Below, in pieces: positions 1 through 45,218 of a stretch of DNA of 45,218 nt. Source of the stretch: Cellulomonas cellasea (GTDB taxonomy: Bacteria > Actinomycetota > Actinomycetes > Actinomycetales > Cellulomonadaceae); assembly GCF_006538745.1 (NCBI RefSeq), contig NZ_BJLR01000039.1, forward strand, positions 1 through 45,218. The letters run 5' to 3'. The translations under genes were made by a program, and so were the position numbers. How positions within the stretch are numbered: position 1 is the first letter of the stretch; each line of letters opens with the position of its first letter. A model generated the notes under the pieces. It was not told where the DNA came from and made no database searches. It worked only from the letters and a program-made list of their open reading frames with translations.

Positions 1-21
1 GGGGGCGATGGTGGCGCCCCC
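1..21 (-). terminator. Hairpin after the sugar-transporter operon
   Basis: GGGGGCG (1-7) pairs perfectly with CGCCCCC (15-21) across a 7-nt loop. It lies about 14 nt beyond the stop codon of the last permease gene. No U-tract is visible and the stem may extend beyond the window edge, so the terminator role is inferred from position. Confidence 0.5.
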
Positions 22-34
22 GCGCGGCGCGGGA

Positions 35-952
35 TCAACCCTTGACAGCACCCGCCATGATGCCAGCGACGAGCTGGCGGCCGGCGAACACGAACAGGAT
101 GACCAGCGGGATCACCGAGAGCGTGACGCCCGCCATGATCAGCGCCATGTCCTTGAAGTACGTGGACTGCAGCAGCTGGACGGCGACCGGGAGCGTCGGG
201 TTCGTCGAGCCGAGCACGATGAACGGCCAGAAGAAGTTCGTCCACGAGCCCACGAAGGTGAACAGCGCGAGCATCGCCGCCGCCGGGCGTGCCGCCGGCA
301 TGGCGATGTGCCAGAACGTGCGGATCATCGACGCGCCGTCGACGCGGGCCGCCTCGATGAGCTCGTAGGGCAGCGCGCTCTCGAGGTACTGGGTCATCCA
401 GAACACCCCGAACGCGGTGACCATGCCCGGCACGATCACCGCGACGAGCTTGCCGGTCCAGCCGAGCTCCGACATCACGATGAACAGCGGGACGATGCCG
501 AGCTGCGTGGGCACCGCCATGGTCGCGATGACGAACACGAGCAGCGGCCCACGTCCCCGGAACCGGAGCTTCGAGAACGAGAACCCGGCGAGGGTCGAGA
601 ACACGACCACCGACGCGGCCGTGAGCGTCGAGACGATGACGCTGTTCGTCAGGGCCTTCCAGAACCGGATGTCGGCGTTCAGCACCCGGCTCACGTTGTC
701 GAAGAACTCACCCTGCGGGATGAGCGACGGGATCGGCGTCTGCGCGATGGTCGACGCGTTCGAGCTCGAGAGCAGGAACATGTAGTAGAGCGGTGCGGCC
801 GAGGCCAGGATGACGATCGCCAGGACGGTGTACGTCAGCCAGCCCGGGCGTCGGTCGGAACCGGCGCCCTGCGCCCGGCGACGACGGCCGGCAGCACGAG
901 CGGCGCCCGCACCGGCAGTCTGTCGGATGACGGGGATCGAAGGAGCGCTCAT
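35..952 (-). CDS. Sugar ABC transporter permease, MalG/CebG type
   Basis: A 305-residue inner-membrane permease of the carbohydrate-uptake (CUT1) family, forming half of the import channel. It has a short Arg-rich cytoplasmic N-terminus, a first membrane helix near residues 35-55 and several further helices. The cytoplasmic EAA loop reads EAARVDGASMIRTFWHIAMP and docks the ATPase in this family. The ATG overlaps the stop of the upstream permease gene by 4 nt (ATGA), indicating translational coupling. The order lipoprotein, first permease, second permease matches CebE-CebF-CebG operons. No ATPase gene follows within the window; such importers commonly share a separately encoded MsiK-type ATPase. 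The cello-oligosaccharide substrate is inferred from the operator boxes upstream of the operon. Confidence 0.9.
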   Translation of the reverse strand: MSAPSIPVIRQTAGAGAARAAGRRRRAQGAGSDRRPGWLTYTVLAIVILASAAPLYYMFLLSSSNASTIAQTPIPSLIPQGEFFDNVSRVLNADIRFWKALTNSVIVSTLTAASVVVFSTLAGFSFSKLRFRGRGPLLVFVIATMAVPTQLGIVPLFIVMSELGWTGKLVAVIVPGMVTAFGVFWMTQYLESALPYELIEAARVDGASMIRTFWHIAMPAARPAAAMLALFTFVGSWTNFFWPFIVLGSTNPTLPVAVQLLQSTYFKDMALIMAGVTLSVIPLVILFVFAGRQLVAGIMAGAVKG

Positions 953-1950
953 CGCTTCTTCCTTCCGCTCTTCGGCGCCGACTCGGAGGAGATCCGGCGG
1001 GTGATGGAGAAGTTGATGATGCCGACCACGATGATGATCAGGAACAGGATCCAGGCGACGGCGGCGGCGCGACCGAAGCTCTTCTGCGCCCCCCAGCCCA
1101 GCTCGTAGAGGTACATCGTGGCGGTCATCCACTGACGGTCGTTGCCGCCCTGTCCGATCTGGTCGTACAGGCGCGGCTCGTCGAAGATCTGCAGGCCGCC
1201 GATCGTCGACGTCAGGACGACGAAGATGATCGTCGGGCGGAGCATGGGCACCGTGACGGAGAAGAACTGCCGCAGGCGGCCGGCGCCGTCGAGGATCGCG
1301 GCCTCGTAGATGTCGCGCGGGACGGCCTGCATCGCCGCGAGGAAGATCAGCGTGTTGTAGCCGGTCCAGCGGAAGTTGACCATCGTCGAGATCGCGAAGT
1401 GGCTGGCCAGGACGTCGCCGTGCCACTTGACCGGCTCGACCCCGAAGGTGCCGAGCACCGTGTTCACGACGCCGGACTGGTCGGCGAAGAGCTTGCTGAA
1501 GATGAGGCTGACCGCGACCGGTGCGACGACGTAGGGCAGGAGCACGCCCATGCGCCAGAACGTGCGTGCACGCAGGTTGGCGTCGAGGAACGCGGCCAGG
1601 ACGATCGCGATGAAGACCTGCGGCACGGAGGACAGCAGGAAGATGCTGAACGTGTTCCGCAGCCCGCGCCAGAAGTTCGGCTGGGCGAGCACGTCCTGGT
1701 AGTTCTTGAGGCCGACGAAGTCGCCCTGCCCGCCGATCAGGTGCCAGTCGTGCACCGAGACGACGGCCGTGTACGCGAGCGGGAAGAGACCGACGACCGC
1801 GAACAGGATGAAGAACGGGGAGATGTAGAGGTAGGGCGAGAGCTTGACGTCCCAGCGCCCGAGCTGCTGGCTGAAGCCGACGCGCTGGGGGGCACGTTCC
1901 GGGCTGCGGCTCGTGCGGCGGGCCGGCGTCGGCGTGGTGGTGGTGGCCAT
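949..1950 (-). CDS. Sugar ABC transporter permease, MalF/CebF type
   Basis: A 333-residue membrane permease of the CUT1 family, partner of the following permease. A basic, Thr/Pro-rich N-terminus precedes a first helix (YLYISPFFILFAVVGLFPLA). The EAA loop reads EAAILDGAGRLRQFFSVTVP. The ATG is preceded by AAGGA with 5-nt spacing. It lies 81 nt downstream of the lipoprotein gene, and a long hairpin in that gap probably lowers its expression relative to the binding protein. It overlaps the next permease by 4 nt. The family assignment is firm; the exact sugar is inferred. Confidence 0.9.
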   Translation of the reverse strand: MATTTTPTPARRTSRSPERAPQRVGFSQQLGRWDVKLSPYLYISPFFILFAVVGLFPLAYTAVVSVHDWHLIGGQGDFVGLKNYQDVLAQPNFWRGLRNTFSIFLLSSVPQVFIAIVLAAFLDANLRARTFWRMGVLLPYVVAPVAVSLIFSKLFADQSGVVNTVLGTFGVEPVKWHGDVLASHFAISTMVNFRWTGYNTLIFLAAMQAVPRDIYEAAILDGAGRLRQFFSVTVPMLRPTIIFVVLTSTIGGLQIFDEPRLYDQIGQGGNDRQWMTATMYLYELGWGAQKSFGRAAAVAWILFLIIIVVGIINFSITRRISSESAPKSGRKKR

Positions 1951-1986
1951 CGGTGTCCTTCGGCGGTGAGGTCGTCGAGCGTGGGA

Positions 1987-2025
1987 CAGGGCCGGGCCGG
2001 CGGTGCGTCCGCCGACCCGACCCTG
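1987..2025 (-). other. Intra-operon hairpin between binding-protein and permease genes
   Basis: A 17-bp stem (left arm 1987-2003, right arm 2009-2025) with two C:A mismatches closes a 5-nt loop, 6 nt after the lipoprotein stop codon. A hairpin here is the classic arrangement that attenuates transcription or protects the upstream mRNA, giving more binding protein than permease, as in malE-malF. The structure is visible; the function is inferred. Confidence 0.65.
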
Positions 2026-2031
2026 GTGGAA

Positions 2032-3339
2032 TCAGCCGAGGGCGTTGATGGCCTCTTCGAACTTCGACCACGACGTCGCCGGGTCATCCGTGCGGTCCAC
2101 GTCGACGCGGTTGATCGCCTGCGACATCGCGTCGCTCACCGCGAAGTAGTTCGGGCCCTTGAAGGGGGGCTCCGGCTTCACGGCGAGCGCCCGCTCGGAC
2201 AGGATCTGCCCGGTCGGCGCGTTGTTGAAGAACGGGTTCGTGACCGAGAGCAGGTCCTCGCTCTCGAGGGCCTCGGTCTGGCTCGGGAACGTGCCCTTCG
2301 CCTTGAACGCCTTGATCTGCTGCTCGGGGGCGGTCAGCCAGGCGGCGAGCGCCTTGGCCTCCTCCGGGTGCGCACCCTGGGCGGGGACCGTCAGGAACGA
2401 GCCACCCCAGTTGCCGCCGCCGCCGGGGAAGACGTTGGCGATGTCCCAGCCGGTGACGCCCTTGGCGTTGCCCTCGATGACACCGAGCATCCAGCCCGGA
2501 GCCAGCATCGTCGCGAAGCCGTTGTTCTGGAACGACGCCGTCCAGTCCTCGCTCCACTGCGACTTGTGCGACGAGAGGTTGTCCTCGACGCCCGCCTTCA
2601 GCACGGCGTCGTAGGCCTCCTTGACCTCGGGGTTTTCGAGCGCGGTGATCTCACCGGTCTCGGGGTCCTCGAACGCGGCGTCCATCTGGTTGACCATGCC
2701 CTGGAAGATCGCGGCGCTCGAGTCGAAGAACGCGACGTCGGGGTTGCTCGCCTTGAACTGGCGGCCGACCTCGAAGTACTTGTCCCACGTGGCGTCGTCG
2801 CCACCGAACAGCGCGGCGACCTCCTCGCGGTCGGTCGGGAGACCGGCGGCCGCGAACAGGTCGGAGCGGTACGCGATGGCCTCGGGGCCGATGTCGGTGC
2901 CGTAGCCGATGAGACGGCCGTCCTCGGCCGTGGCCTGCGCGACCTTCCACTCGAGCCAGCGGCCCTCGACGTCGTCCGACGCCAGGTCCACGAACTTGTC
3001 CGAGTACTGGAGGAGCTCGGGGAGCCAGTCGACCTCGATGGCCTCGATGTCCGACAGGCCGGAGCCCGCGGCGAGACGCGTGTTGAGGTTGTCGCGCGCC
3101 TCGTTCGAGGTGGCGGCCTTCTTGTGCTCGACGGTGACGTTCGGGTTCGCGGCCTCGTACTCGGCGAAGAGGTCGTCGTAGCCGAACTCGTTGAACGTGG
3201 CGACGGTCAGCGTGATCTTCTCGTCACCGCTGGCGTCTCCGGTCGACCCCGAGTCGGCCGAGCCGCATGCGGTGGCGAGAAGGGCAACGCCCGTCACCCC
3301 GGCCGCGACGGCCCACATCTTGCGTGTGGTCTTGCGCAC
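2032..3339 (-). CDS. Extracellular sugar-binding lipoprotein, CebE-like
   Basis: A 435-residue solute-binding protein (family 1, MalE/CebE type) that captures sugar outside the membrane for the two downstream permeases. A signal peptide with basic start MRKTTRK, a hydrophobic stretch and lipobox LLATAC places the lipidated Cys at residue 25. The mature part begins with a Ser/Gly/Asp linker and then the strand ITLTVATFNEFGYDDLF. I chose GTG at 3339 because it gives a proper lipoprotein signal and is preceded by AGGGAG 5 nt away; longer in-frame starts add an Arg-rich stretch unlike a leader. Length is normal for the family. Transcription should be sugar-responsive through the three palindromes upstream. 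Confidence 0.9.
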   Translation of the reverse strand: MRKTTRKMWAVAAGVTGVALLATACGSADSGSTGDASGDEKITLTVATFNEFGYDDLFAEYEAANPNVTVEHKKAATSNEARDNLNTRLAAGSGLSDIEAIEVDWLPELLQYSDKFVDLASDDVEGRWLEWKVAQATAEDGRLIGYGTDIGPEAIAYRSDLFAAAGLPTDREEVAALFGGDDATWDKYFEVGRQFKASNPDVAFFDSSAAIFQGMVNQMDAAFEDPETGEITALENPEVKEAYDAVLKAGVEDNLSSHKSQWSEDWTASFQNNGFATMLAPGWMLGVIEGNAKGVTGWDIANVFPGGGGNWGGSFLTVPAQGAHPEEAKALAAWLTAPEQQIKAFKAKGTFPSQTEALESEDLLSVTNPFFNNAPTGQILSERALAVKPEPPFKGPNYFAVSDAMSQAINRVDVDRTDDPATSWSKFEEAINALG

Positions 3340-3452
3340 TGTGACTCCCTTGTCAGTCGGACGGCGTCCTCGCCGTACCCGTGGACGCGACGGACGCACC
3401 GCCGCAGGGGGCGCGCGGACGACCGGTCACGTGGGCCGTGTGGACCCTCACA

Positions 3453-3466
3453 TGGGGACGTTCCCG
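3453..3466. promoter_or_regulatory. CelR-like operator box 1
   Basis: TGGGGACGTTCCCG matches 10 of 14 bases of the published Thermobifida CelR (LacI-family) operator TGGGAGCGCTCCCA. It lies between the predicted start of transcription and the lipoprotein gene, where a bound repressor would block elongation. It is the weakest of the three sites. Confidence 0.5.
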
Positions 3467-3475
3467 TGGAACTTG

Positions 3476-3489
3476 CGGGAGCGTTCCCA
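3476..3489. promoter_or_regulatory. CelR-like operator box 2
   Basis: CGGGAGCGTTCCCA matches 12 of 14 bases of the CelR operator TGGGAGCGCTCCCA and keeps the CG-centred palindrome typical of LacI-family sites. It lies just downstream of the predicted transcription start, 23 bp centre to centre from box 1, about two helical turns. Confidence 0.65.
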
Positions 3490-3502
3490 CGCGCTGCGGT
3501 GA

Positions 3503-3531
3503 GCTCTGTCCTCAGGCTGGTCAGGTGTCAA
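3503..3531 (-). promoter_or_regulatory. Probable promoter of the sugar-transporter operon
   Basis: A perfect -35 hexamer TTGACA lies on the minus strand at 3531-3526. A 17-bp spacer leads to a poor -10 (CAGAGC, 3508-3503). The predicted transcript start near 3496 leaves a leader of about 155 nt and puts operator boxes on both sides of the promoter. The weak -10 makes the exact start uncertain. Confidence 0.5.
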
Positions 3532-3554
3532 GGATGAGAGGGTCGTCATCTCCG

Positions 3555-3568
3555 TGGTAGCGATCCCA
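3555..3568. promoter_or_regulatory. CelR-like operator box 3
   Basis: TGGTAGCGATCCCA matches 12 of 14 bases of the CelR operator TGGGAGCGCTCCCA. It lies upstream of the TTGACA -35, so boxes 1-2 and 3 bracket the promoter and could support looping or upstream blocking by a LacI-family repressor. Confidence 0.6.
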
Positions 3569-3623
3569 CACCACTGTTCCCGCAGGTCAGAGCGTTGCGG
3601 AGTCGTTAGGTGTTACCGAATTG

Positions 3624-4139
3624 TTACGGCCGGACACCCGATCCGTGACCTTCGAGCCAGCGGGCCGCGACGGCGGCCTCGGCGCCCAGCGCGGTGCGGA
3701 TCGCACCGCCCGCCGCCTCCTCGACCGCGGAGGCGAACAGGGGGATCGCCGCCTTGACCTCGCCCTCGTAGGTGAGGGTCGTGCGGCCGCCCGCCGGCGT
3801 GAGCGAGGAGGTGCCGGTGAGGCGCACCGGGGCCCCGGTGATCTCGACCACGACGGTCCCGCGGCGCGACCCGTCCGGTCCCGGGCCCTCCCACGCCTCG
3901 ACCTGGCGCACGTCGAGCCGCGAGCCGACGAAGCCCCGCACGTTCGCGGGGATCTGGTCCGTCGGGAGCGACCGCCGGGTGGTCACGGTGAACGCGCCGT
4001 TCTCGCCGGCGACGACGTCGACCTGCTGGTCCAGCGCCCCGGAGGCCCGCACCTTCTCGTGCACGTAGGCCGGGTCGGCGAGCATCGCGGCGACCGTGTC
4101 CGGCGCACCGGCGAGGTCGAGCGGGACATGGAGGTGCAC
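3624..4139 (-). CDS. DUF2505 family protein (SRPBCC-like fold)
   Basis: A 171-residue cytoplasmic protein that looks like the actinobacterial DUF2505 family, related to START/polyketide-cyclase-like ligand-binding folds. It opens with MHLHVPLDLAGAPDTVAAML, the usual opening of an SRPBCC domain, contains alternating strands (TVVVEITGAPVRLTGTSS), and ends in a long amphipathic helix. No catalytic residues are evident and no ligand can be named. GTG at 4139 is preceded by AAGGA 9 nt away and, further out, by a TAAACT -10. It is divergent from the PdtaS-like kinase gene. Confidence 0.8.
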   Translation of the reverse strand: MHLHVPLDLAGAPDTVAAMLADPAYVHEKVRASGALDQQVDVVAGENGAFTVTTRRSLPTDQIPANVRGFVGSRLDVRQVEAWEGPGPDGSRRGTVVVEITGAPVRLTGTSSLTPAGGRTTLTYEGEVKAAIPLFASAVEEAAGGAIRTALGAEAAVAARWLEGHGSGVRP

Positions 4140-4174
4140 GGCGCTGGGTCCTTCCCTGCAGGGCTGGTGCCGCG

Positions 4175-4180
4175 AGTTTA
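4175..4180 (-). promoter_or_regulatory. -10 box for the DUF2505 gene
   Basis: TAAACT on the minus strand (complement of agttta) in otherwise very GC-rich DNA, 35 nt upstream of the GTG start. It predicts a leader of about 30 nt that includes the AAGGA ribosome site. No clear -35 is seen. Confidence 0.45.
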
Positions 4181-4237
4181 TCCGGCGGCGCCCGCGCGGT
4201 GCGCGCGGCCCGCGGGAAGTGGGGTCGGACGCGCGCC

Positions 4238-4243
4238 TACGCT
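4238..4243 (+). promoter_or_regulatory. -10 box for leaderless pdtaS-like gene
   Basis: TACGCT followed by 6 nt and then the GTG at 4250. This spacing puts transcription start on the start codon. It decides the start against a longer in-frame ATG at 4199. Confidence 0.6.
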
Positions 4244-4249
4244 GGTGCG

Positions 4250-5740
4250 GTGTCCACCCTGAGCGATCTCGCCACGCGCCACGCGTCGTCCCTCGACGCC
4301 GCCGACCTCGAGTGGCTCCACCTGCTCGTCGGGGACTGGCAGGTGATCTCCGACCTCGCGTTCGCCGACCTCGTGCTGTGGCTCCCGGCCGACGACGGGG
4401 ACTTCGTCGCCATCGCGCAGTGCCGCCCGAGCACCGGAGCGACCGTCCACTACGACGACGTCGTCGGCTCACGGCCCCCCGAGGGCCAGCGGCCCCAGCT
4501 GCAGAAGTCGCTCACCGAGGTCCGGGCGCAGCGCTCGCGCGAGCCCCGCTGGTTCGGCTCGTACGCCGTGCGCGAGGAGGCGGTGCCCGTCGTCCGCCAG
4601 GGCCGCGCGATCGCCGTCGTCGCCCGGCAGACGAACCTCGGTGGGGCACGGACGCCGAGCCGGCTCGAGCTGAACTACGTCGAGGCCGCCGACGACCTCA
4701 TGGGGATGATCTCGCGCGGGGAGTTCCCGGCGCCGAACGCCCCCACCGGGCCCCGCCGCGGCGCCCCCCGGGTCGGCGACGGGCTCGTGCGCCTCAACTC
4801 CGAGGGGGAGGTGCTCTACGCGAGCCCCAACGCCCTCAGCTGCTTCCACCGCCTCGGTGCGCTCGGCGACCTCGTCGGCCGCTCGCTCGTCGAGGTCACG
4901 ACCGACCTCATCGAGCAGAAAGCGACCGTCGACGAGTCGATGCCGCTCGTCGTGATGGGGCGCGCGCCGTGGCGCACCGACATCGAGGCCCGCGGCGTCG
5001 CGCTCTCGCTGCGCGCGGTGCCCCTCACCGAGCACGGCCAGCGGCTCGGTGCCGTCCTGCTGTGCCGCGACGTCTCCGAGCTGCGCCGGCGCGAGCGCGC
5101 GCTCATCACGAAGGACGCGACGATCCGGGAGATCCACCACCGGGTCAAGAACAACCTGCAGACCGTCGCGGCGCTGCTCCGGCTGCAGTCGCGCCGGATG
5201 AGCAGCCCCGAGGCCAAGGACGCGCTCGACGAGGCGATGCGCCGTGTCGCCACGATCGCGCTCGTGCACGAGACGCTGTCCCAGACGCTCGACGAGGCGG
5301 TGCCCTTCGACGACCTCGTGGGGCGCAGCCTGCGCCTCGCGGCCGACGTCGCGTCCGCCGGCGGGCACGTGCGGACCGTCGTGCAGGGCGAGTTCGGGCT
5401 CGTGCCCGCCGAGGACGCCACGGCCCTCGCGCTCGTGCTGACCGAGCTCGTGACCAACGCCGTCGAGCACGGGCTCGCGAACGGCGTCGGCGGCACGGTC
5501 GAGATCACGGCGGTCCGGGAGGGCGACGCGCTCGGGATCACGGTCGCGGACGACGGCGTCGGGCTCCCCGAGAAGGCCGGCGCCGGGACCGGGCTCGGGA
5601 CGCAGATCGTCTCGACACTCGTGACCAACGAGCTGCGCGGGTCGATCCGGTGGGGGGCGCGCGAGGGCGGCGGGACCGAGGTGGTGCTCGACGTGGTGCT
5701 CCGGACGCCGAACCGCGAGACCGGGTCGATCCGGCACTGA
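4250..5740 (+). CDS. pdtaS: Sensor histidine kinase, PdtaS-like (GAF-PAS-HisKA_2)
   Basis: A 496-residue soluble sensor kinase with no membrane segment or signal peptide. Domains in order: GAF-like sensor (about 1-155), PAS-like (about 170-290), a dimerisation/phosphoacceptor box EIHHRVKNNLQTVAALLRLQ near residues 295-315, and a HATPase with N-box ELVTNAVEHG and ATP-lid motifs DDGVGLP and GTGLGTQIV. These are the marks of mycobacterial PdtaS, which phosphorylates the RNA-binding antiterminator PdtaR. No pdtaR lies in this window, as is also the case in mycobacteria. It converges with whiB1, and the same pair (Rv3220c/Rv3219) is adjacent in M. tuberculosis, which supports orthology. The start was chosen from a -10 box 6 nt upstream. 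Confidence 0.88.
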   Translation: MSTLSDLATRHASSLDAADLEWLHLLVGDWQVISDLAFADLVLWLPADDGDFVAIAQCRPSTGATVHYDDVVGSRPPEGQRPQLQKSLTEVRAQRSREPRWFGSYAVREEAVPVVRQGRAIAVVARQTNLGGARTPSRLELNYVEAADDLMGMISRGEFPAPNAPTGPRRGAPRVGDGLVRLNSEGEVLYASPNALSCFHRLGALGDLVGRSLVEVTTDLIEQKATVDESMPLVVMGRAPWRTDIEARGVALSLRAVPLTEHGQRLGAVLLCRDVSELRRRERALITKDATIREIHHRVKNNLQTVAALLRLQSRRMSSPEAKDALDEAMRRVATIALVHETLSQTLDEAVPFDDLVGRSLRLAADVASAGGHVRTVVQGEFGLVPAEDATALALVLTELVTNAVEHGLANGVGGTVEITAVREGDALGITVADDGVGLPEKAGAGTGLGTQIVSTLVTNELRGSIRWGAREGGGTEVVLDVVLRTPNRETGSIRH

Positions 5741-5879
5741 CGGGTTCGACCCGGGCGCTGGGTGCCGCGGGCGTCGGTCCGGCGGTGAGCGTGGCCGAAC
5801 GTCGCGCACCCCTGGCGACGCGTACCGGTCCCGCGCCGATCGCGGCATGTCGCCCCGGACGCTCTCGCCCCGGACACGA

Positions 5880-5915
5880 CTCAGCCGCCGGTGCCCGAGG
5901 GCGCCGACGGCTGAG
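5880..5915. terminator. Shared hairpin terminator between pdtaS and whiB1
   Basis: CTCAGCCGCCGGTGCCC (5880-5896) pairs with 5899-5915 in a 17-bp stem with one mismatch and one wobble and a 2-nt gap. It lies between two convergent stop codons, 140 nt after pdtaS and 21 nt after whiB1, so it can serve both strands. No U-tract is seen, as is usual in high-GC actinobacteria. Confidence 0.75.
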
Positions 5916-5936
5916 TGCGTGCGGTGTGGTGGTGCG

Positions 5937-6185
5937 TCAGCTGGCGCGGCGCTGGCGCGCGGTGCGGCGCTTGAGGGCGCGGCGCTCGTCCTCCGAGAGC
6001 CCGCCCCAGACGCCCGCGTCCTGTCCGGACTCGAGCGCCCACTTCAGGCACGTGTCCACGACGTCGCAGCGACGGCACACGGCCTTCGCCTCGTCGATCT
6101 GCAGCAGCGCGGGCCCGGTGTTCCCGATGGGGAAGAACAGCTCCGGGTCCTCGTCCAGGCACGCTGCGCGGTGGCGCCAATCCAT
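5937..6185 (-). CDS. whiB1: WhiB1/WblE-type iron-sulfur transcription factor
   Basis: An 82-residue Wbl protein. Four cysteines at 9, 37, 40 and 46 (CRRC plus downstream TC) match the 4Fe-4S ligands of mycobacterial WhiB1, followed by the GVWGG turn at 58-62 and a basic DNA-binding tail KRRTARQRR. The N-terminus MDWRHRAACLDEDPELFFP is almost that of M. tuberculosis WhiB1. WhiB1 binds the primary sigma factor and is nitric-oxide sensitive and essential in mycobacteria; these roles are known for the family, not shown here. The ATG has AGGAG 5 nt upstream. A long upstream region with overlapping palindromes suggests complex control. Confidence 0.95.
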   Translation of the reverse strand: MDWRHRAACLDEDPELFFPIGNTGPALLQIDEAKAVCRRCDVVDTCLKWALESGQDAGVWGGLSEDERRALKRRTARQRRAS

Positions 6186-6385
6186 GACATCTCCTCGGCA
6201 GAGGGCAAGCCCGTTCCCTGTCGTGGGACTCGGGCTCAGCGGGCAGGGCGCGACCAGGCCGCTGGAGGATGCGACGGAACTGGGCCCTGCACTTCGGGTG
6301 GGGGTGTGAACTGCTGTTGATCAGCCTCACACCTGGGCTGAACGCGCACAAGAGTTACGCGGCGGTTTCCTCCGCGTGAACGCTG

Positions 6386-6408
6386 AGGTGTTCATCACAC
6401 CTGTGTGA
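6386..6408. promoter_or_regulatory. Overlapping inverted repeats upstream of whiB1
   Basis: Two interleaved dyads: AGGTGT-TCATC-ACACCT (6386-6402) and TCACAC-CT-GTGTGA (6395-6408). GTGTGA/TCACAC half-sites resemble CRP/FNR-family contacts, but the order and spacing differ from the TGTGA-N6-TCACA consensus. M. tuberculosis whiB1 is controlled by the CRP-family protein Cmr, so a related regulator is plausible but unproven. Confidence 0.45.
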
Positions 6409-6596
6409 GCCCTGTGCCGGGGATCGTCACCGTACCCTGTTCCACCGCTCGTGCGCGAACCGCCTCGAAGTGCAAGACGAGCGGGTCCGCGGCGGCGGGT
6501 CCTCGACTCGGAACGGGCCCGCTCGTCGGCCCGTTCCTGGGCGGGATCGGCGGAGCGGCCGGACCCCTCCGGCGGGGCGGTGCCGACGTGCTCGCA

Positions 6597-6602
6597 TAGG
6601 GT
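6597..6602 (+). promoter_or_regulatory. -10 box for leaderless membrane-protein gene
   Basis: TAGGGT, then 7 nt, then the GTG at 6610. It fixes the start of the small membrane protein and implies a leaderless mRNA. Confidence 0.5.
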
Positions 6603-6609
6603 CGACGAC

Positions 6610-7005
6610 GTGCCCCATCGCCGCCCTCGCGCCCTCCTCGTCGTCTGCCTGCTGGTCCTCGTCGAGGCCGCTGCCCTCGCCGGGCTCGCGGCGGCGTTCG
6701 TGGTCGACCTGGCGCGGGGCGCCGAGCTCCCGGGCCCGACGGCGTTCCTCGCGGTCTTCCTGCTCGGGGTCGCCGCGGTGCTCGTGCTCGCCGCGCGTGC
6801 GCTGGCCGACGGCCGCCGCTGGGCCCGCTCCCCGGTGCTCACGTGGCAGCTGCTGCTGCTCGTCATGGCGGTCGGCTGGTTCTCCGCGGAGCCGAGCCCG
6901 TGGGCCGCGGGCGTGGTGCTCGTCGCGCTGGTGGTCGGTGTCGGCCTGCTGCTGCCCCCGGTCGTCGCGGTGACGACCGCTCCGCGCACCCCGCCGGCAC
7001 CCTGA
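6610..7005 (+). CDS. Small integral membrane protein
   Basis: A 131-residue protein made almost wholly of four hydrophobic helices: ALLVVCLLVLVEAAALAGL, a second ending FLLGVAAVLVLAARALAD, a third LTWQLLLLVMAVGWF and a fourth AAGVVLVALVVGVGLLLPP. The N-terminus PHRRPR is positively charged and predicted cytoplasmic, and the tail is short and Pro-rich. Small four-helix membrane proteins of this kind often sit next to whiB1 in actinobacteria; no function is known to me. The GTG start is preferred because of the -10 box 7 nt upstream; a longer in-frame start adds an Arg-rich stretch. Confidence 0.75.
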   Translation: MPHRRPRALLVVCLLVLVEAAALAGLAAAFVVDLARGAELPGPTAFLAVFLLGVAAVLVLAARALADGRRWARSPVLTWQLLLLVMAVGWFSAEPSPWAAGVVLVALVVGVGLLLPPVVAVTTAPRTPPAP

Positions 7006-7103
7006 GCCGCGCCGCCGCCGCGACCGCGCCGCCGTCCCTCGAAGCCGCCGCAGCCCGTCCCTGACGCGCTCCCCCCGGTGGGCGCGACGGGCCAGCAGCC
7101 GGA

Positions 7104-10100
7104 CTACGCCCGGTCGGCCGGTACCGGCAGTGCGACCTGGACCGGCAGTGCGACCTGGAGGGGCACCGCTTCGCGGCCGGTGACGAGCACGCCGCGGCCG
7201 GCGAGGTGCGCCTGCGCAGGGTCGAGGGCCCACTCGACCGCCGTCCCGAAGACGTCCGCCGAGCCCGGCTCGTGCGGCTGCAGCACGATGCCGGAGCGGG
7301 CGTGGCGCAGCGACGCGAGCGGCTCGCGGTAGGCGGTCGCCGCGCGTGCGGTCGAGATCGAGGCGACGACCCGGGAGCCGGGAGCGCGGGGCACCGGCGT
7401 TCCGTCGGCCGGGGTGCGCCGGACGGCGCGGAGGCCGGCGTGGTGCTCGGCGCGTGCGCGCTCGAGCCAGCCGACGAGGCGTTCGACGAGGTGCGGCGCC
7501 GAGTGCTCGAGTGCGTCGAGGTCGTCGACCACGACGTCGACCGGGCCGGTCGCACCCTCGAGGTCCCCGAGCAGGTCCGCGAGGTCGCGGCTCCCCGCCG
7601 ACCAGCGCACGCCGGGGACGTTGGTCAGCGGCGCGTCGTCGGCCACCACGGCGACGTCCCGTCCGGCCCGGACGAGGGCCGCCGCCACGACCGCCAGCGC
7701 GGTCGTGCGCCCCGACCCGGGCGGACCGACGACGAGCGCGCCGTGCCGGACGTCGAGCGACAGCACGTCCCCCGCGTCACCCCCGCGCCCCACGGCGACC
7801 CGGTCGGCCGCCGGACGGTCGACGCGCACCGCAACCGGAGCGTCGAGCGTCACCCGTGTCGGGACCGGCGCGAGCCGGAGCGCCTGGTGCCCCGCACCGC
7901 GCGACGTCCGCGGCGGGCCGTCCGTGAGCGCGACCTGGCACAGCACCGCGCCCTCGGGGCCGACGTGCACCGCGCGGCCGGGCGGTCGGCGGCCACCGGC
8001 GAGCCCGGTCGGGACCCCCGCGAGGACGTCCGTCACCGGGTCCCCGGGGCCGAGCACGAGCCGGCTGCGGAAGTGGCCGACGAGCGAGGCGAGCCCTGCC
8101 CCCGAGCCGCAGCCCGCCGCGACGGCGACCCGTCGTGCGCGGCCGTCGCGCAGGAGGTCCACCAGGAGCTCGGTCGCGGCGCCGCGGGCGACGCCGTCGA
8201 GCGCCGCGACCGTCGACTCGAGCACGTCGACCACGACGAGCTGCGGCACGTCGTCGGTCCGGGAGGCGTCGTCCTCCACGGCGGTCGGGGGGCGGCGACC
8301 GGCGAGCAGCCGCACGAGCCGGGCGAGGCGGCGGGGGTCGTCCGGCCCGACGACGGTGCCGAGCAGTGCGGCGGGTGCCGGGAGGGCGTCGGGTGCGAAG
8401 CCGACCGCGTGCACGTCCCAGCCGAGCTCGAGCGCCCCGTGCACGACCGTGCGCAACGCGCTGGTCCGCCCCGAGCCGGGGCCGCCACGCACGAGCAGGT
8501 GACCGTCGTCCGGCCGCCACGAGACGAGCGAGCGCCGCTGCTCCGCGGGGACGTCACCGAGCCCGAGCGGCACGTCGCCCGGGCCGGTCGTCGCCGCGCC
8601 GGTGACCTGCGCGTGCACCTCGTCGCGGGTGACGTGCACCGGGAGCTCCGGCAGCCACGGCGACACGGGCGCCGGACGGCCGTGCGCCGCGGCCCGGACC
8701 GCGTCGACGTACCGGCTCGACCCGTCCTCGCGCGCGGGGTCGGGTCCGGTCGGGACCCACGAGGGCGCGCCGGCGAGCCACGGGTCGGCGAGGCGGACGA
8801 CCTCGTCGCGGCGCGGGCCGTGCGGCAGCGCGACCTGGAGCTGCTCCGGGGCGCGGTTGCCACGGCGGAGGACCGCGCGGCCGGGCCGGTCGACGGGGAG
8901 CGCCGCGGCGTCGCCCACTCCCAGCACGTCGGTCGACTCGGCGGCGTCGGCGACGCGCAGCGCGACCCGGAGGGCGATGTTGGCGCGCAGGTCGGGGCCG
9001 ACCGCGCCGGCCGGTCGCTGGGTGGCCAGGACGAGGTGCATCCCCAGCGCGCGCCCCTGGGCGGCCACCCGCAGGAGGCCCGGCACGAAGGTCGGCACCT
9101 CGTCCGCGAGCGCCCGGAACTCGTCGACGACGACGAGCAGGCGCGGCGGGGGAGGCGCCGTCGTGCGACCTGCTCGGTGCTCCGCGGCGAGGGCGTCGAC
9201 ATCGGCGACGCCGGCCTCGGCGAGCACGCGCTCGCGGCGGTGCAGCTCGGCGCGCAGCCCGGCGAGCGCCCGTTCGGCGAGAGCCCCGTCGAGGTCCGTC
9301 ACCTGCCCGACGACGTGGGGGAGCCGCGCGATCGGCCCGAAGCTCGTGCCGCCCTTGTAGTCGACGAGCGCGACGGCGAGCCGTTCCGGGGGGTGGGCGA
9401 GCGCGAGGGTGAGGACGAGCGTCTGGAGCAGGCCCGACTTGCCCGCGCCCGTCGTGCCGGCGACGAGCGCGTGCGGCCCGTCGGCGACGAGGTCGACGTG
9501 CACCGGGCCGGCGTGGTCGACGCCCAGTGCGGCGCGCAGCCCGGGCGGGGCGGGCTCGGCCCACCGTGCGGCGACCGCGGCCGCGTCGGGCGCGGGGACG
9601 CCGGGCAGGTCGCCCAGCGCGACGGTGCGGGGCAGGGGGTCCTCGCCGTGCGGGCTGCGGGCTCCCGCACCGGGGTCGGCGGCCGGCTCACCGGGCGCTC
9701 GCGGGCGCGTGCCGGGGAACGCGGGCGAGCCGCCGAGACCCGGTGCGCCGCCGCCCGACCCACCCCCACCCGACCCACCGCTACCGGAGACACCGCCCGC
9801 CGCGCCCCCGGCCCGCGCCCCGGCGACCCGCCGCGCCTGCGCCTCGGCCCACGCGGCGGTGACGGCCTGCAGCGGGAGCGCGCGGTGCGACCCACCGGTG
9901 CGGAGCGTCGCCCCGTCGGGCCCGACCGTGAGCACCGAGGTGCACCAGGCGGGCACGGCCCCGGGCCCGTCGACGACGAGCACGAGCGCGGTGCCCGGTC
10001 GGCCGGGGTCCGCGCGGGTCCCGGCGAGCGCCACGGGCCCGTCGACCACGACGACCCACCGGGCACGGGGCGTCACCGGCGCGCCCGCCGGCACCTCCGC

Positions 10101-11321
10101 GAGCCACCGCGCCCAGCGCCAGTCGGCCCGACGCTCGTCGTCGCACCGCACCACGAGCGCGCCGTCGCCCGTCGGTCCCGCCAGCCCGAGGGCGAGCGCG
10201 CGTGCGGCGCCGAGCGCGAGCGACCGCCGGCCGGTCACCGCGACCACGAGACCCTGCTCGTGCACGGCCGCGTGCCCGAGCCGGCGCAGGCCACCTCCCG
10301 CGGAGGGGGTCGTCGTCGACGGCACTCCCGGGACCGCGGCGAGGACGGACGCGGCGGTCAGGTCCGCGGGCCCGAGCGGGGCGTCGTCCGCGCCCGGGCC
10401 TGTGGTGCCGGACGTCGCGTCGGGTCGTCCTCGTCGACCCCGGCGGCCCGCGAGCGCCTGCGAGCCGCCCGGCGCACCGGCCCGTCGTCGGCGCGCCCGC
10501 GTCCGGCCCGCGTGGGCGAGCATCATGACCGGACCGAGCAGCGCACCGACGAGCAGGACCGGGTTCCCCGTGCTCACTGCGAGGGCGGCGGACCCGACGG
10601 CGGGACCGAGCCACAGCCACGCACCCGGCCCGGTGCCAGGTGCGTCCGCGTCCGCGACCGGACGGCCCCGCCGGCGCAGCGGCCCCCGCACCTCGAGGAC
10701 ACTCGTCCCGACGTGCAGCCGGTCGCCCGTGCGCAGCCGCACCGCGCGCCGACGCAGCGGGCGCACCCGTGCGCGCCGGCCGCCTCCGTCCGCGCCGACG
10801 GTGAGGTGCTCGCGCGGCACGCCGCGCCGGTCCGCGCGCGCCACGACGGTGCCGTTGCTGGTCCGCAGGTCGCGCGCGAGGACATGGCGCCGGCGCGCGA
10901 GGAGACGGACGTGCGCCCGCGAGAGCGCGGGGTCCTCGACGCGCAAGGACGCGCTGCCGGCGGGGCCCGCGGCGCGTCCGACCACGAGCTCGGGTGCGAC
11001 CGCGGCGAGCGCTCCGCAGTCGGGTCCGGCGAGCACCGCGACGTGGAAGCGGGCGTGCAGCGCCGTCTCGTCCGGGGGAGTGGCACCGCGGCTCAGCCGG
11101 AGCTCGGCGCCCGCGAGGAGCGGGTACCGACCGCACGGGTGCTCGTCGTCGACCGCGACAGGACCGGCCGCGAGCCGAGCCCCGGGTGCCGACCAGCACG
11201 GGTCGCCCGTGAGGCGGGTCAGCCCGGTACGGAGGTCACGCGCCCGCGTCCCGGGCGGGACGTCGACCTCGGTGGCCGGCGCGGAGCCGGTGGGCTGCAG
11301 GAGGAGTCGCACGCCGCCCAC
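7104..11321 (-). CDS. FHA-domain FtsK/SpoIIIE ATPase, EssC/EccC-like
   Basis: A 1405-residue membrane-anchored ATPase. Domains: a ubiquitin-like N-terminus (about 1-90), an FHA domain (about 125-215, with SRAH and TSNGT motifs), two membrane helices (about 232-272), a low-complexity Gly/Ser linker near 510-540, then three FtsK-like ATPase modules. Module 1 has an intact Walker A GTTGAGKS near residue 622 and Walker B LLVVVDEF near 730. Modules 2 (GGPGSGRT, about 947) and 3 (GPPGSGRT, about 1200) have Arg in place of the Walker A Lys. The plan resembles EssC/EccC motors of type VII secretion, but no WXG100, EccB, EccD or mycosin gene is present here. GTG at 11321 is the longest start; GTG three codons later is also possible. 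An 18-nt tandem duplication lies near the C-terminus. Confidence 0.85.
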   Translation of the reverse strand: MGGVRLLLQPTGSAPATEVDVPPGTRARDLRTGLTRLTGDPCWSAPGARLAAGPVAVDDEHPCGRYPLLAGAELRLSRGATPPDETALHARFHVAVLAGPDCGALAAVAPELVVGRAAGPAGSASLRVEDPALSRAHVRLLARRRHVLARDLRTSNGTVVARADRRGVPREHLTVGADGGGRRARVRPLRRRAVRLRTGDRLHVGTSVLEVRGPLRRRGRPVADADAPGTGPGAWLWLGPAVGSAALAVSTGNPVLLVGALLGPVMMLAHAGRTRARRRRAGAPGGSQALAGRRGRRGRPDATSGTTGPGADDAPLGPADLTAASVLAAVPGVPSTTTPSAGGGLRRLGHAAVHEQGLVVAVTGRRSLALGAARALALGLAGPTGDGALVVRCDDERRADWRWARWLAEVPAGAPVTPRARWVVVVDGPVALAGTRADPGRPGTALVLVVDGPGAVPAWCTSVLTVGPDGATLRTGGSHRALPLQAVTAAWAEAQARRVAGARAGGAAGGVSGSGGSGGGGSGGGAPGLGGSPAFPGTRPRAPGEPAADPGAGARSPHGEDPLPRTVALGDLPGVPAPDAAAVAARWAEPAPPGLRAALGVDHAGPVHVDLVADGPHALVAGTTGAGKSGLLQTLVLTLALAHPPERLAVALVDYKGGTSFGPIARLPHVVGQVTDLDGALAERALAGLRAELHRRERVLAEAGVADVDALAAEHRAGRTTAPPPPRLLVVVDEFRALADEVPTFVPGLLRVAAQGRALGMHLVLATQRPAGAVGPDLRANIALRVALRVADAAESTDVLGVGDAAALPVDRPGRAVLRRGNRAPEQLQVALPHGPRRDEVVRLADPWLAGAPSWVPTGPDPAREDGSSRYVDAVRAAAHGRPAPVSPWLPELPVHVTRDEVHAQVTGAATTGPGDVPLGLGDVPAEQRRSLVSWRPDDGHLLVRGGPGSGRTSALRTVVHGALELGWDVHAVGFAPDALPAPAALLGTVVGPDDPRRLARLVRLLAGRRPPTAVEDDASRTDDVPQLVVVDVLESTVAALDGVARGAATELLVDLLRDGRARRVAVAAGCGSGAGLASLVGHFRSRLVLGPGDPVTDVLAGVPTGLAGGRRPPGRAVHVGPEGAVLCQVALTDGPPRTSRGAGHQALRLAPVPTRVTLDAPVAVRVDRPAADRVAVGRGGDAGDVLSLDVRHGALVVGPPGSGRTTALAVVAAALVRAGRDVAVVADDAPLTNVPGVRWSAGSRDLADLLGDLEGATGPVDVVVDDLDALEHSAPHLVERLVGWLERARAEHHAGLRAVRRTPADGTPVPRAPGSRVVASISTARAATAYREPLASLRHARSGIVLQPHEPGSADVFGTAVEWALDPAQAHLAGRGVLVTGREAVPLQVALPVQVALPVPADRA
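7123..7158. repeat. 18-nt tandem duplication in the EssC-like gene
   Basis: ACCGGCAGTGCGACCTGG occurs twice head to tail (7123-7140 and 7141-7158). It is in frame and repeats six residues near the C-terminus (QVALPV). A recent slippage or duplication event is likely. Confidence 0.85.
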
Positions 11322-11408
11322 CGTGGCGCACGTCGGACGCGCGACCGGCGGGCCCGTGCACGCCGGGGGAGGTCCCCGGTGTCCACAGGCCCGCCGGTCG
11401 GGCGAGCC

Positions 11409-14075
11409 TCAGTCGACGCCGAGGGCCGCCACGGGTGACGTGCGGGCGGCCGCGCGCCCGGGGACCACGGACGCGAGCATGCCCGCCGCGAGCGCGACGA
11501 CGAGCACCAGCACGAGGTGCCACCACGTCACGGACAGGACCACGTCGCCCATCGCGCCGAGCAGCGTCGCGGAGCCCGCCCAGCCGTACAGCACGCCCAG
11601 GCCGACGCCGAGCGCGGCCCCGACCCCGGCGATGAGCGCCCCCTCGATCGCGAGCATCCACCGCAGCCGGCGCCGGGAGAGCCCGATCGCGCGCAGCGTC
11701 GCCGACTCGCGGCGCCGCTCGAGCACCGAGAGGGACAGGGTGTTCGCGACCCCGACGAGCGCGATGAGCACGGCGACCCCGAGCAGCCCGACGACGATCG
11801 CGAGCAGCGTGTCGATGAGCCGCTGGTTGCCCGCGCGCTCGAGCGCCGAGCCGTTGACCTCGACCGACTCGTCGGCGAGGGCGTCCGACAGCGCCGGCAC
11901 GACGGTCCCCGCGTCCGTCACGTCGTCGAGCCGGACCCAGACCCGCGTCACGGGCGCCTCGGAGGACAGGTCGTCGAGCGTCTCCGGGGTCACGTAGGCC
12001 GACTCGCTCCCCATGTCGACGACCGCGGCGCGCAGGCCGAGCTCGCGGCCGCCGGGCGGGGACAGGGCGGCCTCCTCCCAGGACGCGCGCGCAGCGACGT
12101 CCACGACGTCGCCGTCGGCGATCCCGAGCCCCTGGGCGGCCTCCTCGCCGAGGACGACGGTCCCGGGCCCGAGCCTGTTCGCCAGCACGTCCCCGTCGCG
12201 CATCAGGGACCGGACGACCTCGGGCGTGACCGCGTACACGTCGGTCAGCCACTCCTCCCCGCCCCCGGGGCGCTCGAGCGCCGCGAGCGTCGAGGCGAGG
12301 GTCGCCGTGCCGGCCACGCCGTCGGCCGCCGCGAGGGTCGACACCGCTCCGCCCGTGACCGCCGGGCGCTCGTCCGTGCCGCCGTCGAACGCCGTGACCT
12401 GCACGTCGACGGGGTACCGCTCGTCGAGCTCGCGGTCGAGCGTCACGCGCGCGCTCGCGGCACCGGTGCTCATGAGCGCGACGAGCGTGACGCCGATGAG
12501 CAGCGCGGTGCTGGTCGCGGCCGTGCGGCGGGGGTTCCGCAGCGTGTTCGCGGTCGCGAGGCGGGCGGTCGGCCCGTTCCCGGCAACCGTGCGCCCGACG
12601 AGGCCCACGACGCGCGGCACCCAGAAGACGGCGCCCAGCAGGATCCCGACGAACGACGTGGCACCCCCGAGCACGCCGAGCGCGAGCCCGACCATGGGGT
12701 TCGCGAGCATGCCGAGCCCCACGCCGCCCGCGAGGGCGACGAAGCCGCCGGCCGTGAGCAGCAGGCTCAGCACGAGCCGGGCCCGGCCCCCGCGCCCGCC
12801 GACCTCGGCGAGCTCGGCGGGCCGCAGCGCCGCGACGGGGGCGACCCGGGTGGCCGCGCGCGCCGGGAGCAGCGCGGCGAGGACCGTGACGCTCGTCCCG
12901 ACCGCGAGCGGCACGAGGACGACCCACGGCGTGAGGGTCACGGTGCCGGGCAGGGGCACGTCGAGGTCGACGCGCTGCAGGACGAGCAGCGCCACCTGCG
13001 CGAGCACGGTGCCGGTCACGAGCCCCACGAGGGACGCGACGCTGCCCAGGATGGCGGCCTCCACGAGCACGGACCGGCGCACCTGGCGGCGCAGCGCGCC
13101 CACGCAGCGCAGCAGCGCGAGCGTCCGGGTGCGCTGGGCGACGAGGACCTGGAACGTGTTGGCGATGACGAGGGCGGCGACGACGAGCGCGATCGACGCG
13201 AAGCCCAGGACGAGCCCGGTGAAGACGTCGGTGCCCTGCGTGACGCGCCCGAGCGCCCGGACCGCGGCCTCGTCGGGGGTGAGGACCGTGACGTCGTCGA
13301 GGACCTCGTCGATCAACGTGGTGGTGCGGGCCGTGCTCGTGCCCGGGGTCAGGGCGAGCAGGGCACCGGTCGGCTGGAGCTCGTCGAGCGAACCGGCGCC
13401 CGAGACCGCCTGCACGTCCTCGAGGGGGAGCACCGCGGCGCCACCCATCGCGAGGTACGCGCCGCGCGGGTCGTCGAGGAGCCCGGTGACCTCGAGCGGG
13501 TAGTCCTCGGACTCGTAGGAGCCCTGGGCGGCGGGCTCGCTCGGGTCCGCGTTCCGCTCCGAGCCCGGGGACGGGGCCGAGGAGGGCCCGGGGGACTCGC
13601 CGGGTTCCGACGGGACCCAGCGCACCCGGCTCGTCACGACCTCGTCACCGGGGCTTACGCCGATCCGTTCGGCGGCCGCGGCGGGCAGCCCGATCTCGCC
13701 CGGCCGCTCCGGGAGGCGGCCGTCGACCAGCTCGAGCGGGTCGAGGCGCGGGTCGGACGCGCGGGGCAGCGCCAGGAGGGAGGCGCGCTTGCCGCCGCCC
13801 GCCCGGACCTCGAGCCAGCCGTGCACGTCCGGCTGGACGGCGTCGACGCCGGGCACGCCGCGCAGCGCGTCGAGGTCGTCGCTCGTGAGGTCGCCCTCGA
13901 CGAGGAGGTCGGCGTCCGCGAGGGTCGCCGCGACGGAGTCGTAGCTCGTCCGGGTCATGACGCCGCCCGCGAGGAGCGTCGCCGCCACGAACGCGGTGCC
14001 GATCGCGATGGCGATGCCGCCCGACGCGAGGCGCCCGAGGCTGCGCCGCATCTGGGCCAGGGTGAGGCGCAGCAT
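11409..14075 (-). CDS. FtsX-family ABC transporter permease
   Basis: An 888-residue permease of the MacB/FtsX superfamily. It has an N-terminal anchor helix after MLRLTLAQMRRSLGRLASGG, a large extracytoplasmic region (about 45-270), a first three-helix FtsX module (about 285-420), then a second unit with its own extracellular domain and FtsX helices ending near residue 880. A Ser/Pro/Gly/Glu-rich insert near residues 155-180 looks like a flexible loop. These transporters act mechanically on periplasmic or wall substrates, such as antimicrobial peptides, lipids or cell-wall hydrolases; the cargo is unknown here. Its ATG shares one base with the stop of the ATPase gene (TGATG), indicating tight coupling. 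Confidence 0.9.
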   Translation of the reverse strand: MLRLTLAQMRRSLGRLASGGIAIAIGTAFVAATLLAGGVMTRTSYDSVAATLADADLLVEGDLTSDDLDALRGVPGVDAVQPDVHGWLEVRAGGGKRASLLALPRASDPRLDPLELVDGRLPERPGEIGLPAAAAERIGVSPGDEVVTSRVRWVPSEPGESPGPSSAPSPGSERNADPSEPAAQGSYESEDYPLEVTGLLDDPRGAYLAMGGAAVLPLEDVQAVSGAGSLDELQPTGALLALTPGTSTARTTTLIDEVLDDVTVLTPDEAAVRALGRVTQGTDVFTGLVLGFASIALVVAALVIANTFQVLVAQRTRTLALLRCVGALRRQVRRSVLVEAAILGSVASLVGLVTGTVLAQVALLVLQRVDLDVPLPGTVTLTPWVVLVPLAVGTSVTVLAALLPARAATRVAPVAALRPAELAEVGGRGGRARLVLSLLLTAGGFVALAGGVGLGMLANPMVGLALGVLGGATSFVGILLGAVFWVPRVVGLVGRTVAGNGPTARLATANTLRNPRRTAATSTALLIGVTLVALMSTGAASARVTLDRELDERYPVDVQVTAFDGGTDERPAVTGGAVSTLAAADGVAGTATLASTLAALERPGGGEEWLTDVYAVTPEVVRSLMRDGDVLANRLGPGTVVLGEEAAQGLGIADGDVVDVAARASWEEAALSPPGGRELGLRAAVVDMGSESAYVTPETLDDLSSEAPVTRVWVRLDDVTDAGTVVPALSDALADESVEVNGSALERAGNQRLIDTLLAIVVGLLGVAVLIALVGVANTLSLSVLERRRESATLRAIGLSRRRLRWMLAIEGALIAGVGAALGVGLGVLYGWAGSATLLGAMGDVVLSVTWWHLVLVLVVALAAGMLASVVPGRAAARTSPVAALGVD

Positions 14076-14914
14076 CAGGCGCGCACCGCCGGGATGCTGC
14101 CGGTCGCCGTGAGCGGCTCACCCGCGGGGACCTCGAGGCGACGCAGCGCGTCGAGCCCCGCGAGCACGGCGTCGGGCGTCGGGTCGACGATGTCGCCCGC
14201 GATGCGCCCGTCGGCGAGGAGCACGACGCGGTCGGCGTACGCGGCGGCCGTCGGGTCGTGCGTGACCATGATGACCGTGCGGCCGAGCTCGCGCACCGAG
14301 CGCCGCAGGAAGCTCAGCACCTCGGCGCCGGAGCGCGAGTCGAGGTTGCCGGTCGGCTCGTCCGCGAACACGACCTCCGGGCGGGCGATGAGCGCGCGGG
14401 CGATCGCGACGCGCTGCTGCTGGCCGCCCGACAGCTCGGCCGGGCGGTGCCCGAGGCGGTCCCGGAGGCCGAGCGTCCCCACGAGCGTGTCGAGCCACGC
14501 CGGGTCCACCGGGGCGCCCGCGAGGTCGAGCGGGAGCGTGATGTTCTGCGCCGCGGTGAACATCGGCAGCAGGTTGAAGGACTGGAAGACGAACCCGACA
14601 CGGTCGCGCCGCAGCCGCGTGAGCCCGTCGTCGTCGAGCGTCGTGACGTCGGTGTCGCCCAGGTGCACGGTCCCGGACGTCGCCGAGTCGAGCCCCGCGA
14701 GCAGGTGCATGAGCGTCGACTTGCCCGAGCCCGAGGGCCCCATGATCGCGGTGAACTCGCCGGCCGCGAAGTCGACGTCGACGCCCGCCAGCGCGTGCAC
14801 GGCCGAGGCCCCGCTGCCGTACACCTTCGTGAGCCCACGGGCGTGGGAGGCGACGTGCGGCTCGGGTCCGGCAGGGCGGTAGACGGTGGTGTCCACGGGT
14901 GCTCCAGGGGTCAT
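14075..14914 (-). CDS. ABC transporter ATP-binding protein, MacB/LolD type
   Basis: A 279-residue nucleotide-binding subunit for the FtsX-type permease. It has Walker A GPSGSGKS, Q-loop FVFQSFNLLPMF, signature LSGGQQQ, Walker B VVFADEPTGNLDS and the switch His in MVTHD. The LDSRSGAEV stretch after Walker B is typical of the LolD/MacB group. About 30 extra residues precede the core and 35 follow it. The ATG has no clear ribosome site; a TAGCGT -10 lies 16 nt upstream, so the mRNA leader is very short. A response regulator/kinase pair lies immediately upstream on the same strand, as in peptide-sensing and detoxification modules. Confidence 0.92.
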   Translation of the reverse strand: MTPGAPVDTTVYRPAGPEPHVASHARGLTKVYGSGASAVHALAGVDVDFAAGEFTAIMGPSGSGKSTLMHLLAGLDSATSGTVHLGDTDVTTLDDDGLTRLRRDRVGFVFQSFNLLPMFTAAQNITLPLDLAGAPVDPAWLDTLVGTLGLRDRLGHRPAELSGGQQQRVAIARALIARPEVVFADEPTGNLDSRSGAEVLSFLRRSVRELGRTVIMVTHDPTAAAYADRVVLLADGRIAGDIVDPTPDAVLAGLDALRRLEVPAGEPLTATGSIPAVRA

Positions 14915-14930
14915 CGGGGTGGTGGTCCCG

Positions 14931-14936
14931 ACGCTA
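14931..14936 (-). promoter_or_regulatory. -10 box for the ABC exporter operon
   Basis: TAGCGT on the minus strand, 16 nt before the ATG at 14914. It implies a separate promoter for the transporter, downstream of the regulator gene, with a leader of about 10 nt. Confidence 0.4.
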
Positions 14937-15003
14937 CGGAGCGGGGCGGTACGAGCGCGTCGGGCCGTGGGCGGGTCCGGCGGTCATCCCCTGGGGGGAC
15001 GGC

Positions 15004-15723
15004 TCACGCCCCCGGTCGCACGAGGCCCGTCTCGTACGCGACGACGACGGCCTGGACGCGGTCGCGGGCGCCGAGCTTGGCGAGGATGCGCCCGACGTGC
15101 GTCTTGACGGTGGCCTCCGCGACGAACAGGTCCTGGCCGATCTCGGTGTTGGACCGCCCCCGGGCCATGTGCACGAGCACCTCGCGCTCGCGGTCCGTGA
15201 GCTCGGCGACGGCGGCGTGCGCCGGGCCGGCGTCGCCCGCCTGCTGCTCCGCCGGGAGCACGATCACGAGGTGCTCGATGAGCCGGCGCGTGCTCGACGG
15301 CGCGATCACGGCGTCGCCCGCGTGCACCGTGCGGATCGCGTCGAGCATCTCCTCGGGCGGGGCGTCCTTGAGCAGGAAGCCGCTCGCGCCGGCCCGGATC
15401 GCGGCGAGCACGTACTCGTCGAGGTCGAACGTCGTCAGCACGATGATGCGCGGGGCGGGCTCGCCGGGCGTCGCGGCAGCGGTGATCGCCGCGGTCGCCG
15501 CGAGACCGTCCATCGTGGGCATGCGGACGTCCATGAGGACCACGTCGACCTGCCCGACGACGTTCCGGGACGCCGAGTCGGGGGCGAGCGCCCGGACGAT
15601 CTGCGCGCCGTCGCCCGCCTCGAGGACGACCTCGAGGTCCGGCTGGGAGTCGATCACCATGCGGAAGCCGGCACGGACGAGCTGCTGGTCGTCGACGAGG
15701 GCGACGCGGATGGGGCCGCTCAC
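15004..15723 (-). CDS. NarL/FixJ-family response regulator
   Basis: A 239-residue response regulator. The receiver domain has the acidic pair in VALVDDQQ, phospho-acceptor Asp65 in VVLMDVRMP and the Lys in LLKDAPP. A LuxR-type helix-turn-helix lies in the last 65 residues (LTDREREVLVHMARGRSNTE, then VKTHVGRILAKL). An insertion of about ten residues precedes the phospho-Asp strand. The GTG overlaps the kinase stop codon by 4 nt (GTGA). It probably controls the adjacent ABC exporter. Confidence 0.92.
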   Translation of the reverse strand: MSGPIRVALVDDQQLVRAGFRMVIDSQPDLEVVLEAGDGAQIVRALAPDSASRNVVGQVDVVLMDVRMPTMDGLAATAAITAAATPGEPAPRIIVLTTFDLDEYVLAAIRAGASGFLLKDAPPEEMLDAIRTVHAGDAVIAPSSTRRLIEHLVIVLPAEQQAGDAGPAHAAVAELTDREREVLVHMARGRSNTEIGQDLFVAEATVKTHVGRILAKLGARDRVQAVVVAYETGLVRPGA

Positions 15724-17102
15724 AGCGGCTTCGGGGTGGTCATGCCGGGGGCTCCCTGGGGTGCGGTCGGGGCGGGCGGTGGTGGCGGAGGGGTGGTGCG
15801 GGCGGCTGTGCTGGTGGCGGCGGTGCCGGTGGGGGTGCCGGGGGCGCTGGCCCCGCCGACGGGCGGCAGGGGGATCTGCGCGCGGACCCGGAACCCGCCG
15901 CCGGGGCGCGGGCCGGCCGTGACCGAGCCGCCGAACATGGCCGCGCGCTCGCGCATCCCCAGCAGGCCCTGGCCGAGGCCGTCGGACTCGGCGGCGGCGC
16001 CGCGCCCGTCGTCGCCGACCTCGAGCACGAGCGACGCGTCGAGCCACTGCACGACGACGGTCACCGTCGGGTCGGGCCCCGCGTGCTTGAGGATGTTGGT
16101 GAGCGCCTCCTGGCAGATCCGGTAGGCCGTCAGCCCGGCGCCGGGCGGCAGGCGGCGCGCGGTGCCCATGCGTACGAGCGAGACGCGCAGGCCGCTCGCG
16201 CGCACCTGCTCGACGAGCGCCTCGAGGTCCTGCTCGGCGGGCTGCGGCGTGTACGGCGTGCCCCCCGCGCCGCCGGGCCCGGTCGAGATCCCGCTCAGGG
16301 CGGGCGCGGGCCCACCCGGCTGCGCGGGCTCGTCGGCGCGCAGCACCCCGAGCAGCCGGCGCATGTCGCCGAGCGCCGCGCGACCGGTCTCGGCGATCGT
16401 GCCGAGCGAGCGCGCCGCGGCGGCCGGGTCGGCCCCGGCGGCGTACCGGCCGCCGTCGGCCTGGGCGATGATCACGCTGAGCGAGTGGGCGACGATGTCG
16501 TGCATCTCGCGTGCGATGCGGGACCGCTCCGCCGCCGTCGCGATCTGGTGCTGCTGGTCGCGCTCGATCTCGAGGCGGCGCGCGCGGTCGACGAGCGCGT
16601 CCATCGCCTCGCGGCGGGACCGGCGCACGAGCCCGAACGCCCACACGGCCAGCGAGAGCGCCGAGCCGAACATCCACGCGAAGAGGACCGCGAACGGGTC
16701 GGACGTCCCGCCGAGGCTCAGGCCGAGCACGAGCGAGCCGACGACGGCGCCGACGACCGCGACCCGGTGGGCCCAGCGGGGTCCGTGCACCGTCACGGAG
16801 TACAGCGCGAGCGGGACGGCGACGTCGGCGGGCAGCAGCGGGCCGTAGCCCCCGGTGAGGTGGATGAGCGCGATCGTGTAGACGGTGACGACCGAGGCGA
16901 CCGGCTGGGCGCGGCGCCACGCGAGCGGCGCGACGAGCGCGAGGGCGATGACTGGGACGCCGGCGGTCTGGTAGCCGCCGAGGCCGGTCCCGAGCGCCCA
17001 GGTCAAGGGGACCGCGACGAGCGCGAGGAGCGCGGTGCCCGCGGCGTCGACGGCGAGCCGATGGGTGTCCTCCCACCGGATCGCTCGCTCCCACCAGCCC
17101 AC
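15720..17102 (-). CDS. Sensor histidine kinase (HisKA_3, NarL partner)
   Basis: A 460-residue membrane kinase. The N-terminal half holds several helices (about 15-150), giving a membrane-embedded sensor with little external domain. The phosphoacceptor motif RSRIAREMHDIVAHSLSVII is of the HisKA_3 type, followed by an insertion and a HATPase with ALTNILKHAG, DDGRG and GLLGMRERA. The C-terminal 45 residues are Ala/Thr/Pro-rich, including a Pro7 run, and probably disordered. I chose GTG at 17102 because a TACGCT -10 ends 6 nt upstream; an ATG 13 codons further out would lie upstream of that promoter. Confidence 0.88.
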   Translation of the reverse strand: MGWWERAIRWEDTHRLAVDAAGTALLALVAVPLTWALGTGLGGYQTAGVPVIALALVAPLAWRRAQPVASVVTVYTIALIHLTGGYGPLLPADVAVPLALYSVTVHGPRWAHRVAVVGAVVGSLVLGLSLGGTSDPFAVLFAWMFGSALSLAVWAFGLVRRSRREAMDALVDRARRLEIERDQQHQIATAAERSRIAREMHDIVAHSLSVIIAQADGGRYAAGADPAAAARSLGTIAETGRAALGDMRRLLGVLRADEPAQPGGPAPALSGISTGPGGAGGTPYTPQPAEQDLEALVEQVRASGLRVSLVRMGTARRLPPGAGLTAYRICQEALTNILKHAGPDPTVTVVVQWLDASLVLEVGDDGRGAAAESDGLGQGLLGMRERAAMFGGSVTAGPRPGGGFRVRAQIPLPPVGGASAPGTPTGTAATSTAARTTPPPPPPAPTAPQGAPGMTTPKPL

Positions 17103-17108
17103 CGGACG

Positions 17109-17114
17109 AGCGTA
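17109..17114 (-). promoter_or_regulatory. -10 box for leaderless kinase gene
   Basis: TACGCT on the minus strand followed by 6 nt and GTG (17102). It is the same hexamer and spacing as at the PdtaS-like kinase gene. Confidence 0.55.
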
Positions 17115-17295
17115 GGCACCGGGCACCGCGCCGTCGTGCACCCGGGGGTGGACGGCCCGTCGCCGCGCCGTCCGTCCGCGGGGGGACCGGGCCGCCTGCC
17201 GGGAGGGGACCGGCAGGCGGCCGTCGTGCTCACCGCGACGGCCGTGGGCCGCCGTCTCGTAGGCAACCAGGCCGTGCGCCGCAGGTCAAGAGGTA

Positions 17296-17312
17296 ACTTA
17301 GGCCACCTAAGT
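17296..17312. promoter_or_regulatory. Perfect inverted repeat between divergent two-component systems
   Basis: ACTTAGG-CCA-CCTAAGT is a perfect 7-bp dyad with a 3-bp centre in an AT-richer patch. It lies 44 bp upstream of the -10 box of the OmpR-type regulator and about 180 bp from the divergent kinase promoter. It is a likely operator. TTAGG/CCTAA half-sites recall DtxR-family sites, but the spacing is too short for the classical 19-bp box. Confidence 0.55.
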
Positions 17313-17355
17313 AAGTCGTCCGCGGAAGTCCTCCGGACATCGCACGGTCGTGACC

Positions 17356-17361
17356 TAGCAT
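17356..17361 (+). promoter_or_regulatory. -10 box for leaderless OmpR-type regulator
   Basis: TAGCAT, then 6 nt, then ATG (17368). No ribosome-binding sequence lies in the gap, so a leaderless transcript is expected. Confidence 0.6.
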
Positions 17362-17367
17362 GGGCGA

Positions 17368-18060
17368 ATGACTCACGTGCTGCTGGCGGAGGACGACCCT
17401 GCGATTGCCGAGCCTTTGGCCCGCGCTCTCGGGCGTGAGGGTTACGACGTCCACGTGCAAGGTACGGGTCAAGGGGCCATCGACGGCGCGGCAGCAGCCG
17501 ACCTCGTGGTGCTCGACCTCGGCCTGCCCGACATGGACGGTCTCGACGTCGCGCGCGCGATCCGGAACCTGGGGCTCACGACCCCCGTCCTCGTCCTCAC
17601 GGCGCGCGCCGACGAGGTCGACCTCGTCGTCGGGCTCGACGCGGGCGCCGACGACTACGTGACCAAGCCGTTCCGGCTCGCCGAGCTGCTCGCGCGCGTG
17701 CGGGCGCTGCTCCGCCGCACGGTCGGGGACCCCGCGGACGAGGACGAGCTGCACGCGCAGAACGTCCGGGTCGACGTCGCCGCCCACCGCGCCTTCCAGG
17801 GCGAGCGCGAGCTGCACCTCACCGCGAAGGAGTTCGACCTGCTGCGCGTGCTCGTCGCCGCCGCGGGCACCGTGGTCGCGCGCGAGACGCTCATGCGCGA
17901 GGTCTGGGGCTCCGACCCGTCGGGCTCGACCAAGACCCTCGACATGCACGTGTCGTGGCTGCGCCGCAAGCTCGGCGACGACGCGAACTCCCCCCGGTAC
18001 ATCACGACCGTGCGCGGCATGGGCTTCCGGTTCGAGACCGGCGAGGCAGATCGGGGCTAG
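17368..18060 (+). CDS. OmpR/PhoB-family response regulator
   Basis: A 230-residue regulator. The receiver has LLAEDD, phospho-acceptor Asp50 in VVLDLGLPDMDG and Lys in DDYVTKPF. A winged-helix domain (about 125-225) includes HLTAKEFDLLRVL and the TLDMHVSWLRRKLGDD recognition region. It is followed by its kinase after a 2-nt gap. Its target genes cannot be read from the sequence; the palindrome in its own upstream region may be part of its control. Confidence 0.93.
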   Translation: MTHVLLAEDDPAIAEPLARALGREGYDVHVQGTGQGAIDGAAAADLVVLDLGLPDMDGLDVARAIRNLGLTTPVLVLTARADEVDLVVGLDAGADDYVTKPFRLAELLARVRALLRRTVGDPADEDELHAQNVRVDVAAHRAFQGERELHLTAKEFDLLRVLVAAAGTVVARETLMREVWGSDPSGSTKTLDMHVSWLRRKLGDDANSPRYITTVRGMGFRFETGEADRG

Positions 18061-18062
18061 GC

Positions 18063-19388
18063 GTGCGTCGTCGCGTCCTCCAAGCGACCATCGCCGCGGT
18101 CACGGTCGCGGTCGTCCTGCTCGGGTTCCCGCTCGCGTTCCTCGGTGCGCAGCTCGTCGGCGAGACCCAGCTCCAGGCCATCCAGAAGCGCGCGGACGAG
18201 CTCGCCGACAAGGCCGACTTCCGCATCGACGAGAGCATCCCGTTCAGCGAGCGCATGCTCGAGCGCCACATCGGTGGCGACGGCGAGCTGCCGGCGTTCG
18301 TGCTGGTCACGGCCCCCGACGGCACGCGGTACCAGGCCGGCGAGTTCATCGAGGGACGCACGCTGTCCAAGCACGTGCTCAGCGACACGGGCGTCCAGGT
18401 CTCGATCTACGTCTCCTGGTGGGACGTGTTCTGGCAGACGATGCGCGTCATCGGGCTCGTCGTCGCGGCCGCCGTCGTGGCGTTCGCCGCCGGCATCGCG
18501 ATGGCCATCTGGCAGGCCAACCGGCTCGCCGCGCCGCTCGTCTACCTCGCCGCGTCCGCCGAGCAGCTCGGCTCGGGTCAGGTGCGCCCCGAGCTCGAGC
18601 CCTCCGGCGTCGAGGAGATCGACCTCGTCGCCGCGGAGCTCGCGCGCAGCGCGGACCGCATGGCCGGACGGCTCGCCGCCGAGCGCCAGTTCGCCGCCGA
18701 CGCCTCCCACCAGCTCCGCACGCCCCTGACCGCGCTGTCGATGCGCCTCGAGGAGATCACGCTCGCGACCGAGGAGGAGGCCGTCCGCGAGGAGGCCCGG
18801 ATCTCCCTCGAGCAGGTCGAGCGCCTCGTGACCGTCGTCGACGACCTGCTCACACGCTCCCGGCGTGCGCAGGGCGGCACGACCGAGGCCGTCCGGCTGC
18901 TCGACGTCGTGCACCAGCAGGAGGAGGAGTGGGCGCCCGCGTTCACCGCGGCCAAGCGCCGGCTCGTCGTCGAGGTCGGTCCCGACGTCCGGGTGCTCGC
19001 GACCCCCGGTGCGCTCGCCCAGGTCGTCGCGACGCTCATCGAGAACTCCCTCAAGCACGGGGACGGGACGACGACGGTGCGCTCGCGCAGCAGCGGCGGT
19101 CCGTCCGGCGCGGTCGTCGTCGAGGTCGCCGACGAGGGGGAGGGCGTGCCCGACGAGCTGGCGCCGCGGATCTTCGAGCGTGAGGTCACCTCGGGCAAGG
19201 GGACGGGACTCGGCCTCGCGCTGGCGCGGGACCTCGCGTCGGCCGACGGCGGCTGGCTCGAGCTCGCGCAGCGGCGGCCCGCGGTGTTCGCGCTGTTCCT
19301 GTCGGGGGTGCCGGCGCAGCTCGCGCCCGACGTCGTGATGCCGCGCGGCTCGGTGATCTCGCCGCGGACCGACCGCCGCTGGCGGTAG
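18063..19388 (+). CDS. Membrane sensor histidine kinase, HAMP type
   Basis: A 441-residue kinase. A first helix (about 7-30) begins the protein, followed by an extracellular loop of about 90 residues, a second helix (about 120-150) and HAMP-like linker (about 150-205). The phosphoacceptor box FAADASHQLRTPLTALSMRL has His near residue 217. The HATPase has N-box LIENSLKHG, DEGEGVP and GTGLGLALARDLA. The GTG at 18063 lies 2 nt after the regulator's stop codon. The external loop is Glu/Asp/Arg-rich with no named sensor fold. Confidence 0.92.
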   Translation: MRRRVLQATIAAVTVAVVLLGFPLAFLGAQLVGETQLQAIQKRADELADKADFRIDESIPFSERMLERHIGGDGELPAFVLVTAPDGTRYQAGEFIEGRTLSKHVLSDTGVQVSIYVSWWDVFWQTMRVIGLVVAAAVVAFAAGIAMAIWQANRLAAPLVYLAASAEQLGSGQVRPELEPSGVEEIDLVAAELARSADRMAGRLAAERQFAADASHQLRTPLTALSMRLEEITLATEEEAVREEARISLEQVERLVTVVDDLLTRSRRAQGGTTEAVRLLDVVHQQEEEWAPAFTAAKRRLVVEVGPDVRVLATPGALAQVVATLIENSLKHGDGTTTVRSRSSGGPSGAVVVEVADEGEGVPDELAPRIFEREVTSGKGTGLGLALARDLASADGGWLELAQRRPAVFALFLSGVPAQLAPDVVMPRGSVISPRTDRRWR

Positions 19389-19395
19389 GGGGGCG

Positions 19396-19415
19396 GCCGC
19401 GCTCGTCGGCGCGGC
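19396..19415 (+). terminator. Hairpin after the OmpR-type kinase gene
   Basis: GCCGCGC-TCGTCG-GCGCGGC forms a perfect 7-bp stem 8 nt after the stop codon. The next gene converges, so this is a reasonable terminator. The following DNA is low-complexity GGCTCGG-rich. Confidence 0.5.
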
Positions 19416-19494
19416 GTCGGTCGGCTCGGGGCGGCTCGGGCGCGGTCGGCCCGCGTTGGGTGGGCCGGTGCGGGTCGGCTCGGTGCCGGTCGGG

Positions 19495-20136
19495 TCAGGC
19501 CCGGTCGAGCGAGGGCACGGCGGGCTCGTCGAGCGCCGGCTGGCCGTGGACCGTCGCGTCCGACGCGGCCTCGTCCGGGAAGGTCCCGTCCGGTCCGGGC
19601 GTCGCGGCGAGCAGGGGCTCGTCGGTCGCGGTGACGTCCTCGAGCACGACGGGCGGCGCGACGGTCGGGACGACGTCGCCCGAGGCGGACGTGAAGACGA
19701 GCGTCTTGTAGCCGATGTACCGCACGACCGTGCCGAGCCCGATGCCGATGACGTTCGCGACGTTGTCGGCGAGGGGAGTCGTGAAGCCCAGGACGTAGTG
19801 CGAGAGCGCGAGCGTCCCCACGCCGAGCACGACGCCGGCGGCGTTGACGAGCGCGTAGGCCGTGAACTCACGTCCGCGCCGGGCGGTGCGGTGCTCGGCG
19901 AACGTCCAGTGCCGGTTCCCGAGCCACGAGACGACGGTCGCGGCGGCGATCGACAGCACGCGCGCCGTGATGGGCTTCTCGACGAGCAGCTCGCCCGGCC
20001 CGAACCGCAGCAGGTTGAACAGGCCGAGGTCCACGACGAACGCGACGCCCCCGACCGAGAGGAAGCGCGCGAGCTCGAGCACGCGGACCCGCAGGGCGAG
20101 CAGCCGCACCGGTCCTGCTCCAGGCGTAGACGTCAC
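19495..20136 (-). CDS. GtrA-family membrane protein
   Basis: A 213-residue protein with a GtrA domain of four helices (about 20-145), including ELARFLSVGGVAFVVDLGLF and the motif WLGNRHWTF. GtrA proteins are thought to move or position lipid-linked sugars across the membrane for cell-surface glycosylation. The last 65 residues are an unusual acidic, Pro/Ala/Thr-rich tail with no counterpart in typical members of about 130-150 residues. The GTG start is supported by a TACGAT -10 box 6 nt upstream. It is close to LCP and glycosyltransferase genes, fitting a role in wall glycan assembly. Confidence 0.88.
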   Translation of the reverse strand: MTSTPGAGPVRLLALRVRVLELARFLSVGGVAFVVDLGLFNLLRFGPGELLVEKPITARVLSIAAATVVSWLGNRHWTFAEHRTARRGREFTAYALVNAAGVVLGVGTLALSHYVLGFTTPLADNVANVIGIGLGTVVRYIGYKTLVFTSASGDVVPTVAPPVVLEDVTATDEPLLAATPGPDGTFPDEAASDATVHGQPALDEPAVPSLDRA

Positions 20137-20142
20137 CGGGGG

Positions 20143-20148
20143 ATCGTA
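20143..20148 (-). promoter_or_regulatory. -10 box for leaderless GtrA-family gene
   Basis: TACGAT on the minus strand, 6 nt before GTG (20136). It decides the start and excludes longer N-terminal extensions. Confidence 0.55.
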
Positions 20149-20268
20149 CTCCGGGGCCCCCGGCGGTCGGAGAGGCCGAGATCGGGTGAAATCGGGCGCC
20201 CGGGCCGGTTCCGACCCGGGCGCGGGCGTGGATGCGGACGGTGCGGCGGTCCCGGCGCGGGGCTCGAC

Positions 20269-20274
20269 TAGGCT
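20269..20274 (+). promoter_or_regulatory. -10 box for purK
   Basis: TAGGCT followed by 8 nt and GTG (20283). No Shine-Dalgarno lies between, so purK is probably leaderless or nearly so. Confidence 0.5.
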
Positions 20275-20282
20275 CGTCGCCC

Positions 20283-21488
20283 GTGACAGCACCCGTCGTG
20301 GCCGTGGTCGGTGGAGGCCAGCTCGCCCGCATGATGACGCCCGCCGCGACCGCCCTCGGGCTGCACCTGCGCGTGCTCGTCGAGGACCCGACGTCGTCGG
20401 CGGCCCAGGTCGTGGTCGACGCGCCGGTCGGGGCCGCGCGCGACGAGGAGGCCGTCGAGGCGCTCGTGGCCGGCCGGCCCGGTGCCGTGGCACCGGCGCA
20501 CGCCGCCCCTGCCGACGTGCTGACGTTCGAGCACGAGCACGTCCCCTCGGCGCTCCTCGAGCGGCTCGTCGCGACCGGCCTGCCCGTGCACCCGACGCCG
20601 GGCGCGCTCGTGCATGCCCAGGACAAGCACGTGATGCGCCGGCGCCTGACCGAGCTGGGCGTGCCCTGCCCGCGCTGGGCCGCGGTGGCCGACGCCGCGG
20701 AGCTCGAGGCGTTCCTCGGCTCCACGGGCGGCGAGGCGGTCGTCAAGACGGTGCGCGGCGGGTACGACGGCAAGGGCGTGCGCGTCGTCCGGTCGGCACG
20801 CGACGTGGACGACTGGTTCGACGCCGCCGCGCGCGGCGAGGGCGCCGAGCTCCTCGCGGAGGAGAAGGTGCCGTTCACCCGCGAGCTCGCGGTGCTCGTG
20901 GCCCGCACGCCGTCGGGCGAGGTCCGGACCTGGCCCGTCGTGGAGTCGGTGCAGGTGGACGGCGTGTGCTCCGAGGTCGTCGCGCCCGCGCCGGACCTCG
21001 ACCCCCGCACCGCCGAGGAGGCACGGCGCACCGCGGTGGCGGTCGCGGAGGGGCTCGCCGTCACGGGCGTGCTCGCGGTCGAGCTGTTCGAGGTCTCCGG
21101 GGAGGAGCCGGGCGCGGCGCCGCGCGTGCTCGTCAACGAGCTCGCGATGCGCCCGCACAACTCGGGGCACTGGACGATCGACGGCTCCGTCACGAGCCAG
21201 TTCGAGCAGCACCTGCGCGCGGTCCTCGATCTCCCGCTCGGGGACACCGCACCGCGCGCACCGTGGACCGTCATGGTCAACGTCCTCGGCAGCGCCCGGG
21301 ACGAGCTCACCGACGGCCTCGCCGCCGTCGCACGGACCGACCCGCACGCCAAGGTGCACCTGTACGGCAAGGGTGTGCGCCCGGGCCGCAAGCTCGGCCA
21401 CGTCAACGTCTCGGGAGCCGATCTCGACGACGTGCGCCGCCGGGCCCGTGCGGCCGCGGGCCTGCTGCGCGGCGAGGAACCCGCCTGA
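20283..21488 (+). CDS. purK: N5-carboxyaminoimidazole ribonucleotide synthase
   Basis: A 401-residue ATP-grasp enzyme that converts AIR, ATP and bicarbonate to N5-CAIR in purine synthesis. It opens with [12 protein letters not shown], the PurK nucleotide-binding start, has [14 protein letters not shown] in the ATP-grasp lysine region and the catalytic-loop stretch [17 protein letters not shown] that is diagnostic for PurK. The GTG start is set by the -10 box 8 nt upstream. purE follows after 127 nt on the same strand. Confidence 0.97.
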
Positions 21489-21615
21489 CGGCCTCCGCGC
21501 CGTCGCCGGGAGACGCCGGAGGGCGACCTGTCGGGCGGCGTGCCCGCGCGGACGCCCCGGCCGCACGACCCCCACCGCACGACCCGCACGACACCTGAGC
21601 GAACAGGAGACGGAC

Positions 21616-22161
<546 letters not shown>

Positions 22162-22247
22162 CGCCGGAGCGCGCGGGATCCCGGGCTCGGACGCCGCGGG
22201 CTCCACGGTCCACGTCTCGCGACACGGGGAGCGGCCGGCCTGCGAGG

Positions 22248-22279
22248 CCTGAGCCGCCGACGACGGTCGGCAGCTCAGG
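22248..22279. terminator. Hairpin between purE and the LCP operon
   Basis: CCTGAGCCGCCGAC (22248-22261) pairs with 22266-22279 in a 14-bp stem with one mismatch and a GACG loop. It overlaps the last codons and stop of the convergent LCP gene and lies 86 nt after purE, so it probably ends both transcripts. Confidence 0.65.
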
Positions 22280-23846
22280 GGGTGGGCATGCCGCCGACCG
22301 GTCCGGCCGGCTGCGCACCGTCGCGGATCGCCGCGAAGAACCCCGGTGCCAGGTCGGGGTCGAGCCGCACGGCCGACCCCACGCCGCCGGGCCGGTAGTC
22401 GACGTCCGAGATCGGCGGGGTCCCCGTGATGCCGTCGGGCCCGTTCGCCGCACGGAACGTCAGCGCCATGCGGCCGAGGTCGAGCATGCCCGTCCCCTCG
22501 CTGACCGTGAGCGCGCCGGTCCCGGACCGCAGGAGCGCGACCTGCTTGCCCGGCTGCATCAGCAGGCCCGGGTCCTGGACGCGGTTCGAGATGGACGCGA
22601 CGAGCTGCTGCTGACGCTCGGCGCGGCCGATGTCCCCGTCGGGGTCCGCCTTGCGCATCCGGGCGAAGGCGAGCGCGTCGAACCCGGTCACGTCGCGGCA
22701 CCCGGGGGTCCAGACCATCCCGCTGTCCTTGTCGTCGACCGTCAGGTCGGAGCACAGGTTCACTCCGCCGACGGCGTCGACGATCTGCTCGAAGCCCGCG
22801 AAGCCGACCTCGACGTAGTGGTCGACCGTCATGCCCGTGAGGCCCTCGACGGTCTGCACGAGCAGCGGTGCCCCGCCCGCCGAGTAGGCCGCGTTGAGCT
22901 TGCCGGGGCCCTGCCCGGGGATGTCGACGTAGGTGTCGCGCGGCAGGCTCAGCAGCGCCGCCGGACCCGAGGTCGGCTGGTGCAGCAGCATCATCGTGTC
23001 GGACCGCTGCCCGGTGGTCTCGGGGTCCTCGATCGCCCCGTCGGCGCGCGAGTCGGAGCCCGTGAGCAGGTATGTGGTGCCGTCCGTCCCCGCCGCGCCC
23101 GAGAGCGCCTCGACGTGCGTCAGGCGTCCGTCGGCCCAGATCAGCAGCCCGATCGGCCAGGCGACGACCGCGACGAGCACGAGCACGAGGCCGACGGCGA
23201 CGAGCCGGCGACGCGAGAGGCGTGGGGCCGCAGGGGAGCCGTCGGTGGCCACGGGAGCCGGGCGGGCAGGGGTCCGGGCGGTGCCGGGGCGTGCGGCAGC
23301 GGACGGTGCGCCGGCGGGCGGCCGGGAGGCCGGTGGGCGTCCACCCGGGGTGCGTGCGGGCCGGGCAGGCGCCGCGTCGGCGGGCGTCGCGCGACCGGCG
23401 ACCATGACCGGCTGGTCGTCCGCCGGGCGGCGTCCGGCGGTCGGTGTGGCCGGGCGGACGGCGGGCGGCCGCCCGGACGCGGGCCCGCGGTCGTCGCGCG
23501 GGGCCGGCGTGCGCACGGGCGTGGGCCGGGCGTCGTCACGTGCCCCTGGTCGTCCGCCGGCCTGCCGGGTGCCGTCGCTCGGGGTCGGTGTCGCGGGCCG
23601 CGCCGTGCGCGGGGGCGCGGGCCTCGACGGCCGGCCGGGCGTGCGCGTCCCGCCGCCGACCGCGACCGCGTCCGCGGCGCTCGGGGGGCGTCCGGACCCG
23701 GTGCCGGGCGCGAAGCTCGGGGGCGTCGCAGCGCCCGGGCCGTTGCGCTGGGGCACCCGGCTGGGTGCTCCGGGGGTCAGCGGACGGGCGGAGCCGCCCG
23801 TGCGGGCGCGCGACCCGCGGGCGCCGGGGTTCTCATCGGGCGTCAT
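22275..23846 (-). CDS. LytR-CpsA-Psr (LCP) family glycan ligase, long N-terminus
   Basis: A 523-residue LCP protein. Residues 1-200 are a disordered cytoplasmic tail rich in Pro, Ala, Arg and Gly. A helix near 210-235 (VAVGLVLVLVAVVAWPIGLL) is followed by the extracellular LCP catalytic domain with TYLLTGSDSRADG, SDTMMLLH, LLSLPRDTYVDIPG, LNAAYSAGG and FARMRKADPDGDIGRAERQQ. LCP enzymes transfer lipid-linked glycans or teichoic acids onto peptidoglycan, and the Asp and Arg residues in these motifs are those used for pyrophosphate binding. It follows a second LCP gene after 9 nt and is probably in one operon with it. Such tails are common phosphorylation sites in actinobacterial LCP proteins. 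Confidence 0.93.
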   Translation of the reverse strand: MTPDENPGARGSRARTGGSARPLTPGAPSRVPQRNGPGAATPPSFAPGTGSGRPPSAADAVAVGGGTRTPGRPSRPAPPRTARPATPTPSDGTRQAGGRPGARDDARPTPVRTPAPRDDRGPASGRPPAVRPATPTAGRRPADDQPVMVAGRATPADAAPARPARTPGGRPPASRPPAGAPSAAARPGTARTPARPAPVATDGSPAAPRLSRRRLVAVGLVLVLVAVVAWPIGLLIWADGRLTHVEALSGAAGTDGTTYLLTGSDSRADGAIEDPETTGQRSDTMMLLHQPTSGPAALLSLPRDTYVDIPGQGPGKLNAAYSAGGAPLLVQTVEGLTGMTVDHYVEVGFAGFEQIVDAVGGVNLCSDLTVDDKDSGMVWTPGCRDVTGFDALAFARMRKADPDGDIGRAERQQQLVASISNRVQDPGLLMQPGKQVALLRSGTGALTVSEGTGMLDLGRMALTFRAANGPDGITGTPPISDVDYRPGGVGSAVRLDPDLAPGFFAAIRDGAQPAGPVGGMPTP

Positions 23847-23855
23847 GGCACCTGC

Positions 23856-25109
23856 TCACGCCGGGCCGCACGTGTCGGCCACGGCAGCCGTGAGGGCGTC
23901 GCCCTCGGTCGGATCGGTCGCCGGGGCCGGCGGGGTCGTCGCGGTGCCCGGGTCCGGGGCCGCGGTGCCGGGGTCCGGCGCGGTGGTCCCGGGGTCGGCG
24001 GGCGTCGCGGGGTCCGCCACCGGGGCCGGCACGAGCGGCAGGTCGGCCGCCATGTTCGCCCAGATCTGGTCGGCCTCCGACGTCCACTCGACGCGGTTCG
24101 GGTCGCTCTCGGCCGTGGCGAACGGGATGGTCATGAACGTGATGCTGTTCGTCGGCACGTTCTGCAGGCTGAACGCGAGACCCGTCATGGCGGGGATCGA
24201 CGCGAGCTCCGGGTTGGCCGTCACGGAGCTCGTGGCTGCGTTGAGGAACTGCACGAGCTGGGGGACGTCCGTGAGGAGGCTCTTCGACAGGACCGTGCGC
24301 ACCGTGGCGCCGAGGAGCTTCTGCTGACGCACCAGGCGGTCCGTGTCCGAGCCGTTGCCGAGCCCCTCGCCGGTCCGGGCACGTGCGTACGCCAGGGCCG
24401 TCGACCCGTCGAGCACCTGGTCGCCCGCGGTCAGGTCGAGCCCCGCCTTCGTGGAGCGCATGTCGTTCGGGATGCACATCGGGATCCCGCCGAGCGCGTC
24501 GACCATCGAGATGAAGCCGGCGAAGTCGATCACGACGTAGTGGTGGATGAACACGCCGGTGTTCGACTCGACGGTCTGGATCGTGCACGCCGCGGCGTCC
24601 GACGCGAGGCCCGTCCGCTCCGAGCCGATCGAGAACGCTGCGTTGAACTGCCCGAACTGGCCTCGCGACGACGAGCCGTCCGAGCGCGCGCACGCCGGGA
24701 TCTGCACCAGCGAGTCGCGGGGGATCGAGACGAGCTCGACGCGCGACCTGTCCGCGGAGATGTGCAGCACGATCGTGGTGTCGGAGCGCATGCCCTCGAC
24801 CTTGCCGCCGATCTCGGCGTTCGCGCCGTCACGCACGTCGGAGCCCATGAGCAGGATGTTGACGGCCTGGCCCGCGTTCGGGTCGTCCGGGTCCGGCGTG
24901 GGGGTCGGGCGGTCACCGAGCAGCTCGGTGACGTCCTCGGCCTGGATATTGCTCTGGAGCTGGGAGTAGGCGGCCGCCATCCCGGAGAACCCGAAGGCCA
25001 GGACCGCAGTCGTGACCAGGGCGGCGCCGCGCAGGGCCGAGTGGCCCCTCCGGGTGCGGGCGTGCCGCACAGCGCGGGGGCGCGACGGGGCGGCGTGGCG
25101 GACTGTCAC
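23856..25109 (-). CDS. LytR-CpsA-Psr (LCP) family glycan ligase
   Basis: A 417-residue LCP protein with a short basic N-terminus, one helix (about 25-48) and the catalytic domain: ILLMGSDVRDGANAEIGG, RSDTTIVLHI, LVSIPRDSLVQIPAC, FNAAFSIG and YARARTGEGLGNGSDTDRLV. The C-terminus is a Pro-rich linker with repeated PDPGT units before a final Cys-containing stretch. The GTG start is fixed by a TATGCT -10 box 6 nt upstream. It leads the two-gene LCP operon, divergent from galE. The likely donor is a lipid-linked polymer made by the cluster to the right; this is inferred. Confidence 0.93.
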   Translation of the reverse strand: MTVRHAAPSRPRAVRHARTRRGHSALRGAALVTTAVLAFGFSGMAAAYSQLQSNIQAEDVTELLGDRPTPTPDPDDPNAGQAVNILLMGSDVRDGANAEIGGKVEGMRSDTTIVLHISADRSRVELVSIPRDSLVQIPACARSDGSSSRGQFGQFNAAFSIGSERTGLASDAAACTIQTVESNTGVFIHHYVVIDFAGFISMVDALGGIPMCIPNDMRSTKAGLDLTAGDQVLDGSTALAYARARTGEGLGNGSDTDRLVRQQKLLGATVRTVLSKSLLTDVPQLVQFLNAATSSVTANPELASIPAMTGLAFSLQNVPTNSITFMTIPFATAESDPNRVEWTSEADQIWANMAADLPLVPAPVADPATPADPGTTAPDPGTAAPDPGTATTPPAPATDPTEGDALTAAVADTCGPA

Positions 25110-25115
25110 GTCAGG

Positions 25116-25121
25116 AGCATA
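25116..25121 (-). promoter_or_regulatory. -10 box for leaderless LCP operon
   Basis: TATGCT on the minus strand, then 6 nt, then GTG (25109). It is the closest to TATAAT of the eight leaderless promoters seen here. Confidence 0.6.
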
Positions 25122-25217
25122 AGAGAGGTGAGGCCGTAGGAGGGGGACCAGCGCGTCGGGTGCGGTGGAGGATTCGTGCAGACGACCCGCGCGCGTCCCC
25201 CGTCCGGCGCACGCCGT

Positions 25218-25223
25218 TAGGCT
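25218..25223 (+). promoter_or_regulatory. -10 box for leaderless galE
   Basis: TAGGCT, then 6 nt, then ATG (25230). It uses the same hexamer as purK. Confidence 0.6.
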
Positions 25224-25229
25224 CGCGCC

Positions 25230-26228
25230 ATGACTGTGCTCGTGACCGGTGGTGCCGGCTACATCGGCGCCCACGTGGTCCGTCTCCTCCAGCAGGCCGG
25301 CCGCGACGTCCTCGTGGTCGACGACCTGTCCACCGGCCGGCGGGAACGCCTCGGCGGGGCCGAGGTCGTCGTCGCGGACGTCGCGGACTCGGCCTCCGTC
25401 CGGGTGCTGGCCGCCGCCATGTCGTCGAACGGCGTGCGCCAGGTGGTGCACTTCGCCGCTCGCAAGCGGGTCGACGAGTCGGTCGCGCGCCCCGCGTGGT
25501 ACTTCCGGCAGAACGTGACCGGGCTCGCCAACGTCGTCGAGGCGATGGAGACCGCCGGGGCCGACCAGCTCGTGTTCTCGTCGTCCGCCGCCGTCTACGG
25601 CGCGACCGAGGAGGCGTCCGTCGCCGAGGACGCGCCGACCGTCCCGGTGAACCCGTACGGCGAGACGAAGCTCGCGGGGGAGTGGCTGCTGCGCGACGCC
25701 GCGCACGCAGGCGTCCTGCGCGGCGTGGCCCTGCGGTACTTCAACGTCGCGGGGAGCGGCTGGGACGACCTCGGTGACCCGGCGGTCCTCAACCTCGTCA
25801 CGATGGTGCTCGACCGGCTCGCGCGGGGCGAGGCCCCCCGTGTCTTCGGGACGGACTACGCGACGCCGGACGGGACGTGCGTGCGTGACTTCGTGCACGT
25901 GCTCGACCTCGCCCGCGCCCACGTCGCCGCCCTCGAGCGCACCGCCGCCGCCCCGGCCGGCACGTGCGACGTGTTCAACGTCGGGACCGGGGAGGGCGCG
26001 TCGGTCGCGCGGGTCGTGCAGGAGCTGGTCCGCCTCACCGGCATCGACACCGGGGTCGACTACGCCCCGCGCCGTGCGGGTGACCCCCCGTCGGTCGTCG
26101 CGTCCGTCGACCGCATCCGCGAGGTGCTGGGGTGGACGGCCCAGGAGGACCTCGAGAGCATCCTCGCGAGCGCGTGGTCGGCGTGGCAGGCCCAGCCCGC
26201 GCGCACCCCGGCGCCCGGCGTCGTCTGA
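25230..26228 (+). CDS. galE: UDP-glucose 4-epimerase
   Basis: A 332-residue extended short-chain dehydrogenase. It has the NAD-binding GGAGYIG at residues 7-13, catalytic Ser/Thr region VFSSSAAVYG, the Tyr/Lys pair in NPYGETK, and RYFNVAGS, which is typical of GalE. It interconverts UDP-Glc and UDP-Gal and would supply sugar donors for the glycan genes to the right. Single-gene transcription unit, leaderless by the -10 box. Related epimerases of the same fold can act on other UDP-sugars, so substrate is probable, not proven. Confidence 0.9.
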   Translation: MTVLVTGGAGYIGAHVVRLLQQAGRDVLVVDDLSTGRRERLGGAEVVVADVADSASVRVLAAAMSSNGVRQVVHFAARKRVDESVARPAWYFRQNVTGLANVVEAMETAGADQLVFSSSAAVYGATEEASVAEDAPTVPVNPYGETKLAGEWLLRDAAHAGVLRGVALRYFNVAGSGWDDLGDPAVLNLVTMVLDRLARGEAPRVFGTDYATPDGTCVRDFVHVLDLARAHVAALERTAAAPAGTCDVFNVGTGEGASVARVVQELVRLTGIDTGVDYAPRRAGDPPSVVASVDRIREVLGWTAQEDLESILASAWSAWQAQPARTPAPGVV

Positions 26229-26273
26229 CGTACGACGCCACGTCGACGCGACGTCCCTCCTCCTACGGCACCG

Positions 26274-26358
26274 GCGCCTCGCGGCGTCGCCTCCCACCTG
26301 GCACGCGCGCGCCTCGCGGCGTCGCGTGCCACCCGGCACGCGCGCCTCGCGGCGTCGC
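26274..26358. repeat. Three near-tandem GC-rich repeats between convergent genes
   Basis: GCGCCTCGCGGCGTCGC occurs at 26274-26290, 26309-26325 and 26342-26358, with 18- and 16-nt spacers that are themselves similar (CACCTGGCACGC and CACCCGGCACGC). Each copy can fold into a short CGCC-TCGC-GGCG hairpin. The array fills the gap between galE and the convergent GT operon and may act as a terminator cluster. Confidence 0.85.
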
Positions 26359-26364
26359 CGGGGC

Positions 26365-26763
26365 TCAGGGCGTGGCCGGGTGGCGTTCCACCTCGACGGT
26401 CGGCTCCTGACCGACGGCACCCTGCTCCGGGACGGGCCCGACGCCCACCTCGTCGAGCGCGATGCGGCGCGCGAGGAGCGTGATCTGGGCCTCGAGCCCG
26501 CGGAAGCGCAGGTACGACGTCGCCATGTACCCCAGGAACGCCAGGATCAGGCCGTAGAGCAGCAGGTCGGTGCCGCGCCCGACGCCGACGGCGTTGGCAA
26601 GGGCGTTCCACACCTCCGGGAAGAGCACCGACGCTGCCGCGAACAGCACGAACGCGAGCAGCGTGATCCGCCGCAGAGCGAGGTGACGGGCGCCGCGCGG
26701 TGCACGCAGGCCGATCAGCGCGATGACGCTGATCGAGACGAGCAGGATGACCTTGATCCACAT
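26365..26763 (-). CDS. DUF2304 membrane protein
   Basis: A 132-residue protein with three helices (about 3-20, 32-52 and 66-86) followed by a short amphipathic helix LEAQITLLARRIAL and an acidic tail. It matches DUF2304, a family regularly encoded next to a dolichyl-phosphate-mannose-synthase-like GT2 as here. It is probably a membrane partner or flippase-like accessory of that enzyme. It lies 9 nt after the GT2 gene and is the last gene of the operon. Confidence 0.85.
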   Translation of the reverse strand: MWIKVILLVSISVIALIGLRAPRGARHLALRRITLLAFVLFAAASVLFPEVWNALANAVGVGRGTDLLLYGLILAFLGYMATSYLRFRGLEAQITLLARRIALDEVGVGPVPEQGAVGQEPTVEVERHPATP

Positions 26764-26772
26764 GGCGGCGAC

Positions 26773-27501
26773 CTACTTGTAGAGGAGCTCGGTCAGGATG
26801 TTCACGGAGTTGAGCAGCGACTGCCCCTTCTTCCGCGAGTAGTCCGTGTACAGGATGTGCACCGGCTGCTCGGTGTACCGCAGGCCGGCCTTGCCCACCT
26901 GGTCGACGATCTCCGACGCGTGAGCCATCCGGTTCTGCTTGATGGACAGCGCCGCGGCGCCGGTCCGGTTGAACGCGCGCAGGCCGTTGTGCGTGTCGGT
27001 GAGGTGTACGCCCGACGTGGCGTTCGAGAAGGCGATCGCCGTCTTGAGCACGAGCTTCTTCATCAGTCCCGGCTTGGTCCGCCCGTCGAGGAACCGCGAG
27101 CCGAAGACCACGTCCGCCTCGTCCTTGCGCAGGCGGTCCACCATCGCAGCGGCGTCCTCCGTGCGGTGCTGACCGTCCGAGTCGAACGTGACGACGTAGC
27201 GGCAGCTCGGGCGGCGCAGCGCGAACTCGATGCCCGTCTGGATCGCCGCGCCCTGCCCGAGGTTGATCGGGTGGCTCACGACGACCGCACCCGCGGCCGT
27301 GGCGCGCGCGCCGGAGTCGTCGACGCTGCCGTCGTCGACGCACACGATGTTCGGGAACGTCTCCCGCGCGTGGGTCACTACGTCGTGGATGACCTCGGCC
27401 TCGTTGTAGAGCGGGACGACGAGCCAGGTGTCGTCGTAGGTCACGGGTGCGCCGTCCTGTCGTGCGGTGTCGGGCCCCGGCACTGCGTCGTCGCTGAGCA
27501 T
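26773..27501 (-). CDS. GT2 glycosyltransferase, polyprenyl-phosphate-sugar synthase type
   Basis: A 242-residue GT-A enzyme resembling dolichol-phosphate mannose/glucose synthases. It has the nucleotide-binding start WLVVPLYNEAEVI, a DxD metal site in TFDSDGQHR and GSRFLDGRTKPG. It lacks C-terminal membrane helices; the following DUF2304 protein could provide the anchor. Product: likely a polyprenyl-phosphate hexose for use by membrane glycosyltransferases such as the one at 30772-32247. The ATG lies 6 nt after rmlB; a GTG 19 codons inside is an alternative start closer to the usual family N-terminus. Confidence 0.88.
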   Translation of the reverse strand: MLSDDAVPGPDTARQDGAPVTYDDTWLVVPLYNEAEVIHDVVTHARETFPNIVCVDDGSVDDSGARATAAGAVVVSHPINLGQGAAIQTGIEFALRRPSCRYVVTFDSDGQHRTEDAAAMVDRLRKDEADVVFGSRFLDGRTKPGLMKKLVLKTAIAFSNATSGVHLTDTHNGLRAFNRTGAAALSIKQNRMAHASEIVDQVGKAGLRYTEQPVHILYTDYSRKKGQSLLNSVNILTELLYK

Positions 27502-27507
27502 GGGTCG

Positions 27508-28539
<1,032 letters not shown>

Positions 28540-29667
28540 CTAGTCGCTCGGCACCCGCCGGTAGGTCCCCGGTCCCTCCGCGGAGGGCCTCACGAGGAGG
28601 CGCTCGACGTCGGCGCGGGACACGGCCGCGGACCGCCCGATCGCGCGTCGTCGGGCCAGGAGCCGGGGCGCGAGGCGCACGCACGAGGCGAGCACCCGCA
28701 GCCGGGTCCGCACGTGCGCGGCGGGCTGCGACCGGCGGACCGCGATCGACGCCGTCGTCAGCACGAACCGCGCGAGGCACCGGGCGGCGAGGCCGGGGGT
28801 CGCGTCCTTGACGAGCACGAGCAGCCGGTTGCGGGCGTCGTGGAACCGGAACAGCTCGCTCGACTCGCGCGACGACGCGCCGTGCTCGTGGTGCACCACG
28901 GCGTCCGGGCAGTGCTCGACCCGGAAGCCCGCGAGGCGCAGCCGCCACGACAGGTCCGTGTCCTCGTAGTACATGAAGAAGTCGTCGTCGAAGAGCCCGA
29001 CGACGTCGAGCGCGGAGCGGCGCAGGACGACCGCGGCGCCGCAGAAGCCGAAGACCTCACGGTCCGGCGCGTGCCGTCCGTGCTCCTCGAGCCACCCGCG
29101 GTCGACGCCGTAACCGTCGGTGCGCACGACGTTCCCCGTCGTGTTCACGAGCCGCACTTCGCCGGCGGGGTCCGCGACGTAGTCGCCGTGCGGCCCGTGC
29201 ACGAGCAGCCCTTCGGAGTCGCCCGGACGCGCCGGTCGGAACCGCGCGGCGAGCAGCACGGTGGCATTCACCGCCGCGACGTCGTGTGCGGCGTCCGAGA
29301 TCGCGCCGACCAGTCGTGCCACGAACCCCGGCTCCGGGATCGCGTCGTCGTTGAGCAGGACGACCCAGGGGCCGCCTGCCGTGCGCAGGCCGAGGTTGTT
29401 GCCGCCGGCGAAGCCGGTGTTCACGGGCGAGCGGACGAGGTGCACCTCGGGGTAGCCCCGCGCGACGACGTCCGCGGTGCCGTCGTGGGACGCGTTGTCG
29501 ACCACGACGACGCGCATCGTGAGCCCGCCGAGCTCCTGGCCGCGCAGCGCGTCGAGGCAGGCGCCCACGCGGTCCGCGGCGTCGTACGCGACGACGACGA
29601 CCGTGACGTCGGGGGCCGGTCCGGGCACCCGGTCGGGCTCGGCAAGCGGCGTGCGGGCGCCGCTCAT
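28540..29667 (-). CDS. GT2 glycosyltransferase, rhamnosyltransferase-like
   Basis: A 375-residue GT-A enzyme. It has VTVVVVAYDAADRVGACLDA, VVVDNASHDGT, FAGGNNLGLR and the metal site LLNDDAIPEPGF, followed by FMYYEDTDLSWRLRLAGF, the acceptor-side signature of the WbbL-like group that often uses dTDP-rhamnose. The C-terminal 90 residues are Arg/Ala-rich and helical and may touch the membrane. The ATG overlaps the stop of the preceding GT4 gene by 4 nt. Sugar specificity is inferred from the family and from the rmlB neighbour. Confidence 0.88.
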   Translation of the reverse strand: MSGARTPLAEPDRVPGPAPDVTVVVVAYDAADRVGACLDALRGQELGGLTMRVVVVDNASHDGTADVVARGYPEVHLVRSPVNTGFAGGNNLGLRTAGGPWVVLLNDDAIPEPGFVARLVGAISDAAHDVAAVNATVLLAARFRPARPGDSEGLLVHGPHGDYVADPAGEVRLVNTTGNVVRTDGYGVDRGWLEEHGRHAPDREVFGFCGAAVVLRRSALDVVGLFDDDFFMYYEDTDLSWRLRLAGFRVEHCPDAVVHHEHGASSRESSELFRFHDARNRLLVLVKDATPGLAARCLARFVLTTASIAVRRSQPAAHVRTRLRVLASCVRLAPRLLARRRAIGRSAAVSRADVERLLVRPSAEGPGTYRRVPSD

Positions 29668-30758
29668 CGTGCCAGGTACGCGTCGAGCGTCCGGTCGGCG
29701 CACGCCTGCCAGGTGAAGCGCCCCGCCCAGGCCCGTCGCGCCGCGACCGCCTCGGCGTCGTCGGGCGCGCGGAGCGCCTGCACGAGGGCGCCGGCGAGCG
29801 CGTCGACGTCCTCGGGGGGCGCGGCGAAGGCGTGCGGGCCGCCGACCTCGAGCAGCGCGGGGACCGCCGAGACCACCGCCGGCCGGCCCGTCGCGAACGC
29901 CTCCAGCACGGGCAGCCCGAAGCCCTCGTCGAGCGACGGGAGGACGAGCGCGCGCGCCGCGGCGACGAGCGCGCGCAGGTCCGCGTCCGCGAGCCAGCCG
30001 GTGAGGTGCACCCCGGGCGTCGCGGCGAGCCGCTCCTCGCGCCCGGCGGGCCCGGCGAGCACGAGGTCCGGCGTGCCGGGGTGGTCCCGGCGCGCACGGG
30101 CGTACGCCTCGAGGAGGCGCGGCAGGTTCTTGCGCGGGTCCAGGGAGCCGACGAACAGCAGGAACTCCTCGGGGAGCCCGCGCTCGTCGAGCCACCGCCC
30201 GCTCGCCGGCACCGCGTCGAACCAGGGCGCGTCGACGCCGAGCAGCGTCGGTGTCACCCGGTCCTCGGTGAGCCCGTAGTGCTCGCGCACCGCGGCCGCG
30301 ACCGCGGCGGTGGGGGTGAGCACGTGCGCGCCCCGAGCGAGCGCCCGCGGCACGAGCTCCCGGTACTGCAGGCTCGCGGCCGTCACGGTCCCGGCGTGCA
30401 GCGCGTAGGTCAGGTCGTGCACGGTCAGGACCTCGCGCGCCCGGCGGGTCGGCGGGGAGACGAAGTTCGTGCCGTGGAACACGTCGGTGCGCCCCGTGAG
30501 CACCTCGACCGGCGGCGCGTCCCACCGGCGCCAGCACTCGCGCAGGAGGCGGGCCGGTACGCGCGGGCCGACCTGCCGCACGCCCGCGGGAAGCGCCGGG
30601 ATGCGTCCACCGCGCGCGGTCCACGTGGTCACCCGGATCGTCGCGTCGGCGCCGCTGCGGGCGACGGCGTCCGGGAGGTGGCTCACCAGCCGGTCCACGT
30701 AGCGGCCGATGCCGGTCCGCGTACCGAGCAGGGGGGTCGCGTCCAGCGTGATCAGCAC
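29664..30758 (-). CDS. GT4 glycosyltransferase
   Basis: A 364-residue GT-B enzyme. The N-terminal domain opens with LITLDATPLLGTRTGIGRYV and holds VHDLTYALHAGT; the C-terminal domain has LLFVGSLDPRKNLPRLLEAY and the donor-binding motif PSLDEGFGLPVLEAFATGRP. This matches mannosyl/rhamnosyltransferase-like members in wall-glycan clusters. I prefer the GTG at 30758, which gives the usual GT4 start 13 nt after the upstream stop codon. A GTG at 30794 would add 12 residues and overlap that gene by 23 nt. Neither has a clear ribosome site. Confidence 0.88.
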   Translation of the reverse strand: MLITLDATPLLGTRTGIGRYVDRLVSHLPDAVARSGADATIRVTTWTARGGRIPALPAGVRQVGPRVPARLLRECWRRWDAPPVEVLTGRTDVFHGTNFVSPPTRRAREVLTVHDLTYALHAGTVTAASLQYRELVPRALARGAHVLTPTAAVAAAVREHYGLTEDRVTPTLLGVDAPWFDAVPASGRWLDERGLPEEFLLFVGSLDPRKNLPRLLEAYARARRDHPGTPDLVLAGPAGREERLAATPGVHLTGWLADADLRALVAAARALVLPSLDEGFGLPVLEAFATGRPAVVSAVPALLEVGGPHAFAAPPEDVDALAGALVQALRAPDDAEAVAARRAWAGRFTWQACADRTLDAYLAR

Positions 30759-30771
30759 GCGCAGGATCGTC

Positions 30772-32247
30772 TCACGGCGCGCCGGCTGCCCCACGGGTGT
30801 GCCGTCGGCCCGGTCCGCCGGGCATCGACACGTCGTGCGGGCCCCGCGCGGATCCCGGCACGAGCAGGACCAAGGGGATGGCGACGAGCGCGACCTGCGT
30901 CGCGAGGCTGTACCGCGGGTTCGGGTCGAGGCTCGTCACGAGCCCGAAGAAGACCGCCCCGACGAGCGCGGCGGCCAGCAGGAGCGCGATCGTGACGGCG
31001 GTCGTCGTGCGGTCCGCGGCGTCCTCAGGTCGAGGTGGAGCCGCACGCCGGCCCCGCAGGAACCGCACGCCCAGCACGAGCCACGCGGCGGCCACCGCGC
31101 ACGCCACCACGACGCCCCACGTGAGCACCGCGGACGCGAGACCCGGGTTGCGCCCTGTCATGCGGGTGAAGTCCCACTGGGACGAGCCGTTGTTCCCGGT
31201 GGCCCAGTCGTACGCCACCGCGAACGGCGACCCGAGGCCGTGCGCGACGTCGTGGACCACGTCCCACGCGACCGCCGGCAGGCAGCACTCGAGCGCCGCA
31301 CGGACGGTCGCCCGGACCGCGGCGTCCCCGTCCACCGCGCGCAGCGCCAGCAGGACGGTCGTGCGGTCCGCGGACTCGGCGGGCACCGGCACGGCGGCGG
31401 CGACGTGCGGCGGCAGCAGCCCGCGAGCCTCGTCGAGGTGGGGGTAGGCCACCCGGTCGAACACCGCCCCGGTCAACGTCGCCGGCTCCCGGCCCAGGTC
31501 GGCCGTCTGCATCGCGCGGCTCAGCACCGTCAGTCCGAGCGCGGGGACGAGGACGGCTGCGAGCAGGACGGCGACGGCGCGCAGCGCGGTGCGACCCGGG
31601 AGCAGCGGCGAGCCGCGGCGCACGCGCAGCGCCACGAGCACGACGGTGACGCCGAGCAGCGCGAGCACCACGTACAGGCGCTCGGGCCGCAGCATCACGG
31701 ACACCGAGGTCCCGAGCACGGCGACAGCGACGGGCCGCCACGAGAGGTCGGCACGCCCCGCGACCCGTGCGAGCGCCGCGACGAGCAGCACGAGCGCCGA
31801 CGCCGCCAGGGAGTCGGTCAGCACGCTCGCGCTGTAGTGCAGGGGGAGCGGCAGGGTCACGAGCACCGCGACGAGCGCGGCGACCCACCGGCGGTCCAGC
31901 CCCGGGCGCAGCGTGCGCACCAGGTACGCCGCCGCCGCTGCGGCCACGGCGAGCTGGGCGACGTAGAGCAGCGCGTTCCACGGGACGCGGAGCACGGCTC
32001 CCACCTCGGTGGCGGCGCGGACGAGCGCCGGGTAGGCGATCGTCCGGTAGCCGTCGACGGCCCACGTCGTCGACTGCGACACGTACTCGATCGTGTCGCC
32101 GTACTCCGGCACGCCGGGAAGCTCGGCGACCCACCACACGACGCCGAGCGCCACCTGGACGGCGAGCACCGCGGCGAGCACCAGGAGGCCCGCGCGGGCC
32201 GGGCGGCGCAGGGGCGTCGCGGGCTCGACCGCTCGGCTCTCGCTCAC
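30772..32247 (-). CDS. Polytopic membrane protein, probable GT-C glycosyltransferase
   Basis: A 491-residue protein with about ten or eleven predicted helices. The first external loop carries the acidic stretch PEYGDTIEYVSQSTTW, the place where GT-C enzymes (PMT/ArnT-like) keep their catalytic acid, followed by YRTIAYPALVRAA. A larger external domain lies around residues 240-350. GT-C enzymes use polyprenyl-phosphate sugars, which the GT2/DUF2304 pair of the same operon could supply. No exact family is recognised. GTG at 32247 is preceded by GGAGG 8 nt away. It is the first gene of the operon running to 26365 and diverges from the amidase-like gene. Confidence 0.75.
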   Translation of the reverse strand: MSESRAVEPATPLRRPARAGLLVLAAVLAVQVALGVVWWVAELPGVPEYGDTIEYVSQSTTWAVDGYRTIAYPALVRAATEVGAVLRVPWNALLYVAQLAVAAAAAAYLVRTLRPGLDRRWVAALVAVLVTLPLPLHYSASVLTDSLAASALVLLVAALARVAGRADLSWRPVAVAVLGTSVSVMLRPERLYVVLALLGVTVVLVALRVRRGSPLLPGRTALRAVAVLLAAVLVPALGLTVLSRAMQTADLGREPATLTGAVFDRVAYPHLDEARGLLPPHVAAAVPVPAESADRTTVLLALRAVDGDAAVRATVRAALECCLPAVAWDVVHDVAHGLGSPFAVAYDWATGNNGSSQWDFTRMTGRNPGLASAVLTWGVVVACAVAAAWLVLGVRFLRGRRAAPPRPEDAADRTTTAVTIALLLAAALVGAVFFGLVTSLDPNPRYSLATQVALVAIPLVLLVPGSARGPHDVSMPGGPGRRHTRGAAGAP

Positions 32248-32486
32248 GGCGGCCACCTCCCGGGTCCGGCGGGCGTGCGGGTGCCCGGCCCCGGGGAACC
32301 CTATCCGGCGCGAGCCCGGCGCTCGCCACGGCGTCGCGGGGGACCTCGTCCCCGGTGAGGGGGTTGCGCCCGTTCGCACCTCCGGCGCCGACCGGTGCGC
32401 GGACAGATCGCCGCACACCCGGGCAAAGGCCCCCGGGGTCCCGCGACACGCGCTCCGCGAGGGTCCCCGTGCGGGCTGCGCGGCCG

Positions 32487-32492
32487 TAGCCT
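32487..32492 (+). promoter_or_regulatory. -10 box for the amidase-like gene
   Basis: TAGCCT, 31 nt before the ATG at 32524, leaving a leader of about 25 nt that holds the ribosome site GAGGGGGA (from 32511). Unlike many neighbours, this gene is leadered. Confidence 0.4.
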
Positions 32493-32523
32493 CGGGAGCA
32501 CCACGACCGCGAGGGGGACGGGC

Positions 32524-35193
32524 ATGCAGGTGCCATCAGCACGGGGGCGCGAGAGCGCGAGGGTAGCCGGCATCGCCGCGCTCGCGGTCGCGCTCGTGAC
32601 GGCAGGGGCCGCACCGGGGGTGGCGACGGTCCCGGTCGGGCCCGACCCAGGCACGTCGCCCGTGGCCTCGCCGTCACCCACGGTCGCCGTGGGCGCGGGC
32701 GAGGTCGTCCCGGACGAGGGGGCCGTCGTCGCACCCGAGGGCCCCGCGGGCGGCACCGGCGCGACCGGGGGCACCGACGCCCCGACGAGCGCCGGCACCC
32801 CGACGGCCGGCGACGCGCCGACCAGCACGGACGCACCGTCGCCCGCACCCGCGGACGAGCGTGCGAGCGACGCCGGTCCCGCGACCGGCGCCGGGCTCTC
32901 CAGCGTGCCGGTGGACGCCACGACGCTCCCGGCCGGGGTCGGCCTCACGGGCACCGCCGCGGTGACGACCTCCGAGCTCACCACCGACGTCTTCCACCTC
33001 GCGGCGGTGACCTGGGCCGAGCCCGACGACACGCTCGAGGTGAGCGCGCGGGTGCGCAGCGGCGACGGCTGGACCGAGTGGCAGCACCTCGAGGCGGAGG
33101 AGGGTGCCGGCGCGGACTCGGGACGCGGCGGGACCGCACCGCTCATCGACCTCGCGGGCGCCGACGGCATCCAGGTGCAGCTCGCCAGCCCCGACGGGAC
33201 CTGGCCGTCCGACGTGCGCATCGACCTCGTCGACCCCGGCGAGGAGACCGCGGCGGACCCGGCGCCGGGCGCCGGCACCTCGATGGGTGCCGCGTCGACC
33301 GTCGTGTCGCGGCCGTCGATCATCACGCGCGCGCAGTGGGGCGCCGACGAGAGCATCAACACGAACAACCCGTCGCCCGCACGTGCGCTGAACATGGCGT
33401 TCATCCACCACACGGCGACGACGAACAGCTACGGGCCCGGTGACTCCGCGGCGCAGATCCGCTCCATCTACGTCTACCACGTGCAGGGACGGGGCTGGCC
33501 GGACATCGGCTACAACTTCGTGGTCGACCGCTACGGCCAGGTGTTCGAGGGGCGCTCGGGCGGGATCGACCTGCCGGAGGTCGGCGCGCACGCCGGGGAC
33601 GGCTTCAACACCGGGACCGTGGGGGTCGCGGCGCTCGGGACGTTCAGCACGTCCGTGCCCGACGTGGTGCCCGAGGTCATCTCGCAGGTCGTCGCGTGGA
33701 AGTTCGGCCTCCACCAGGTCGACCCGTACGCGACGGTGCGCATGGTCAGCGGCGGCACCGGGAACGTGCGCTGGGGTGCGGGGACCGAGGTGTACCTCCC
33801 CGCGATCTCGGGGCACCGGCACTCGTCGTTCACCGACTGCCCGGGCGAGGCGCTGTACGCCGCGCTCCCCGCGGTGCGCGCCCGCACCGCGCAGCTGCTC
33901 GCGCAGGCGGCGCACGCGCCGTGGCTCGCGGGCAGCCTCGACGGTGTCCGGGTGCGCGGGAACACCGTGACCGCCTACGGGTGGAGCGCGTCGACGGAGC
34001 GCCCGGGCGAGCCCGTCCAGGTCACCGTCCGGTCGTGGAGCAGGTCCGCGACGACGACGACCGGGGTCGTGCGCACCGACGTCGCCGCGGCCTTCCCGCA
34101 GTACGGGAACCGCGCCGGCTTCGAGGCGAGCCTCGAGCTCCCGCGGAACACCTACCAGGTCTGCGTGGACGTCACCGCGCCCGGGAGACCCGCGGTGACC
34201 CTCGGGTGCGGCTACGCGACCGTCATGACGGGCATGGTGCTCGGGAACGTCGACCTCGTGACGCCGCGGAGCGGCGGGGCCACCATCCAGGGGTGGGCGC
34301 TGCAGCCGGGCGAGCAGGCGCCGAACAAGGTCCACCTCTACGTCGACGGTGCGTGGGGCGGGCAGCTCACCGCGAACGTGCCGCGCGCCGACGTGGCCGC
34401 GGTCTACCCGGCCGAGGGCCCCAACCACGGCTTCGCCGCGAACCTCACGCTCGGCGAGGGCCCGCACGACGTCTGCGCGTACGGCATCAGCCTGCGCGCC
34501 AACGAGACGAACCCGCTGCTCGGCTGCCGCCGGGTCGTGGTGCCCTCGCGCGCACCGGTCGGCAACTTGGAGGCCGTCGTCGGGTCGGACGGTGCAGCGC
34601 GCCTCATCGGCTGGACGTTCGACCCGGACACCTCCGACGCCCTCGACGTGCACGTGTACCGCGGGGGCGCGTGGGCGGGCAGCTTCGTGGCGGGCGGGAA
34701 CCGTCCCGACGTGGCGCGGGCGTTCGGGCTGACGAGCGCCGCCCACGGGCTGACGGCCGACGTGGCGCTGCCGCCCGGCCAGCACGCGTTCTGCGCGTAC
34801 GCGATCAACCGCGGGTCCGTCTCGCCGAACCCGTCGCTCGGCTGCCGGACCGTCGGGGTGCCGCTCGGCAACCCGTTCGGCAGCCTCGACATCGTCGAGC
34901 GTGTGACGGGCGGCGCGGCCGGTGAGACGCGGCTGCGCGGCTGGGTGATCGACCCCGACACCCGCGCGGCAGCCGCCGTGCACGTCTACGTGGACGGCTG
35001 GATGCAGGGCGCCTACACCGCAGGCGCCGCACGGGCGGACGTCGGCTCCGCCTACCCGACGCTCGGTGCCGGGCACGGCTACGACGTGCGGCTCCGGCTC
35101 ACGGGCGGCACGCACAACGTGTGCGTGTACGCCATCAACACGGGGGTCGGCACGACCAACCCGCTCGTCGGCTGCCGGACCGTCACGGTCTGA
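32524..35193 (+). CDS. Secreted PGRP/amidase-like protein with four C-terminal repeats
   Basis: An 889-residue exported protein. A signal peptide (about 1-34) is followed by a long low-complexity Thr/Pro/Ala/Gly linker (35-130), a strand-rich domain (about 135-245) and a PGRP/amidase_2 domain (about 263-460) with RAQWGADES, FIHHTAT and GHRHSSFTDCPG. The His residues of the first and the His and Cys of the last are the expected zinc ligands of an N-acetylmuramoyl-L-alanine amidase. Four repeats of about 105 residues start near 470, 574, 680 and 786; three end in GCR(R/T)V after a CAYAI- or CVYAI-like strand. The repeats may bind wall carbohydrate. The ATG has GAGGGGGA upstream. Confidence 0.88.
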   Translation: MQVPSARGRESARVAGIAALAVALVTAGAAPGVATVPVGPDPGTSPVASPSPTVAVGAGEVVPDEGAVVAPEGPAGGTGATGGTDAPTSAGTPTAGDAPTSTDAPSPAPADERASDAGPATGAGLSSVPVDATTLPAGVGLTGTAAVTTSELTTDVFHLAAVTWAEPDDTLEVSARVRSGDGWTEWQHLEAEEGAGADSGRGGTAPLIDLAGADGIQVQLASPDGTWPSDVRIDLVDPGEETAADPAPGAGTSMGAASTVVSRPSIITRAQWGADESINTNNPSPARALNMAFIHHTATTNSYGPGDSAAQIRSIYVYHVQGRGWPDIGYNFVVDRYGQVFEGRSGGIDLPEVGAHAGDGFNTGTVGVAALGTFSTSVPDVVPEVISQVVAWKFGLHQVDPYATVRMVSGGTGNVRWGAGTEVYLPAISGHRHSSFTDCPGEALYAALPAVRARTAQLLAQAAHAPWLAGSLDGVRVRGNTVTAYGWSASTERPGEPVQVTVRSWSRSATTTTGVVRTDVAAAFPQYGNRAGFEASLELPRNTYQVCVDVTAPGRPAVTLGCGYATVMTGMVLGNVDLVTPRSGGATIQGWALQPGEQAPNKVHLYVDGAWGGQLTANVPRADVAAVYPAEGPNHGFAANLTLGEGPHDVCAYGISLRANETNPLLGCRRVVVPSRAPVGNLEAVVGSDGAARLIGWTFDPDTSDALDVHVYRGGAWAGSFVAGGNRPDVARAFGLTSAAHGLTADVALPPGQHAFCAYAINRGSVSPNPSLGCRTVGVPLGNPFGSLDIVERVTGGAAGETRLRGWVIDPDTRAAAAVHVYVDGWMQGAYTAGAARADVGSAYPTLGAGHGYDVRLRLTGGTHNVCVYAINTGVGTTNPLVGCRTVTV

Positions 35194-35207
35194 CGCGACG
35201 ACGCCGG

Positions 35208-35253
35208 AGACGGCTCAGGGCCCGGAGGACGTCCTCCGGGCCCTGCGCCGTCT
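35208..35253 (+). terminator. Very strong hairpin after the amidase-like gene
   Basis: A 30-bp perfect palindrome (35216-35245, CAGGGCCCGGAGGAC and its complement) is extended by AGACGGC/GCCGTCT past one mismatch, giving a 23-bp stem. It starts 15 nt after the stop codon. It is symmetric, so it can also stop transcription from the right. Confidence 0.8.
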
Positions 35254-35306
35254 GTGCTCCGTGCACCCGCGCCGTGCCGCACCGGCGCGTCGCGCTCGCG
35301 TGAGTC

Positions 35307-35328
35307 GCGCCCCGGCGCGCCGGGGCGC
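35307..35328 (-). terminator. Perfect palindrome after the capping-protein gene
   Basis: GCGCCCCGGCG followed directly by its exact reverse complement (22 bp), 18 nt beyond the stop codon of the minus-strand gene at 35346. With the 35208-35253 hairpin it forms a back-to-back terminator pair between convergent genes. Confidence 0.65.
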
Positions 35329-35345
35329 CGCGCCTCAGCGGCGCG

Positions 35346-37178
35346 TCACGGCTGCGTCAGGCGTCGCTTGACCCGGCCGGCGATCCGACGCGCCTTGCGC
35401 ACGGCGCTCGTGTCGTTGCGCCGGCGCAGCTCGGTGAGCTCGGCCTCCTGCACGCCGAGCCGGGCGTGCAGCCGGGAGAGCTCCGCCTCGACGTCCGCGA
35501 GCCGGCGGACCTCGCCGCGCAGCGTCGCGAGCTCGTCGCCCGCGCGGCGGTGCTCCCGGAAGTCGGAGACGTTGGTGTCGAGGAGCTCACGGAGCTGGCC
35601 CACGGAGCGCGCCGCACGCGCCGCCGGGCTCGCGTCCGAGGTGTTGACCGCTGCCTGGAAGGCCGACTCGGCGGTCACGAAGCGCTCGAGCGCGGCCTCG
35701 TCGACCGTCACGCCCACGTGGCCGGCGAGGATCGTCACGACGTCGCGGACCGTCCGGGGCGAGCCCCAGTCGCTCGGCTCGGTGCTGCGGGCGACGTCGA
35801 CCGCGCTCCAGAACGCCCCACGGATCAGGTGGTTCTCCCGGCCGTAGCCCTGCACGAGCCACTCCTGGTCGATGACGACCAGCGTGTCCGAGGAGTCGAC
35901 GATGATGTTGTGCGGGACGAGGTCGACCGGCGTCCACTCGTCCTCGACCACGCGGTCCGCCCAGCGCTTGAGCAGGACGCCCGCCTGGCCCGGGTCGCGC
36001 TCGACGAGGTCGAGGAGCGTGTGACCGGTGACGTGCGGGGCGCTCGGCTCCAGGACGTGCCGGACGTGCTCGGCGCCCGCCTCGGCCGGGAGGGACTCGT
36101 TCACGGCGGTCCGCACGAAGTCGATGCCGTCCGCGTGCCGGACGATCTGCGTGCGGACGGCGAAGCGCGGCTGACGCTCCGCGGTGAACGCGACGCCGAG
36201 TCGGTCGGACGGCCAGATCGACGACGGGGCACCGCGGTCGGCGACGACGACGAACGAGTTGGCGAAGTGCGTGCCCACGCCGGTGTCGACGAGCGTGCGC
36301 CAGGCGAGCCGCTCGTCGGCGAGCGACATGCGCTGCGTCATGTAGTCCGGGCTCGGGAAGGGCGGGATGCGCGAGGCGAGCGACCGGTCCTCGTCGAAGA
36401 GCTGGTCGTCGAGCAGGACCCGCGGCAGCTTGTAGTCCGGGAAGGCGCCGAGGACGCGTGACGTGAAGCCCGCCGTCTCGAGGAGCCCCGTGAGGCGCTG
36501 GCGGGTGAACGTCCGCGCCGGCGACGGCAGCGGGTACCCCTCGATCGAGTCGAACGCCCGGTCCGTGTGGTCCTCGGGCGCCCCGACGAGGTACTTGACG
36601 CCGACCTGGTTCTCGATCGCGAGCACGAGCGTGCCGTCCGGACGCAGCACCGACGCGATGCGACGCAGGAAGTCGACGTAGGGCTCGGGGGAGTCGGTCC
36701 CGTGCGCGACGTACTCGAGCACCCCGACGACGACGACGACGTCGTACGTCGGCTCGGCGGGGACGTCGTCGAGCGTGCCGACCATGACGGCGACGTTGGG
36801 CTGGTCACGCGTCCGCAGGCGCGCGACACGCGCGCGGGCGGCCATCGGCTCGACCGCGTCGACGAGGGCGACCTGCTCGCCGAGGTACCGCGTGATCGGG
36901 CCGCAGCCGCAGCCGATCTCGAGCACCCGGGCGTCTGCGGGGAGGTCGAGCCCGCGCAGCAGGTTCGCGCGCACGGTGGTCAGCGAGTAGCGCGTGGCCC
37001 AGTCCGTCGCGGCGTCCGCCAGCTCCTGCGAGGAGGACGAGAGGTCGCTCGCACGGGACACGATGCCCGCGAGCGTCTGCTCCGCGCCGTCGGCGTAGGC
37101 GAGGCCGGCCTCGGAGAGCACACGGCAGCCGAACTCGTCGACGGTGCCGAGCGCGCGCACGGGGGTGGGAGACGACAT
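35346..37178 (-). CDS. Methyltransferase / kinase-like / coiled-coil protein, WbdD-like
   Basis: A 610-residue protein with three parts. Residues about 60-240 are a class I SAM methyltransferase (motif I VLEIGCGCGP near 86, acidic VDAVEP near 103, VGVLEYV). Residues about 330-470 look kinase-like: VDLVPHNIIVD near 418-428 resembles the catalytic Asp-x4-Asn loop of small-molecule kinases and VVIDQEW near 434 the DFG-like metal Asp. I do not see a canonical N-lobe Lys. Residues about 543-586 form a heptad coiled coil, followed by a very basic tail. This order is that of WbdD, which caps and so limits the length of polymannose O-antigens. It is the last gene of the Wzm-Wzt operon. Capping is inferred from architecture and context. 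Confidence 0.75.
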   Translation of the reverse strand: MSSPTPVRALGTVDEFGCRVLSEAGLAYADGAEQTLAGIVSRASDLSSSSQELADAATDWATRYSLTTVRANLLRGLDLPADARVLEIGCGCGPITRYLGEQVALVDAVEPMAARARVARLRTRDQPNVAVMVGTLDDVPAEPTYDVVVVVGVLEYVAHGTDSPEPYVDFLRRIASVLRPDGTLVLAIENQVGVKYLVGAPEDHTDRAFDSIEGYPLPSPARTFTRQRLTGLLETAGFTSRVLGAFPDYKLPRVLLDDQLFDEDRSLASRIPPFPSPDYMTQRMSLADERLAWRTLVDTGVGTHFANSFVVVADRGAPSSIWPSDRLGVAFTAERQPRFAVRTQIVRHADGIDFVRTAVNESLPAEAGAEHVRHVLEPSAPHVTGHTLLDLVERDPGQAGVLLKRWADRVVEDEWTPVDLVPHNIIVDSSDTLVVIDQEWLVQGYGRENHLIRGAFWSAVDVARSTEPSDWGSPRTVRDVVTILAGHVGVTVDEAALERFVTAESAFQAAVNTSDASPAARAARSVGQLRELLDTNVSDFREHRRAGDELATLRGEVRRLADVEAELSRLHARLGVQEAELTELRRRNDTSAVRKARRIAGRVKRRLTQP

Positions 37179-37183
37179 CGGTT

Positions 37184-38539
37184 CTACCTCTCACGGGTGG
37201 GGGTCGCGGCGCGGGGAGCGCCAGGACGGATCATCGCCAGAGCCCGCCGCCCCACTGCATGACGGAGCTCACGCCGTCGGTCGCCCGCGTTCATGCGTCG
37301 GACGCGCGCGACCTGGGCCCGCCGTCGACCACCCAGCAGATCGGGCGCCGACGCCGGAGCCGAACAGTACTCCAGCAGCGGGCCCGCCACGCGGGTCCAG
37401 CGCAGCGAGGGGGCGAGCGCCGAGGCAGCGGCCCGCGCGGCGTCGAGCGCGGCGCGGTCGCCGAGCACCTGGGCGAGCCGGTCGTGCAGCGCGTCGACGT
37501 CGCCGGGGGGCACGGTCCAGCCGGCGCCGTGCGCCTCGAGGAGCGTGCTGAGGGGGTCTCCGCCGGTCGCGAGCGTCGGGACGCCCGCCCAGACGTAGTC
37601 CAGCAGCCGCGTGCGGTAGGAGAACTCCGTCTCGACGTGCGCGAGGTGCGTGCTGACGCCGAGCGTGGCGTCCGCGAGGTAGTCGGCCCGGCGGTCGTAG
37701 TCGATCCAGCCGGGCAGGAAGAACACGTGCGTGCCGAGCACGCCGAGCTCGTCCGCCGCCGCGCGGGCGCGCCGGGCAGCCTCGCCGCTGCGCACGTCGG
37801 GGTTCGGGTGCGCACCGCCCGCGAACGCCAGGCGCACGGTCGGACGGGTGCGGACGAGCCGCGCGACCGCGCGCACGAGGACCTCGGGGTCGAACCAGTT
37901 GTAGAGCCCGCCACCCCAGTACAGGACGTCGGAGTCGTCGTCGATCTCGGGGACGGCGGCGCGCAGGCCGCCGCCCGCAGTGGCGGCCGGGGGCGCGGGC
38001 AGGCCGAACGGGACGACGGCGAGCAGCCGGCTCAGCGCGGGGTCCGCGTCGTACGTGTCGGGGTTGATCCGGCCGTGCGCGGCGAGGTGGCCGACCCACA
38101 GCTTGCGCTGGTCGTCCGACGCGCACAGGAACGTGTCGCCGAGCAGCGCGTTCGTCCGCATGGCACGCACGGCCGCGTCGACCGCGAGCTGCCGGTGCCG
38201 GGGCGGCAGGTCCGCGGTCTGCTCGAGCGCCTCGAGGTGGAACGGGTCGTACAGGTCGACCACCAGGCGTGCCCGGCCCGACGCGAGCGCCGGGTGGCGG
38301 TCGAGCAGGTCGCCGCCGACGACGACGACGTCGGCCTGGTCCGCCGTCGCCGCGACGTCCCCGGGGGCCACGTGGCGCACCGGGACGTCGCCCTCACGGG
38401 GCGCGACCTGCCCGGTGCTGACGACACCCGCGTCGTGCCCCGCCGCGCGCAGCACCCGGGCCAGCTCGAGGCACCGGATCGCCGGGCCCGCGACCCGGTC
38501 GGTGACCGGCTCGGGGGTCAGGAACGCGACTGACGTCAC
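37184..38539 (-). CDS. GT4 glycosyltransferase
   Basis: A 451-residue GT-B enzyme. It opens with VAFLTPEPVTDRVAGPAIRC, has LYWGGGLYNWFDPEVLVRAV at the domain boundary, FLPGWIDYDRRADYLADA and the donor-site stretch FSYRTRLLDYVWAGVPTLAT. The C-terminal 45 residues are Arg-rich. The GTG overlaps the stop codon of the upstream three-domain transferase by 4 nt, and the capping-protein gene follows 5 nt downstream. Sugar specificity cannot be read; a role in the exported polymer is inferred. Confidence 0.88.
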   Translation of the reverse strand: MTSVAFLTPEPVTDRVAGPAIRCLELARVLRAAGHDAGVVSTGQVAPREGDVPVRHVAPGDVAATADQADVVVVGGDLLDRHPALASGRARLVVDLYDPFHLEALEQTADLPPRHRQLAVDAAVRAMRTNALLGDTFLCASDDQRKLWVGHLAAHGRINPDTYDADPALSRLLAVVPFGLPAPPAATAGGGLRAAVPEIDDDSDVLYWGGGLYNWFDPEVLVRAVARLVRTRPTVRLAFAGGAHPNPDVRSGEAARRARAAADELGVLGTHVFFLPGWIDYDRRADYLADATLGVSTHLAHVETEFSYRTRLLDYVWAGVPTLATGGDPLSTLLEAHGAGWTVPPGDVDALHDRLAQVLGDRAALDAARAAASALAPSLRWTRVAGPLLEYCSAPASAPDLLGGRRRAQVARVRRMNAGDRRRELRHAVGRRALAMIRPGAPRAATPTRER

Positions 38540-41500
38540 GAAGCCTCCGGGTCGCACAGGTACGCGTACAGCCCGGAGAACGCTCCGTCCCAGTCGGAGT
38601 GGCGCGCGTCGATGTCGGCGGTCGCCTGCTCCGACAGGCGGCGGCGAAGGTTCGCGTCCTCGACGAGGCGGGAGAGCTGCTCGACGATGCCCGAGACGCC
38701 GAGCTCGGCGAGGAGCGAGTTGCGCTCGTCGTCGAGGATCCAGTGGCCCCACGGGTTGTCGAACGCGACGACCGGCACGCCCGACGCCATGAGCTCGAGC
38801 GGCAGGTACGACGGGTGCTTCGACACCGTCAGGGCGAGCCCGATGTCGACCGTGCGGTACAGGACGCCCGTCGCGCGGTAGTCGAGCAGGCCGAGCTGCT
38901 GGATGTCGCCCGCGCGCGAGGTCCCGCGCGCCCACGAGCCGGCCGCGACGATCCGGACACCCTTGCCGTACTTCTGCTTGATCTCGCCCAGCGCCAGCGA
39001 GGCGATCTCCCAGCAGTTGCGCCAGTGTCCCGGGCGTCCGTACAGGAAGATCGTCACGGGCCGGTCGGTCGGGCGGGGCTCGTCCCCGTCGTGGAAGACG
39101 CCGCGGTCCACGGCCGGCATGAAGGACGTGCCCTTGCCGTGGTAGTCCTCGCGGTAGATCTTGTGGAGGTTCGCCGTGTTGCAGATCCCGTACAGCCCGA
39201 GCCGGTAGGACTCCTCGGTGAGGGCGTAGAGCGAGCCCGCCGGGTAGAACATCGGCTCGAAGTCCTGGATCAGGTAGAACCGGCGCGGGGCGCTGCTCGA
39301 CTTCGCGACGAAGTACGCCGTGACCCACAGGGTCGCGATCGAGGCGTCGGCCTCGGGGACCGCGTCGAGCTGGGCGGCGCTGCCGTCGTGGAACACGATC
39401 TCGGAGTCCGCGAGCCCCGGGAACGCCGCCGCGACCGCGGAGCGGACGTACAGGTCGTGCGGCGCGCCCCACACGATGAACCGGTTGACGACGCCGTGCT
39501 CGCGGCGCAGGTGGTCCGCGAGCCGGAAGGCGGTGTTGATCCCGCCGTAGTACGGCGAGTCGATGTCCGGGATGAACCAGTTGACGGTCCGGACCTCGCG
39601 GAACCCCTGCGTCGAGGCGTGCACGGCGTCGAGGCGCGCCTTGTCCGTCGAGTCGGCCCGGCACAGGTCGGCGAGCATCATCGCCTCGTTCTCGTCGTTC
39701 GCCTGACGGAAGATCGTCAGGTTCCGGCCGAGCGGCTCCGAGAGCATCTGACGCGCCGTGGGCTCCTGCTCGCTGCGCAGCCGCGGAGTGCGGCTCGTGA
39801 GCGACAGGTGCGGCGAGAAGTACGGGTCGCCACCGAGGACCCACGGGTTGTAGCGCCAGTAGCTCGCGAAGAAGTCCTCCGGGGGCACCGTCGAGCCGCG
39901 CGTCGCGGACTCGAGGTGACGCACGCCCACGTGCGGCGAGCACACGTTGCGCCGCCCGGACAGCACCGCGTCGAGGCCGAGCGTGACGTCGGACCCACAC
40001 AGCACGAAGCGCTCGTCGAACCCGCCGAGCTCCTCGAACACGTCGCGGCGGATCGCGAGGCACGCGCCCGTGACCGACAGCGTGTTGCGGTACCGGTCGG
40101 TGGCGCCGAGGAGGCTGTCCGAGCCGGGCTCCATGCCCTGGAACAGGTGGTCGGCGAACCCGCCGAGCCCGAGCACCACGCCCCCGTGCTGGATCTTGCC
40201 GTCCGCGTCGAGCAGCTGACCCCCGACGCACCCGATCTCGGGCTGGACGGCCCAGCCGACGAGCTCCTGGAGCCAGCGGGCGTCGGCGACCTCGGTGTCG
40301 TCGTTGAGGAAGACGACGACCTCGCCGCCGGACTGCCGCGCCGCGACGTTGTTGACGCGCGAGTAGTTGAACGGCGCCTCGGTCCACCACGTGACGGTCA
40401 GCTCGCGGCCGAGCGCGTCCCGCTGAGCGGCGTACCACGCGTCGTTGTCGGCCGACTGCCCGCCGTTGTCGATGACGTGCACGTCCCACTCGCCCGCGTA
40501 GTCGGTGCTGCGCAGCGACGCGAGCGCACGCCCGAGCAGCGGCCGGTTGTGCCGGGTCGGGACCACCACCGACACCGACGGCCACGACGCCGGCGTCGGC
40601 GTCACGCGGAGGCTGTCGCGCCCCGCGGTGACGAGCGACGGGCGCCCGATCTTCTCGAGGTGCGCGCGCACGGCCTGCGCACCCTCCTCGGTGACCCGGT
40701 CGTGGTGGTTCTGCACGCGCGCCAGCGGCCGGGTGACCCGGTCGGACTGGGGCTGCGTCGCCGTCGAGCGGACCAGCAGGTCCCACAGCGCCGCGTCGGT
40801 GCCGAGAGCGGCGAGGCCGCCCAGCTCGACGACGAGGCTGCGACGCATCGCGAAGGCCGCGCCGACGTAGTTGGCGCCGAGCAGCGCCTCGGGTGACCAG
40901 GAGGGGCGGATCCGGGCGGTCGGCTCCTCGCCGCGCGCACCCCGGACCTCGTCCCAGGTGACGATGTCGAGCAGCGGGTTCTCCCACGCGGCGCCGGCGA
41001 CCTGGAACAGGGCGTCGGGCGCCAGGACGTCTCCGGCCGGCAGGAACACGACGTAGTCCGCGGCGGACACCACGGCCGCGCGGGTCGCGTGCTCGGTCCA
41101 GTGCGTGTCCGCGGTCCACACGTGCTCGGCCTCGGTGGACGTCGTCGTCGGCGCGACGTCGCCGCACACCACGACGCTGCGGTGGGTCCACGACTGCGCG
41201 AGGACCGAGTCGATGCTCGCGTCGACGGCGCCGACGCCCGCGCCGGTGTACGGGGTGACCACGACGAGGAACGTCACGGGGTCGGTCGCCGCCTGCGCGT
41301 ACGCGCGCTGGTCACGCAGCGAGTCCCGGCTCGCGGAGAGCTGCGAGAGCCACGTCCCGACCGAGGGGCTCGCCGGGGTGATGGCCCCGGTCGCGGTGAA
41401 CGCGCTGCGGACCTGCCCCGCGGCGGACCGGGCGATCCGCGCGGACTCGAGTGCCGCCTTGGCGGTCGCCCGCTTGCGGGTCCCCGGTGCGAGGCGTTCG

Positions 41501-41556
41501 GACGCCTCGGTGCGGACCCGCTCGAACGCCTGGCGGGGGGTCGGGATCCAGCTCAT
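38536..41556 (-). CDS. Three-domain glycosyltransferase (GT2-like, GT2, WsaF-like GT4)
   Basis: A 1006-residue enzyme. Residues 1-85 are helical and basic. Residues about 90-310 are a GT2-like domain with only FLPAGDV at the metal site. Residues about 328-600 are a full GT2 domain (SVSVVVPTRHNRPLL, metal site VFLNDDTEVAD, FVLCGSDVTLGLD). Residues about 650-1000 form a GT-B domain opening with VNWFIPDIDSPYYGGINTAF and ending in the donor motif SYLPLELMASGVPVVAFDNP; this resembles the rhamnosyltransferase WsaF of S-layer glycan synthesis. It could add several residues of the repeat unit. The ATG overlaps the wzt stop by 4 nt. Rhamnose as donor is inferred. Confidence 0.85.
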   Translation of the reverse strand: MSWIPTPRQAFERVRTEASERLAPGTRKRATAKAALESARIARSAAGQVRSAFTATGAITPASPSVGTWLSQLSASRDSLRDQRAYAQAATDPVTFLVVVTPYTGAGVGAVDASIDSVLAQSWTHRSVVVCGDVAPTTTSTEAEHVWTADTHWTEHATRAAVVSAADYVVFLPAGDVLAPDALFQVAGAAWENPLLDIVTWDEVRGARGEEPTARIRPSWSPEALLGANYVGAAFAMRRSLVVELGGLAALGTDAALWDLLVRSTATQPQSDRVTRPLARVQNHHDRVTEEGAQAVRAHLEKIGRPSLVTAGRDSLRVTPTPASWPSVSVVVPTRHNRPLLGRALASLRSTDYAGEWDVHVIDNGGQSADNDAWYAAQRDALGRELTVTWWTEAPFNYSRVNNVAARQSGGEVVVFLNDDTEVADARWLQELVGWAVQPEIGCVGGQLLDADGKIQHGGVVLGLGGFADHLFQGMEPGSDSLLGATDRYRNTLSVTGACLAIRRDVFEELGGFDERFVLCGSDVTLGLDAVLSGRRNVCSPHVGVRHLESATRGSTVPPEDFFASYWRYNPWVLGGDPYFSPHLSLTSRTPRLRSEQEPTARQMLSEPLGRNLTIFRQANDENEAMMLADLCRADSTDKARLDAVHASTQGFREVRTVNWFIPDIDSPYYGGINTAFRLADHLRREHGVVNRFIVWGAPHDLYVRSAVAAAFPGLADSEIVFHDGSAAQLDAVPEADASIATLWVTAYFVAKSSSAPRRFYLIQDFEPMFYPAGSLYALTEESYRLGLYGICNTANLHKIYREDYHGKGTSFMPAVDRGVFHDGDEPRPTDRPVTIFLYGRPGHWRNCWEIASLALGEIKQKYGKGVRIVAAGSWARGTSRAGDIQQLGLLDYRATGVLYRTVDIGLALTVSKHPSYLPLELMASGVPVVAFDNPWGHWILDDERNSLLAELGVSGIVEQLSRLVEDANLRRRLSEQATADIDARHSDWDGAFSGLYAYLCDPEAS

Positions 41557-42821
41557 CGGGTCTCCTCCAGCGTCGCGTCCGCGACGGTCGACAGTCGCCA
41601 GGTGCCGGGCAGCACGACGTCACCGCCCTGGGCGGGTCCGCGCCCGGTCTGGACCGTCAGCGACGCGGTTCGGTCCAGGTGGTCGTAGATGTGGGTGTAG
41701 GTCGAGTCGGTCACGCCGATCGAGACCTTCCAGTGACCGTGCTGCAGCGGCAGCCGGTCCAGGTGGTAGTCGACGTGGCCGTCGCCCTCGAGCACGCCGA
41801 GATCCATGCTGACCGAGTTCGGGCCGGCGACCTTCTGCCCGTGCTCGGGGTAGAACGCGAGGGCGAAGACGGGGTTCTCGACGGGGGAGTGCGCGCGGAA
41901 GCGGACCCGGAGCGTGAGCTCCTCGCCCGTGACCGCCATGCCGCCGTCGTCGCCGGCGATCACGTCGAGCCCGAGCACCTCGATCTCGCCGGTGCCCTTG
42001 CGGTTCGACGTGTCGAGGCCGGCGTCGGGGGTGACGGTGTGGGTGCGCTCGAGGCGCGTGCTCTCGCGCTTGTTGACGTCCCGGACGTAGGCGTCCACGA
42101 CCTCGATCGCGGGCCCCTCCGCGACGAGGCGCCCGTGGTCGAGCCACGCGACGCGGTCGCACATCGTCTGGACCAGCGCGAGCGAGTGGCTCACGAAGAT
42201 GATCGTGACGCCGCGCGAGCGCAACTCGGCCAGGTAGTCGAAGCAGCGCCGCTGGAAGTCCTCGTCACCGACGGCCAGGATCTCGTCGACGATGAGGATC
42301 TCGGGGTCGAGGTGCACGGCGATCGAGAAGCCGAGCCGTGCGTACATCCCGCTGGAGTAGACCTTGACGGGCGAGTCGATGAAGTCGCCGAGCCCGGCGA
42401 ACTCGAGGATGCGGTCGAACGCCTCGTCGATCTTCTTCTTCGGCATGCCGAGGATCGAGCCGTTGAGGTAGATGTTGTCGCGCCCCGAGAGCTCGGGGTG
42501 GAAGCCCGCGCCCAGCTCGAGCAGGGCCGAGACCCGGCCTGCGTGCTCGACGGAGCCCGAGGTCGGACGGTGGATGCCCGCCATGAGCTTGAGCAACGTC
42601 GACTTGCCCGAGCCGTTGTGCCCGATGAGCCCGTACGTCGTGCCGCGCTCCACCTGGAGGTCGACGTCCCGCAGGGCCCAGAAGTCGTGGTAGCTCGAGC
42701 GGCCGCGGACGAAGAGCTCCTTGAGGCTCGTCCGCCGCTCGTTCGCGAGGCGGAACCTCTTCGAGACCGAATCGACGGTCACCGCGATGTCCCGGCCGTC
42801 CGTGGCCAGCGCGTCGTTCAC
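41553..42821 (-). CDS. wzt: Polysaccharide ABC exporter ATPase with glycan-binding C-terminus
   Basis: A 422-residue Wzt. The ATPase part has Walker A GHNGSGKS (67-74), signature YSSGMYARLGFS (155-166, the Wzt/TagH form of LSGGQ), Walker B ILIVDEILAVGDEDFQ (from 175) and the switch His in FVSHS. Residues about 270-422 form a beta-rich domain like the C-terminal carbohydrate-binding domain of O9a-type Wzt, which recognises the capped chain end. Mycobacterial galactan Wzt lacks this part. GTG at 42821 overlaps the wzm stop codon by 4 nt. Confidence 0.92.
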   Translation of the reverse strand: MNDALATDGRDIAVTVDSVSKRFRLANERRTSLKELFVRGRSSYHDFWALRDVDLQVERGTTYGLIGHNGSGKSTLLKLMAGIHRPTSGSVEHAGRVSALLELGAGFHPELSGRDNIYLNGSILGMPKKKIDEAFDRILEFAGLGDFIDSPVKVYSSGMYARLGFSIAVHLDPEILIVDEILAVGDEDFQRRCFDYLAELRSRGVTIIFVSHSLALVQTMCDRVAWLDHGRLVAEGPAIEVVDAYVRDVNKRESTRLERTHTVTPDAGLDTSNRKGTGEIEVLGLDVIAGDDGGMAVTGEELTLRVRFRAHSPVENPVFALAFYPEHGQKVAGPNSVSMDLGVLEGDGHVDYHLDRLPLQHGHWKVSIGVTDSTYTHIYDHLDRTASLTVQTGRGPAQGGDVVLPGTWRLSTVADATLEETR

Positions 42822-43630
42822 AGGTCCTCCGCGATGTCGAGGGCGGACCGCTGGAACACGGCCCAGCCGATGAGGAACGTGAGGACGGCGATCGCCGTGA
42901 GCGCGAGCATGAGCGTCAGGCTCGGCAGCACGCCGTACCAGAGGGCGTCGCGCGCCGCCTCGACGAACCGGCCCAGCGGGTTCAGGCCCATGATCCAGCG
43001 CGCCGGGATGCCCGACGCCGTCTCGACGGGGATGTCCTCGGGCGGGTAGATGATCGCCGTCGCGTAGAACAGGAACTGCATCGCGACGCCGACGAGGTAC
43101 CCGACGTCGCGGTAGCGGACGTTCGCGACCGACACCATGAGGCCGAGCCCGATCGAGAACAGCGCGAGCAGCGCGAAGACGACGGGGACGACCAGGACGG
43201 CCCACGAGAGGTTCTGCGCGAACGCGAGGACGACGACGAGGATCCCGAACTCGATGCCGGTCTGCACGAGCGCCGACATCGCGTTCCCGATCACGGGCGC
43301 GAACGCGGGGAAGCGGATCTTCTTCAGCAGGGGGCCGGCGCCGATCAGCGCGCCCATGCTCGAGGTGACGATGCCGTTGAAGAAGTTCCAGCACACGAGC
43401 CCGATGAACAGGTAGATCGTGTAGCTCTCGAGGCGCCCGTTCCCGGCGACCGGGGGGACCCGCTGGAAGATCGTGGAGAAGACGAGCGTGAAGATCAGGA
43501 GCGTCGCGGCGGGGTTCGCGAGCGACCACAGCCAGCCGGCGGCGCTGCCCCGGTACCGACCTTTGAGCTCCCGTCGCGCGAAGTTGGTCGTCAGGGCGCG
43601 GTACGTCCAGAGCTCGGACAGGTCCTTCAT
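42818..43630 (-). CDS. wzm: Polysaccharide ABC exporter permease
   Basis: A 270-residue ABC-2 permease with six predicted helices and the family motifs FARRELKGRYRGSAAGWLWS at the N-terminal interface helix and NPLGRFVEAARDALW before the last helices. It exports lipid-linked polysaccharide together with Wzt. I chose the ATG at 43630 because family members begin with this KDLSELW-type stretch; an upstream GTG at 43684 would begin only 3 nt after the likely -10 box. GGGAGA lies 12 nt upstream, rather far. It is the first gene of the operon. Confidence 0.9.
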   Translation of the reverse strand: MKDLSELWTYRALTTNFARRELKGRYRGSAAGWLWSLANPAATLLIFTLVFSTIFQRVPPVAGNGRLESYTIYLFIGLVCWNFFNGIVTSSMGALIGAGPLLKKIRFPAFAPVIGNAMSALVQTGIEFGILVVVLAFAQNLSWAVLVVPVVFALLALFSIGLGLMVSVANVRYRDVGYLVGVAMQFLFYATAIIYPPEDIPVETASGIPARWIMGLNPLGRFVEAARDALWYGVLPSLTLMLALTAIAVLTFLIGWAVFQRSALDIAEDL

Positions 43631-43687
43631 ACGAGGTGAGTTTCTCCCATGGGGGGTGACCGCGGGCACGGCAGCGGACGGCACGAG

Positions 43688-43693
43688 AGTCTA
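43688..43693 (-). promoter_or_regulatory. Probable -10 box of the glycan-export operon
   Basis: TAGACT on the minus strand within the 65-nt gap between the preceding GT4 stop codon and wzm. It predicts a leader of about 50 nt. No convincing -35 is seen, and read-through from the GT4 gene is also possible. Confidence 0.4.
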
Positions 43694-43695
43694 AC

Positions 43696-44805
43696 TCACC
43701 CGCCCTGGCCTGCTGCGTCGTGGTAAACGGCGGCCGTCGCCCGGGCCGCCTGCTCCCAGGTGAGCCCCGCGGCCGCGCGTCGGCCCGCCTCGCCGAGCCG
43801 CGTCCACGCGTCACCGAGCACCGCGGTCAGGCCCGCCGCGATGTCGCCGACGTCCCGGGGGTCGACGAGGACGCCCGCGTCCCCCGTGAACTCCGCCATC
43901 GACGTGCCGGCGCTCGTCACGACCGGCACGCCGTGCGCCATCGCCTCGAGCACCGGCATCCCGAAACCCTCCCAGAGCGAGGGGTAGCAGAAGGCGGCCG
44001 CGCCGGCGTACGCCCGGTGGAGGTCGGCCTCGGGGAGCCGGCCGAGGTGACGGACGTCACGGTCCTGCCGCGTGTCGTGCTCGGCGAGCCCCGCGCCCCA
44101 GCCCGACGGGCCGACGAGCACGAGGTCGAGCGGCTCGGGCAGGTCGGCGGCGAGGAACGCCTCGACGAGCCGGTCCACGTTCTTGCGCGGCTCGACCGTG
44201 CCGCACCACAGCACGTACGGGCGGCGCAGGTCGTGGCGCGTGCGGAAGTCCTCGACCTCGGCGGCCCGCACGGCGGGCACCCGGACACCGTGCGGCACGA
44301 CGACCACCCGCGCGGCGTCGATGCCGGCCTCGACGCAGTCGTCCCGGGTCGCGACGGACGGGACCACGACGCGCGTCGCCTCGTCCCGAGTCCGCGCGAG
44401 GCTCCGTCGGAAGTAGCGGGCGCCCCGCGGCGTGAAGTGCTCGGGCGTGCGCAGGAAGGCCAGGTCATGGACGGTCACCACCAGGGGCCGGCGCGTCGGC
44501 GGCACCGCCCAGGTCGTCGCGTGGACGACGTCGGCGCCGCGGACGAGGTGCTCGGCCCGCGGGGCGCCCGCCCAGTTCCACGCGTCGTAGAGCACGCGGC
44601 GCGGCACCGGGGCCACCGCCGTCGACCGCACGCTCGGCCGCAGGTGCGGGGCGGGCTCGCTACCCCCGGGATGGGCGGCGCGCACGCCGACGACGTCCGG
44701 TGCCGGGTCGAGCGTGGCGAGCGCCTCGGTGAGCCGGGCGACGTAGGTGCCCGAGCCGCCCGGCACGGGCTGCCAGCTCTGCTCGACGACCATCGCCACT
44801 CTCAC
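43696..44805 (-). CDS. GT4 glycosyltransferase
   Basis: A 369-residue GT-B enzyme. The N-terminal domain has VEQSWQPVPGGSGTYVARL and VHDLAFLRTPEHFTPRGARY; the C-terminal domain has VLWCGTVEPRKNVDRLVEAF, FCYPSLWEGFGMPVLEAMAH and a helical end. It resembles mannosyltransferases that start or extend bacterial O-polysaccharides. GTG at 44805 is the first plausible start; an ATG four codons later is an alternative. It is on the same strand as the wzm-wzt operon, 65 nt upstream of wzm, and divergent from the partial gene at the right edge. Confidence 0.88.
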   Translation of the reverse strand: MRVAMVVEQSWQPVPGGSGTYVARLTEALATLDPAPDVVGVRAAHPGGSEPAPHLRPSVRSTAVAPVPRRVLYDAWNWAGAPRAEHLVRGADVVHATTWAVPPTRRPLVVTVHDLAFLRTPEHFTPRGARYFRRSLARTRDEATRVVVPSVATRDDCVEAGIDAARVVVVPHGVRVPAVRAAEVEDFRTRHDLRRPYVLWCGTVEPRKNVDRLVEAFLAADLPEPLDLVLVGPSGWGAGLAEHDTRQDRDVRHLGRLPEADLHRAYAGAAAFCYPSLWEGFGMPVLEAMAHGVPVVTSAGTSMAEFTGDAGVLVDPRDVGDIAAGLTAVLGDAWTRLGEAGRRAAAGLTWEQAARATAAVYHDAAGQGG

Positions 44806-44912
44806 CGCGGACCGGCCCCTCTCGGCTGTGCGCGGGCTCCGCCGGTGCGGACGGGTGTCGGTCCCCGGGCCACGCACTGCGAGTATGACGTGGCCCACCC
44901 GGCACGACCTAC

Positions 44913-44918
44913 AGGAGG
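44913..44918 (+). promoter_or_regulatory. Ribosome-binding site fixing the right-edge gene start
   Basis: AGGAGG with 5-nt spacing to GTG (44924). It favours this start over the in-frame ATG at 44885, which has no such site. Confidence 0.65.
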
Positions 44919-44923
44919 CGCAC

Positions 44924-45218
44924 GTGCACGCGCTGCGACGCCCGCCCGACCCGTCGGCGGCCGGGGACGGCACGGTGGCCGGCGGCACCGCCGGGGACGC
45001 GGCCGGCAGCACGGCCGGTGGCGAGCGCGACGGCACGGCGCGGCACGGTGCGCTCGAGCGCGTCGGGGTGCTCGTGGGTGCGCTCGTCGACCGTGCGCTC
45101 GCGGTGGCCGTCGTCGCCTTCGCCGCCTGGACCCTTCTCTACGAGCTCGCGCTCGCGCAGCTCCTCCCGGCGGTGCTCGCCGGCTGGCTCGCGCTCGCGG
45201 CCGCCGCGGGCCTCGCCG
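44924..45218 (+). CDS. Membrane protein, N-terminal part (cut by window end)
   Basis: An open frame of 98 codons that runs off the window without a stop. The first 55 residues are Gly/Ala/Asp/Arg-rich and likely disordered and cytoplasmic. Hydrophobic segments follow (LAVAVVAFAAWTLLYELALA and then LLPAVLAGWLALAAAAGL). The start is supported by a consensus AGGAGG. It is divergent from the GT4 gene at 43696. Polytopic membrane proteins such as O-antigen ligases or GT-C enzymes are common at this place in glycan clusters, but too little is visible to name it. Confidence 0.7.
   Translation, partial: MHALRRPPDPSAAGDGTVAGGTAGDAAGSTAGGERDGTARHGALERVGVLVGALVDRALAVAVVAFAAWTLLYELALAQLLPAVLAGWLALAAAAGLA

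What the first reader, a model, noticed from the sequence alone, without database searches (positions are those of the whole stretch)
35346..43630. Candidate end-capped polysaccharide export system in a Gram-positive
One operon with overlapping genes encodes Wzm, a Wzt with an extra beta-rich C-terminal domain, a three-domain glycosyltransferase, a GT4, and a methyltransferase/kinase-like/coiled-coil protein. In E. coli O8/O9a, WbdD (same three-part order) caps the chain and sets its length, and the Wzt C-terminal domain reads the cap. The same logic seems present here beside LCP ligases that fix glycans to peptidoglycan. A chain-length ruler and cap-gated export for a Gram-positive wall glycan would be new to me.
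Basis: partly seen in the sequence, partly recalled or inferred. Interest (0 to 1): 0.78.

Follow-up and report, generated by a model that had tools for sequence, protein, structure and literature searches.

The report
Capped sugar-chain exporter in an actinobacterium
An actinobacterium of the Cellulomonas group carries genes that look able to build a surface sugar chain, cap its end with phosphate and methyl, and export the capped chain; the cap enzyme belongs to a family proven in Klebsiella, so this is a known kind of machine in bacteria where I found no report of it.

Summary
Minus-strand genes 43684-35346 encode Wzm, a Wzt with a Wzt_C carbohydrate-binding domain, a multi-domain glycosyltransferase, a GT4, and a 610-aa methyltransferase + kinase + long-helix protein. 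The kinase fold is predicted with confidence (pLDDT 91.7; all 50 rows listed by the structural aligner are of the kinase fold) and its catalytic residues are invariant in 71 homologs. Of the 80 best homologous loci, 51 have a Wzt with that extra domain within 5 kb. A pattern fits the ruler idea: of 76 untruncated homologs, all 52 with a Wzt-like gene within 5 kb have at least 66 residues after the kinase, while 9 of the 24 without have 45 or fewer (not corrected for kinship; some flanks short). Against: in actinobacteria the gene is often not next to Wzt, and the Trp of the Aquifex methyl-sugar pocket is absent. Cap-gated export was already proposed for Geobacillus S-layer glycans. Wall attachment, cap chemistry and gating are inferred. 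Verdict: new member of a known kind, in a lineage where my searches showed no description.

The parts
42818..43684 (-). Wzm, ABC-2 permease (288 aa; alternative ATG start at 43630)
   Evidence: PF01061 5.2e-20
41553..42821 (-). Wzt: ATPase plus C-terminal carbohydrate-binding domain (residues about 272-422)
   Evidence: PF00005 5.3e-21 and PF14524 Wzt_C 2.9e-18; profile of the domain matches six distinct ABC-transporter chains in the PDB, among them 8dky, 6o14, 5hno and 2r5o
38536..41556 (-). Multi-domain glycosyltransferase, likely chain polymerase (1006 aa): GT2 329-511, WsaF-like rhamnosyltransferase module 659-961; N-terminal 320 residues unassigned
   Evidence: PF00535 5.7e-13, WsaF_N 1.4e-9, WsaF_C 4.2e-19
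37184..38539 (-). GT4 glycosyltransferase (451 aa)
   Evidence: PF13692 1.1e-9
35346..37178 (-). Predicted chain terminator (610 aa): methyltransferase about 22-318, kinase about 322-510, long C-terminal helix 537-608
   Evidence: PF13489 1.3e-13; models pLDDT 80.5 and 91.7 for the kinase; fold matches; conserved D419, N424, D437
43696..45036 (-). GT4 glycosyltransferase just upstream, probably of the same cluster
   Evidence: PF13692 6.7e-26
27508..28503 (-). RmlB, dTDP-glucose 4,6-dehydratase (precursor of rhamnose)
   Evidence: TIGR01181 458 bits, cut-off 365
22275..23846 (-). LCP-family glycopolymer transferase, possible wall ligase
   Evidence: PF03816 1.3e-41; TIGR00350
23856..26420 (-). 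Long open frame holding a second LCP domain (residues 545-710); true start not determined, its 5' part overlaps galE on the other strand
   Evidence: PF03816 4.5e-39
32395..35193 (+). Amidase_2 protein; proteins similar to it lie within about 3.3 kb of the terminator gene in L033, L049, L072 and L038
   Evidence: PF01510 3.5e-10; neighbours (the nearest one in L033 is of the Rv2525c-like kind by Pfam)

Best explanation
The cluster makes a rhamnose-containing surface glycan by the ABC-transporter route with capping. The multi-domain glycosyltransferase and the GT4 enzymes polymerise the chain on a polyprenol carrier in the cytoplasm. The 610-aa protein ends growth: its aminoglycoside-phosphotransferase-like kinase phosphorylates the non-reducing terminal sugar and its methyltransferase methylates the phosphate; the C-terminal helix acts as a spacer that sets the minimum length before capping. 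The Wzt C-terminal domain recognises the cap, and Wzm-Wzt then exports the chain, which LCP enzymes probably attach to peptidoglycan. Shown here: gene set, domains, predicted folds, conserved catalytic residues, family resemblance, neighbourhood statistics. Inferred: cap chemistry, ruler action, gating, rhamnose as the capped sugar, wall attachment.
Against: In 13 of 18 actinobacterial named loci no Wzt was found in the held flank, which is short in some, and 6 of those 18 genomes gave no Wzt_C match. In 3 of the 6 family genomes with both, the distance is 26-31 kb; in G056 another methyltransferase match lies closer to Wzt, and in G076 the better of two homologs lies on a different contig from Wzt_C. 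The Aquifex pocket Trp362 is replaced (His in the window, Trp in none of 14; my reading of the alignments). O7 ORF6 has an extra Ig-like domain after the kinase that I do not see in the model. Heptad periodicity of the helix is only modest (272 of 5000 shuffles reach it). Three of the 55 near Wzt-like genes lack the extra domain, and one was not measured. The tail/Wzt counts are not corrected for kinship. LCP genes are about 10 kb from the operon. No chemistry of the glycan is known to me.
Confidence: 0.68

Rival explanations
1. The methyltransferase-kinase decorates the glycan (internal methyl-phosphate or a side group) rather than ending the chain, and Wzt's extra domain reads a repeat-unit feature. 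Export is not gated by a cap.
For: Nine homologs have little room for a spacer and no Wzt-like gene within 5 kb of the held DNA, so the catalytic pair can probably work outside a ruler/gate system; 4 of these are actinobacterial genomes without a Wzt_C match.
Against: The window protein is of the tail-bearing class next to a Wzt_C; the characterised family member terminates chains (PMC11231755).
Confidence: 0.15
2. The system is real and cap-gated, but the product is a capsule, exopolysaccharide or glycoprotein glycan (as in Geobacillus S-layers) and LCP enzymes are not its ligases.
For: Geobacillus precedent with overlapping wzm, wzt, wsaE and a 2-O-methyl cap (PMC2943079, passages); LCP genes are about 10 kb away.
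Against: LCP-like and Amidase_2-like genes also lie within about 9 kb of the terminator in L033, L049 and L038.
Confidence: 0.3
3. The kinase is inactive and the cap is a plain O-methyl group, as in E. coli O8 or Geobacillus.
For: No lysine is invariant or nearly invariant in the kinase alignment, so the usual ATP-binding lysine is not evident.
Against: Asp, Asn and Asp of the catalytic and metal motifs are invariant in 71 of 71, and the O7 enzyme, of the same family, is an active kinase abolished by D441A (PMC11231755). The Aquifex methyl pocket Trp is absent.
Confidence: 0.07

Closest known systems
Klebsiella pneumoniae O7 terminator ORF6-N and its ABC-dependent pathway (PMC11231755)
   Same: Methyltransferase, then aminoglycoside-phosphotransferase-like kinase, then coiled coil; matching key residues and similar spacing; similar nearest folds; rhamnose context; ABC-transporter pathway with capped chain.
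   Different: O7 ORF6 also carries an Ig-like domain and fused GT2 modules; here the polymerase is a separate gene. O7 builds LPS O antigen; here LCP enzymes are the likely ligases. The O7 sequence itself was not available to me.
E. coli O9a WbdD and Wzt (PMC3482155)
   Same: Same domain order and proposed logic; Foldseek ranks WbdD 4azs seventh, 546 alignment columns with gaps on a 442-residue chain, so probably both domains (range not printed); 2r5o, which I recall as the O9a Wzt domain, found by profile (E 0.0015).
   Different: Sequence match to WbdD covers the methyltransferase only; PMC11231755 calls the O7 and WbdD kinases quite different in sequence and structure.
Geobacillus stearothermophilus S-layer glycan system, WsaE with Wzm-Wzt (PMC2943079)
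   Same: Gram-positive; overlapping wzm, wzt and glycosyltransferase genes; WsaF module; methyl cap predicted to be bound by Wzt.
   Different: WsaE is described as methyltransferase plus two glycosyltransferase domains, no kinase; the product is attached to an S-layer protein.
Mycobacterial galactan exporter Wzm-Wzt (PMC10951656)
   Same: Actinobacterial ABC export of a lipid-linked wall glycan.
   Different: NCBIfam galactan models score far below cut-off here (82 of 380, 191 of 400 bits) and match only Wzt's ATPase part; size control there is proposed to involve GlfT2-transporter contacts.

Membership tests
O7-type methyltransferase-kinase chain terminators | N-terminal SAM methyltransferase with the E/DxGxGxG loop and the O7 contact residues | tested here: met
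   PF13489; Y28, Y64, G89, G91, E110, Y156 align with Y28, Y66, G91, G93, E112, Y158 (residues)
O7-type methyltransferase-kinase chain terminators | Unannotated phosphotransferase-like kinase domain with catalytic Asp | tested here: met
   Model and fold matches; D419 invariant; no consistent Pfam match
O7-type methyltransferase-kinase chain terminators | Coiled coil after the kinase | tested here: inconclusive
   72-residue helix predicted with leucine at every seventh place over five repeats, but periodicity only modest (272 of 5000 shuffles)
O7-type methyltransferase-kinase chain terminators | Terminates the chain with methyl-phosphate | not testable with these tools
   Needs enzyme assay and glycan NMR
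WbdD (E. coli O9a) | Kinase domain of the eukaryotic-like WbdD kind | tested here: inconclusive
   Sequence match to the methyltransferase only; Foldseek alignment of WbdD has rmsd 17.5; phosphotransferases rank first for the kinase alone, eukaryotic-type kinases follow
Wzt with cap-binding domain | C-terminal Wzt_C domain | tested here: met
   66.6 bits, cut-off 30.4; profile hits to six distinct PDB sequences of such transporters
Wzt with cap-binding domain | Binds the chain end | not testable with these tools
   Needs a binding assay; Aquifex Trp362 is not conserved
Mycobacterial galactan Wzm-Wzt | NCBIfam galactan exporter models over cut-off | tested here: not met
   82.1 of 380 and 190.9 of 400 bits
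LCP-ligated wall glycan | Glycan covalently on peptidoglycan | not testable with these tools
   LCP genes in the window only

The most novel reading that the evidence does not exclude
Actinobacteria of several families set the length of a peptidoglycan-bound rhamnose glycan with a methyl-phosphate cap, a coiled-coil ruler and a cap-reading Wzt, so that only finished chains reach the LCP ligases. A second branch of the same enzyme (seen in Amycolatopsis, Actinosynnema and flavobacteria) has lost or never had ruler and gate and caps glycans of some other pathway.
Probability: 0.4. Interest if true: 0.6.

Novelty: new member of a known kind. Interest (0 to 1): 0.45.

Why it matters
To my knowledge, how wall glycan length is set in actinobacteria is little understood; for mycobacterial galactan, contacts of GlfT2 with the exporter are proposed (PMC10951656, passages). 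A cap-and-gate system with a defined enzyme gives a direct test in a harmless genus. The kinase domain has no consistent Pfam match although 470 stretches of the species collection encode a relative of the protein (only the best 80 were examined), so a proper family model would help to predict many surface glycans. The tail/Wzt association suggests a simple sequence rule for telling ruler-type terminators from other uses.

Tried and rejected
First scan of genome contigs with the single protein gave nothing; the scan with alignment A1 gave 470 relatives of 547 candidates, of which the best 80 were kept. Filing as a WbdD relative was set aside because only the methyltransferase matches by sequence and phosphotransferases lead the kinase matches. 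The whole-model fold search was filled by methyltransferases, so the kinase was folded alone. Pfam on 71 kinase regions found no shared family. AmiN, the match that the O7 paper names for the kinase, is not among the 50 rows listed. I did not fold the Wzt domain; its identity rests on Pfam and the PDB profile. Adjacency as a general rule in actinobacteria was rejected. Literature: in the titles and abstract starts listed by searches I saw no paper that describes this cap system in actinobacteria (several listings were cut: 20 of 24, 20 of 54, 15 of 272, 10 of 15); one search had no hits. Mann et al. 2019 (Glycobiology), a survey of such systems, was seen only as a reference; I recall that it mentions Gram-positives, so prior mention there is possible. 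The sequence of Klebsiella O7 ORF6 was not held; the link rests on published residue numbers. Rows dropped: L040 (fused frame, misaligned) but still; L031, L032, L034 are the same records as L052, L042, L039 and were left out of A2 and but counted; L035-L037 were left out; four truncated frames (L083, L085, L104, L106) were left out of its test. Of the nine short-tailed homologs, three (L087, L093, L095) have only 0.3-3.3 kb upstream; without such short flanks six remain. The 52 with a Wzt-like gene include three whose Wzt lacks the extra domain (L092, L094, L116; L094 is the one with 66 residues) and one unmeasured (L101). On the required recheck I corrected distances and caveats and lowered the main confidence from 0.70 to 0.68 because the genome association weakens to p 0.02 without the window's own genome.
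Full report
What is there. The window belongs to a genome of 4.73 Mb. The five minus-strand genes overlap or nearly touch: Wzm 43684-42818, Wzt 42821-41553, a 1006-aa glycosyltransferase 41556-38536, a GT4 38539-37184 and the 610-aa protein 37178-35346. Another GT4 lies directly upstream (43696-45036), and at lower coordinates are glycosyltransferases, RmlB, a GalE and LCP genes. The genome gave one Wzt_C match, one match to the 610-aa protein, and two PF00953 and two PF02397 matches, candidates for starting a lipid-linked chain.

The Wzt domain. Residues 272-393 match PF14524 with 66.6 bits against a cut-off of 30.4. A profile of 14 actinobacterial domains finds 8dky and 6o14 (8e-14, 1e-13), 7k2t and 8dku (3e-13), 5hno (5e-13) and 2r5o (0.0015), and beyond these only a spermine oxidase at E 0.14. 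6o14 and 7k2t are Aquifex Wzt by PMC9445017 (passages); that 5hno is Raoultella O12 and 2r5o E. coli O9a is recalled. In Aquifex the 3-O-methyl group is held by Leu300, Thr346, Ala348 and Trp362. Reading the printed alignments together, the Trp362 place is His in the window and Trp in none of the 14; the Asn313 place is Asn in the window and in 9 of 14. So the domain is of the right kind, but the pocket is not the Aquifex one.

Distribution and context. The genome-contig scan found 470 relatives; the best 80 were kept, among them Cellulomonas, Actinotalea, Sanguibacter, Modestobacter, Blastococcus, Amycolatopsis, Desulfotruncus and many Pseudomonas. In 51 of 80 a Wzt with a C-terminal tail of at least 150 residues lies within 5 kb, 47 of 62 outside my actinobacterial group and 4 of 18 inside it; 3 have a tail-less Wzt, 1 an unmeasured one, 2 a distant one, 23 none in the held flank (tail lengths). 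Of the 18 actinobacterial genomes searched whole, 12 have Wzt_C somewhere (which examined 19 records with 13 positive). In 121 sampled genomes of the family, 7 have a full-length-type homolog (my cut, E below 1e-40) and 44 have Wzt_C, 6 both (Fisher p 0.009; 5 of 6 and p 0.02 without the window's own genome). In these 6 a homolog and Wzt_C share a contig at 3.2 to 31 kb, though in G076 it is the weaker of two homologs and in G056 another methyltransferase lies nearer. The seventh, G119, is a 79% complete genome. In Cellulomonas L033 the block Wzm, Wzt, RgpF-type rhamnan genes, terminator stands between amidase-like and RmlB/LCP genes; L049 and L072 have terminator, Wzm, Wzt and a gene similar to the window's GT4, with amidase-like genes near both and an LCP gene near L049. 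The polymerase differs between loci while terminator and exporter stay, as expected of interchangeable parts.

A test of the ruler idea. I measured the residues after the kinase's conserved E504. Of 76 untruncated homologs, 52 have a Wzt-like gene within 5 kb, and all 52 have at least 66 residues; of the 24 without, 9 have 10-45 residues (p 9e-6, not corrected for kinship). Keeping only Wzt with the extra domain and only loci with at least 4 kb held on both sides leaves 48 of 48 against 10 of 16 (p 1e-4). The nine short ones are Amycolatopsis (3), Actinosynnema, four flavobacterial records and a Phycisphaerae record (titles). From, actinobacterial genomes with a measured tail-bearing homolog have Wzt_C in 11 of 13, those with a short one in 0 of 4 (p 0.006; the four are close kin). 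The window protein has 106 residues there. Where there is no room for a spacer no cap-reading transporter was found nearby, which fits the ruler-and-gate reading; it also suggests that the catalytic pair can be used without it. The converse fails: 15 of 24 homologs without a nearby Wzt do have a tail.

How it most likely works. Chain growth by the multi-domain glycosyltransferase, capping by phosphate then methyl, recognition of capped chains by Wzt, export by Wzm-Wzt, and ligation, probably by LCP enzymes. Only the parts list, predicted folds, residues and associations are shown; each functional step is inferred from characterised relatives. Rhamnose is suggested by RmlB, the WsaF module, and rhamnan genes in relatives.

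What is new. Cap-dependent export is known in Gram-negatives, and was proposed in a 2010 review for the Geobacillus S-layer glycan with its 2-O-methyl cap (PMC2943079, passages). PMC10951656 (passages) describes an actinobacterial Wzm-Wzt for galactan; the words cap and carbohydrate-binding do not occur in its main text. The listings of my eight literature searches showed no O7-type terminator in actinobacteria, but listings were partial and the most relevant survey (Mann et al. 2019) was not read. I rate it a new member of a known kind, useful because it opens wall glycan length control in actinobacteria to direct test.

Noticed in passing
L043, L044, L045, L051, L066, L068, L087, L093, L095: Homologs that end soon after the kinase (10-45 residues beyond E504), none with a Wzt-like gene within 5 kb of the held DNA; in Amycolatopsis L044 the neighbours include an AlgX-like protein and glycosyltransferases. 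Their role is unknown.
   Followed up: partly
L033:273-15550: In a congener the stretch with Wzt and terminator has third-position G+C of 0.66-0.81, against 0.83-0.94 on the RmlB/LCP side, as of an acquired cassette; the window's own genes are at 0.97.
   Followed up: no
G114, G008, G108, G112, G101, G095, G023, G043, G092 near their Wzt_C genes: In nine family genomes without the full homolog, another methyltransferase match lies 2-6.5 kb from a Wzt_C gene; in all, 13 of 44 Wzt_C genes have such a match within 10 kb, probably an undercount as at most 10 candidates a genome were scored. Other cap chemistries may be common in this family.
   Followed up: partly
window 26365-27501: DUF2304 gene beside a family 2 glycosyltransferase that resembles PpgS polyprenyl-phospho-GalNAc synthase (297 bits, under the cut-off of 370): a possible donor for extracellular side-chain addition.
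   Followed up: no
window 32395-35193: Amidase_2 protein with several similar C-terminal repeats after the enzyme domain (seen by eye); similar proteins recur at related loci and might bind or process the wall at the glycan.
   Followed up: no
L101: A MAG named Candidatus Micrarchaeota holds an 1815-aa frame with this terminator right after a Wzt-like ATPase; binning error not excluded.
   Followed up: no
window 7104-11438: Open frames of about 1400 codons on both strands over the same stretch at nearly 80% G+C; at most one can be a gene as drawn.
   Followed up: no
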